Source: an uncultured Tropicimonas sp. (GTDB lineage Bacteria > Pseudomonadota > Alphaproteobacteria > Rhodobacterales > Rhodobacteraceae). Taken from it: a stretch of DNA of 40,395 bases. Position numbers and translations under genes: made by a program. This document shows positions 1-40,395 of this stretch, piece by piece. Under the pieces are notes generated by a model. The model did not search any database, was not told the DNA's origin, and saw nothing but the letters and a program-made list of their open reading frames with translations. Numbering within the stretch: the first letter of the stretch is position 1; each line of letters opens with the position of its first letter. The stretch is taken from contig CANMIP010000038.1 in assembly GCA_947497945.1 (NCBI GenBank), positions 1 through 40,395 of the forward strand. Reading direction: 5' to 3'.

Positions 1-968
1 TTCCGTAGTCTGCGAAAGCGTCATCGGGCGACAGCATCGGGTGCGCCTCGCCGTCGCCCTTGACCTGGGTGACTTCGATCAGCGGTTCCCACCGCATCCG
101 GCGCTCGGCATAGGCGGCGTCGATCGGGGTCTTGTCCGTCAGCGTCACGTCATCGAACATCAGGCCATTCGACAGATTGCCATTGTGAGGAATGGCCAGC
201 ACCTGCCCGCCGGTTAGCGTTTCGTACCGCTCCATCCAATCCCAGAGATCTTCGGGGTCGTCACTGTCATAGGCGCTGAAGGGGACAACCTGGTCGGCCT
301 CCGCCTTGCTGTCCCTGAAAATGAGATTGCGGTGCAGGTTGTTGCCGTCTGGGCCGGACGTCCATTCATAGCCGATCAGGGCGGTGAACGCACCAGGATC
401 GTTGTGCTGCTCGGCGGCCTCGGTGATACGCTCCCACATGGTCTGGACAAGCGGGCTGTCAGCCAGTGGATCGCCGCCACTTGGACCGGACGAGAATGCG
501 CTGCCCCAGTAAACATAGGCTTCGTCCTTGGCCTCCTTGGTCCGGGGCGAAAAGATGTCGCTCAACCCGGCGGCCCATTCGTTGCCCTCGAGTAGCGGGC
601 TGTCTTCGTCGAGCGCGATATAGAGACCGAGGTTCTCGGCGTGATCGGCAACGACCAGAAAATCCAGCGGCCGCTGCAGACGCGCCGGGATGCCGTTCGA
701 CGACGTGACAACCTGCCCCTTGGCAAAACGATAGGCGTCGTCAGGTGTGGTTGTTGCACCGGTAAGTCCTGCATCGGCGGAATATGCGGTGTGCAGATGG
801 GTATCGCCGAAGAGGACCTGGTCGGGATAATCGTGTTGCAGATACGGCGAGTATTCGGTTTCCGTATCCGGCGACGTCATCCCCACGAGTTCCTGGGCAG
901 TCGCTGCCTGGGCTGCCAGTATGGCGGTTCCGCCAAGAAACGCCGCTTTGAGAATACTGAAAGTCATA
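1..968 (-). CDS. DUF3604 exported protein, 3' end beyond the window
   Basis: Reading starts at 966-968 on the minus strand and stays open for 322 codons to the left edge, so the C-terminal part is missing (family members as I recall run to about 600 residues or more). The N-terminus is a signal peptide ending in a TAQA-like site, followed by LFGDTHLHTAYSADAG and PLDFLVVADHAENLG. The HLH and DH motifs resemble metal ligands of PHP-type hydrolases, and the order fits DUF3604. Later GYEWTS and IPHNGNLSNGLMF also fit. The substrate is unknown; DUF3604 has no settled reaction. Location is probably periplasm. It is the last visible gene of a minus-strand series of secreted proteins, 63 bp after the preceding barrel gene. 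Family call is confident, function is not. Confidence 0.88.
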
Positions 969-1031
969 TTGTTCCTGCCCTACAAATTGTGAATGGTCAC
1001 GCGCCGGTTCCGGTTTCCGCGCCGACCCCGT

Positions 1032-1799
1032 TCAGAACCTGAACGTGGCTCCGAGAAGCGGACCGGACTGAGTAACGTCAAATACGATGCCATCCTGCTC
1101 GTAATCGACGGCGAGGTGGCGCCACGCCATGGTCAGGCCAAACCGCTCGGTGACGGCATAGGTGGCGCCGGCCATCACGCTCCATTCGAGATCCGCCCCC
1201 ACGCCAAAGCCACCAACCTCCGCACTTCCGAAGAGGTCCCAGCGATCAGAGGCATCATATTGGCCGGCGATGCCGATCAGCGGATCGACCCAGCTGGCGT
1301 CAGAGCTTTCCGTGTACTTTCCGAGGCCGGTCGCCGACTGGGTCTTGACCGTGATCTCGTTGTCGAGCCACCAGGCGCGGAACCCGATATAGGCATCGAC
1401 GTTGTACTGGTCGCTCTGCGCGACCGAATGGCCCACGGCAAACGCAAGGTTCGATGTCCGGCTCACCACCTCGACGCTGTCGACGATCGGCCCGCCAATG
1501 CCCTCTGTCGCGGTCGTCTGCACCGCTGATCCGTCGAAAAACACCGACCACGGGCCGTTGCGCGCGCTGGCAAACAGGAACAATCCGTAATCGAGATCGT
1601 CCACGATATCGCCGAACGAGAGCGAGACTTCCTCGGACGGCACACCGGGCACCGTGCCCAGATCGCCCTCAAGACCGGCAAGCCACGCATAGGGCGAAAC
1701 CTTGAACTCCCATGCGGATTCTGCGTTTGCCGAGGTGAACGAAATTGCCACAGCAGACAAGCCCAGTGCAGCAGCGCCAAGACGCAAAAAAACAGTCAT
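1032..1799 (-). CDS. outer-membrane beta-barrel protein
   Basis: 255 residues from the ATG at 1797-1799, chosen because a strong GGGAGGTGGGAG ribosome site lies directly upstream; a TTG at 1820 would cover that site. A signal peptide (hydrophobic core about residues 5-20, cleavage near SANA/ES) precedes alternating strands rich in aromatic residues (WEFKVSPYAWLAGLEGDLGT, FVPF-like ends), and the protein ends in aromatic-terminated GATFRF, the usual barrel C-terminal signature with terminal Phe. It resembles the general outer-membrane protein beta-barrel group. It sits between a DUF1254 gene and the DUF3604 gene, all on the same strand, so it may supply an outer-membrane pore or lipid-binding barrel for that set. 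No ligand can be assigned. Confidence 0.8.
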   Translation of the reverse strand: MTVFLRLGAAALGLSAVAISFTSANAESAWEFKVSPYAWLAGLEGDLGTVPGVPSEEVSLSFGDIVDDLDYGLFLFASARNGPWSVFFDGSAVQTTATEGIGGPIVDSVEVVSRTSNLAFAVGHSVAQSDQYNVDAYIGFRAWWLDNEITVKTQSATGLGKYTESSDASWVDPLIGIAGQYDASDRWDLFGSAEVGGFGVGADLEWSVMAGATYAVTERFGLTMAWRHLAVDYEQDGIVFDVTQSGPLLGATFRF

Positions 1800-1836
1800 C
1801 TCCCACCTCCCAAGGTGCAACTTCTTCTCTCTCAGA

Positions 1837-1883
1837 GACTGGCGACGGGCCTGAGCCGCTGGATGATTGAATGCCCGCCAGTC
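1837..1883 (-). repeat. 8-bp inverted repeat in the leader of the barrel gene
   Basis: GACTGGCG at 1837-1844 and CGCCAGTC at 1876-1883 are perfect inverted arms 31 nt apart, 38 nt upstream of the barrel protein start. The 253-bp gap 1800-2052 has no other gene. It could be a leader hairpin or an operator for an internal promoter; it could also be chance. Confidence 0.3.
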
Positions 1884-2052
1884 TTCATTCCGTTCGCCTT
1901 TCAGGCTGCGTTCGGCGCCAGCGTTTCAAGACAGATCAGAGGACCCGACGAGTCCACACTCGAAGCGAACGGCAATGGCGCGCTCAAACAGGAAGCGCTA
2001 CCCATTACAGGGTCAGTTTCCTGGCTTGGGTCACGCTACCGCCAAACCTGTT

Positions 2053-3084
2053 TCAATCGACCGGCTCGATCTCCGGGAAAGTCCAGCTGCCGTCGAGGAT
2101 TTCCGCGCGTGGCTCATAGAGGCGGATGGAATGGTTCCAGCCGGGCGAGATCGGGATGCAGTTGATCCGGCCATCCTCGCAGCTACCGAAATGCAGTGTG
2201 TAGGACCCGTCGTCATTCGGTGTCGCGCTGACATTGTTGTAGCTGTTCACGCCAAGATCGTTCGGTTCCAAGTAGCCGTCGGCATTGTAGACCGTGACCG
2301 ACCAGAACGCGTCGACCGGCACGTCCTTGACCGTGACCGCATGCGGGGTCTCGCCGTCATTGGCCTCCACGCCGTCGACAACATAGGACGCGGCGGTGCG
2401 CGGCAGCCCACCCCACCCCGCAGCGGCACCGACGAGGTGGTCGATCGGGCGGGTCTGCTCCTTCGTGCCAAACGCATATCTTGCGTCAAAGCCAAGCACA
2501 GCGATATCGCTCAGCGCCTTGCGGGCCACGCCGAGGCTTTCCAGATCCCAGTCAGGGGCCTCGAATGGCCCGGAGCCGCCACCGCTCACCTGTATCGCGT
2601 CCTGCGCGGCATGAGCCTCTGCGATGTCGTCCGGGTTGCCGACGTCGGCAAAGGTGCGGAACGCCACGAAGGCAAAGCGGGTACCGACCTCATCCTCGGT
2701 TAGCGTGTAGGTCCCGGGCTTGGCCTCGGCAAACAGGTAGTGATCCTGATTGATCACGAGCATCGATTGATAGCGCCCGTCCGCGTCGGGCAGGGTGATT
2801 TCCGCAGGCTCCGACAGATCCAGCATCAGGCCCGAATACAGCGTGTCCTGGTTCATTCGGATGACGGCCTGATTGTCCGGAGTGATGGGGTCGCGCACAT
2901 GGGCAAATTTGCCAAAACCTATCCCGTACATCTCCATCTGCGAGCGGATCATGTGATCGGTTTCAGCGCGCACGAAGGTCTCGACCGTGACCTCTTCGGC
3001 AAACGCCAGCGTCGGTGCGCAGAGCGCGAGCGTCAGTATCAGTTTCGATTTCATTTCCATTTCCATTTCCATTTCCATTTCCAT
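2053..3084 (-). CDS. DUF1254/DUF1214 exported protein with MEMEME start
   Basis: 343 residues from the ATG at 3082-3084, which shares its A with the TGA stop of the preceding gene (TGATG), suggesting translational coupling. The first eleven residues are alternating Met-Glu from a hexamer repeat, then Lys-Ser-Lys and a signal peptide (LILTLALCAPTLAFA). The true start may be the last ATG (3052-3054), giving 333 residues and a normal signal peptide. The N-terminal half has the DUF1254 signature RMNQDTLYSGLMLDL and VINQDHY; the C-terminal half has the DUF1214 signature AFWSVTVYNADGYLEPND and DDGSYTLHFG. It is a diverged tandem paralogue of the upstream gene (shared GWGGLPR, DGSWTFP). DUF1254 proteins are periplasmic and of unknown activity. 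Confidence 0.9.
   Translation of the reverse strand: MEMEMEMEMEMKSKLILTLALCAPTLAFAEEVTVETFVRAETDHMIRSQMEMYGIGFGKFAHVRDPITPDNQAVIRMNQDTLYSGLMLDLSEPAEITLPDADGRYQSMLVINQDHYLFAEAKPGTYTLTEDEVGTRFAFVAFRTFADVGNPDDIAEAHAAQDAIQVSGGGSGPFEAPDWDLESLGVARKALSDIAVLGFDARYAFGTKEQTRPIDHLVGAAAGWGGLPRTAASYVVDGVEANDGETPHAVTVKDVPVDAFWSVTVYNADGYLEPNDLGVNSYNNVSATPNDDGSYTLHFGSCEDGRINCIPISPGWNHSIRLYEPRAEILDGSWTFPEIEPVD
3052..3084 (-). repeat. hexamer repeat (ATGGAA)5-ATG at a start codon
   Basis: Six in-frame ATG codons are spaced 6 nt apart (3084, 3078, 3072, 3066, 3060, 3054 as first bases on the minus strand), separated by GAA. Each unit also supplies a GGAAATG core, so earlier units can act as ribosome-binding sequence for later ATGs. 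Slippage by whole units keeps the frame and only lengthens or shortens the N-terminus. Confidence 0.95.
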
Positions 3085-4157
3085 CAGTTCGCGGGAACAA
3101 CGCCGGGGAAGGTCCAGCTTCCATCAATGGCTTCCGGCTCGGGCCGATACATCCGGACGACGTAATTCCACCCCTCCACCAGCGGCAGGCAATTCACGCG
3201 ATCGTCTTCGCAGCCGCCAAGATGAACCGTCATCGAGCCGTCGTCGTTCTGCGTCCCCATGACCGAGTTCACGTTGTAGGCGTTTCGGTCATTCTTCTCG
3301 AAAAAGCCGCGGTCGTTGTAGAGGCTGACGGACCAGAACGCTTCCACCGGCACATCCGCGGGGACGTCGATCTTGTATTCGCCCACGGGCAGCCCCGGAT
3401 CGGCGCCAACATAGAACGCCTCGCGTTCGGGCAGGCCGCCCCAACCGATGGCGGTGTTGAGCAGGTGGTTGATCGGGTCGACCTCGTTCTTCGGGCCAAA
3501 GCCGCCGGAGCTGTCGGCTAGGAATGGCAGCAGCGCGTTCAGCCCCGCGACCAACGCCTCGTAGCTCTCTTCGTCATAATCCGGCAGGATGAATGGCTGC
3601 GACGACGCGGCCTCGGCACTCATCTGATCCTGAATCGCATGTACGGCAGATACATCGTCAGGGTCGGACGCATCCACAAGCGTGCGCATGAAAACAATGA
3701 CATAGGGCGTGTCGAAGGTCTCTGTGTCGAGCGTGTAGCTGCCCCCGCCGTGGAACACATCGTTGATATAGTGGTCCTGATTGACGATCATCGCGGACAT
3801 GTAGCGCTCGCCCACCTCGGGCAGCGTGAGCGTCGCGCCTTCGCTGATATCGACGACCGCCGTGCTGTAGAGCGTGTCGAAATTCATCCGGATCGTCGGC
3901 TGGTTGTCCACATCCCCCGGTTCGCGGAAGTGGAAGAAGCGATTCACGCCGCCGGCGAGGGACACGTATTTGGCCAGTTCGATATCCGTCGCGGCGCGGG
4001 TAAAATTGCCGATCATCACCGGGATTTCGCGGGCCTCTACCAGGGCATCAAGAGTGGCGCCCGCGTTTTGCGCATCGGCGCCCGCCGCCCCAAAGAATGC
4101 CGCCCCGGTCAGGGCGAGCGCAAATGGCGCAATCCGGCCATGGGTGGTTTTTTTCAT
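3084..4157 (-). CDS. DUF1254/DUF1214 exported protein
   Basis: 357 residues from ATG 4155-4157, preceded by AAGGGAGCAAGAA; a longer GTG frame from 4322 overlaps the upstream gene and lacks signal-peptide character. A signal peptide (hydrophobic stretch IAPFALALTGAAFFGAAGADA) is followed by the DUF1254 core (FRE...IRMNFDTLYSTAVVDIS, MIVNQDHYINDVF) and by the DUF1214 core (VEAFWSVSLYNDRGFFEKND, NDDGSMTVHLGG, WNYVVRMYRP, ending DGSWTFPG). It is coupled through a TGATG junction to the paralogue downstream, and lies 43 bp after the small periplasmic protein gene. The activity of the family is unknown; periplasmic location is inferred from the signal peptide. Confidence 0.9.
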   Translation of the reverse strand: MKKTTHGRIAPFALALTGAAFFGAAGADAQNAGATLDALVEAREIPVMIGNFTRAATDIELAKYVSLAGGVNRFFHFREPGDVDNQPTIRMNFDTLYSTAVVDISEGATLTLPEVGERYMSAMIVNQDHYINDVFHGGGSYTLDTETFDTPYVIVFMRTLVDASDPDDVSAVHAIQDQMSAEAASSQPFILPDYDEESYEALVAGLNALLPFLADSSGGFGPKNEVDPINHLLNTAIGWGGLPEREAFYVGADPGLPVGEYKIDVPADVPVEAFWSVSLYNDRGFFEKNDRNAYNVNSVMGTQNDDGSMTVHLGGCEDDRVNCLPLVEGWNYVVRMYRPEPEAIDGSWTFPGVVPAN

Positions 4158-4200
4158 TTCTTGCTCCCTTTCGGGCAGTTTCTGGAAGTGGCGCTTCAGG

Positions 4201-4578
4201 TCACTCAAATGCTTCGAACGTTTCCTTGACTGCAATATCGACAGCGCCGGACAACAGCCTGCCCGGATCATCATCACAGGCGTCTTCCAGCTCTTCGACG
4301 AATTCGTCCTTGAGGCTTGCACGGTCCTGTTCGTCAGGAACCTCTGCCAGGACGTCGATCTGGCGATTGTAGAGAGAAATCATCGCCATCAGGCGCACGA
4401 TCTCTGCCACCTTGTCCTCGTCATCGCCATAAGTGTCGAGGATGCTTCCACAACTGTGGTGCATATACGGTTGGGCCTCTGCGAAAGTCTGATCCATTAT
4501 CTCGTCGGCTTGTGCAAAACTGCCAAGGACGAACAGGCACGCTGTCGCGGCGGCAAGGTCTTTAAGGGGGCGTATCAC
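4201..4578 (-). CDS. small secreted protein, unknown family
   Basis: 125 residues with a GTG start at 4576-4578, supported by GAGGA seven bases upstream. A short signal peptide (LAAATACLFVLGSFAQA/DE) leaves a mature acidic, helical protein of about 100 residues. The mature part has exactly two cysteines (in HHSCGSIL and EDACDDD), which could form one disulfide in the periplasm, a layout like that of small acid-stress periplasmic proteins, but I see no sequence match to HdeA. It lies between the glycine-zipper gene and the DUF1254 pair in one strand series. I do not recognise it. Confidence 0.75.
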   Translation of the reverse strand: MIRPLKDLAAATACLFVLGSFAQADEIMDQTFAEAQPYMHHSCGSILDTYGDDEDKVAEIVRLMAMISLYNRQIDVLAEVPDEQDRASLKDEFVEELEDACDDDPGRLLSGAVDIAVKETFEAFE

Positions 4579-4633
4579 TATGAATTCCTCGTCGTTTTGT
4601 GGTCAGTTCATTCGGGCGATCAGAGGATCATCG

Positions 4634-4843
4634 TTACTTTCTGTAACCAGCAATCGCACCAACAACGGCACCGCCTTTCGCTCCGTTGTTGCCCCCCACA
4701 AGGTAGCCGACACCTGCGCCGACAGCCGCACCGCCAACTGTATTTTGGAGCTGTGTGTTCGCCATGGCAGGCGAGCTCATTGCCAAGCCCATCGCCAGCG
4801 CCAATGCGAGTGACGCCGAAAGCGCCGTTAGTCTGATTTGCAT
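4634..4843 (-). CDS. glycine-zipper small protein
   Basis: 69 residues from ATG 4841-4843, with GGAGG six bases upstream (the in-frame TTG at 4849 would sit on that site). A signal peptide (SASLALALAMGLAMSSPAMA) precedes a mature part consisting almost wholly of a Gly-x3-Gly zipper: VGGAAVGAGVGYLVGG and GAVVGAIAGY. Such small zipper proteins insert in or associate with the cell envelope, and some are toxic or pore-lining, but no role can be given here. It lies in the exported-protein series under the AraC-type regulator. Confidence 0.85.
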   Translation of the reverse strand: MQIRLTALSASLALALAMGLAMSSPAMANTQLQNTVGGAAVGAGVGYLVGGNNGAKGGAVVGAIAGYRK

Positions 4844-4949
4844 GTGCAACCTCCATTCCTGTTGTGTGAAAGAAGGTGCGGACTGGCACCCTCTTCTTGT
4901 GAAACTCTGACACTCGGCAACGCGTAGGATGCTCGGGCTGCCGCCCGCA

Positions 4950-5738
4950 TCACCCCTTTGGGAACACGAACTGAACTTGCAGGCGGAACCGCCAGTCCTC
5001 CGGCCCGCCTTCGGGGCTCTCCAACCATTTGCCGACGCCGGCCTGGAAATTGATAGGCTTGCCGCCGATGACAGCCAGCTTGGACACCGAGGCGTTCAGG
5101 GGCACAGACCAGCTTTCCGTTTCCCAGTCATAGGTGCTTTCACTCTGGAGCGAATACGTCCACGCGCCTTCCGTTGAATAGGCCACGAAGGGCTGGACGA
5201 ACGTGGCATTGGTGGGCACCTTCGGATCGTCTTCCAGATCCCACAAGTGGTTGGCCAGCATGCCAAAGGTCCACGGTCCCGTCTGCTTCAGCACAATGCC
5301 GGTGATGCCGGCAGCCCAGGTATCGCTCGAGACGTCGGAATAGGTCGGGAAGCGGACAACTGGACCCACGCCCCAGATCAGGCTCGACTCGGTGGTCCCG
5401 GAGTACCAGGCTTTCGCCAGAACATCGCCGAAGCCGCTCTGGGAGGTGCCAGGGATCACGTCCTCCTGCCAGATATAGGGTATGATCGTCCGCGTGATGA
5501 TGGTGGCGCCGTTGTCGAGTGCAAAGGGGATGATCGGCTGCAGGTTCAACGTCGTCCGGTTGCCTTCATTCGTCAGGCCGAGATTGTCGTCATAGTTGAG
5601 TTGGAACGGCACGGAGATGATGGCCGCGAGTGGGTTCGCCAGCTCTTGTGCAAGGTCGGCGGCGTCCTGTGCGATGGCTGCGACGGGGAAGCACAGGCCG
5701 CACATGACAAGTGTCGCACGACACGGGGTGGTCTTCAT
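4950..5738 (-). CDS. outer-membrane transporter-like protein (phenol MetA family type)
   Basis: 262 residues from ATG 5736-5738, with GGGAG upstream. A signal peptide ends near AAIAQ/DA. The mature start LANPLAAIISVPFQLNYDDNLG and the strand pattern IIPYIWQEDVIPGTSQSGFGD and VGPVVRFPT match the beta-barrel family often annotated 'transporter' or 'MetA pathway of phenol degradation'. It ends RLQVQFVFPKG. It is first in the minus-strand series and divergent from the AraC-type regulator gene, 119 bp apart, so it is the likeliest direct target. The gene at 35494-36309 is a distant paralogue (LANVTAFNIQNYY opening). The substrate is unknown. Confidence 0.85.
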   Translation of the reverse strand: MKTTPCRATLVMCGLCFPVAAIAQDAADLAQELANPLAAIISVPFQLNYDDNLGLTNEGNRTTLNLQPIIPFALDNGATIITRTIIPYIWQEDVIPGTSQSGFGDVLAKAWYSGTTESSLIWGVGPVVRFPTYSDVSSDTWAAGITGIVLKQTGPWTFGMLANHLWDLEDDPKVPTNATFVQPFVAYSTEGAWTYSLQSESTYDWETESWSVPLNASVSKLAVIGGKPINFQAGVGKWLESPEGGPEDWRFRLQVQFVFPKG

Positions 5739-5787
5739 CTGCGGGGCTCCCTTCGAGATCCTTTTGCGTATGGGGCCATTCCGTCAT

Positions 5788-5814
5788 TTAGCCTTGCCAA
5801 CAGGTTAGCATTGC
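5788..5814. promoter_or_regulatory. direct repeat, candidate AraC-type operator
   Basis: TTAGCCTTGC (5788-5797) and TTAGCATTGC (5805-5814) match at 9 of 10 bases and are 17 bp apart start to start, in the 119-bp region between the divergent barrel gene and the AraC-type regulator. AraC-family proteins often bind direct half-sites, so this is a reasonable operator candidate. Binding is inference. Confidence 0.45.
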
Positions 5815-5857
5815 ACCGCCGGACATTTTGCGACAAGTTTCTTGCGTGAAAAGAAAT

Positions 5858-6862
5858 ATGGTGAACCTCGTCGAACTCGTTCACGTCGTCGAACTGCTTG
5901 ATCGGTTCGCGGCGCGGTTGATCGTGGATAGAGCGCTTCGCTCTGCGGGACTCGATCGGGCGATGCTCGACGGGGTCACAGGTTTCATCCCCTATGCTGC
6001 CGAAGCCGTCCTAGTCGACTCGGTCGCACGGGCAATTGGCGACCGCCACCTCGGGGCGCGGATCGGGCAGGCCTTCGACTATTCGGCCTATGGTGCGTTT
6101 TCGCATTTCGTATTGGGCGCGCCGGATCTGGCATCGGCATTGGAACGCGGGCGGCGGGCCTTGTTGTTCACGCATCCCGGGTCGGAGATCACCCTGCGAG
6201 AGACCGAAACGCATCTGGTTGTCGGGCGTGACTCCAAGGGCCTGTCCGTGGTCGGGCATCACCACCTCGACGAAGGCGCGCTGTTTGTCATTGGGCAGGT
6301 CGCGCGTCATTTTCTCGGGGCCGAGTGGACGCCGGACTGGGCCGAACTGCCGGAAACCAACGCCCGTGAGCTTGCGGTCCTTGAAGACCTTTTGGGCACC
6401 ACGATCCGCGCGGGAGCCCCGGTGCCGAGCGTCGCCATTCGCTTGACTGATCTCGCGGCGTTCAATCCCGGCCCACCGAAGCCAGAGAGAACGATGTCCC
6501 TCGGCGAGTTGGGGCTCCTGATGGACATCGCGCCTTCAAGAACCATGGAGGATGCCGTGGTTCAGATGCTGACCATCACATCCGCAAGCGGCCAGACGGA
6601 TGAACGCTCCATCGCCCGGTTGCTTGCCATCGGACCGAGGTCCCTCCAACGCGCCTTGAGGGGCGAGGGTACGACCTTTCGTGAAGTCCGATTAAGAGTC
6701 GTCTGCGATCGCGCGCGGTCGCTTCTTTCTGAAACTGACATGTCACTGGCGGAGATTGGAAAGTTCTTGGGGTACTCAGATCCGCGAAGTTTCCGTCGCG
6801 CCTTCAAGGACTCGACGGGTCATGCCCCGAGTGGCTTCCGTAAAGCTGCAAAGACAGGATGA
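5858..6862 (+). CDS. AraC-family transcriptional regulator (arabinose-binding-domain-like sensor)
   Basis: 334 residues from ATG 5858; GTG 5846 and TTG 5828 are in-frame alternatives and no start has a strong ribosome site. The N-terminal two thirds follow the OruR/ArgR-like sensor pattern (AGLDRAMLDG early, GERI-like DRHLGARIGQAFDYSAYGAFSHFVLGAPDLASALE, then a VVGHHH... core), used by many regulators of aromatic or lipid catabolism. The C-terminal 100 residues hold two helix-turn-helix units (RSIARLLAIGPRSLQRALRGEGTTFREVR and SLAEIGKFLGYSDPRSFRRAFKDSTGHAPSGFRK), the second being the AraC signature. It is divergent from the exported-protein series and probably controls it. The ligand is unknown. 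Confidence 0.92.
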   Translation: MVNLVELVHVVELLDRFAARLIVDRALRSAGLDRAMLDGVTGFIPYAAEAVLVDSVARAIGDRHLGARIGQAFDYSAYGAFSHFVLGAPDLASALERGRRALLFTHPGSEITLRETETHLVVGRDSKGLSVVGHHHLDEGALFVIGQVARHFLGAEWTPDWAELPETNARELAVLEDLLGTTIRAGAPVPSVAIRLTDLAAFNPGPPKPERTMSLGELGLLMDIAPSRTMEDAVVQMLTITSASGQTDERSIARLLAIGPRSLQRALRGEGTTFREVRLRVVCDRARSLLSETDMSLAEIGKFLGYSDPRSFRRAFKDSTGHAPSGFRKAAKTG

Positions 6863-7177
6863 CCCCGTCAAAGAGCGGTGTAAGGTTCACCTGCCCCAAA
6901 ACACCAATTGATTGTGCAATTTCAGAAGTGGGTCACATGCAGAATTGCATCGACGATGCTCATGCCCTGGAAATTCTCCGCCAAGGTGCGACAAGAACAC
7001 TGGTTACGATGTTTAGGTGTGTCCGGCAGTTGGAGAACGAAAGACGCCCGTCGCGTTCCCTCCGCCACCTGAAGGGTTGGCAGTTGGGGGCATCATCTAC
7101 CTCTAGCCCAGATTCCCAAACGCCTTTCTGGTGGACTCGTCAAACGTTGATGTGGCGTTGATGTAAAACGCGACATC
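6863..7177. other. intergenic, no gene recognised
   Basis: Short open frames here (for example plus-strand 6859-7161) have no start signal, no family resemblance and overlap the stop of the regulator gene. No transposase or integrase motif was seen. Confidence 0.5.
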
Positions 7178-7209
7178 AAAAACTTGATCGGCCGAAGCCG
7201 ACTTCAAGT
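7178..7209 (-). terminator. rho-independent terminator of tRNA-Met
   Basis: On the minus strand, ACTTG-AA-GTCGGC-TTCG-GCCGAT-CAAGT folds into a stem with a TTCG tetraloop and a two-base bulge, followed directly by TTTTT (A-run 7178-7182 on the plus strand). It begins 22 bases after the tRNA 3' end. Confidence 0.75.
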
Positions 7210-7231
7210 CTTTGATATTGTGTTGGAATTC

Positions 7232-7308
<77 letters not shown>

Positions 7309-8004
7309 ACAAGAGATGCTCTTCTAGGCCCGCTCTGTTCTGGCCGCAAGAGCAAAAACACAGGCGAGATCAAAAAAACGTCACAAAACCGCAGGACCGT
7401 GAAAGACGCTTCCGAACACACAGTGGCAGCACGTTCCTGACGGGAGCAATTTGCGCGGTCTTGGGAAGAGATCCGCCCTGTGCTATCGGCAAGAAGAGCA
7501 CCGGCGGAGGCGATCATGCAGCGACCCAAGGGATTCCCGACCCGCACAACAATGCCGGATGACAGCTCGGGCATCCTAAATCCGATCGCGACCATCGTGT
7601 CCCTTTTCCCCGAGGTATTGTTGCCCAAGTTACTCTCCTTAAAGGATCACAGGATGCAGGGCGATTTCGGCGGCTTCAGCGGTGTCTTCGGCTGTTGCGG
7701 AGCAATGCTCGTGATCTGGAGCTGGGCTGTCCCCTTTGCCCTGTTTGCTTCCAGCAAAAAGGCTGCTCGATCTCGAAGGACCGATTGGCTGGGCGTCCTG
7801 ATGGCGGCGAAGTCCCGAAACGCGCCCGTCCCATCAGTTTCCATTTACGTCTTGCGCGATGGCAATTGCCGCGGAACTCAGGACAGTGCCTACGCCCGGG
7901 TCGAGGTCGTACCACCCGGGAGCTGGAGCGGATCCGGAGCTGCCGATCCGCAGGCGGCCTTCAAGCCCCGCCTAACTCCGTTTTGATCCATGGTGAGCTT
8001 CAGG
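7309..8004. other. about 700 bp without a convincing gene
   Basis: Open frames exist on both strands (plus 7480-7986, minus 7647-7844), but none has a good start signal or recognised domain. The minus-strand peptide is proline/lysine-rich at its end (PKTPLKPPKSP), typical of a non-coding stretch read as protein. The pair GCAAAAAGGCTGC and nearby GC-rich inverted stretches suggest structured DNA or RNA, but I found no match to tmRNA, SRP RNA, RNase P or 6S RNA. Confidence 0.4.
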
Positions 8005-8871
8005 ATGAGCAACTACCTAATCTTGGCCCTCCTGGCCGTTCTGATCCTCGGCGGTCTGATCGGCTGCAATGTACTCGCACGCTATCACGGGTTTGGCGCA
8101 AAGGTGCTGAGCCCCGAACAGCTTTCGCACCGGCTGAAGCCGGCATATCGCAGTTATACGCCGGAGGGCGCTGGCCCCTGGCCCACGGCCCTGCTCTTCT
8201 CGGGCTGTGACGGGCCGAAGGACAATATGGAGCGATGGGCGGCAGACCTGGTCGCGCAGGGTTGGGCCTCGCTGATCGTCGACAGCCACGGACCGCGCGG
8301 CTATGACGACGCACAACTGTGGCGGCTGATCTGCATCGGACAACTCCTGCCGGGGCCGGAACGCGCCGGAGATGTCGCGGTTGCCATCGAAGATGCTCGC
8401 GCGATGCCCTTCGTTGATCCGGACCGGATCGTGTTGGTCGGCGCGTCCCATGGCGGCTGGTCGGTGCTCGACATGCTGTCTCTGCACGGTCAGGAAACGC
8501 CGCCGCACAACCTGACAGTCTGGCCCGAGTCCATTCGCGAACACGGGTTGGAAGGGATCGTCGGCATGGTGCTGCTGTACCCCTATTGCGGCATCGCCAG
8601 CCAGGTCTATGGCAGTGGCTGGAAGGACGACGTGCCTGCGCTCTTCCTGCTTGTCGAGGATGACAGCGTCGTCAACGAGGATTCCTGCATCGGCGTGATC
8701 GAACGGATGCGCGAAGCCGGTCGGCCTGTCGAAGCGCATCTGTTCAAGGGAACCACTCATGGATTCGACCAGGCAGACAAGAACGCGTTGAGTACGCTGG
8801 AATTTTCGCCCGAAGCAACCGTGCAGGCGATGGAAATATCTGCCCGGTTCCTGGAACGGGTTTCTCGCTAG
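8005..8871 (+). CDS. dienelactone-hydrolase-like alpha/beta hydrolase, membrane-anchored or secreted
   Basis: 288 residues from ATG 8005, with GGTGAG seven bases upstream; ATG 7990 is an alternative adding five residues. The N-terminus is one hydrophobic helix (YLILALLAVLILGGLIGCNVLA). A cysteine after the helix looks lipobox-like (LIGC), so it could be a lipoprotein. The hydrolase fold follows: oxyanion region LLFSGCDGP, DSHGPRG, nucleophile elbow VGASHGGWS (Ser near 148), an acid in LLVEDDS, and the catalytic-type His in KGTTHGFD (near 252). These fit the dienelactone hydrolase family, which cleaves small esters or lactones. It stands alone between the tRNA region and an IS remnant; the substrate is unknown. 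Confidence 0.85.
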   Translation: MSNYLILALLAVLILGGLIGCNVLARYHGFGAKVLSPEQLSHRLKPAYRSYTPEGAGPWPTALLFSGCDGPKDNMERWAADLVAQGWASLIVDSHGPRGYDDAQLWRLICIGQLLPGPERAGDVAVAIEDARAMPFVDPDRIVLVGASHGGWSVLDMLSLHGQETPPHNLTVWPESIREHGLEGIVGMVLLYPYCGIASQVYGSGWKDDVPALFLLVEDDSVVNEDSCIGVIERMREAGRPVEAHLFKGTTHGFDQADKNALSTLEFSPEATVQAMEISARFLERVSR

Positions 8872-8964
8872 GCTGGTTTCAGCCGCAGAACGAAGACAGG
8901 TTCTTTGCGGAGTTGCGGGATATTGGACATGACGGCGGCCAGGACGCAGCTTGCCGACCCTTTG

Positions 8965-9115
8965 CGACCACGTCGAAGTCGGAGGCGCCCGATCGAGCGG
9001 AACCTCCAGGCCCAAAAGCCGGACAGAAAATGGGGCGCTGACATCTCCTGCATCTGGACGGCACAGGGCGGGCTTCACGTCGCCGTCATGCTCGACCTCC
9101 ACACGCGGTGGGTGC
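8965..9115 (+). mobile_element. IS3-family transposase OrfB fragment (degenerate)
   Basis: About 50 codons in one frame read RPIERNLQAQKPDRKWGADI, SCIWTAQGGLHVAV and MLDLHTR, the start of the rve (DDE) integrase core of IS3-family OrfB. The first catalytic Asp is present in WGADI (near 9040). Homology stops at about 9115, and the second and third acidic residues, OrfA and terminal repeats are not seen. It is a dead remnant about 100 bp after the hydrolase gene. Confidence 0.8.
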
Positions 9116-9217
9116 CCACCACTGAGACCACAGGGGAAGTCTTTCCGGCGAACTGGGAAATCCGACGAGCGCGTGATTTGCCCAGCAGAACCGAGGGACG
9201 CCTCGTTCGTGAATTGC

Positions 9218-9242
9218 TCCCGCTCCAGAGCCAGGAGCGGGA
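9218..9242 (+). terminator. terminator-like hairpin
   Basis: CCCGCTCC (9219-9226) and GGAGCGGG (9234-9241) pair with a 7-nt loop; one more T-A pair extends the stem to 9218/9242. The sequence CACTTTATTT follows, an imperfect T tract for plus-strand transcription coming from the hydrolase and IS remnant side. Confidence 0.5.
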
Positions 9243-9313
9243 CACTTTATTTCTCACGGTCCTGCGAATGCCAATTGGTGGCATCACGGATGCGCTTGCC
9301 TGTTCAAGCCCGG

Positions 9314-10846
9314 TCAGGCCCGCGCCACCTCCACAAAACGGCGACGTGTACTGTCCCAAGAGAGCGTAATCGACTTGAGATTGTCGTCCAGCGTGCAGCT
9401 CCCTCCCGCGAGAGCAATGTTACCGGCCGCGCTACGTACCGTGATGGGATCGGCAACGCCGTTGGTCGCCACGAGTGTTACCGTTGTGTTCGGAGGATGA
9501 ATGCTGCTCGTCTTCGTCTTGGCAATAACGCAGTTGATCGTGTCGAGGTTTTGCCCCGCACCACCTTCAGACGAGAGCGAATAGCACGAAGAGGTGTTCG
9601 GCAAGTCCACCGTAGCCTCCGATGAGACTTTGAGGCCGTTATTGACGTCGATGTAGTCCTCAACCGGGGTGAATGACCCTCCATGGGTCGTGCTCCCGAT
9701 CTTGACATTGACCGCGTTCACGACGCTTGGAATGTAGATATGTCGATCATATGTCCCCTCGGACACGAATGTCGTGTTCGAGATCTCGGCTCCGTCGACA
9801 GCTTCAAGCCAGATATAGTTTGACGCGGTATAGGCGGTTGCGAGCTTGCAGTTCGAAATCTTGAAGTTCCGCGCGGTCGAACTTGCTACATGGACAAATC
9901 TCTCGGCGTTCTCCATCCCGGTATTTAGGATCTGAACCTCGTGCCCCTCGTTGTACATCAAGGTGACATCGTCCCCGAGGTGAGAGCGACCATTCATGCC
10001 GCCGCCTTCGAACAGAACCCGACCCGGACAATTGTTGCCGCCATCATTGAGGATAGCCACGGCAGACAACTCACCGCCACCTGCCCCAGAGCGCGTAAAC
10101 CAGGAGTTGTCGAAGTGACATTCCAGAACGACCCCCTTCAACTTGAGGGCAGAGGCACCACATTGGTCGACAATCGTGTTGCGCATCCGAAAGTTCTGAA
10201 CGAAGGGCCCGGCCGTGCTGGCGCCTTCTGCCACGATACCATTGCGGCCACAGCCCTGGATCGTACAGCCTTCGATATCAACTGTATCGACCCAGGTCCC
10301 GACAGCCCCCGGAATCAGGGAAACACCGTCCTGCGACGACATCGTCTCGTCGCCACCGATGTAGAGATCTCGCCACCCGATCCGAACCGTGCTCGTGGTA
10401 TCGCTGACCGAGAACACAGGCGCGTCGGAATACGGATAGAACCTCGTCTTGTAGATTGACGTTCCGACAATCCGAACATCCGATTTCATGACCACGTTGC
10501 ATTTGATCGTGAGCTCACCAACACCGAGTTCGCCAAGACGGTTGGCATGGATGTAGTCAATTGCCGCCTGGACCGCCTCGGTCTCGTCGGAACCATCTCC
10601 CTTTACACCAAACTGCTCGAGGGTCGGCCGTCGGCCTGGTTGCGCCGGAACCCGAAGCCGCGTCCCGCACGCGGTCGACAAATGATGATCCGCCGCCTCC
10701 GAAGCCGCGACCTCGTAGGTGAAGCCCTCTTTGAGGAGAGTGATCGTATCCCCTTCAATATAGGTCTCCACAGAGGATAGCAGCGTCGGAAGATCCGCGA
10801 CGAACCTTCTGGTGAACTTTTCCGTATTTCCACGAATAATGGACAT
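9314..10846 (-). CDS. right-handed beta-helix protein (pectate-lyase-3/tailspike type)
   Basis: 510 residues, ATG 10844-10846 with GAGGAAATAG upstream. After an N-terminal head of about 75 residues comes LEQFGVKGDGSDETEAVQAAIDYIHAN, the classic opening of the Pectate_lyase_3 / glycosyl hydrolase 28-like fold seen in polysaccharide depolymerases and phage tailspikes. Repeating short strands follow (VDIEGCTIQGCGRNGI, NFRMRNTIVDQCGASAL, NFKISNCKLA, AEISNTTF), typical of parallel beta-helix rungs. No signal peptide is present. It overlaps nothing and follows its small partner gene by 8 bp. It could be a polysaccharide lyase or hydrolase of the adjacent polysaccharide locus, or a stranded tail-fibre-like gene. 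The catalytic residues cannot be named. Confidence 0.8.
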   Translation of the reverse strand: MSIIRGNTEKFTRRFVADLPTLLSSVETYIEGDTITLLKEGFTYEVAASEAADHHLSTACGTRLRVPAQPGRRPTLEQFGVKGDGSDETEAVQAAIDYIHANRLGELGVGELTIKCNVVMKSDVRIVGTSIYKTRFYPYSDAPVFSVSDTTSTVRIGWRDLYIGGDETMSSQDGVSLIPGAVGTWVDTVDIEGCTIQGCGRNGIVAEGASTAGPFVQNFRMRNTIVDQCGASALKLKGVVLECHFDNSWFTRSGAGGGELSAVAILNDGGNNCPGRVLFEGGGMNGRSHLGDDVTLMYNEGHEVQILNTGMENAERFVHVASSTARNFKISNCKLATAYTASNYIWLEAVDGAEISNTTFVSEGTYDRHIYIPSVVNAVNVKIGSTTHGGSFTPVEDYIDVNNGLKVSSEATVDLPNTSSCYSLSSEGGAGQNLDTINCVIAKTKTSSIHPPNTTVTLVATNGVADPITVRSAAGNIALAGGSCTLDDNLKSITLSWDSTRRRFVEVARA

Positions 10847-10854
10847 CTATTTCC

Positions 10855-11142
10855 TCACTGGTTCCAGCGCACTCGGAAGGCGCTGGTGCCTACCGGATTG
10901 AAACGGATCGTCGAGCGGTTCGCGACCATGACGGTGTCGGCAGCGTCGGTTGCAGTTTCAAATGTCTCCCACAGACCGTTGCGTCCCACGCGTTGTAGTT
11001 CGACCGAGCCGCCAACCTCGATGTCGAGCGCAACGTCTTTTGCGTGGTGTTCGAAACCCTTGAGGTCGTTCAGGTCTGCAGGCAGGTCGTCGTCATCAAG
11101 CCAGCCAGGAAGAGTAATGGCGGTAGTGCGCCAGATGCTCAT
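10855..11142 (-). CDS. small protein paired with the beta-helix gene
   Basis: 95 residues, ATG 11140-11142 after GGAGTGACACA. It is acidic in the first half (LDDDDLPADLNDL) and strand-rich in the second (VELQRVGRNGLWETFETAT, TIRFNPVGTSAFRVRWNQ). The second half resembles small beta-sandwich proteins found beside phage tail or surface fibre genes, but I recognise no family. Its stop lies 8 bp before the start of the beta-helix gene, so the two are probably co-transcribed and may form one complex. Confidence 0.65.
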   Translation of the reverse strand: MSIWRTTAITLPGWLDDDDLPADLNDLKGFEHHAKDVALDIEVGGSVELQRVGRNGLWETFETATDAADTVMVANRSTIRFNPVGTSAFRVRWNQ

Positions 11143-11537
11143 TGTGTCACTCCACTTTCGGGTAAGGCCGCAAGGTCGCAGCTAAAAAGGCCCGCAGAGA
11201 ATGATTAAAGATCGTTAACATCGGCCAACCCCACCGTACGCTGCCCGGGCATCCGCGTGACGTTCACGGAAACGCTCTACGGGAAGGACCGCGAACCACG
11301 CAAAGCCTCGGCCAATCTCGCCAGGCTTTCACGACAAGAAATGGGGACAAAGGGCTGGTGGCTGTGCAGGCGTCCCAAAGCTTTTTTCGTGGCCTGTCCT
11401 CGCATCCGTGAGACGCGATAATTCAAGTTTTCAAGGCGCGGCTATTTCCATACAAGAGTGCTCAAGAGTTGCTCGGACGAGATTTACCAGATGAATTCTC
11501 CAATTGCTTCAGGTTGTCGACGCTCGGGAAGGGCGGA
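11143..11537. other. divergent intergenic region before the polysaccharide genes
   Basis: 395 bp between the divergent small-protein and glycosyltransferase genes. It must hold promoters for both directions; it includes AT-richer stretches (GATTAAAGATCGTTAACATC near 11200, TAATTCAAGTTTTCAAG near 11420), but I see no clean -35/-10 pair and no convincing small gene. Confidence 0.4.
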
Positions 11538-12671
11538 ATGACGCGCCCGTTTCGCATCCTTTTCGATGCCCATACTTTTGACACTGGCTGGCAGGGGACA
11601 ACAACTTACCTTGCCGGCGTTGTGAACGCTCTGCCTGAAGCCATGGAACGACTAGCCCCCGGACAAAAAACGGAAATTTTCTGCGCCGCTGCGACAGAGA
11701 CGTTGATCTCCCAAGCCATCTCGGTTCCCTTCACCTTCGTTCCGATCCGTACGGGCTTTGTCGCACGGAACACGATCGACCTTCCGAAGGCGGCGGCCGA
11801 GATCGGCGCCGATCTTGTCGTGAGCCAATATGTCCGGCCATTTCGCAGCCCTTGCCCGACCCTCAGCGTGATCCATGACGTCCTGTTTCTGGACTATCCG
11901 GAGAGCTTCTCCTGGAGATATCGCAAGACCCGTGGCGCGCTGTTCGGTTGGTCCGCACGGCGCTCGACGAAGGTCGCGACTGTATCACGCTACTCGGCAG
12001 AGCGGATTGCGGCGCATTTCGGCATCCCGTCCGCTTCCATTCTTCTGACGCCGAACTCGGTCGATCCGGTCTTTGTCAACGCCGTCCGTCCGACAGCAAG
12101 CCAGACGCAACGTCCGCTGAAACTGCTTTCCGTGTCCCGACTTGAGCAACGCAAGCGGCATGAATGGGGTATTCGCGCGGTCGAGAACCTGAGCCAGGCG
12201 GGAATCTCTGCGGAATATCTGATAATAGGCGGGGGCGAAGGCCCATATGCGGACAGGCTGAAGGCGGAAGTCGCAGCCGCCAAGGCGGCCGGACTGTCGG
12301 TCGAAATCAAGGACAGCGTCCCCTTTGCAGACCTGGTCTCGGCTTATGCCAGTGCGGATCTTTTCCTCTGCCCGAGCGAATCTGAAGGGTTCGGCATCCC
12401 CGTGATCGAAGCGGCAGCAGCGGGAACACCTTGCGTGGTCTCGAACGGAGGCGCCCTGGCCGAGTTCGAAGGCGCCTTTGTCGGACAAAGCTTTGTCGCG
12501 GGCGACATGGAAGGCTTCCTTGCGGCCGTCCGCAAGGTCGCCGCCAACATAGACACATATCTCGAGCAAGCCGCCGCCAAACGCCGGGCGGTTGCCGATC
12601 GCTACCAATGGTCGAGCGTCGCGGATGTCTATGCGGCAACAATTATCGAGATGGAACACTCAGCCGCATGA
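11538..12671 (+). CDS. GT4-type glycosyltransferase
   Basis: 377 residues from ATG 11538, supported by GGGAAGGGCGGA just upstream; the frame extends to 11469 without support. It shows the GT-B fold of glycosyltransferase family 4: N-terminal ILFDAHTFDTGWQGTTTYLAGVV; sugar-nucleotide domain with LLSVSRLEQRKRHEWGIRA, LIIGGGEGPYADRL; and the EX7E-type site SESEGFGIPVIEAAAAGTP. It transfers an activated sugar in the cytoplasm during surface polysaccharide assembly. Its stop overlaps the start of the next gene (ATGA), so it is translationally coupled with the GT2 gene. Donor and acceptor are unknown. Confidence 0.93.
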   Translation: MTRPFRILFDAHTFDTGWQGTTTYLAGVVNALPEAMERLAPGQKTEIFCAAATETLISQAISVPFTFVPIRTGFVARNTIDLPKAAAEIGADLVVSQYVRPFRSPCPTLSVIHDVLFLDYPESFSWRYRKTRGALFGWSARRSTKVATVSRYSAERIAAHFGIPSASILLTPNSVDPVFVNAVRPTASQTQRPLKLLSVSRLEQRKRHEWGIRAVENLSQAGISAEYLIIGGGEGPYADRLKAEVAAAKAAGLSVEIKDSVPFADLVSAYASADLFLCPSESEGFGIPVIEAAAAGTPCVVSNGGALAEFEGAFVGQSFVAGDMEGFLAAVRKVAANIDTYLEQAAAKRRAVADRYQWSSVADVYAATIIEMEHSAA

Positions 12672-13513
12672 TTTCCATAATCACCGTTACTCATAATTCC
12701 TACGAACTTATGTCCGACTACGTGGACAGCTTCCTTGCCCATCATTCAAAAGGCAATGCGCTCGGGCAATTCGAATTCATCTTCATCGAGAATTCGGGAG
12801 ATGAAAGGATCGTCGAGCATACCGAGAAGCTCCAAAATGCCGGCTTTTCGGCTCGTTCCGAGCTCATGGAAAACCGGGGGTTCGGTGCGGGATGCAATCT
12901 GGGTGCGTCTCTGGCCACCGGCGATATCCTGGTCTTTGCGAATCCCGACTTGCAGTTCACGTCCGAGATTAGAGAACTCGAGGCCGCGTTCGGAACAACC
13001 AATTGGGGAACGGTTGCTCAGACCGGCGAGCGCGGAAGAATTTACGCCTTCGATCTCCTGCCTGAATATCGGAATATCCTGACCGAGCTGATGCGTATTT
13101 CCCGTTTCTGCCACAGGATAAAGGCGCTGCAAAAATACGCCTATCCAGTGGGGTCCTTCATGGTCGTTCCCCGCGCTTCCTTCGAGGCGTCTGGAGGATT
13201 CGATGAACGGTTCTTCCTGTATTACGAAGAAGCCGAACTCAGTCGCCGCCTGCACGCGGCACTTGGCCCGCCGATCTTCCTGCCGTCGGTCCATGTGCGG
13301 CATGAAACCTTCGGAACTCAAACCAGCTCCGACTTCACCTTCGAACAGGAGGCAATCAGCATGGTCAAATATGCCGACATTATCGGACGCCCGGAACTGG
13401 CACGGAAGCGCGTCCGGATGCTGCGGTTGCTGTCCTACCTGTCCGCGAAGGCGGGGGTACGGGCCGAATTTCATGAGCAAGCGATCGCTGGCAAGACGCG
13501 TAGTGCTGGGTAA
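12668..13513 (+). CDS. GT2-type glycosyltransferase (rhamnosyltransferase-like)
   Basis: 281 residues, ATG 12668-12670 overlapping the TGA of the GT4 gene. Opening ISIITVTHNSYEL and ENRGFGAGCNLGASLATGDILVFANPDLQF are typical of GT2 enzymes of the WbbL/rhamnosyltransferase group, with NPD in the DxD position. GGFDERFFLYYEEAELSRRL is the acceptor-side signature. It works with the neighbouring GT4 and sulfotransferase genes in making a sulfated surface glycan. No membrane segment is evident. Confidence 0.93.
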   Translation: MISIITVTHNSYELMSDYVDSFLAHHSKGNALGQFEFIFIENSGDERIVEHTEKLQNAGFSARSELMENRGFGAGCNLGASLATGDILVFANPDLQFTSEIRELEAAFGTTNWGTVAQTGERGRIYAFDLLPEYRNILTELMRISRFCHRIKALQKYAYPVGSFMVVPRASFEASGGFDERFFLYYEEAELSRRLHAALGPPIFLPSVHVRHETFGTQTSSDFTFEQEAISMVKYADIIGRPELARKRVRMLRLLSYLSAKAGVRAEFHEQAIAGKTRSAG

Positions 13514-13533
13514 GATGGCCGAAAAGTGTGCAC

Positions 13534-14451
13534 ATGTTTGAGATAGATTTCTTTGTCGTCGGCACGCAGAAAGGCGGCACGACGAGTCTTCATGACATAT
13601 TGAACGAACACCCGGACATATGCCTTCCGAGCATCAAGGAGACTCACTATTTCAGCCATTCGGACCGGCGCGAACGCGGCCCCGATTGGTATCGCAGCCA
13701 ATTTCCGGCGCGTGGTAGCTCCATTACTGGAGAAGTCGATCCGGAATACATGTTCTCCCCTCTTGCAGCGAAACGAATTTCCGAAGAAACTCCGGCAAGA
13801 AAAATCGCGTTTGTTCTGCGAAACCCGATCCGAAGAGCGTATTCGCAATTTCTCATGAGTGTGCGGCGCGGCTATGAAACACTTTCCTTTCGTGAAGCGC
13901 TTCTTCTCGAAAACGATCGCCTTTCTGGAGACCGGGCCAGTTTTGCCTATGATGAATGGAGCTATGCGTCGCGCAGCCTTTACTCGGCACAAATTGAGAG
14001 GTTCCTGAGCGAAATACCCCGGGTGGAGCCCTTGTTCCTGCGTTCGGAAACCCTGACCGCCGATGCAGACGATTCCGGCTACAACCAGTTTTGCCGGTTC
14101 GTCGGAACGACGCCCCGTCCGGATCTCCTGGCAAATGGAACGCGCAGCAATGTCGCAAGCCAGCCACGCCATGCCGGGATACGGGACTTTATCTATGCGA
14201 ATAACGGCCGTTCCGGCCTGAGACGCCAGATAACAGCACTACTGCCAACGTCTTTGAAAGTCAGGATTTTCAAGATGATCGACGGCTTGAACCAGCAACC
14301 CATTGCGCAGAAAGACGAGACGGCTTTCGATGATCTTCCCGAACCGGTGTTGGCAAGCATGGCGCGCGACATCGAGAGATGCGAGGACCTGACAGGGCTC
14401 GACCTGTCGTCCTGGCGCGAAGATTTGGAAACCCTTCAAGACAGGGCGTAA
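13534..14451 (+). CDS. sulfotransferase
   Basis: 305 residues from ATG 13534 (GTG 13528 possible). It has the PAPS-binding 5'-phosphosulfate loop GTQKGGTTSL (residues 10-19) and the 3'-phosphate motif RNPIRRAYSQF (Arg96, Ser104), plus EVDPEYMF between them. These features define the sulfotransferase family (Sulfotransfer_1/3), which moves sulfate from PAPS to a sugar hydroxyl. It follows the GT2 gene by 20 bp on the same strand, so the likely acceptor is the polysaccharide made here. No PAPS synthesis gene lies in the window. Confidence 0.9.
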   Translation: MFEIDFFVVGTQKGGTTSLHDILNEHPDICLPSIKETHYFSHSDRRERGPDWYRSQFPARGSSITGEVDPEYMFSPLAAKRISEETPARKIAFVLRNPIRRAYSQFLMSVRRGYETLSFREALLLENDRLSGDRASFAYDEWSYASRSLYSAQIERFLSEIPRVEPLFLRSETLTADADDSGYNQFCRFVGTTPRPDLLANGTRSNVASQPRHAGIRDFIYANNGRSGLRRQITALLPTSLKVRIFKMIDGLNQQPIAQKDETAFDDLPEPVLASMARDIERCEDLTGLDLSSWREDLETLQDRA

Positions 14452-14597
14452 AAAGGCACGGACAGGCGTTCCCCTGGACATTCGGCTCCAGCGGCAGATG
14501 TCCCATATTACGGATCAAACGGCCCGCGTTTTCCGATCTCAGCGCCGATGCGGCAGGCCAGACGCCGTTTTTCAGCGCCTGGGCTACCCGCCGACGT

Positions 14598-15017
14598 TCA
14601 AAGAAACACCGGACCCACGGTCAGCAGGATATTTGCGAACCTTCGGGTCTCGCCGCTGGCGATCACGACAAGAGTGTCGGACGATTTGGCCGACGCATAG
14701 AAGGCCTCACGGCTGACGAAATCCATCGGCGTGCCTTCGGGCAAGATGTCCACGTATTCGCCATGCACGGTGTTTTCGAAGTCATCGGGCCAGGCCATCA
14801 TGCTTGCCTGTTCGACATTGATCAACTTGCAGACCGCTGCCAGAATTTCGGCACTCGGTATCGTTCCGGGAACGAAATTCAGATAGACAATCTCGGCGTT
14901 CCGCGGCGCGTTGGTGACGAAGGAATAATTCGCATCAGACACGAGGATCTGTGCCTTGTGTCCGGCTTTGGCGAGCGCCGAAAGCAATTGCGGGTGAATG
15001 ATGTCAGATTTGATCAT
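14598..15017 (-). CDS. RbsD/FucU-type sugar mutarotase
   Basis: 139 residues from ATG 15015-15017 with AGGAGGCCAC upstream. Opening MIKSDIIHPQLLSALAKAGHKAQILVSDANYS is the RbsD/FucU signature (His near position 8 and DAN motif), and EILAAVCKLINVEQA and FYASAKSSDTLVVIASGETRRFANILLTVG complete the family. These enzymes interconvert anomers or ring forms of fucose or ribose. The His/Asp pattern looks more FucU-like, but substrate choice is inference. It is 47 bp downstream of the SDR gene on the same strand, so the two form an operon for a sugar entering through the adjacent ABC importer. Confidence 0.9.
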   Translation of the reverse strand: MIKSDIIHPQLLSALAKAGHKAQILVSDANYSFVTNAPRNAEIVYLNFVPGTIPSAEILAAVCKLINVEQASMMAWPDDFENTVHGEYVDILPEGTPMDFVSREAFYASAKSSDTLVVIASGETRRFANILLTVGPVFL

Positions 15018-15064
15018 GTGGCCTCCTTGCGAAGGCGCCACTCTCGCGGCGCCCTCGGACCCGA

Positions 15065-15829
15065 TTACATGCGGTAGATGCCGCCATTCACATCGATCGT
15101 GGCGCCAGTGATGAACCCGTCGAATTCGGACGCCAGGAAAGTGATTGTCCGGGCCACGTCTTCCGATGTGCCGGCCCGGCCGAGCGGGATCCCCTTGACG
15201 GTCTCGTCGGCGGATTCCTTGCTGGTGTGCCGGTCGTGGAAACGCGTTCCCAGGATCAGGCCGGGCGCCACGGCATTGACCCGAATGCCGAACTCTCCGA
15301 GTTCCGCCGCCAGCGACCGGGTCCAGGTCAGGACGGCGCCCTTGGTCATTGAGTAGGCCAGCGACCCCGAATGCCCGCCAGACCGCCCGGCCAACGACGC
15401 AAGGTTGACGACGCTCGCGCCAGCTTCAGCCTGCTTCAGATGTGGCAACGCGGCCTGGGTGACATGCAGCATGGTGGTCATGTTCACGTCGATCACGGTC
15501 TTCCAGAAATCGGGTTCGATCTCTCCAAGCCACTTGCGCGCGATGATGCCACCAACATTGTTGACGAGTACATCGATCCCGCCAAGGAACTCCGCGCCCT
15601 TGGCCACACAGGCCTCGGCCTCTTCCTTGCTCGTCAGATCGGCTGCACCAAAGGCTGCCCGCTGCCCAAGGGACTCTGCCAGTTCAACGAGTTTCTGCGG
15701 GCCTTCGCTGCCGCTGAAATAGTGAATGTAGATATCGCAACCGGCTTCAATCAGGCATTTGGCCGTGTGAAACCCGATGCCTTGCTCAGCACCGGTGATG
15801 AAGACCTTCTTGCCTTGCAATTTTTCCAT
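15065..15829 (-). CDS. SDR-family sugar/alcohol dehydrogenase
   Basis: 254 residues from ATG 15827-15829, with GGAGACGGAAA upstream. Classical SDR: cofactor loop VFITGAEQGIGF, NNVGG, active-site Ser in VVNLASLAGRSGG, then YSMTK (Tyr-x3-Lys), and IRVNAVAPGLILGTRF; C-terminus ATIDVNGGIYRM. No Asp after the second strand at the usual NAD position (YIHYFSG), so NADP may be preferred. In operon with the mutarotase gene, it probably oxidises the imported, desulfated sugar. The exact sugar is unknown. Confidence 0.9.
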   Translation of the reverse strand: MEKLQGKKVFITGAEQGIGFHTAKCLIEAGCDIYIHYFSGSEGPQKLVELAESLGQRAAFGAADLTSKEEAEACVAKGAEFLGGIDVLVNNVGGIIARKWLGEIEPDFWKTVIDVNMTTMLHVTQAALPHLKQAEAGASVVNLASLAGRSGGHSGSLAYSMTKGAVLTWTRSLAAELGEFGIRVNAVAPGLILGTRFHDRHTSKESADETVKGIPLGRAGTSEDVARTITFLASEFDGFITGATIDVNGGIYRM

Positions 15830-16177
15830 TTTCCGTCTCCTAGATTTGGCTGATGGCTCTCTCGCGTGAAACGATCTTTCGGATCCACGCCGTGAGCTCT
15901 CATCCCGTGATTTCCGCTTCCTATCCGGACCTTCTCTCGCGAGCGCATCGAGATTGGCGAGCAGATCCGCATGGCGCCTCGTTTGTCCAGATTTGTAAAT
16001 CTTCGGGCGCTTATATGGGCCATTGCCCGTGCCTTGCCCATACCTGCAGTGCCCGGTGCGACAACGACTCCGGATCGTCATGGCTGCGCAAGCCTTCGCC
16101 CGTTGCGGAACCAGGCCGTGCCCCGGCCATTGAGAAGCTGCGCGCCGTCAGGCAGCAGGCCGTCCAGGAGTTTCAGC
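15830..16177. other. 348-bp gap between the SDR and ABC ATPase genes
   Basis: No gene with a start signal. A minus-strand reading after the ATPase stop gives LDGLLPDGAQLLNGRGTA and WFRNGRRLAQ, protein-like but short and without a start, possibly a degraded gene end. A promoter for the SDR-mutarotase pair should lie here. Confidence 0.35.
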
Positions 16178-17245
16178 CTACAATCTGAGCCCGCTATCCT
16201 TGTCAAACAGCAACGCAACCGAAGGATCATATCCGAACCGGATGGTTTCGCCCTGGCGAATCCGCTGCCCGGACCGATCCTCGATGCGCAGTTCGACGGG
16301 CCCGTAGGAACAGGTCACCAGCGCATGCCCCCCCATCGGCTCAACCAGTTCGACCAGCGCCGAATGCGGTTGCTCGGGGGCAATTTCAATCTGTTCCGGA
16401 CGAATTCCGACAACCAGGGAGAGATCCTGAGCGGCCTTCTCTGCCGCATCCACCGCGAGACCGGGAACGTCATCCAATCCGTCAGGATGAACGAGTCCGT
16501 CCTCTCCTTTCGCCCCATTGATGAAGTTCATCTGCGGTGTTCCGATAAAACCGGCGACAAACAGGTTGTCGGGGGCATCGTAGAGAGCCATCGGCGAGCC
16601 GATCTGCTCCACCATCCCGTGATTCAGCACCACGATCTTGTCCGCCATCGTCATGGCCTCGGTCTGGTCATGGGTCACGTAGATCGAGGTCGACTCGAGC
16701 CGTTGGTGCAACAGCTTCACCTCCTTGCGCATGGCGGTACGCAGCTTCGCGTCGAGATTGGAGAGCGGCTCATCGAACAAGAAGACCTCGGGCTTGCGCA
16801 CGATCGCCCGCCCCATTGCAACGCGCTGGCGTTGACCGCCCGAGAGTGCCTTGGGCTTGCGCTCGAGCAACTCGCTCAACCCCAGGATCTCTGCCGCCTC
16901 CGCGACGGCCGCATCCCGTTCAGGCTTGGGAACTCCCTGCAATTCAAGCGAAAACGACATGTTCTCCCGCACGCTCATATGTGGATAGAGCGCATAGGAC
17001 TGGAACACCATCGCGATATCGCGATCCTTCGGCATCAGGTCGTTTACCACGCGATCACCGATCCGGATGGTTCCGCCGCTCGGATCCTCGAGCCCGGCAA
17101 TCATCCTCAGGATCGTCGACTTCCCGCTGCCGGAGGGTCCGACCAGCGCCACGAATTCACGATCCTCGATGTCGATCGAAACGTCCTTGATGACGTCCAG
17201 AGCACCGAATGACTTGGTGATATTCTCCAACGTGACCTGGGTCAT
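16178..17245 (-). CDS. ABC sugar importer ATP-binding protein (UgpC/MalK type)
   Basis: 355 residues, ATG 17243-17245. Walker [10 protein letters not shown] (36-44), Q-loop in [10 protein letters not shown], signature LSGGQ (134-138), Walker B VFLFDEP (154-160) and H-loop His192 in [13 protein letters not shown]-terminal TOBE/OB regulatory domain follows ([31 protein letters not shown]). This is the shared ATPase type of carbohydrate CUT1 importers. It is divergent from the regulator and transporter genes and is the natural partner of the two permeases and binding protein, although on the opposite strand. Confidence 0.95.
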
Positions 17246-17286
17246 GTCCGTCCTGCCTGTCGCCTGTCACCGGCAAGGATCGCCGC

Positions 17287-17333
17287 TTGACAAATTTCAT
17301 ATATGATGCATCGTAATTCCAGTATTGAAATTT
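17287..17333. promoter_or_regulatory. inverted-repeat operator and promoter region of the uptake locus
   Basis: AAATTTCA (17292-17299) and TGAAATTT (17326-17333) are perfect inverted arms with 26 bp between. The left arm overlaps TTGACA (17287-17292), a consensus -35 box for the plus strand. Between the arms lie two overlapping 8-bp palindromes, CATATATG (17298-17305) and GATGCATC (17305-17312). The site is in the 103-bp region between the divergent ATPase and regulator genes, so binding of the IclR-like regulator here could control both directions and itself. The -10 box is not clear. Confidence 0.6.
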
Positions 17334-17348
17334 ATCCAGAGGTATTTT

Positions 17349-18149
17349 GTGAACCCGAGCGACAGACTTCTTCGTGTGATGGAGTACCTGACCGAGGCCG
17401 GCCAGCAGCCGGTGAAACAGGTGGACCTCGCGCGCGACCTCGACATTTCACCGGCGACCCTGAACCGGATCATCAAGGTGTTGTCCGATCGCGGCTACTT
17501 GTTCCGGACCTCCGAGCGGTTCATCGTTCCCAATTTCCGCTTCACGCGGAACGTTCCGATGTCCGCAGCCTACCTGGAAGTGCTCAACGAGGTCATGGCC
17601 GAGATCACCGAGGCGAAGCAGGTCTTCTGTGAGGCCGTCGTCGTCACCGGTCAGGACCTGTTCTGGCATTCGCGCACCAACCTGCCGAATTCGCAGATCG
17701 AGATTCGCGCCAAGGCCGGCTTCCGCCGCCCCCTCTACGAGCTCGACGCGATGAGCCGTCTCTACATGGCCCGGCTCGGCCAGGACTATATCGATTACCA
17801 GTTCAACATCCGTACCTTCCACGACAACAGCCCCGCGCTCACGCCCTACTCAGCCGAAGAGGCGCGGGAGATCATCGCGGCCCATGCCGGACGCGATTTC
17901 GCCTTCGACCTCGAAGGCAACCGGGTCGGGCTGAGGCGCTTTGCATTGGTTGTCGAGGATCTGGACGGGAATTTCCTGCACTTCCTGACCATGGCCGAGG
18001 CCGCGCTGCCGGTGCCGGACATGGAGGCAAGGATCGAGAGCTATCACCGCATCCTGAAGGAGGCCCGTGGGCAACTAATGACGGTGATGGAGACGGAACG
18101 GCGCGAGGCGGAAGTCCTGCGCCAGGCCAGCAATGCGGGGGGAGGATAG
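17349..18149 (+). CDS. IclR-like transcriptional regulator
   Basis: 266 residues from GTG 17349, chosen because AGAGG stands six bases upstream; TTG 17325 is an in-frame alternative that would overlap the operator. N-terminal winged helix-turn-helix of IclR type (DRLLRVMEYLTEAGQQPVKQ then VDLARDLDISPATLNRIIKV, residues 5-45). The C-terminal part has an effector-domain pattern (AKAGFRRPLYELDAMSRLYMA, GRDFAFDLEGNRVGLRRFAL) with weaker match to classical IclR effector motifs. It is adjacent to the transporter genes and probably senses the imported sugar or a catabolite. Confidence 0.85.
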   Translation: MNPSDRLLRVMEYLTEAGQQPVKQVDLARDLDISPATLNRIIKVLSDRGYLFRTSERFIVPNFRFTRNVPMSAAYLEVLNEVMAEITEAKQVFCEAVVVTGQDLFWHSRTNLPNSQIEIRAKAGFRRPLYELDAMSRLYMARLGQDYIDYQFNIRTFHDNSPALTPYSAEEAREIIAAHAGRDFAFDLEGNRVGLRRFALVVEDLDGNFLHFLTMAEAALPVPDMEARIESYHRILKEARGQLMTVMETERREAEVLRQASNAGGG

Positions 18150-18182
18150 ACCCATGGCCCCCGCGACCACGGAGGAGAAGTG

Positions 18183-19454
18183 ATGAAAACCCAATATGCG
18201 CGCCGGCTCGCAACGGCAGCGATGGTAAGCGTGACGACACTGGTCCCGGCCTATGCCGCAGATGTCGATGTGCTGCTCTTCGGCATGCCCTATACCAAGG
18301 GACTGGCGGCGCTGGAGGCGGATTTCGAAGCCGAGACGGGGCTGACCGCCAATATCGAAGTGGTCGGGCAGAACGTCTTCGAGAACCGCATCACCCTCTC
18401 TTTCACCGGCAAGACCGGCGACATCGATGTCGTCCACACCCCGGTGATCCAGGTGCAACGCTGGGTTGAAGCAGGCTGGCTCCAACCGGTAACCGACGGC
18501 GTCGCCGGCATGAACGACAAGGATGACATCCTCGCCGGCCCGCTCGATGCCTACCTGGTCAATGGCGATTACTGGGCCCTGCCCTTCTTTGCCGAGACCG
18601 GCATGATGTCCTATCGCAAAGACGTGCTGGAAGCGGCCGGATTCGACGCCCCGCCCGCCACCTGGGAAGAGGTGCTGGCCTTTGCCAAAGCCGCCAAGAG
18701 CGACGACATGGCCGGCTTTGCCATGCGCGCAGCCCCCGGCCAGGGTTTCAACATGTTTGTCTTCCCGATGATCATGCGCGGCTATGGCGGCAAGTTCTTC
18801 GCCGATTACCCGACCGACCTGACCCCAGCGATCAACTCGCCCGAGACGCTTGAAGCGCTCAACCTTTATATTGAGCTGATCAACGAATACGGCCCCGCCG
18901 GTGGTGGCAATTTCAACTTCTCGGAAATCGCCGCGGCCAGCCAGGCCGGGCATCTCGCGATGTTCGTCGACGGCACCTCGATCGTGGCCCAATCGCTCGA
19001 CCCGGCCAAGAGCCAGGTCCTTGAGCACATGGCCATCGCGCCAGTGCCCGCCGGCCCGGCCGGTCGCTCGCCGACCATCGCCGTGCACGGTCTTGGCGTC
19101 CCCGCCGATGCGCCGAACCCGGAGGCAAGCTTCAAGTTCATCGAATGGGCGACCAGCCCGGAGACGCTGACGAAGATCGCCATCGCCAACGCCTATCCGG
19201 ACTTCACCCGCGCCTCGGTTGCTGCCGATGCGGAGGTGCTGGCCAAGTATGAGGCGATCAACCCCGACTTCCTCGACCTGCGCGTGCAGATGCTCAACGA
19301 CGCCATCGGACATTACCGGCCGCTGCTGCCGCAATGGCCCGAGATTGGCGCCTCGGTGGGCGAGCATATCAACGCCGCGCTGAACGGGCTTGAGACGCCG
19401 GAAGAAGCGCTCGAGGCCGCAGAGGCCGAAATGATTGAAATCATGGCCGAATAG
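18183..19454 (+). CDS. ABC sugar-binding protein
   Basis: 423 residues from ATG 18183; GGAGGAGAAG upstream, with GTG 18180 one codon earlier. Signal peptide to AYA (about residue 25), then mature ADVDVLLFGMP. Fold and motifs of family-1 solute-binding proteins for sugars: GLAALEADFEAETGL, GDIDVVHTP, DYWALPFFAETGMMSYRKDVLEAAG, PPATWEEVLAFAK. It captures a carbohydrate in the periplasm for the permeases encoded downstream. It is 33 bp after the regulator gene. A strong hairpin after its stop may keep its transcript abundant relative to the permeases. Confidence 0.94.
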   Translation: MKTQYARRLATAAMVSVTTLVPAYAADVDVLLFGMPYTKGLAALEADFEAETGLTANIEVVGQNVFENRITLSFTGKTGDIDVVHTPVIQVQRWVEAGWLQPVTDGVAGMNDKDDILAGPLDAYLVNGDYWALPFFAETGMMSYRKDVLEAAGFDAPPATWEEVLAFAKAAKSDDMAGFAMRAAPGQGFNMFVFPMIMRGYGGKFFADYPTDLTPAINSPETLEALNLYIELINEYGPAGGGNFNFSEIAAASQAGHLAMFVDGTSIVAQSLDPAKSQVLEHMAIAPVPAGPAGRSPTIAVHGLGVPADAPNPEASFKFIEWATSPETLTKIAIANAYPDFTRASVAADAEVLAKYEAINPDFLDLRVQMLNDAIGHYRPLLPQWPEIGASVGEHINAALNGLETPEEALEAAEAEMIEIMAE

Positions 19455-19464
19455 GCCAGATCCC

Positions 19465-19499
19465 GGCGCCGACGGTTATCTCCCGAGACCGTCGGCGCC
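19465..19499 (+). promoter_or_regulatory. strong hairpin between binding-protein and permease genes
   Basis: GGCGCCGACGGT (19465-19476) and ACCGTCGGCGCC (19488-19499) form a perfect 12-bp stem with an 11-nt loop, starting 10 bases after the binding-protein stop. There is no T tract, so it is better read as an mRNA-stabilising 3' structure or weak attenuator. Such elements are known to raise binding protein over permease levels in sugar-transport operons. Confidence 0.85.
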
Positions 19500-19527
19500 A
19501 CCCTTCACTCCAGGCAGGTCTTTCCAG

Positions 19528-20415
19528 ATGTCACAGGTCATGGGTGTGCAGCCCGTCCTCCAGCGATCCTACCGGATGATGCTGATGCCGGCAGTGCTGG
19601 CGGTGCTGATTTTCGCCGTGCTGCCACTTCTGGGCATGTTCGTGCTCGCCTTCACCAGCTTCGATCTGGTGAAAGGCTGGGACACCGGCTTCACGCTGAA
19701 GAATTTCGTCAAGCTCACCGATGACAAGCGTTTCATCGCCTCGATCTGGGTGATGCTCTCGCTCAGTGTGTTCGGCGTGATCGCCCAGGTCGCCGCCGGA
19801 ACGGCCATCGCCGTCGGGCTTGAAAAGATCATCCCACGCTGGCGATTCCTGCGCGGCATCTTCGTGGTGCCTTTCGTGGTGCCGCATGTGGCCGTCGCCC
19901 TGGTCTGGCTGTCGCTCTTCACGCCGACACTTTCGCCGATCAACGCCTTTTTCGACCTCTTCGGCATCACCGTCCCGGCCTTGCTCACGACGAGATGGGG
20001 CGCGATCTCGGCCATCGTCATTGCCGATACCTGGGCAAGCTTCCCCTTCGTGATGCTGCTGATCCTGGCCGCACTTCAGGGCATCTCCTCGGATCTCGAC
20101 GAGGCCGCATCCATCGATGGCGCGAGCAAGATCCAGGTCTTCTGGCGCATCACCCTGCCGCTGCTGAAACCGGCGTTGCTCATGGTTGCGCTCTTCCGTT
20201 TCATCGAGACGATCAAGCATTTCCCGTTGATCTACGTGATGACCAATGGCGGGCCCGGCCGTGCCACCCAGGCCACGAATTATTACGCCTTCATCCAGAC
20301 CTTCCAGAATTCCAAGGTCTCCTACGGCGCCTCCATCGCCGTCTTCCTCTTCATTTTCGCCGCCGCCATCAGCTTCTGGGTGGCCCGCATGAACGCGAGG
20401 ATCTCCGATGCGTAA
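19528..20415 (+). CDS. ABC sugar permease 1
   Basis: 295 residues from ATG 19528 (MSQVMGVQP). Six or so membrane helices, first PAVLAVLIFAVLPLLGMFVLAF. The ATPase-contact EAA motif is EAASIDGASKIQVFWRITLPLLKP. The MalF/UgpA-type pattern NGGPGRATQATNYYAFIQTF is present. Its end overlaps the next permease gene by 8 bases. It forms the membrane channel with permease 2, driven by the ATPase encoded at 16178-17245. Confidence 0.94.
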   Translation: MSQVMGVQPVLQRSYRMMLMPAVLAVLIFAVLPLLGMFVLAFTSFDLVKGWDTGFTLKNFVKLTDDKRFIASIWVMLSLSVFGVIAQVAAGTAIAVGLEKIIPRWRFLRGIFVVPFVVPHVAVALVWLSLFTPTLSPINAFFDLFGITVPALLTTRWGAISAIVIADTWASFPFVMLLILAALQGISSDLDEAASIDGASKIQVFWRITLPLLKPALLMVALFRFIETIKHFPLIYVMTNGGPGRATQATNYYAFIQTFQNSKVSYGASIAVFLFIFAAAISFWVARMNARISDA

Positions 20416-21244
20416 GCCCAAGGGAAAACACGACTTCTCCTGGAAACAGGCGGCCGGCGTGACGATGATGTTGGCGCTGCTCTTCTTCGCGCTGCTGCCG
20501 ATCATCTGGTCCTTCATCCTCGCGCTGCGGCCGGAAAACCGACTGTTCGAGCCGATCTGGGAATCGCCCACCGCGCTCACGCTGGGCAATATTCGCAACC
20601 TCGCCGGCACGGGCTTTCCGCATGCGCTCTTCAACTCCTTCGTGACGGCAACCGTCTCGACAATCCTGGCCGTGATCATCGGCGTGCCGGGCGGGTTCGC
20701 GCTGGCCAAGGGGCGTTCCTCGCGCAAGTTCGTCGCCTCCTGGGCGCTCCTGCTGCTGCGCATGGCGCCGCCCGTGGGGTTCGTGATCCCGCTCTTCATC
20801 CTCTACCTGAATGTCGGTCTCCTCGACACATGGGTCGGGCTGATCGGCGCCTATATGGTGCTGACCCTGCCGCTCGTGGTCTGGTCCTCCTGGACATCGC
20901 TGAGCCAGATCCCGGACGAGTTGATCGAAGCTGCCCTTCTCGACGGCGCGACCATGGCGCAGGCCCTGCGTCGCGTAGTGATCCCCGCCGCGCGCCCCGG
21001 CCTCGTGGCCACCGCCGTGCTCGCCTTCCTTCTGACCTGGAACGATTTCTTCTTCGCCCTCGTCATCACCCGCTCCGACACCGTGACCGCCCCGGTCGCG
21101 ATCATGAACTTCGTCTCCTATGCCAGCGTCGACTGGGGAAGCATTGCCATCGCGTCCATCCTCCTGACATTGCCGACGGTGCCGGTCATCGTCTTCGCCA
21201 ACAAGTATATCGTCCAGTCCATGGGCGGAGCCGTGAAAGGTTAG
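20408..21244 (+). CDS. ABC sugar permease 2
   Basis: 278 residues, ATG 20408-20410 overlapping the end of permease 1 (ATGCGTAA). Membrane helices from residue 14; MalG/UgpE type, with the EAA loop reading EAALLDGATMAQALRRVVIPAARPG and TWNDFFFALVIT near the end. It completes the importer. The sulfatase gene starts 6 bp after its stop. Confidence 0.94.
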   Translation: MRKPKGKHDFSWKQAAGVTMMLALLFFALLPIIWSFILALRPENRLFEPIWESPTALTLGNIRNLAGTGFPHALFNSFVTATVSTILAVIIGVPGGFALAKGRSSRKFVASWALLLLRMAPPVGFVIPLFILYLNVGLLDTWVGLIGAYMVLTLPLVVWSSWTSLSQIPDELIEAALLDGATMAQALRRVVIPAARPGLVATAVLAFLLTWNDFFFALVITRSDTVTAPVAIMNFVSYASVDWGSIAIASILLTLPTVPVIVFANKYIVQSMGGAVKG

Positions 21245-21250
21245 ACCCTG

Positions 21251-22762
21251 ATGAGCAAGCGTCCCAATATCGTCTTCATCATCACCGACCAACAGCGATA
21301 CGACACGATTGCCGCCCTCGGCTTCGATCACATGATCACGCCCAATCTCGACAGGCTGGCCGGCAACGGCGTGGCCTTCGAGAAGATGTATATCCCCGCC
21401 CCCTCCTGCGCGCCCTCGCGCGCGGCCCTCTTTACGGCAACCTACCCGCACACCAACGGCGTGTTCCGCAATGACGAGGAATGGTCCTATTGCTGGGTCA
21501 AGGATCTGGCCGAGGCGGGCTATCACACGGTCAATATCGGCAAGATGCACACTTGGCCGGTGGAAGGCGCCTTCGGCTTTCACGAGCGTCACGTGACCGA
21601 GAACAAGGACCGGGATCACACCGACCTGCCCTTCTATCTCGACAATTGGGACAAGGGCTATTTCGTGCGCGGCAAGGAGAAGCCCTCCCGCGTGACCCAG
21701 CGTTCCCGACAGGGCTATGACGACCTACTCGGTGCCTGGGTCTGGGAGGACGAGGCGATCCTGCACCCGGATGTCTTCGTGCCACAGATGGCGAAATGGT
21801 GGATCGACCGTTACCCGGGCGATGAACCCTTCTTCCTCCAGGTCGGCATCCCCGGCCCGCACCCGCCCTATGACCCAACGCGGGAATACCTGGAGAAATA
21901 CCGCGGCCGTACACTGCCCGAGCCGATCCCGGCCGACGATATCGACGCACAACCCGCCGCCTACCAGAAGCTGCGCCAGCACCATCTCGAGGACGATGCC
22001 GACGGCATCGTCCACCTGCCGAACCCGACGCCGGAACAGGCGCTCCGCCAGCGGATGCATTACTACGCCAATGTCACGATGATCGACGACCAGGTCGGCG
22101 AGATACTCGACGCGCTGGAACGGCGCGACGTGCTGGAGGAGACAGTGGTGATCTTCACCTCCGATCACGGCGACTGCCTGACCGATCACGGCCATTCGCA
22201 GAAATGGAACATGTATGAGAGCACCGTCCACGTGCCCGCCATCGTCGCCTGGCCGGGCCGGTTCGACGGCGGCAAGCGGGTGGCCGAACTGGTCAACCTG
22301 TTCGATTTCGGCCCGACCATTCTCGAGCTGGCCGGCGTTCCTGTCCCCGACTGGATGGAGGCGCAATCCCTGATGCCGCTGATGCGAGGCGAGGCCCAGG
22401 ATCGGCCACGCGTCTTCTGCGAACATTCCAACGACGCATTGCTGGAAGGCACCCGCATGGTCACGATGGTGCGCGAGGGCGATTTCAAGCTGGTGCATTT
22501 CGTGGACAGCGAGGAAGGTCAACTCTTCAACCTGGCCGCCGACCCGCAAGAGCTCGACAATCTATGGGACGATCCCGCCCATGCGGAGACGAAGCGCCGC
22601 CTCACGGACGAGATCCTCAAGTGGCGCACTGAAAGCGGCATCCGGAGCCAGGGCTATCCGCTTGCCTGTATGCGCGGCGCAATGTCGATGATGTCCCCGC
22701 CCGGCCGGCCGGCCCGCGGTCAGCACCGCGAGAACTCCCGAGGCCCCCGCAACTGGGGCTGA
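21251..22762 (+). CDS. sulfatase (formylglycine-type), probably cytoplasmic
   Basis: 503 residues from ATG 21251, 6 bp after permease 2. Opening NIVFIITDQQRYDT (metal-ligand Asp13; the second position is Gln as in choline-sulfatase-like members), then the formylglycine site CAPSR (53-57; CxPxR with Cys53), GKMHTW (Lys98, His100), SDHGD (304-308) and Lys318. It removes sulfate from a sulfate ester after Cys53 is converted to formylglycine by a maturase not in this window. No signal peptide is visible, and it is co-transcribed with an importer, so it likely acts inside the cell on a small sulfated sugar brought in by the ABC system. The last 30 residues are Arg/Pro-rich. Confidence 0.93.
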   Translation: MSKRPNIVFIITDQQRYDTIAALGFDHMITPNLDRLAGNGVAFEKMYIPAPSCAPSRAALFTATYPHTNGVFRNDEEWSYCWVKDLAEAGYHTVNIGKMHTWPVEGAFGFHERHVTENKDRDHTDLPFYLDNWDKGYFVRGKEKPSRVTQRSRQGYDDLLGAWVWEDEAILHPDVFVPQMAKWWIDRYPGDEPFFLQVGIPGPHPPYDPTREYLEKYRGRTLPEPIPADDIDAQPAAYQKLRQHHLEDDADGIVHLPNPTPEQALRQRMHYYANVTMIDDQVGEILDALERRDVLEETVVIFTSDHGDCLTDHGHSQKWNMYESTVHVPAIVAWPGRFDGGKRVAELVNLFDFGPTILELAGVPVPDWMEAQSLMPLMRGEAQDRPRVFCEHSNDALLEGTRMVTMVREGDFKLVHFVDSEEGQLFNLAADPQELDNLWDDPAHAETKRRLTDEILKWRTESGIRSQGYPLACMRGAMSMMSPPGRPARGQHRENSRGPRNWG

Positions 22763-22924
22763 GCTTGCCGGCCGAGACGGTCAGCCGGGGCTTCCGCGCA
22801 TCGCGGGCACTTCCTGTTCGCGTCCTGTGAACGCCGCGCCAGGTGCAAATTCACCTTGAGGACGGACGCAACCGCGCCTTGCGTCGGAACTCGCGAGCGC
22901 TCCGGGAAGCCCCCCCGGGACGCG

Positions 22925-23350
22925 ACCCGGCCCGACCACAATTCACATCCCTTAGGTCCCGGCGCTCGTCCGAAAGCCGTTCCGAATGGGCTTTTGCCTC
23001 CGACCTCTCCAGGTTTCCTTGCTCCGCGATCTCTCCCGGGAGCGCCTGCTGCACAACCACGGCAATGCGGGAAGCAGTTCCGCGGAAATCGATCGCGGCG
23101 CATCCCCGAGCCAGCGGAGGACCTCTGCGCCGTCTTGTTCCAGCAAGGTCTGGACATAGACCCTTTCAGCGCCATCCAGAGGCCACGCGAGACTTGAGCG
23201 GGTCAACAAGCCGCTTGCCGAACGGTTCACGCTATCGAGCCAAAGAGGCTCCGTCAGTCCAAGCCCGACAGCGAGGGACCCAGAGCGGCAGATCGCCGAA
23301 GCCCCAACCCGCATCTCTGTCATGAACCGCTTCTCAGCCCTCGGAAGAGC
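22925..23350 (-). pseudogene. flavodoxin/FNR-type reductase, C-terminal fragment with frameshift
   Basis: On the minus strand, a frame reads SGLLTRSSLAWPLDGAERVY and VQTLLEQDGAEVLRWLGD, which I recognise as the NADPH-binding end of sulfite-reductase/flavodoxin-reductase modules (usual continuation: GA-x-IYVCGS). The frame then shifts near 23095, and an adjacent frame gives AAIDFRGTASRIAVVVQQAL and later RRDLRDVN, close to the normal C-terminus (RYRRDVY). No start or flavodoxin domain remains. The surrounding 22763-23465 holds nothing else I can support. Recognition is by eye only. Confidence 0.5.
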
Positions 23351-23465
23351 TGGCAACAATCGTGATGGACGACCCCGTCAGGGAAATGGGGACGTTCCCT
23401 CAATCGACGCGCTGTTCACCATGGCCCGCTCGGCACCGCCGGTGTTCGGTTGCCATGCGCTAGGT

Positions 23466-24668
23466 TCAAGCGAGTGCTTGCGTTGACCCACCCGGAACGC
23501 GCGGCGATCGAGAGGACAGGACGCGCGCCCGGTACAGCCCCCCAACAGCGAACCCGAACATGAGGGTTACACCGTCCAGAGCACTCTTGTTCAACGGACC
23601 AGAGATCACAACCGTGCTCAGCAACAGGATCAACGACATCGTGGTCGCCAATCTCGCGACGAGAATTGCATCCGGGCCGGTCTTTCGGGAAAGCAGGGTA
23701 AAGGGAGACAGCATGAAGTAGACAAACAGGCCCACACCGACGAGTCCGAGCTTCACCAGAACCGTGAAATAGCCGTTATGGGCAAAGGGCAGATCGGTCA
23801 CTTCGCCCTGTCCGAACAGGATGGAACTTCCCAGCTCGATGCTCTGGCCGAAACCACCGCCGAAGATCTGCCCGAAGAAGCCCGAGTCCTGCCAGGTCGT
23901 GTAGGCCCGGTAGGCTTCGAATCCACGCCAATTGGCATACATCATGACCCGATCCGAGCCGTCCTCGAAGGAAATCTCGGCCAGGCTGTTTCTGATGCTT
24001 CCCCAAAAGGTTTCCGCCCCAAACTCGTATTCCGGAAGAAACGGAAAGATGACAGCGGCCAGGGACACCGCCACGACGAGCCACAGCGTCATTCGCGTTT
24101 TCGACATATAGACCCCGCGCGCGCCAAGATACGCGATTGCCATGACCAGCAATGCCGTCCGGGACTGAGACAAGGCGACCATCAGGAATGTCGGCGACAC
24201 AAGAAGCCAGCGAACCGGCATGCTCCCCGGGTAATATTTCAGGATAAAGGGCGTGAGCGCGAGTGCGACGAATGAGAGATGGCGGGCTCTTTCACCGCCA
24301 ACGCCCAGAATCTCCCGCGTCGCCTGGTCGATTGCAATCACCATCGCGGCCCAGGCGACGGCCTTGATCCAGTGTCCGGCCAGTGGGGTGTAATATCCGA
24401 TTAGCGCGCCGGCCTGGACCACAAGCAGCATCTTGAGAAAGTACCACCCATCCTTCCCCAAAGCTCCCAGATTGGCGAATTCTCCAAAGGCAACCCCCTG
24501 AAGAATAAAAATAAAAACAGGAACAGCCGGTTTCAGAGCGAAAGGTGACACCATTCCACGCCGCAGCAGCAGGATGAATCCGATCCATGGCACAAGCAGC
24601 GCCGAGTAATAGAGGCTGGGCATGAAGGAGAACACGACCAGCATCAGCGCAAGCTGCTTGTGAAACAT
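23466..24668 (-). CDS. O-antigen-ligase/polymerase-type membrane protein
   Basis: 400 residues from ATG 24666-24668 (TTG 24701 is an in-frame alternative). About ten hydrophobic helices (LALMLVVFSFMPSLYYSALL, MLLVVQAGALIGYY, TLWLVVAVSLAAVIFPFL and others) with a large periplasmic loop (GSDRVMMYANWRGFEAYRAY, FFGQIFGGGFGQSIELGS, FAHNGYFTVLVKLGLVG). The loop motif 'HNGYF...KLG' is typical of Wzy/WaaL/ExoQ-like proteins, which polymerise or ligate surface glycan. It is downstream of the flippase on the same strand, 299 bp away. Polymerase versus ligase cannot be decided. Confidence 0.85.
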   Translation of the reverse strand: MFHKQLALMLVVFSFMPSLYYSALLVPWIGFILLLRRGMVSPFALKPAVPVFIFILQGVAFGEFANLGALGKDGWYFLKMLLVVQAGALIGYYTPLAGHWIKAVAWAAMVIAIDQATREILGVGGERARHLSFVALALTPFILKYYPGSMPVRWLLVSPTFLMVALSQSRTALLVMAIAYLGARGVYMSKTRMTLWLVVAVSLAAVIFPFLPEYEFGAETFWGSIRNSLAEISFEDGSDRVMMYANWRGFEAYRAYTTWQDSGFFGQIFGGGFGQSIELGSSILFGQGEVTDLPFAHNGYFTVLVKLGLVGVGLFVYFMLSPFTLLSRKTGPDAILVARLATTMSLILLLSTVVISGPLNKSALDGVTLMFGFAVGGLYRARVLSSRSPRVPGGSTQALA

Positions 24669-24967
24669 CAGAAAGACCCCCCCTCTTGCTGGCCGGGCCA
24701 AAACAATGTCGCCACGGCACCGGAAGACAATACAGTCACGCCAATCACATTCGCCATCAGGACAGATGAATCCGCCGAGACATCTCCCGACCGGATGTCA
24801 CGACCGCCAGAACCTTCGGCGCCCGCGAGACCGAAGACTCGCCAGATAGCTCCAACATGAAAATACCCAAAGCCTTCAGATGAGCAACCGCCCCCGGCGC
24901 GCCCCGATCCGTCGAGACCGGCCCCCGAGCAATCTTCGACAATCGCTGTTGCAACGCACGCCCCCAA

Positions 24968-26239
24968 CTAGTTGACAATCGACGGGTAGAAACCCAGCCG
25001 ACGTTTCGTGAGCATCATGGCCACGAATTTCCCAGCCGCCGTCCCGATCGACACGCCAATTGCGGCGCCATAGATCCCGGCGCGGGGTGCCAGGATCAGT
25101 ATGACAATCAGCGTCACGATTGCCATCGTCGCGACCGCGATCAGATTTCCGCGCTCATGGCCGCACATTGCCAGGAACATCCCCCCCGACCCCATGGCCA
25201 GGGACAGCAATTGACCGACAATCATGATCAGCATCGGCAGATAGGCGGTATCGGAATATGCGACGCCGAAGGTCAGTTCGATCAGCGGCTGCCCGAACAG
25301 CACGAAAATCGCAGCCAGCGGCAACGCGGTCAGCGTGGAAAGCCGCGCCGACTGCCGCGCCAGCTTGCGCAGGTCCTCGACGCCGTCCTTCTTGTGCGCG
25401 GCGACGATATAGGGGCCAAGAATTGCATTCACGAACATGAGCGGGAAGGCGACCAGCTGCGCGCCCCGCTCCGCCACTCTCAGATAGGCCAACTCTTCCG
25501 TTTGCCCCAATCCCCCAAGAAGCAATGCCGCCGTCTGCGTGCCGAGCGTCGCCATTCCGCCGATCAGCGTGAAGGAAATGAACGAAACACCCCAGGCCCT
25601 CAGATCCGCGCGGGAGGCAAGCCGGATTCCGGGTGCCGCCGGAGAGTGGCGGGTCAGAAACGCGAGCCCCAGCAGCGCCGCGACGAAATAGGACGCAAGA
25701 TGCAGCCGCAGTACGACGGTTGCTTCCGTTCGTCCGGTCTGATGCAGAAGCACGATGCCCGATACGAGCAAGAGCGGAACGATGACCTGCGGCAAGACTT
25801 CCGACAGGACCGGCGCGCCCAGGCCTTTCAGCCCGCCCTTTCCGATCCCGACAATCCCCATTGCGAAGGGAAGGAAGCACACGACGGCCAGAAGCGGCGC
25901 CATGTCGGATGCAACCAGGCTCGACCTGGAGGCGCTCCACAGGACCAGGCCCACGAGGCTCGAGGCCACAATGACCCAGAGCGCCGCCGTGGTCAGGATT
26001 GCCCTGAACCGGTCGGTGTCCCTGTCCTGCACGGATTGCGCAACCTCGCGCGTCATCAACAATGGCAAGCCGATCGCAATGGGAATTGCCGCGACCGTGG
26101 CGATGGCAATGGCAAAGGAGTAGCGACCGAAATCAGCGACACTCATCCACCGCGCAAGCAGCACGTTTGCCGTAATGCTGAAGACGAGACCGAACCCATA
26201 GACTCCGGAAACCGAAAAAAAAGCTCTGGTTATGTTCAT
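24968..26239 (-). CDS. Wzx-type polysaccharide flippase (MOP superfamily)
   Basis: 423 residues, ATG 26237-26239. About twelve membrane helices. Start MNITRAFFSVSGVYGFGLVFSI, then ANVLLARWMSVADFGRYSFA, is the standard opening of polysaccharide-transport proteins. LGTQTAALLLGGLGQTEELAYLRVAERG and LFGQPLIELTFGVAYSD are further family features. It would move lipid-linked sugar units across the inner membrane, for assembly by the neighbouring polymerase-like protein using units made by the glycosyltransferases at 11.5-13.5 kb. Confidence 0.93.
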   Translation of the reverse strand: MNITRAFFSVSGVYGFGLVFSITANVLLARWMSVADFGRYSFAIAIATVAAIPIAIGLPLLMTREVAQSVQDRDTDRFRAILTTAALWVIVASSLVGLVLWSASRSSLVASDMAPLLAVVCFLPFAMGIVGIGKGGLKGLGAPVLSEVLPQVIVPLLLVSGIVLLHQTGRTEATVVLRLHLASYFVAALLGLAFLTRHSPAAPGIRLASRADLRAWGVSFISFTLIGGMATLGTQTAALLLGGLGQTEELAYLRVAERGAQLVAFPLMFVNAILGPYIVAAHKKDGVEDLRKLARQSARLSTLTALPLAAIFVLFGQPLIELTFGVAYSDTAYLPMLIMIVGQLLSLAMGSGGMFLAMCGHERGNLIAVATMAIVTLIVILILAPRAGIYGAAIGVSIGTAAGKFVAMMLTKRRLGFYPSIVN

Positions 26240-26506
26240 TCAATACGATCTTGACTGCGTGGCGGCACGGACCCGGCACAGACGCCATCCCTAGAGGAAA
26301 ACACTGGCTGTATGAAGTCTCCCGCGGGCAAAATCCCTCGGAGGCAGCGGCGAGGTTCAGTAAGACGCGGATTCCCGTTCATGACGACAGGCATCAAGCG
26401 CCGATTTCTGCCCTTCCGGCATCCGGCACGGCCGCTCCGGGACAGCACGGGCGGGCCGCGCACTCACGCAATGCTCCGCCCCGTGGTCGGATTTTGCTCC
26501 GCCGTT

Positions 26507-26710
26507 GACACCAAACAGCACTTTCAGGATCAGGCAGGTCTGGATCGCGGCATCACTGAAGCCTGGTTGGCGACCTCGCCTGCCGGTCGGTGGTGGCCGC
26601 CCAGTCATCTCGGGTTCGAACCAAATCGACAGCGATCCGCGCCGCTTCAGCGCTGTGTTGCAAGACGACCAGTTGGAGGTCTTGTACCTTGCAGGGGACC
26701 AACTGCTCAT
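26507..26710 (-). mobile_element. IS5-family transposase N-terminal fragment
   Basis: Minus-strand codons read RYKTSNWSSCNTALKRRGSL, SIWFEPEMTG, PTGRRGRQPGFSDAAIQTCL and ILKVLFGV, the N-terminal signature of IS5-family transposases. After LFGV the match ends; a short piece around 26380-26440 (EGQKSAL region) may be a later transposase segment after an internal deletion. No DDE residues and no intact ends remain. The interrupted palindrome GGATTCAC-GCA-GTGAATCC near 26733 could be an old element end. Confidence 0.8.
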
Positions 26711-26788
26711 GCCTCCCAGCTATCATGCTGGATTCACGCAGTGAATCCCACAAGCCGATTTATGCAACAAAGCCGTTTCGGCGCCAAT

Positions 26789-26923
26789 CTACGGTTTCTT
26801 CTTCTCTCCGAAATTCACTGGGTTCTTGCCTCTTGTGAAATCAGACGTTGCAACTACCTTTTCTTTACTTTTCTTGGGCTTTCTCGCTTCCTTGTTGCCT
26901 CGCCTCTTATTGCCTTTGGACAT
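26789..26923 (-). CDS. 44-residue lysine-rich protein
   Basis: ATG 26921-26923 to TAG 26789-26791, with AAAGGAAAAGTG upstream as a good ribosome site. The protein starts MSKGNKRRGNKEARKPKKSK and ends NFGEKKKP; about 40 percent Lys/Arg. It resembles a family of very small basic proteins ('MxKGNxxRGNKExKKPKK') that I recall as widespread and uncharacterised in Proteobacteria. Base composition here is lower in GC than in the flanks (TTTCTT-rich on the plus strand). It sits between the IS5 remnant and another small gene. A nucleic-acid-binding role is only a guess from charge. Confidence 0.8.
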   Translation of the reverse strand: MSKGNKRRGNKEARKPKKSKEKVVATSDFTRGKNPVNFGEKKKP

Positions 26924-27110
26924 CACTTTTCCTTTCGAGATCAGATGTTTTCTGTCTTCTTCGAGAGATTATTTCGATCGGCCGGGAACCTGGACTCGTT
27001 GCCCATGAAGTTCGCCCCAATGAACCTCGCGCTCTACTTTTCCGGGCATTGTATCGGTCCCACATCTCGCGCCGGCTCTGCAGGACGTTTGGGGCATCTG
27101 CAGGGTTTCA

Positions 27111-27347
27111 TCACGACCGCCGGACAGAGTTTACGTCAGCGATGATCGTGTTGATCAACCCGGCGGCGGCTTGGTGGGATTCCATTTCAGCACCTGAACC
27201 GGCGGCGTTCTCGTGGGCCGCTGCGGCGTCGCGGAGAACACCAACGATCTCGCGTTCGGGAAGGAGCTTGTGATCATTCATTGCGAGCAGGAGCGCTTCG
27301 CAAATCGAGAGCGCTGCCATCCCTGAATAGTGGTTTTGGTCGGACAT
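27111..27347 (-). CDS. 78-residue protein, unknown
   Basis: Chosen start ATG 27345-27347 with AAGGGAACGC upstream; the longer frame to 27701 runs under the opposite Crp/Fnr gene and is unsupported. The protein is helical and without membrane segments: SGMAALSICEALLLAMNDHK, REIVGVLRDAAAAHENAAG, AAAGLINTIIADVNSVRRS. It resembles small roseobacter proteins of unknown function found beside Crp/Fnr-type regulators. Divergent from the regulator at 27501 with 153 bp between, so it may be a target. Confidence 0.7.
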   Translation of the reverse strand: MSDQNHYSGMAALSICEALLLAMNDHKLLPEREIVGVLRDAAAAHENAAGSGAEMESHQAAAGLINTIIADVNSVRRS

Positions 27348-27500
27348 CGCGTGCGTTCCCTTCTTGCAATGTGAGAACAGGATCGAGCGAGAGCCTGATG
27401 AACTCCAGCATTCTCGCAGGAAGTGCGATATACTGAACTGATCGAAAGCAGTCTCTGAGTGGACTCGTTCGTGATTCTTTCGCCAGGAATGGAGGGCTCC

Positions 27501-28235
27501 ATGAACGCCATCGAAAACAGCCCGCTCACCCGCAAGCTTTCGGCCTTCGTGGTTTTGTCCGAGAACGAGTTGGCCGTGCTTGAGCGCTTGCATCAGCGCC
27601 GAAAGACCTTCGCGGCCGGGATTGACCTCGTGCATCAAGGGCAGTCGGATCAGGCCGCCTATGTTCTGGCCGACGGCTGGGTCTGCTCCTACAAGATCCA
27701 AGGCGACGGATCACGCCAGATCGTCGACTTCCAGATCCCTGGCGATTTCCTGGGGCTACGCAGTGTGTTGCTGCATATGTCGGACCACAACATCGTGCCA
27801 ATCGTCGAAAGCGAAGCGGCGGAAATCCTGGTGACGGATCTCTTGGATGCATTTTCCACTACGCCACGACTGGCGACGGCCATTCTCTGGGCAGCGTCGC
27901 GAGATGAGGCGATGGTGGTCGAGCACCTCGTGGGCCTCGGGCAAAGAAGCGCAGAGGCCCGCGTTGCGCATTTCTTTCTGGAACTCGGTGTCAGGCTGGC
28001 TCTCGTCGGCATGGGAAGCAGGGCGGGTTTCGCCTGTCCATTGACCCAGTATCATCTCGCCGATGCGCTTGGGCTCAGTGCGGTGCATGTCAATCGGGTG
28101 TTGCGAAAACTCCGCGAGGAAGGATTGGTCACATTTCGGGATGGCCATGTGACGTTCGATAACTACGACGGCCTTGTGGCCCTGGCGGATTTTGAACCCG
28201 AGTATCTGAACCATACCGGGCCTCTCCTGAGCTGA
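27501..28235 (+). CDS. Crp/Fnr-family transcriptional regulator
   Basis: 244 residues from ATG 27501, preceded by GGAGGGCTCC (GTG 27459 possible). N-terminal cyclic-nucleotide-like sensor barrel (RRKTFAAGIDLVHQGQSDQAAYVLADGW, IVDFQIPGDFLGLRS) and C-terminal winged helix (PLTQYHLADALGLSAVHVNRVLRKLREEGLV). No cluster of cysteines like that of Fnr, so not an iron-sulfur oxygen sensor by eye. It is divergent from the 78-residue gene. The ligand is unknown; the group often responds to stress or nutrient signals. Confidence 0.92.
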   Translation: MNAIENSPLTRKLSAFVVLSENELAVLERLHQRRKTFAAGIDLVHQGQSDQAAYVLADGWVCSYKIQGDGSRQIVDFQIPGDFLGLRSVLLHMSDHNIVPIVESEAAEILVTDLLDAFSTTPRLATAILWAASRDEAMVVEHLVGLGQRSAEARVAHFFLELGVRLALVGMGSRAGFACPLTQYHLADALGLSAVHVNRVLRKLREEGLVTFRDGHVTFDNYDGLVALADFEPEYLNHTGPLLS

Positions 28236-28657
28236 GGACGACCGGCCTTGGCCCAACACCGATGCGAGGGCTATCTGGCCTTATGGATTGACTTGAAGTG
28301 TGGAACTGGTTCCCGGAAGCCCAGGAAAAACGAAGCGCGGAGACGTATCAGACCCTTTTAGAATCTTCACGCTCCCGCGCCCCTCAATTGCTTAAATCCA
28401 CTCACTCCTCCAAGAATGTGGAGGCCACGTATTACCCTAGCGGCGCGTTGTCGATTTGCACTGATGCAGGTTAGCGCCAAAGGATGCTGCGGTGTTCGAG
28501 GCCCCGGCTTCTCGCCCGAGACATGTTTGAACAGACCAGACCAGCCTATGCTAGGCTGAACAGGCCAGGCCACAACCACGCGGGTTTGCGTGACGGTCCG
28601 ATACCAAATCTGCCGCCGGCGCGTTTCCTGTCTCGAAGGCGTCCGACCTGGCAACGC
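28236..28657. other. 422-bp intergenic region with a small perfect palindrome
   Basis: Region between convergent genes. CAGCCTA-TGC-TAGGCTG (28542-28558) is a perfect 7-bp inverted repeat with a 3-nt loop. No T tract follows. Minus-strand frame 28367-28654 lacks a start signal and family resemblance. Nothing else is supported. Confidence 0.4.
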
Positions 28658-29074
28658 TCATCCCCCATTGGCGAGGAAATAGACGCGTGCCAATACGAGA
28701 AATACCATAAAGATGGCGAAAACCCATCGGGCTCGAATCGGAAGCCCGTTGGGAATCGCCGGCTTGGTCAATTTCGTCGCGCGGCGGGAAAGGCGGTCCG
28801 GCAACAGCGCTGTCAGGGCTGCGGCCACGGCCGCGTGTTCAAGAGCCAGCGATGGGACATCCTTGAACCCTGAGAGCGACCGTCCCAGCCGCGCGCAGGC
28901 CGCTTCCCGTCCCAGCGATGCAAGCTTGGCAGCCTCTTTCCAGGGATCGAGGCCCAGCCTTGCCAGCGCGGACACAACAGTCACGACAGACCCGTCTTGG
29001 TCCTTGCCAACCGAAGCGTATAGAAAGCGATCGAAATCGGTTCCGTCTGGTCGCAGATACTCAACTCCGGGCAT
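28658..29074 (-). CDS. tail-anchored small protein, unknown
   Basis: 138 residues from ATG 29072-29074, with AAGGTGAG upstream. Soluble N-terminal part of about 105 residues (MPGVEYLRPDGTDFDRFLYA, then ALARLGLDPWKEAAKLASLG) followed by one C-terminal helix (ARWVFAIFMVFLVLARVYFL), so it is probably anchored in the inner membrane with its body in the cytoplasm. I recall similar proteins in Rhodobacterales and rhizobia without known function. Divergent from the three-gene operon at 29412. Confidence 0.75.
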   Translation of the reverse strand: MPGVEYLRPDGTDFDRFLYASVGKDQDGSVVTVVSALARLGLDPWKEAAKLASLGREAACARLGRSLSGFKDVPSLALEHAAVAAALTALLPDRLSRRATKLTKPAIPNGLPIRARWVFAIFMVFLVLARVYFLANGG

Positions 29075-29156
29075 GTGACTCACCTTTTCTCTTTGAGCCC
29101 GCGGCAACGGTTAGGTTCACACGCCTGCAGCAGTGCACAGACCGGAGCGCGTGGCA

Positions 29157-29168
29157 GTTCACGTGAAC
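29157..29168. promoter_or_regulatory. perfect 12-bp palindrome GTTCACGTGAAC
   Basis: The palindrome lies in the 337-bp region (29075-29411) between the divergent tail-anchored gene and the small-protein operon. A perfect 12-mer placed between divergent promoters is a good operator candidate. The rest of the region shows nothing clear. Confidence 0.5.
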
Positions 29169-29411
29169 CATACGTGTTTCAGGGTTCCGGCACCCTTACA
29201 CAGATCAGTCGCATAACGGGTCGACACGGCAAGCCAGTCCGCTGATCTCGTCCACGAGACAGGTTTTCGTCGGGGACTAACCTCGATCAGCACATTTCCG
29301 GCAGCCACGGCGTAGGATCGGCCACAATGCCAAGCCTCGCCCAAACTCGTTGCACAATGACCAAGGGCGAATGGTGCAGGTTGTCCCCACAAAAATCCAC
29401 GGAGGCCTGGA

Positions 29412-29726
29412 ATGAATACACGGTCATCCAAATCGATGGTGACGTTCGTCAATGCTTTTTCCCAACCCGGGTATCCGGAGCAGCTTCCTGCCGGCACCTA
29501 CGAAATACTCGTGGAAGAAGAGCTTCTGCAGGGCCTCAGCTTCGAGGCCTGGCGAAGGACTTCGACGTTCCTGCTTGTCCGGGGAAACGGCAATCCCGTG
29601 GGGTCCATCGCGATGCGCCCGATCACCCAGAAGGACCTGGAACTGGTGCTGCGGCTTGATCGGATTACCACCGAAACGATCCAACATAGCGAAGCGGCGC
29701 TTTCTCCGCAGGAGGAACTAGAATGA
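29412..29726 (+). CDS. small 'LPAG' protein, paralogue of the 33708 gene
   Basis: 104 residues, ATG 29412 after CGGAGGCCTGGA. Core FVNAFSQPGYPEQLPAGTYE, then ILVEEELLQGLSFEAWRRTS and TFLLVRG. The same pattern (F-x2-PG-x2-E-LPAG-x2-EI-x2-E, then S-x-EAW) opens the protein at 33708, so the two are paralogues. Small proteins of this pattern occur, as I recall, in rhizobia and rhodobacters and have no known role. First gene of a three-gene unit; its TGA overlaps the next ATG (ATGA). Confidence 0.8.
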   Translation: MNTRSSKSMVTFVNAFSQPGYPEQLPAGTYEILVEEELLQGLSFEAWRRTSTFLLVRGNGNPVGSIAMRPITQKDLELVLRLDRITTETIQHSEAALSPQEELE

Positions 29727-30076
29727 ACACTCCCGAATGGCTGAAACCCGGCATCTACGGCGCCGTCGTCGGTGCCATCTTTACCGTAGTCGCCGGTTTC
29801 TCCTGGGGCGGCTGGCTCACGGCCGGCAATGCAGAAGAGATGGCCAGCGACATGGCCAAAGACAATGTCATAGCGGCCCTGCTCCCGGTTTGCGTCGAGA
29901 TGGCACAAAACGACATCAATCGCACTGCGAAACTCGCGACGATCCAGGAAGCGTCAACCTACAAGCGTCGCGATGCGGTGATGGCGGCCGGTTGGGCGAC
30001 GGTTCCTGGTTCGGACTCTCCGAACCGCGATCTTGCCCAGGCATGTATCGCAGGGCTGCAACTGGATGAATCCTGA
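29723..30076 (+). CDS. single-span membrane protein, unknown
   Basis: 117 residues, ATG overlapping the preceding stop. N-terminal WLKPGIYGAVVGAIFTVVAG and FSWGGWLTAGNA form one membrane helix; the rest (LLPVCVEMAQND, KLATIQEASTYKRRDAVMAA, GWATVPGSDSPNRDLAQACI) lies probably in the periplasm and has two cysteines. I recall a conserved rhizobial/roseobacter family of this shape, uncharacterised. Its end overlaps the next gene start by 11 bases, so all three genes are translationally linked. Confidence 0.8.
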   Translation: MNTPEWLKPGIYGAVVGAIFTVVAGFSWGGWLTAGNAEEMASDMAKDNVIAALLPVCVEMAQNDINRTAKLATIQEASTYKRRDAVMAAGWATVPGSDSPNRDLAQACIAGLQLDES

Positions 30077-30917
30077 TCCAAGGGCAGGCCTGCCTGTCAC
30101 GGGCGAAAGGATTGCGACGGCCCGACAGCCCCCCTGTCGGTCCGTCGGACAGGTCGTGGTGGCGTTTCTCTTCGTCACCATTGGTGCCTTGATGGCGTCC
30201 GTGACGCCGTCGAATTCGCAATCCTCCACCGCTTCAATGCCTGAGAATGCACATTCAAAAAGCTATGGAGACGGATGGGAATGCGACCTGTCCTATCGTA
30301 TCGACGGCAAGACCTGCGTTGCCATCGTCGTCCCGCAAAACGCCTACGCTACGAACCGAACCTATGGGACCGGGTGGCAATGCCTGCACGGTTTCACGGA
30401 GGTCAACCGGGAGTCCTGTGTCGAGATTCTGGTGCCCGAAGGCGCGTATCTAAAGGCGACGGGGCAAGGGTGGAAATGCCTGCGCGGCTATATGAAGATC
30501 GATGACGGCTGCCGCGAAATCGCGCTACCGGAAAACGCCTATCTGGAAGACGATCACACTGGATCAGTTTGGCGTTGCAATCGTGGGTATGAGGTCAATG
30601 GGGAGACATGCTCGGCTATTCAGGTGCCGGAAAACGCCTTTCTGAAATCCTCGGGGTACGGGACCCCCTGGACCTGTGAACGAGGGTATTTCGAGGAAGA
30701 CGGAAAATGTATAGCCGTCGACATCCCCGAAAACGCCTATCTTGACGACGCGAGCTATGGGTCCGGCTGGAAATGCGACCGCGGCCACTCTGCGTCCGGC
30801 AACAAATGCGTCGCCATTGAATTGCCGCAGAACGCTCATCTCGACCGATCCGGAAACCGATGGGAGTGCCACAACAACTTTCAGCGGTCAAAGGGCGGCT
30901 GCGTACTGAATAACTAG
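30066..30917 (+). CDS. Cys/Trp tandem-repeat exported protein
   Basis: 283 residues from ATG 30066, overlapping the upstream gene. One N-terminal hydrophobic helix (VVVAFLFVTIGALMASVTPS) as signal or anchor, then seven repeats of about 31-34 residues with consensus PENAYL-x(4-6)-YG-x-GW-x-C-x-RGY-x(5-6)-C-x-AI-x-(V/L). Each repeat carries two cysteines (14 in total), suggesting one disulfide per repeat in an oxidising compartment, and a near-invariant Trp beside the first. The last repeat is shortened and ends NN. Function unknown; probably a surface or periplasmic binding protein acting with the two coupled genes. Confidence 0.85.
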   Translation: MNPDPRAGLPVTGERIATARQPPCRSVGQVVVAFLFVTIGALMASVTPSNSQSSTASMPENAHSKSYGDGWECDLSYRIDGKTCVAIVVPQNAYATNRTYGTGWQCLHGFTEVNRESCVEILVPEGAYLKATGQGWKCLRGYMKIDDGCREIALPENAYLEDDHTGSVWRCNRGYEVNGETCSAIQVPENAFLKSSGYGTPWTCERGYFEEDGKCIAVDIPENAYLDDASYGSGWKCDRGHSASGNKCVAIELPQNAHLDRSGNRWECHNNFQRSKGGCVLNN

Positions 30918-31006
30918 ATACCGCTCCGGCCTGCAAGCCGAGCACCCGCTCTGCGCGCCTCATTGAAACCGATGCGAAAGGCTTGGGGAAACCAAGGGAA
31001 TAGACT

Positions 31007-32206
31007 ATGGAAATGACGCATGCCCACCCGAATATTTTGCGTGAGATCGTCGACTCCAAGCAATCGCTAAAGTCCACGCAGATTGGTGCTCAACGGCGTC
31101 CCGCCGAGCTCCCGTCTTCGAGAATACCCACCGCAATTGTGTATTGCGAAGGGAACTTTGCGAAGCTTGATGGAAAGACGGCCAATGGACTTGTCCGACA
31201 CTCTCAAACATACCGCATTCTTTCGGTGATCGACAGCGACCACAGCGGAAAAGACAGCGGTCGGATTCTGGACAACGTGACAAATCATGTTCCTGTTTTC
31301 GGCGACCTTGAAACCGCCGTTGTTCACGAAAATACCACTCCAGACACATTGATCTACGGAATGGCGCCGTCCGATGGAAAACTGTCCGTGAAAGATCGTC
31401 GCGTTGTTCTCGACGCGATTACGCTTGGAATGAACGTCGTCAGTGGGCTGCATGAATTTCTCGGTGATGATCCCGAGATCTCCGCCGCTGCCCGGATCTA
31501 CAATGTCACTATCCGCGACCTCCGCAAGCCTCGCCCCAGCAACGAGATGCGTCTGTTTGATGGCAGTGTCGCCGATGTGAAGGCGATCCGTATCGCCGTG
31601 CTGGGGACTGACTGCGCAATCGGAAAGCGGACCACGGCCACCGTTCTGGCGCGTGCCCTGAATGCGATGGGCATCAAGACGGTTCTGGTTGGCACAGGGC
31701 AGACAGGTCTGATGCAGGGGGCCAAATACGGCGTCGCGATGGACGCGGTGCCGCCACAGTTTTGCTGTGGCGAACTCGAGGGCGCTGTCGTCGCGGCATC
31801 AAAAGGCGAAGAGCCCGATGTCATACTGATCGAGGGCCAGGGCGCACTCAGTCATCCCGCCTTCTGTACGTCGGCATTCATCTTGCGTGGCAGTCTGCCG
31901 GACGCCGTGATCCTTCAGCATGCTCCAAAGCGCGCCCATCGTTGCGACTTTCCAGATATGGCGATGCCCGATCCCAGCGACGAGATTGCTCTTATCGAGA
32001 CTTTCGCTGATACTAGGGTGATCGGATTGACGATCAATCACGAAGGGATGACGGACGCCGAGATCGACATCGCGATCACGAGCTACTCTCGAAGTTTGCG
32101 GCTTCCCGTCACCGATGCTCTCAACCGGCCGGCCGCATATCTGACTGAACTGGTTCTTGCCGCATATCCGCAACTGCGACGAGTTCCCGTCGTCGCAGCG
32201 GAATGA
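31007..32206 (+). CDS. DUF1611 P-loop protein (DgcN-like)
   Basis: 399 residues, ATG 31007 with AAGGGAATAGACT upstream. N-terminal Rossmann-like part (IVYCEGNFAKLDGKTANGLV, DTLIYGMAPSDG, VVSGLHEFLGDDPEI) and a C-terminal P-loop domain with IAVLGTDCAIGKRTTATVLA (Lys207), VLVGTGQTGLMQG and LIEGQGALSHPA. This is DUF1611; a member, DgcN, has been described as a D-glutamate N-acetyltransferase of a D-amino-acid pathway. Its stop overlaps the start of the racemase-like gene (ATGA), so the two products work in the same pathway, probably of D-amino acids. Substrate is inference. Confidence 0.85.
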   Translation: MEMTHAHPNILREIVDSKQSLKSTQIGAQRRPAELPSSRIPTAIVYCEGNFAKLDGKTANGLVRHSQTYRILSVIDSDHSGKDSGRILDNVTNHVPVFGDLETAVVHENTTPDTLIYGMAPSDGKLSVKDRRVVLDAITLGMNVVSGLHEFLGDDPEISAAARIYNVTIRDLRKPRPSNEMRLFDGSVADVKAIRIAVLGTDCAIGKRTTATVLARALNAMGIKTVLVGTGQTGLMQGAKYGVAMDAVPPQFCCGELEGAVVAASKGEEPDVILIEGQGALSHPAFCTSAFILRGSLPDAVILQHAPKRAHRCDFPDMAMPDPSDEIALIETFADTRVIGLTINHEGMTDAEIDIAITSYSRSLRLPVTDALNRPAAYLTELVLAAYPQLRRVPVVAAE

Positions 32207-33324
32207 CCGCCCCGCGCATCGAAGTGGATCTGGGAAAGATCCAGCACAATACAAGCTGCCTTGTCGAGCGTCTGAGAACGCGCGGGATCACCGTGACCGG
32301 TGTGACAAAAGCCGCATGCGGTCACCCTGACATTGCGAATGCGATGCTCGCGGGAGGCGTGGCGGGACTTGCGGATGCGCGGATCACGCATGTGGAACGG
32401 ATGCGCAAGGCGGGAATTACCTGTCACATCTCCATGATCCGAACCCCGATGTTGAGCCAGGTGGAACGAACCTGTGCGAATAGCGAGGCCAGTTTCAACA
32501 CAGAGATGGACGTCATCGCGGAACTCGCCGCCGCGGCGCGGCGTTCGGGCCTTGTGCACAACGTCATCCTGATGGTCGAACTCGGCGATATGCGGGAAGG
32601 GATCATGCCCGAGGACCTGGCGGATGTCGCCTCTCAGGTCGTCAAGATGCCCGGTGTCGCCTTGAAGGGTATCGGAGCGAATTTCGCTTGCCTGAGTGGC
32701 GTTGCGCCAAATCCCGAGGCCATGGCGATGCTCACCTTGCTGGCGAATGACATCGAGGGATCAATTGGGCCCGTCGTTGAAATCGTTTCGGGAGGCAGTT
32801 CTTCAAGCTTACCCTGGGCCCTCGGTTTCGGGACCATGGGCCGGATCAACAACCTGCGTCTGGGTGAGGCTATCCTGTTGGGAGTCGACCCTGTTACAGG
32901 GACTCCAATTGGCGGGCTTCACACGGATGCTTTCACGCTTGTCGTCGAAGTAATCGAAACAAAGATCAAGCCACAGAAACTGGTGTTGCAGTCGGTCAAT
33001 CCGGCCTGTTCGGATTTGCGCCTGGTGCATGACGACCATTGGAAAACACGATCTCTCCTCGCCATCGGACACCAGGACACCGAAGCGGCGGGCTTGATAT
33101 TTCCGCTGGGAATCACATTCGCTGGAGCGACCAGCGATCACATTGTCGTTGAAACCAGGAACAATCCGCTGCGCGTTGGGAGCGAGATGAGGCTTCAACT
33201 GAATTACAATGCACTCATGCGGGCCATGAGCGCGCCCGGCGTTACAAAAATTATTAACCCTGACAGGATTTTGATAAATGGAATCGCAGACAGCCAATGC
33301 CACGCAAGATCGATTTTGGTGTAA
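32203..33324 (+). CDS. ornithine/alanine racemase-like PLP enzyme
   Basis: 373 residues, ATG overlapping the preceding stop. Alanine-racemase N-terminal barrel fold: RIEVDLGKIQHN, PLP lysine Lys36 in VTGVTKAACGHPDIA, GGVAGLADARITHVERMRKA, MVELGDMREGIMPEDL, and SGGSSSSLPWA. The pattern with TK-x2-CG and ELGD-x-REG matches the ornithine-racemase/YhfX-like subgroup rather than the dimeric alanine racemases. Coupled to the DUF1611 gene. It likely racemises or epimerises an amino acid; the exact one is unknown. Confidence 0.88.
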   Translation: MTAPRIEVDLGKIQHNTSCLVERLRTRGITVTGVTKAACGHPDIANAMLAGGVAGLADARITHVERMRKAGITCHISMIRTPMLSQVERTCANSEASFNTEMDVIAELAAAARRSGLVHNVILMVELGDMREGIMPEDLADVASQVVKMPGVALKGIGANFACLSGVAPNPEAMAMLTLLANDIEGSIGPVVEIVSGGSSSSLPWALGFGTMGRINNLRLGEAILLGVDPVTGTPIGGLHTDAFTLVVEVIETKIKPQKLVLQSVNPACSDLRLVHDDHWKTRSLLAIGHQDTEAAGLIFPLGITFAGATSDHIVVETRNNPLRVGSEMRLQLNYNALMRAMSAPGVTKIINPDRILINGIADSQCHARSILV

Positions 33325-33492
33325 TGCATGCCGCTCGCGAAAGAACCGATCCGTTTCTGAAGGCAACGGTCTCCATTTGTGGCGACCCATCGCAAAACAG
33401 GACTTCGACCCCCATATAGGTAGTGGCCCCTGAGACATTTATCGGCCCGCCGCAGACACGAAATGGGCGCCGAGCATCAAGGAATCGACAGC

Positions 33493-33657
33493 ATGTCCTT
33501 AAAGGATTTGAAATTCAAGGCGACGGCTTTGCGGAAGTATCGGCGCCCTCAAGGCTTGACGGAACCACTCGAACGCAAGGGCCGGTCAATCGACGTCCAC
33601 GAGCCGAAGGCGGAGATGAATCCCAAGGATGCAGAGACATTTTCCAGCAGTAAATGA
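33493..33657 (+). CDS. 54-residue basic protein, doubtful
   Basis: ATG 33493 preceded by AAGGA; ATG 33463 is an upstream in-frame alternative. Sequence MSLKDLKFKATALRKYRRPQ, then acidic end KAEMNPKDAETFSSSK; charged, without hydrophobic core. It lies 50 bp before the second 'LPAG' gene and could be the first gene of that operon. No family recognised. Confidence 0.45.
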   Translation: MSLKDLKFKATALRKYRRPQGLTEPLERKGRSIDVHEPKAEMNPKDAETFSSSK

Positions 33658-33707
33658 GCTGTCCTTTGCTTCATAGGCGACAAGGAAACTCCAGCACTGG
33701 ATAAAAA

Positions 33708-34280
33708 ATGACTCTTCTCATCAACAAAACGATCGCCACATTCTCCCGGCCATTCACCTTGCCGGGTTGTGACGAAACGCTTCCAGCGGGAGACCACGAG
33801 ATCGAAACCGAACAATGTCCTCCCCCCGACCATCTGAGCCCTGAAGCATGGAAAGCCTCGGTTATCCTTCGTCTGCGGTCGCGGCGGTCCCATGCGGCGC
33901 TGGTGCGGACCCCGACTGTCTCGCTCGCTGATCTCGACAGCGCGCGAGCCAAGGAAAAGTTGACCGGGCTTGAGTTGTCGCAGTTCTTTTTGGAAGAGAT
34001 GTTGGCCGACCCGATGGTGCGCCTCGTGATGCAGGCTGACGGCGTGTCTGAAATACAGCTTCGCCACCTCTATTCCAGATCGCGCACGCAACAGTCGGAC
34101 AGCGAAATACTGGACGACAAGCCTGAGGTCCGGGTGCCGCGAGATTGCCTTCAAGGCGAAGCCTCGATCCAGGTCGCCGAAGACGAGGGAATGCCGACCC
34201 GGGAAGGAAATCTCGTCCGTGAAGATCGTTGCTTTCCGGTCGGACGCGCCCCTTGGCAGGAGCACGGCCATGACCAGTAA
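33708..34280 (+). CDS. 'LPAG' protein with C-terminal extension
   Basis: 190 residues, ATG 33708. The N-terminal 55 residues (IATFSRPFTLPGCDETLPAG, DHEIETEQ, LSPEAWKASVILRLRSRR) are paralogous to the gene at 29412. The middle is helical (DLDSARAKEKLTGLELSQFF, then LEEMLADPMVRLVMQADGVS, with an LRHLY segment). The last 60 residues are charged and low in order. No signal peptide or membrane helix. It leads an operon whose genes overlap (next ATG inside its last codons). Unknown role. Confidence 0.75.
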   Translation: MTLLINKTIATFSRPFTLPGCDETLPAGDHEIETEQCPPPDHLSPEAWKASVILRLRSRRSHAALVRTPTVSLADLDSARAKEKLTGLELSQFFLEEMLADPMVRLVMQADGVSEIQLRHLYSRSRTQQSDSEILDDKPEVRVPRDCLQGEASIQVAEDEGMPTREGNLVREDRCFPVGRAPWQEHGHDQ

Positions 34281-34581
34281 TCCTGTGGACCGAGACACAA
34301 AACGCACGACCGAAAGCAGCATGGTGTCTCACATCCGTCGACATTCCTTGCAGAAACTTGAGGTCGACTGGGAGAACCTGAAACGGCGCCGGGAGGAACT
34401 GGAAGCCAATCTTCTCGTCGAGCCAGCAATGAATTGGCCGGATGCTGCCGTGAAGGCACAATACATAATTCGCCGCTATGCCGAGACCGCTGAAGCTCAG
34501 GGCTCCAGGCGACAGAAAATCATCCAAAGCGCGCTCGACGATCTTGCCCGCTTGTCTGACACAGAGGTCACATTGCAATGA
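34270..34581 (+). CDS. small helical protein, unknown
   Basis: 103 residues from ATG 34270, with AGGAG seven bases upstream; it overlaps the previous gene end by 11 bases. Contains SHIRRHSLQKLEVDWENLKR then RREELEANLLVEPAMNWPDA and AVKAQYIIRRYAETAEAQGS: a helical hairpin, possibly coiled coil, with a conserved Trp. I recall similar small proteins in rhizobia. ATGA overlap with the next gene. No function known. Confidence 0.75.
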   Translation: MTSNPVDRDTKRTTESSMVSHIRRHSLQKLEVDWENLKRRREELEANLLVEPAMNWPDAAVKAQYIIRRYAETAEAQGSRRQKIIQSALDDLARLSDTEVTLQ

Positions 34582-34775
34582 CAACATCGCTTGAGCAAGA
34601 CACGACGGCGCCCACGCGCGCGCGTAACGATGTACCCCAAGAGCGTCTGTGTCTTCGCTGCCAGACCTCGTTTTGGAGCGAATGGTTCGGAGAGCGTATT
34701 TGTCGGCGCTGCAAGTCGCAGAACGCATGGCGAAACGCCATTCCCGCAACACCTGGTGCGGCCCGGCGACGTTGA
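34578..34775 (+). CDS. zinc-ribbon small protein
   Basis: 65 residues, ATG overlapping the preceding TGA. Central ERLCLRCQTSFWSEWFGER and ICRRCKSQNAWR: two C-x2-C pairs 17 residues apart, a likely zinc ribbon. Basic tail. Last gene of the coupled operon 33708-34775. Such proteins often act as nucleic-acid or protein adaptors, but its role is unknown. Confidence 0.8.
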   Translation: MTTSLEQDTTAPTRARNDVPQERLCLRCQTSFWSEWFGERICRRCKSQNAWRNAIPATPGAARRR

Positions 34776-35209
34776 GTTTTTGAAGTGCTTCGAGTGGCTG
34801 TCGTTCGGTCCGGTTTATGCGGGTTGATGGCTGCCTTGGATCGAGTGCTACAATCCCCTTTCCTGATGAAAATGGACAGAAAATCCGCCGCTGAGACCTT
34901 GGCGTCGAACGCGGCGAAGGGCTGCTGGTTCTCGCAAGTATCAAGGCAGGCCTTGTACCGACCTGAGAGTTCAGGAGGTTCAAAAGATTTCATCCGATCT
35001 TCGCGTCCCAGAACGAGGTATGATCCGCCGCGAAATACCCGTCTGTGGCCCGAAAGTACCCCCGCAGATCGACCAAAACGCTGGATCTCAACGCCACCAT
35101 CGTCTGTAACCAGAGCGCGGTGGCCCCGATACATGGACGCCGGAGTTCTCGCCGAGGGAGTCCCTGATTTCGGTCGTGCCGTTGAGCACCGGCCGCCCGA
35201 ACCGGGCAC
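34776..35209. other. 434 bp without a supported gene
   Basis: Open frames on both strands lack start signals and family resemblance. On the minus strand, pieces such as GYFRATDGYFAADHTSFWDA look protein-like and break off in stops, so this may be decayed DNA continuing from the RND-pump fragment to the right. Confidence 0.4.
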
Positions 35210-35482
35210 TCAACATGCGATCACCTGCACCCGAAACTCTAAGAAGAAATGGCCCAGCCGTTGGGGGCTAGACACCTGAGCGAGATCGGCGTCCACGCCA
35301 ACCTCGAACGTCACGGTCAATATGTAGCTTCCATCGCTCGCGGCCCTGGAAGACATGTGGACCATGCCTTCGGCACCGTTCACCTGATCCTCGATCGGTG
35401 CGCCAACCGCCTCCAGAACAGTTTCGCGCTGTGTTCCGGCGTTATCAGCTCGCGCATCCGAAAAAGTGATCGCCTTGCACAA
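35210..35482 (-). pseudogene. RND efflux pump (AcrB type) N-terminal fragment
   Basis: 90 codons. ETVLEAVGAPIEDQVNGAEG, MVHMSSRAASDGSYILTVTF and EVGVDADLAQV match the porter-domain segment of HAE1/AcrB pumps (usual form: VAAPIEQQVNGVEGMLYMSS...DGSYTLTVTF..G.D.D.AQV), about residues 50-100 of a pump normally over 1000 residues. After AQV the match stops. No membrane helices, no partner adaptor. It lies 11 bp downstream of the outer-membrane protein gene on the same strand, so it may be the relic of a pump once linked to it. Confidence 0.85.
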
Positions 35483-35493
35483 CGCGCACCCTG

Positions 35494-36309
35494 TCAGCGG
35501 AACTGAAGGTTAATGGCTGCATAGATTTGCATCTCAGGTTGGCCGTCTCCGTGGTGGGCAACGGACCATTGCGGTTCGACAAAGAAATTCGCCGTGGTTC
35601 CGCCGCGCTGAACGACCTTTCCAAGTCGCAGACCCACCGGGACGTTGTAATTTTCGTTGGAGAAATTGTAGGTCCAGATGGGGGCCCCGCCCGTGTACCA
35701 GCCGTCGCCCAACTGGTAGAAGGCGAAGGGTTGAAGGGCCCCGAGATTGGGGCGCGTCTTGCCTTCAGGCGTGTCACCGACACCGGCGCGATAGGTCAGA
35801 AGATAGCCGTACTGGAACTTTGGCGACGTGCCATTGAAGTAGACATTGGCCAGCCCGAGTTGCCATTGATCCGCCCCGAGGCGGTCATCGGTCGCCGTGG
35901 GGGCCACCACCTGCGGCCCGACGCCGAAGCTGACTCCCGGCTTGGTGTCAAACTGGTAAGCCATGAAGATGTCGAAATCACCGATGCCGCTGACGGCTCC
36001 GAAACCCGCATCAAGCGGGAAGCTGTTATAGGGCAGCGAGGCGCGCATCAGCCAGTTGCTGTCGCCGATGGTGAGCGGTTTGGCGAATCTCAGAACGAAC
36101 TGGTTTCCATCGACATCGTCCGGCAGACCCGTGAACCGGTCGACATAGTAGTTCTGGATATTGAAGGCTGTCACATTCGCCAAAGGGTTGTTCGCATCTG
36201 CTTCCGAACTGGTCTGTTCCTGGGCGTTCAGGGCAGAGCCCATTGCGCCGATGAACAGGGCGACACTCAAGGCGGAGGCGGTTCCCGAAATAATATCACG
36301 TATCGTCAA
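35494..36309 (-). CDS. outer-membrane transporter-like protein
   Basis: 271 residues with a TTG start at 36307-36309, supported by GAGGG seven bases upstream and by a complete signal peptide (SALSVALFIGAMGSALNAQE). Beta-barrel of the same broad family as the gene at 4950 (NPLANVTAFNIQNYYVDRFT; FDIFMAYQFDTKPGVSFGVG; PLAFYQL-like), ending IYAAINLQFR with terminal aromatic-Arg. Probably a channel or lipid/hydrophobic-solute transporter in the outer membrane. Stand-alone except for the RND relic downstream. Confidence 0.85.
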   Translation of the reverse strand: MTIRDIISGTASALSVALFIGAMGSALNAQEQTSSEADANNPLANVTAFNIQNYYVDRFTGLPDDVDGNQFVLRFAKPLTIGDSNWLMRASLPYNSFPLDAGFGAVSGIGDFDIFMAYQFDTKPGVSFGVGPQVVAPTATDDRLGADQWQLGLANVYFNGTSPKFQYGYLLTYRAGVGDTPEGKTRPNLGALQPFAFYQLGDGWYTGGAPIWTYNFSNENYNVPVGLRLGKVVQRGGTTANFFVEPQWSVAHHGDGQPEMQIYAAINLQFR

Positions 36310-36669
36310 TGTCTTGCCCTCTTCTTGCGACGCGCCCGAGATTAGGTGCCTTGAAACGGGACGTCTCCATGGCCTTCGCGGTTCGCGTAAATGCGCCCGT
36401 TGAGGCCAGCCTCACACACGCTTCGATTGAATGCGATGTCCATGCACCCGGATTGTGCCGATCATGCCGCTTCGAAGTTGCCCGTCATGCTTGCAGCTGA
36501 TCCTTCTGTTCTTCCTGCAGTGGTCGTGAACCAAACGCCCTCGAAAGGGCATTTCCGCGGGAGAAGCGCTCCCGGCGAGCTTAGGATCTTGTGGGACAGA
36601 ACATGTCGGAGAATGCGCAAGCCGCCGAAAAAGGCAGAGCTCCTTCGGCGGCGAAAAGACTTCGGTTGC
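36310..36669. other. 360-bp gap holding a terminator-like hairpin (36621-36652)
   Basis: GCCGCCGAA and TTCGGCGGC form a 9-bp stem with a 14-nt loop that can pair further (AAGG/CCTT). On the minus strand it starts 18 bases after the stop of the gene at 36670. No T tract follows, so it may be a transcript-end stabiliser. The remainder contains promoter space for the gene at 35494; nothing else seen. Confidence 0.5.
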
Positions 36670-37167
36670 CTATTTCTTCAAGGTCTTGGCCAGTATCGAC
36701 AACGCGGGACCGATCAGGCTGACGCCGGCCGAGCCGAACGGATCCTTGGCCATACGGCGAACGTTGTCGGCCAGGTCCTTCGCTTCTGCCAAAGCATCGC
36801 CGACTTCGCCCTCGATATCCTCCATCGCAAGGTCACGGACCTCAAGCACCGGTTCCAGTTCCTTTTCCGCACTCATCCGCGACGCCAGCACACCAAGCAG
36901 CACGGCAATCGCGAAATTCGCAGCGGCGACAATGCCCGCAGCGGGGGCATTTCCATAGTTGTTGGCCAGCCAGAAAAAGACCGCGACATTCAACATGATT
37001 ACGCCGATCCCCGCCACAAGACCGGCAAAGGCCAGCAGCCCGGTCTGGCTGCGAATGACGGCCATACGGCGCCGGGCAATCACGCGCTCGGCGCGCAGGG
37101 CGATGTTGATATTGCGTCCGATGCGGTTGCCGGACCTCTGGATGTCCCGGCTCAAACTGCGGCTCAT
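36670..37167 (-). CDS. two-helix membrane protein, unknown
   Basis: 165 residues from ATG 37165-37167 with GGGGGAT upstream. Basic N-terminus (SRDIQRSGNRIGRNINIALR) followed by two membrane helices (LLAFAGLVAGIGVIMLNVAV, AAGIVAAANFAIAVLLGVLA) and an acidic helical tail (EVRDLAMEDIEGEVGDALAE, with NVRRMAKDPFG). The layout resembles phage-holin-superfamily / envelope stress proteins. It is 13 bp downstream of the DUF883-like gene, so the two are co-transcribed. Confidence 0.8.
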   Translation of the reverse strand: MSRSLSRDIQRSGNRIGRNINIALRAERVIARRRMAVIRSQTGLLAFAGLVAGIGVIMLNVAVFFWLANNYGNAPAAGIVAAANFAIAVLLGVLASRMSAEKELEPVLEVRDLAMEDIEGEVGDALAEAKDLADNVRRMAKDPFGSAGVSLIGPALSILAKTLKK

Positions 37168-37180
37168 GGCGATCCCCCCC

Positions 37181-37486
37181 CTATTTCGACATGCGCCCCA
37201 GAACGAACCCGAGTGCGAAGGCACCAAGCGCGGTCAGGAGCGGTTTGTTCTGTGGCAGATCGCCAAGTTCTTCGTTGAATTGATCCATCATGCCGCGGAT
37301 CTCATCGGCGGAGAGCCCGTGCTCGCGCAGGATTTGGTCAAGGGCCGGGTGTCCGGTGCCAACGGTCTCGTCGCCGGGCTGCTCCTCCGCTTCTGCATCC
37401 GCATCGGCCTCGTCCGGGGCGAGCGCCTCGTCCAGTTGCTGGCGCAATTCGGCCAGTTCCGCCTCCAGTTCCGCCTTGGTGGTCAT
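37181..37486 (-). CDS. DUF883/ElaB-like tail-anchored protein
   Basis: 101 residues, ATG 37484-37486. N-terminal coiled coil (ELEAELAELRQQLDEALAPD), acidic linker, helical middle (LDQILREHGLSADEIRGMMD), and C-terminal membrane helix LLTALGAFALGFVLGRMSK with the GxxxG-like end seen in ElaB/YqjD proteins, which bind ribosomes or membranes in stationary phase. The linkage to the next gene and the neighbouring AI-2E and cardiolipin-synthase-like genes suggests an envelope-stress setting. Family call is by shape. Confidence 0.7.
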   Translation of the reverse strand: MTTKAELEAELAELRQQLDEALAPDEADADAEAEEQPGDETVGTGHPALDQILREHGLSADEIRGMMDQFNEELGDLPQNKPLLTALGAFALGFVLGRMSK

Positions 37487-37766
37487 TTGAACCTGTCCTC
37501 CGAATGGGATGCCGGTCCGTCAGAAACCGGTCTTCCCGTTATCCCGAATGCAGCGGGGATCGACACATTTGCCGTAGAGGCTGGCGTCGGTGCGATCTCC
37601 AAGGAGCCGTCACGACCGCAAGCAAGAGCAGACGGGGCGGTGATCTGTCAAGTTTGACGAGAGCGCCGACAGCCCGGCCTGACGCGCGGCCATTGCCATC
37701 GCGGGGCCGGGCGGGTCTAAATTGGTCCGACGCACTTGATCGGTTCAGGGTGCTTGGGAGAGATTG

Positions 37767-38999
37767 ATGACAAAGGTCCCGTCCGACGCATTGCGCTGGT
37801 TTTCCCTGCTCGCAGTGACTGCCACCGTGTCGATACTGTTCATCGGCACCGTGAATTCTTTCCTGATCGCGCTGGTTCTCGCCGCAATCGCAGCCGGTCT
37901 CGCGGCGCCGTTACATGCGCGGATGATGATCCTGACCAAGCGCAGGCCGGCACTGGCCGCAACGCTGACCATCGCGATCATCGCCATTTCCGTCGTGGCC
38001 CCGCTCTTCGGTGTCATCTGGCTGGCCGCGTCTCAGGCCGAGGCTCTGGCAGTGGGGGCGGATGCGTTGGTGGCCCAATTCTCCGGGCTTTCGCCGGACG
38101 ATCCGCTCCCCGATTGGGTTCCCTTTGGAGAGCAGATCGGGCGCTATAGCGGCGAGATCACCGCCAAGCTCGGTGAGTTTGCCAGCGCGGCTGGCGGGTT
38201 CCTCGTGTCCATGTTGACCGAAATGACCAAGGGCACCGTCCGGTTCTTCCTGGATGTGTTCATCTTTTTTTACGCGTTGTTCTTCTTCGTGCAGATGAAG
38301 ACGCCTGTCATCGCGCAGGTCCTGAGCTATTCCGGCCTGCCCGATGCCACACAGCGCGCTCTGGCCGAGCGGATGATCTCGATCAGTCGGGCGACGATCA
38401 AGGGGACGATGTTGATCGGCGTGGCGCAGGGCGCGCTTGGCGGGCTTGGGTTCTGGGTCGCGGGACTCGAAGGGGCCGCTTTCTGGGGCGTTGTCATGGC
38501 GGTGCTGTCAGTGATCCCTGGGCTGGGGCCGCTGTTCATCATCTTTTGCGGTATCGTCTGGCTGTTTGCGCAGGGAGAGACCACCGCGGCTATCGGCCTG
38601 GCCGTGTGGGGATTTGGCGTCGTGGGCACGATCGATAATGTGCTTCGGCCGATCCTTGTCGGGCGCGATGCCGCCTTGCCGGATATTATCATCCTGATTT
38701 CGACCCTTGGCGGGCTCGCGGCCTTCGGCGCCTCCGGTCTGGTGCTTGGTCCGGTCTTGGCAGGCCTGTTCGTGACACTTTGGGACACGGTTCGGGATGC
38801 AAGCCGCAACGGGATAGACGTCGGGAGCGACCCCTCCGAGGAACCAGTGGTCACCGTGGAAGAGAGCGATCCATCCCCGCCGACCGAAGACAGCGAGAGC
38901 CCATCCGACCTTCTGCTCGATGAGGAACTGGCCGAGGAGCTTGAGGAGCTGCGCCGCCTCAAGGCGGAGCGGGACGCGCGTCGAAACGCTGATCCTTAA
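37767..38999 (+). CDS. AI-2E family transporter (PerM-like)
   Basis: 410 residues from ATG 37767, with GGGAGAG upstream. Membrane helices in the N-terminal half (FSLLAVTATVSILFIGTVNS, FLIALVLAAIAAGLAAPLHA), then a helical region and the C-terminal helix block (GTMLIGVAQGALGGLGFWVA, FWGVVMAVLSVIPGLGPLFI, DNVLRPILVG) typical of the family. The acidic tail ends in a coiled coil (EELAEELEELRRLKAERDAR). Family members export small molecules or act as antiporters; the substrate is unknown. Convergent with the cardiolipin-synthase-like gene. Confidence 0.9.
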   Translation: MTKVPSDALRWFSLLAVTATVSILFIGTVNSFLIALVLAAIAAGLAAPLHARMMILTKRRPALAATLTIAIIAISVVAPLFGVIWLAASQAEALAVGADALVAQFSGLSPDDPLPDWVPFGEQIGRYSGEITAKLGEFASAAGGFLVSMLTEMTKGTVRFFLDVFIFFYALFFFVQMKTPVIAQVLSYSGLPDATQRALAERMISISRATIKGTMLIGVAQGALGGLGFWVAGLEGAAFWGVVMAVLSVIPGLGPLFIIFCGIVWLFAQGETTAAIGLAVWGFGVVGTIDNVLRPILVGRDAALPDIIILISTLGGLAAFGASGLVLGPVLAGLFVTLWDTVRDASRNGIDVGSDPSEEPVVTVEESDPSPPTEDSESPSDLLLDEELAEELEELRRLKAERDARRNADP

Positions 39000-39008
39000 C
39001 AGCCCCGG

Positions 39009-39027
39009 CGCCGCGAAACCCGCGGCG
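39009..39027. terminator. hairpin between convergent genes
   Basis: CGCCGCG (39009-39015) and CGCGGCG (39021-39027) pair around a 5-nt loop in the 33-bp gap between the two converging stops. No T tract on either side; a bidirectional transcript end is likely. Confidence 0.5.
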
Positions 39028-39032
39028 TTCGA

Positions 39033-40268
39033 TCACAGCAAGGGCGCGAACAGGCGGGCGACCGGGGCGCCCAGCCGGATCTTGCGTGGTTGCTCCGCAA
39101 GCATCTTTTCCAATCGGACACATTTCTGGAAATCGGCTTCGAGCATGGTAGCGACATCTGTTGCCGCCTGCTGGTTGAACAGGACTGCCGTCGCCTCGAA
39201 ATTCAGCCGGCACGACCGGTTGTCGAGATTGGTCGTGCCGACCGAGGCGATGGCATCGTCCACCACCAGAACCTTCTGGTGCATGAAGCCGGAATCGTAG
39301 CGCAGGATCTGTACGCCCGCCTGCATCAACTCGTCGAAATAGGCGAAGGCGGCGAGCCAGGGGATCGTGTGGTCGACGACTTCCGGAACCATGATCCGCA
39401 CATCGACCCCCCGCATCGCGGCAAGCTTGAGATTGGTCATGATGTCTGTCTCGGGAACGAAATAGGGCGAGGCGATCCAGAGCCTTTCGCGTGCGGCAGA
39501 AATCGTCGCACAGAAATAGAGGCTCCCGGTTTCCTGGATATCCGCCGGCCCGGTCGCCATGATGAGCCCGTCCATATCCGCCTCGGCGCGACCGGCCTCC
39601 CAGTTCAGGGCCTCGATCAGGTTCTCCTCCTTCGCCCAGTACCAGTCCTCGGCAAAGACGAGCTGCAATTGCGACACGATCGGCCCATGCAACCGGCAAT
39701 GCGTGTCCCGCCAGGCGCCGAATTTCGGGTCGCGCCCCATATATTCATCGCCGACATTGCAGCCGCCGATGAAGCCCATCGTACCGTCGATGACGACGGT
39801 CTTGCGGAGATTGCGGAAGTTGATCTGGAAGCGTGTCTTCGGGCCTCGGACTGCGTGTTCGTCCATGACCTGCACCCCGCCTTCGTGCAGCTTGATCAGA
39901 AAGGCCTTGGGCAGTTTGATGCAGCCCACGGAATCGTATAGCAGCCGGACCGTGATCCCCCGGCCGGCGGCGGCCAGAAGGCGCGCCTGGAACGCGCGGC
40001 CGAGCACGTCATCGTTGATGATGTAGAACTGGACCAGAACATAGTCCGTCGCCGAGTCGATGGCCTCGAAGATGGCGTCAAACGTCTCCTGGCCGTCCAC
40101 CAGAAGCTCCATGTCGTTGCCGGAAATCACACGCACTTCAGCCGCCTTCTCGAACGCTCCAAACCCGAGCGCCATCCGGTCGCCCTGCGCGGGGTTCGCC
40201 TTGGCATGGGCACTGACGCCCTGAATGACCTCTTCGCTTTCCCGTCTGGCCACGACATGGTTCTTCAC
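39033..40268 (-). CDS. cardiolipin-synthase-like PLD protein, first HKD motif altered
   Basis: 411 residues from GTG 40266-40268; ATG 40173-40175 is possible and the frame remains open to the right window edge without an ATG, so the true start is unsure. Two phospholipase-D domains: motif 1 reads RNLRKTVVID (Leu154-x-Lys156-x4-Asp161), where a His is expected; motif 2 MHQKVLVVDD (His330, Lys332, Asp337) is intact. FIGGCNVGDEYMGRDPKFGAW and TTNLDNRS fit bacterial cardiolipin synthases. The usual two N-terminal membrane helices are absent. Cls makes cardiolipin from phosphatidylglycerol at the inner membrane. Loss of a catalytic His in one half may abolish or change activity. 40269-40395 holds no other gene. 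Confidence 0.85.
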   Translation of the reverse strand: MKNHVVARRESEEVIQGVSAHAKANPAQGDRMALGFGAFEKAAEVRVISGNDMELLVDGQETFDAIFEAIDSATDYVLVQFYIINDDVLGRAFQARLLAAAGRGITVRLLYDSVGCIKLPKAFLIKLHEGGVQVMDEHAVRGPKTRFQINFRNLRKTVVIDGTMGFIGGCNVGDEYMGRDPKFGAWRDTHCRLHGPIVSQLQLVFAEDWYWAKEENLIEALNWEAGRAEADMDGLIMATGPADIQETGSLYFCATISAARERLWIASPYFVPETDIMTNLKLAAMRGVDVRIMVPEVVDHTIPWLAAFAYFDELMQAGVQILRYDSGFMHQKVLVVDDAIASVGTTNLDNRSCRLNFEATAVLFNQQAATDVATMLEADFQKCVRLEKMLAEQPRKIRLGAPVARLFAPLL

Positions 40269-40395
40269 GTGAGAAGGGCGGTGAGAAAGTCGTCCACGGT
40301 AGCGGTGGGATGAGCCTGCTGCGGGCGGCGTAAAAGTCGTCCACCTTTGCCCTTCCTGATTTGACGGAGGGAGGGCGGGAGGATCTTCACCCGCT

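Follow-up and report, generated by a model that had tools for sequence, protein, structure and literature searches.

A probable IS-bounded mosaic in a Tropicimonas contig, with an uptake and desulfation cassette nested between the halves of a putative sulfated-glycan operon

Overview

The window analysed here, a 40,395-nucleotide stretch of contig CANMIP010000038.1 from an uncultured Tropicimonas sp., contains at 8.87–26.77 kb a segment that we read, with a probability of roughly 0.7, as a mosaic bounded by IS scraps and assembled from modules of separate history in a roseobacter of the Tropicimonas/Aliiruegeria type. Genes of a surface-glycan operon lie there in two halves on opposite strands, with an SDR–RbsD gene pair and an uptake and desulfation cassette between them (Table 1). 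The homologies, gene order, strands, IS scraps and independent occurrence of the modules were observed directly. We prefer an IS-associated mosaic to a single working system, as the IS scraps suggest a rearranged patchwork. The genes named in a first-pass annotation of this DNA, and their order, were borne out by Pfam and NCBIfam profiles.

Table 1. Features of the segment, with window coordinates, strand and principal evidence.
Position	Strand	Feature	Evidence
8906..9112	+	IS3-family transposase scrap, residues 181-250; left island edge	tblastn, Sagittula IS3 transposase
9314..10846	-	Beta-helix protein	Pfam Beta_helix 20.3 bits, below cut-off 25.9
11538..12671	+	GT4 glycosyltransferase, glycan half B	Pfam Glycos_transf_1; 54-57% to plasmid operon GT4
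12668..13513	+	GT2 glycosyltransferase, glycan half B	Pfam Glycos_transf_2; 50-56% to plasmid operon GT2
13528..14451	+	PAPS-type carbohydrate sulfotransferase, glycan half B	Sulfotransfer_3, Sulfotransfer_1; 48-50% to plasmid operon sulfotransferase
14598..15017	-	RbsD/FucU-family protein, possible sugar mutarotase	Pfam RbsD_FucU 94.3 bits, cut-off 25
15065..15829	-	Short-chain dehydrogenase (SDR)	Pfam adh_short_C2 187.6 bits
16178..17245	-	MalK/UgpC-type ABC ATPase, divergent from remaining importer genes	ABC_tran, OB_MalK, TOBE_2; UgpC subfamily 454 bits vs cut-off 432
17325..18149	+	IclR/MarR-type regulator	HTH_IclR 25.7 bits vs cut-off 22; 69-71% in Aliiruegeria, Tropicimonas cassettes
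18180..19454	+	Sugar-type solute-binding protein	SBP_bac_1
19435..20415	+	ABC permease 1	BPD_transp_1
20408..21244	+	ABC permease 2	BPD_transp_1
21251..22762	+	S1-type sulfatase	Pfam Sulfatase 169 bits, SGSH_C 98 bits; CAPSR motif
23271..23402	+	Inner IS5-family scrap, C-terminal codons 278-304 + following bases	blastn + tblastn to IS5 elements
23466..24701	-	Wzy/O-antigen-ligase-type polymerase, glycan half A	Wzy_C 32.7 bits vs cut-off 31.7; 34-38% to plasmid operon gene
24968..26239	-	Wzx-type flippase, glycan half A	Polysacc_synt_3 (36.3 bits, above cut-off), Polysacc_synt; 42-44% to plasmid operon gene
26507..26774	-	IS5-family scrap, codons 1-68 + terminal repeat; right island edge, tip 26774	DDE_Tnp_1_5 37.4 bits

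Glycan genes and their plasmid relatives

All five glycan genes (GT4, GT2, sulfotransferase, Wzy and Wzx) match members of a single contiguous, one-direction operon found on plasmids of Loktanella salsilacus (NZ_CP072992), Pseudosulfitobacter pseudonitzschiae (CP069018) and Sphingobium baderi (NZ_CP128178), where the order is Wzx-AcT-AcT-Wzy-GT4-GT2-sulfotransferase. Comparison of the proteins, which share 34–57% identity over most of the length of each of the five, points to a rare glycan operon of plasmid type, the immediate ancestor not being among relatives this distant. The two acyltransferases (AcT) of the plasmid operon have no match in the window at 1e-3, and the cassette genes have none in the three plasmid glycan regions (29–30 kb each), two of which, those of Pseudosulfitobacter and Sphingobium, have their operons near rfbABCD.

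As in a Wzx/Wzy-dependent surface-glycan locus, flippase and polymerase are both present, each with a profile above cut-off, and are accompanied by two glycosyltransferases. Three Bac_transf matches, candidates for the priming sugar-phosphate transferase, lie on other contigs of the genome and none on this one; no Wza or Wzc (export and chain-length proteins) was found among the window ORFs scanned by profile. Solved relatives of the sulfotransferase include heparan sulfate 3-O-sulfotransferases, and on these gene assignments the product is probably a surface polymer with sulfate.

The gene at the left of the operon half, previously described as beta-helix and lyase-like, is present and has a sub-threshold Beta_helix match, but its lyase nature found no support. 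A phage origin was rejected: phage and plasmid searches at 1e-8 gave nothing for this protein, and the one PHROG match was weak (21 bits). In G310, a genome with a relative of the flippase, the glycan locus holds a 1049-residue frame with a weak Phage_depo_C match, and a 64-residue stretch of this frame is 37.5% identical to the beta-helix protein; phmmer at 1e-3 with the beta-helix protein did not recover it. The 20 kb G310 glycan region contains none of the cassette genes.

The uptake and desulfation cassette

Together with a MalK-type ATPase that has a regulatory domain, the binding protein and both permeases make up a CUT1 sugar ABC importer. The best solved relative of the binding protein is 4rya, an ABC binding protein named for sorbitol; comparison with relatives places the true start of permease 1 probably ~90–105 bp further in. 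The motif C-x-P-S-R is that of formylglycine (S1) sulfatases, and the sulfatase translation carries it as CAPSR together with the Pfam Sulfatase domain. This protein has no evident signal peptide on inspection by eye, and its best solved relative is 7oz8 (E 5.3e-65). A maturation enzyme is available in the form of one anSME on another contig (C4), 59% identical to that of Aliiruegeria and scoring 493.5 bits against the TIGR03942 cut-off of 349; FGE has no match in the genome.

The first-pass annotation had seen a complete import and breakdown set here. Importer, regulator, sulfatase, SDR and RbsD/FucU protein are indeed present, but the scan of the genes at 11.5–26.2 kb recognised no glycoside hydrolase, kinase or aldolase. 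The supposed mutarotase is a member of the RbsD_FucU family but falls far below the NCBIfam equivalog cut-offs for named enzymes (L-fucose mutarotase, 33 vs 141 bits; D-ribose pyranase, 32.4 vs 93). Nor are it and the SDR regular parts of the cassette, a possibility ruled out by the lack of any match at >=40% in 43 loci; the SDR adjoining the Martelella ATPase is just 30% identical to that of the window. In a congener (G008; RbsD 80% and SDR 86% identity) the two are likewise paired, at a separate location.

The cassette aligns as one block with Tropicimonas sp. IMCC6043 (window 16191–22756, 79%) and with Aliiruegeria lutimaris (window 16514–22756, 78%). At 21 of 43 named-genome loci the sulfatase is found with orthologues (>=55% identity) of the binding protein and of the two permeases, and none of the 43 carries any of the five glycan families by tblastn or profile search. 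The cassette appears from these comparisons to be a mobile, widespread uptake set, independent of glycan genes. The gene-order comparison that had been proposed as a check thus came out positive on both sides, with relatives that have contiguous glycan genes without uptake genes and relatives that have the cassette elsewhere, and a chance combination is therefore favoured.

Boundaries and IS scraps

Across 16 loci compared, homology outside the cassette ends at 8837 and restarts, to Aliiruegeria, at 26774, which is exactly the IS5 terminal repeat. The IS3 scrap comes just after the left stop, so that the outer sides carry IS3 and IS5 transposase scraps as originally noted. At the DNA level the IS3 scrap is 86.5% identical over 96 bp, and its translation is 51% identical over 70 aa to a Sagittula IS3 transposase (tblastn), with a sub-threshold rve score (19.8 vs 32.6 bits); the right-edge IS5 scrap is 82% identical in DNA to the end of a Paracoccus IS5 element. 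A further IS5 scrap, unmentioned in the first-pass annotation, lies in the sulfatase/Wzy junction. Known IS5 elements come out in a different order of similarity for each of the two IS5 scraps: the N-terminal one is 76% identical to the L124 element and 59% to the L123 element, whereas the C-terminal one is 52% and 70% identical, respectively, over only 25–27 aa. This weakens the idea of one IS5 element split by inversion, although the C-terminal comparison is short.

A tRNA-Met at 7232–7308 was considered as an integration site and is unsupported, as the tRNA and the next gene, a hydrolase, occur together in congeners and the island starts after the hydrolase. There is no empty site among the congeners: the flanking blocks are non-adjacent in every congener stretch examined, and are themselves scattered across the nine genus genomes searched, this one included. 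A single-event island is thus unproven. The whole contig is likewise a mosaic of blocks that lie apart in congeners.

Origin of the nested arrangement

The arrangement can be described as three modules. Module 1 would be an operon of the plasmid type that has lost both acyltransferases and has been cut between Wzy and GT4 so that its halves face each other; module 2 would be the SDR–RbsD pair, and module 3 the mobile cassette, made up of the ATPase, the regulator, the binding protein with its two permeases, and the sulfatase. We suggest that the cassette was acquired beside or inside the operon and that inversion, at least once and with the Wzy/GT4 junction as a breakpoint, produced the nesting, probably aided by IS5-type elements. 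Acquisition beside the operon and insertion into it come at equal cost, one inversion each. No trace of homologous recombination was found in the form of inverted repeats joining the presumed breakpoints (10.85–11.54 and 22.76–23.47 kb); with arms of >=18 nt, the window has ten inverted pairs, none linking both.

The first-pass annotation had offered a chance insertion of one cassette in another. Of this, chance combination is the favoured part; since the halves face each other on opposite strands and the homologous operon runs in one direction, insertion alone is insufficient and at least one inversion is needed, as it is from each of the 12 starting orders tested. Plain insertion with nothing else rearranged would suit a mobile cassette and relatives with contiguous glycan genes, yet strand order excludes it unless the ancestral operon of this lineage was already partly inverted, and we give it the least credence of the histories weighed here. 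An assembly chimera joining unlinked genome segments seems scarcely more probable: the genome is a draft of 115 contigs, repeats at junctions are typical sites of false joins and the contig's terminal 128 bases have matches on other contigs, but the internal IS scraps are short and decayed, no long repeat occurs at the internal junctions within the window, and the genome is estimated to be 100% complete with 0.37% contamination. More serious, though still unlikely, is separate arrival of the two glycan halves, for instance of Wzy-Wzx between IS5-type elements, so that an intact operon never existed locally. IS5-family scraps do flank Wzy-Wzx, and blocks found apart in congeners make up the contig overall; against this, a single plasmid operon has matches to all five glycan genes, there is no signal of a second source, and the IS5 scraps are seemingly of unlike subtype. 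The IS-bounded mosaic, with at least one inversion, remains our preferred reading.

Function and possible coupling

From sequence we infer the biochemical roles of these genes, as well as the IS mechanism and the absence of functional coupling. GT4 and GT2 would lengthen a lipid-linked repeat that a priming enzyme from another locus has started, the sulfotransferase would add sulfate from PAPS, and Wzx would flip the repeat for polymerization by Wzy. The ABC importer would take up a small sulfated molecule, a sugar or something similar; the sulfatase, which is probably cytoplasmic and matured by the anSME of the genome, would free sulfate as a sulfur supply and leave the desulfated compound for catabolism.

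It had also been proposed that a sulfated glycan, the cell's own or a neighbour's, is recaptured. The cell would then sulfate its surface polymer and, through the nested importer and sulfatase, recover sulfated fragments of it or of a neighbour's. Every gene of both modules is a full-length open frame, all of them together; the beta-helix protein next to GT4 resembles, over a short stretch, a frame in the G310 glycan locus; and the sulfatase has as its best solved relative an enzyme listed as a 3S-GlcNAc sulfatase, which makes a sugar substrate plausible. Recapture nevertheless has little positive support and we regard it as improbable. Among the loci examined the modules occur jointly only here, many genomes carry the cassette in loci without glycan genes, and no depolymerizing enzyme scored above threshold among the genes scanned, the G310 resemblance being one that phmmer missed. 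Slightly less probable again is that selection has kept the nesting as one segment coupling sulfated-glycan synthesis with import and desulfation of its pieces; sulfate, a costly PAPS-derived group, would on that reading be recycled from the own or neighbouring biofilm matrix. In the part of the open literature that was searched, with narrow terms, no title on cytoplasmic sulfatases with ABC importers, sulfated exopolysaccharide clusters or joint sulfatase–sulfotransferase loci described such a locus.

Rearranged accessory DNA can thus produce an apparent two-way sulfate/desulfate locus, and to interpret such a neighbourhood as a pathway would probably be misleading here. The analysis also brings out a rare operon of plasmid type for a glycan that is probably sulfated, and a widespread uptake cassette whose sulfatase is probably cytoplasmic; the two are separately testable.

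Comparison with known systems

Mobile surface-polysaccharide genes in roseobacters are reported in 2016 work that is cited in PMC10090131, and in that general respect the glycan genes here are alike; no rhamnose operon was recognised among the window genes scanned, and membership in that system is not claimed. BT1918 (S1_46, PDB 7oz8), the 3S-GlcNAc sulfatase, has only remote similarity to the window sulfatase. The cassettes of Tropicimonas sp. IMCC6043 (L031), Aliiruegeria lutimaris (L053) and Yoonia maricola (L048) share with the window an ATPase divergent from regulator-binding protein-permease-permease-sulfatase. They differ in having neither the five glycan genes nor an SDR/RbsD relative in the stretch compared, the Tropicimonas contig ending 0.75 kb past the ATPase, and in the anSME gene (Aliiruegeria) or FGE-type gene (Yoonia) that adjoins the ATPase. 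In the plasmid operon of Loktanella, Pseudosulfitobacter and Sphingobium the genes follow one another without a break along a single strand, two acyltransferases separate Wzx from Wzy, and further glycan genes lie nearby, whereas the glycan genes of the window are split into converging halves, the acyltransferases not found and eight uptake-side genes in between; the five homologous genes nevertheless keep the same order within each half.

Gene content and genomic setting

The first-pass annotation had described an uptake cassette for sulfated sugars nested within a locus for synthesis of a sulfated polysaccharide. Pfam and NCBIfam scans bore out its gene list and order, and as an observation the nested arrangement is correct. 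One label held only in part: the ‘mutarotase’ is a clear RbsD/FucU family member, but NCBIfam does not name it as a fucose or ribose enzyme. The Pfam match of the beta-helix gene is below threshold. The IS3 and IS5 transposase scraps reported on the outer sides are present, and an inner IS5 scrap, absent from that annotation, was also found. Among the paper titles that literature searches of an open library listed, none concerned a combined locus of this kind.

Features of the window, with coordinates and strand
Feature	Position	Strand	Basis or remark
IS3 scrap	8906–9112		Just inside left homology stop
GT4, GT2, sulfotransferase	from 11.5 kb	+	Pfam/NCBIfam
RbsD/FucU-family protein, SDR, MalK-type ATPase	14.6 to 17.2 kb	−	Pfam/NCBIfam
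IclR/MarR-type regulator, binding protein, two permeases, sulfatase	17.3 to 22.8 kb	+	Pfam/NCBIfam
IS5 scrap, transposase C-terminal end	23271–23402	+	Between sulfatase and Wzy
Wzy-type polymerase, Wzx-type flippase	23.5 to 26.2 kb	−	Pfam/NCBIfam
IS5-family element, start portion	terminal repeat ends 26774		Right edge of island
DUF1611 protein and alanine-racemase-like protein	31007–33324		Overlapping frames; stretch conserved in genomes G003 and G005
Dispersed repeat, final 128 bases	40268–40395		Matches other contigs of the same genome and contig ends in congeners

The genome is a draft (5.79 Mb, 115 contigs), with the window making up all of contig C38 (40,395 bases). Comparison with 16 relative loci shows that, apart from the cassette, homology ends at 8837 and restarts at 26774, the base at which Aliiruegeria homology begins and the tip of the IS5 terminal repeat. 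Flanking blocks (2.0–6.9, 7.1–8.8, 26.8–34.9, 35.3–36.6 and 37.8–40.3 kb) lie on different congener contigs or in different places, several of these contigs being short. Since the flanks (blocks within 2028–40262) are thus set apart in congeners, the entire contig, not just the island, looks mosaic; a chimeric assembly of it appears unlikely. An empty site turned up in none of the nine genomes of the genus, this one included.

Uptake cassette

The uptake cassette travels without the glycan genes. At 1e-80 the sulfatase was found in seven of 60 relatives (its own genome counted), including three of eight congeners, and at 43 loci in named genomes that span Rhodobacterales, Granulosicoccaceae, Rhizobiales, Salinicola, Microbacterium and Paenibacillus, among others. 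Its closest named relatives (83–91%) are in three marine Rhodobacterales: a Tropicimonas MAG, Tropicimonas sp. IMCC6043 and Aliiruegeria lutimaris. At 21 of the 43 loci the sulfatase has beside it orthologues, 55% identical or more, of the window's binding protein and its two permeases; there the best ATPase match is divergent as in the window (four), co-directional (14), or below 44% identity or absent (three). The five glycan families were detected at none of the 43 loci by tblastn at 1e-6, and at none of these or 14 further loci (some repeating contigs of the 43) at 1e-3 with profiles built from window and plasmid sequences; the loci extend at most 10 kb on each side, several less, so that more distant glycan linkage is possible. 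On a Neorhizobium plasmid, polysaccharide export genes lie about 7 kb from its sulfatase.

The block conserved between the window, Tropicimonas IMCC6043 and Aliiruegeria runs from the ATPase through the sulfatase. No SDR or RbsD relative was seen beside the cassette in IMCC6043, where the contig ends about 0.75 kb past the ATPase, or in Aliiruegeria, where a gene for an anaerobic-type sulfatase maturase (anSME) takes their position; in congener G008 the SDR (86%) and RbsD (80%) are paired on another contig. On plasmids of Falsirhodobacter, Martelella sp. NC18 and Paracoccus (L076, L079, L081), sulfatase relatives (50–65%) adjoin tripartite tricarboxylate transporter genes rather than an ABC importer, which suggests that a single substrate class is imported by unlike transporters. 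A plasmid of the archaeon Halosolutus (L080) carries a 52% identical sulfatase adjoining a gene for FGE, the other maturation enzyme type, with galactonate dehydratase and SDR genes near; at L013 (G021:C72) the search reported a sulfatase match with one in-frame TAG.

Read by eye, the sulfatase translation contains the motif CAPSR, and no signal peptide is apparent. Its best solved relative, 7oz8, is BT1918, a 3S-GlcNAc sulfatase of family S1_46 as given in a review (PMC10154620), and the similarity is too remote for substrate assignment. The genome holds 18 sulfatase matches, the window's included and one with in-frame stops. With no FGE match in this genome and one anSME (contig C4), that single enzyme may be the one that matures them. 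Enzymes of the anSME type are oxygen-sensitive, and the host is a marine roseobacter. Maturation genes at the 43 sister loci are FGE-like at 22 and anSME-like at two, with neither at 19. Taken together, these features support a predicted import of a small sulfated compound that would be desulfated inside the cell, apart from glycan synthesis.

Glycan genes

The glycan gene set is rare. Its flippase was found in two of 394 genomes of the family (1e-40), its sulfotransferase in one of 295 (1e-60) and its GT4 in one of 385 genomes of the class (1e-80), own genome counted each time; none of eight congeners has the flippase at 1e-10. A second flippase in the same genome (contig C26) is 31% identical to that of the window, and the other genome matched at 1e-40 (G310) has a 41% identical flippase and a 31% identical sulfotransferase relative. 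The G310 glycan locus also contains a 1049-residue open frame (L101:12450–15599) with a weak Phage_depo_C match and, by tblastn, a 64-residue stretch resembling the window's beta-helix protein.

In a protein search over 72,556 plasmid records, three plasmids carried relatives of both the sulfotransferase (48–50% identity) and the flippase (41–43%), and these alone carried the GT4 at E 1e-70; on the remaining plasmids the sulfotransferase reached at most 39% among the matches listed (15 of 20 records). The hosts are Loktanella salsilacus, Pseudosulfitobacter pseudonitzschiae and Sphingobium baderi. All five window proteins have one-to-one counterparts there (GT4 54–57%, GT2 50–56%, sulfotransferase 48–50%, Wzx 42–44%, Wzy 34–38%). 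Polysaccharide genes have been described on roseobacter biofilm plasmids (PMC10090131, which for rhamnose-operon plasmids cites Michael et al., 2016).

Heparan sulfate 3-O-sulfotransferases are among the solved relatives of the sulfotransferase, which fits a sugar as its predicted acceptor. Three priming-enzyme matches, all on other contigs of the genome, suggest that the glycan genes could operate with priming enzymes encoded elsewhere.

Origin of the nested order

Recapture of a sulfated glycan, the function proposed for the nested locus, finds little support: no glycan family was detected at the 43 cassette loci, and no uptake gene was matched at 1e-5 within the three plasmid regions of 29–30 kb, where the glycan genes are contiguous. 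A chance combination of modules fits better. The proposed chance insertion is only part of such an account, since GT4–GT2–sulfotransferase run rightwards and Wzx–Wzy leftwards in the window, with the uptake genes between, but Wzx, Wzy, GT4, GT2 and sulfotransferase are one-directional in the plasmid operon; insertion by itself could not yield this order, and an inversion would be needed. When inversions were counted from 12 starting orders of the three blocks, one sufficed from two orders, and the other ten needed two or three. Before a single inversion, the cassette could have adjoined the operon at its sulfotransferase end, or have lain between GT4 and Wzy, with the GT4–GT2–sulfotransferase block alone then inverted; these are of equal cost, and the data do not choose between them.

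IS activity was probably involved. IS5-family scraps in opposite orientation flank the Wzy–Wzx half on both sides; being closest to different IS5 elements, they are, on short evidence, probably two separate elements. No inverted-repeat pair linking the presumed breakpoints was found in the window.

By annotation, the plasmid operon lies contiguously on a single strand as flippase, two acyltransferases, O-antigen ligase family protein, GT4-type, GT2-type and sulfotransferase genes. The window has no acyltransferase match at 1e-3 and, in contrast to the plasmids, its glycan genes form split, converging halves with the uptake genes between them.
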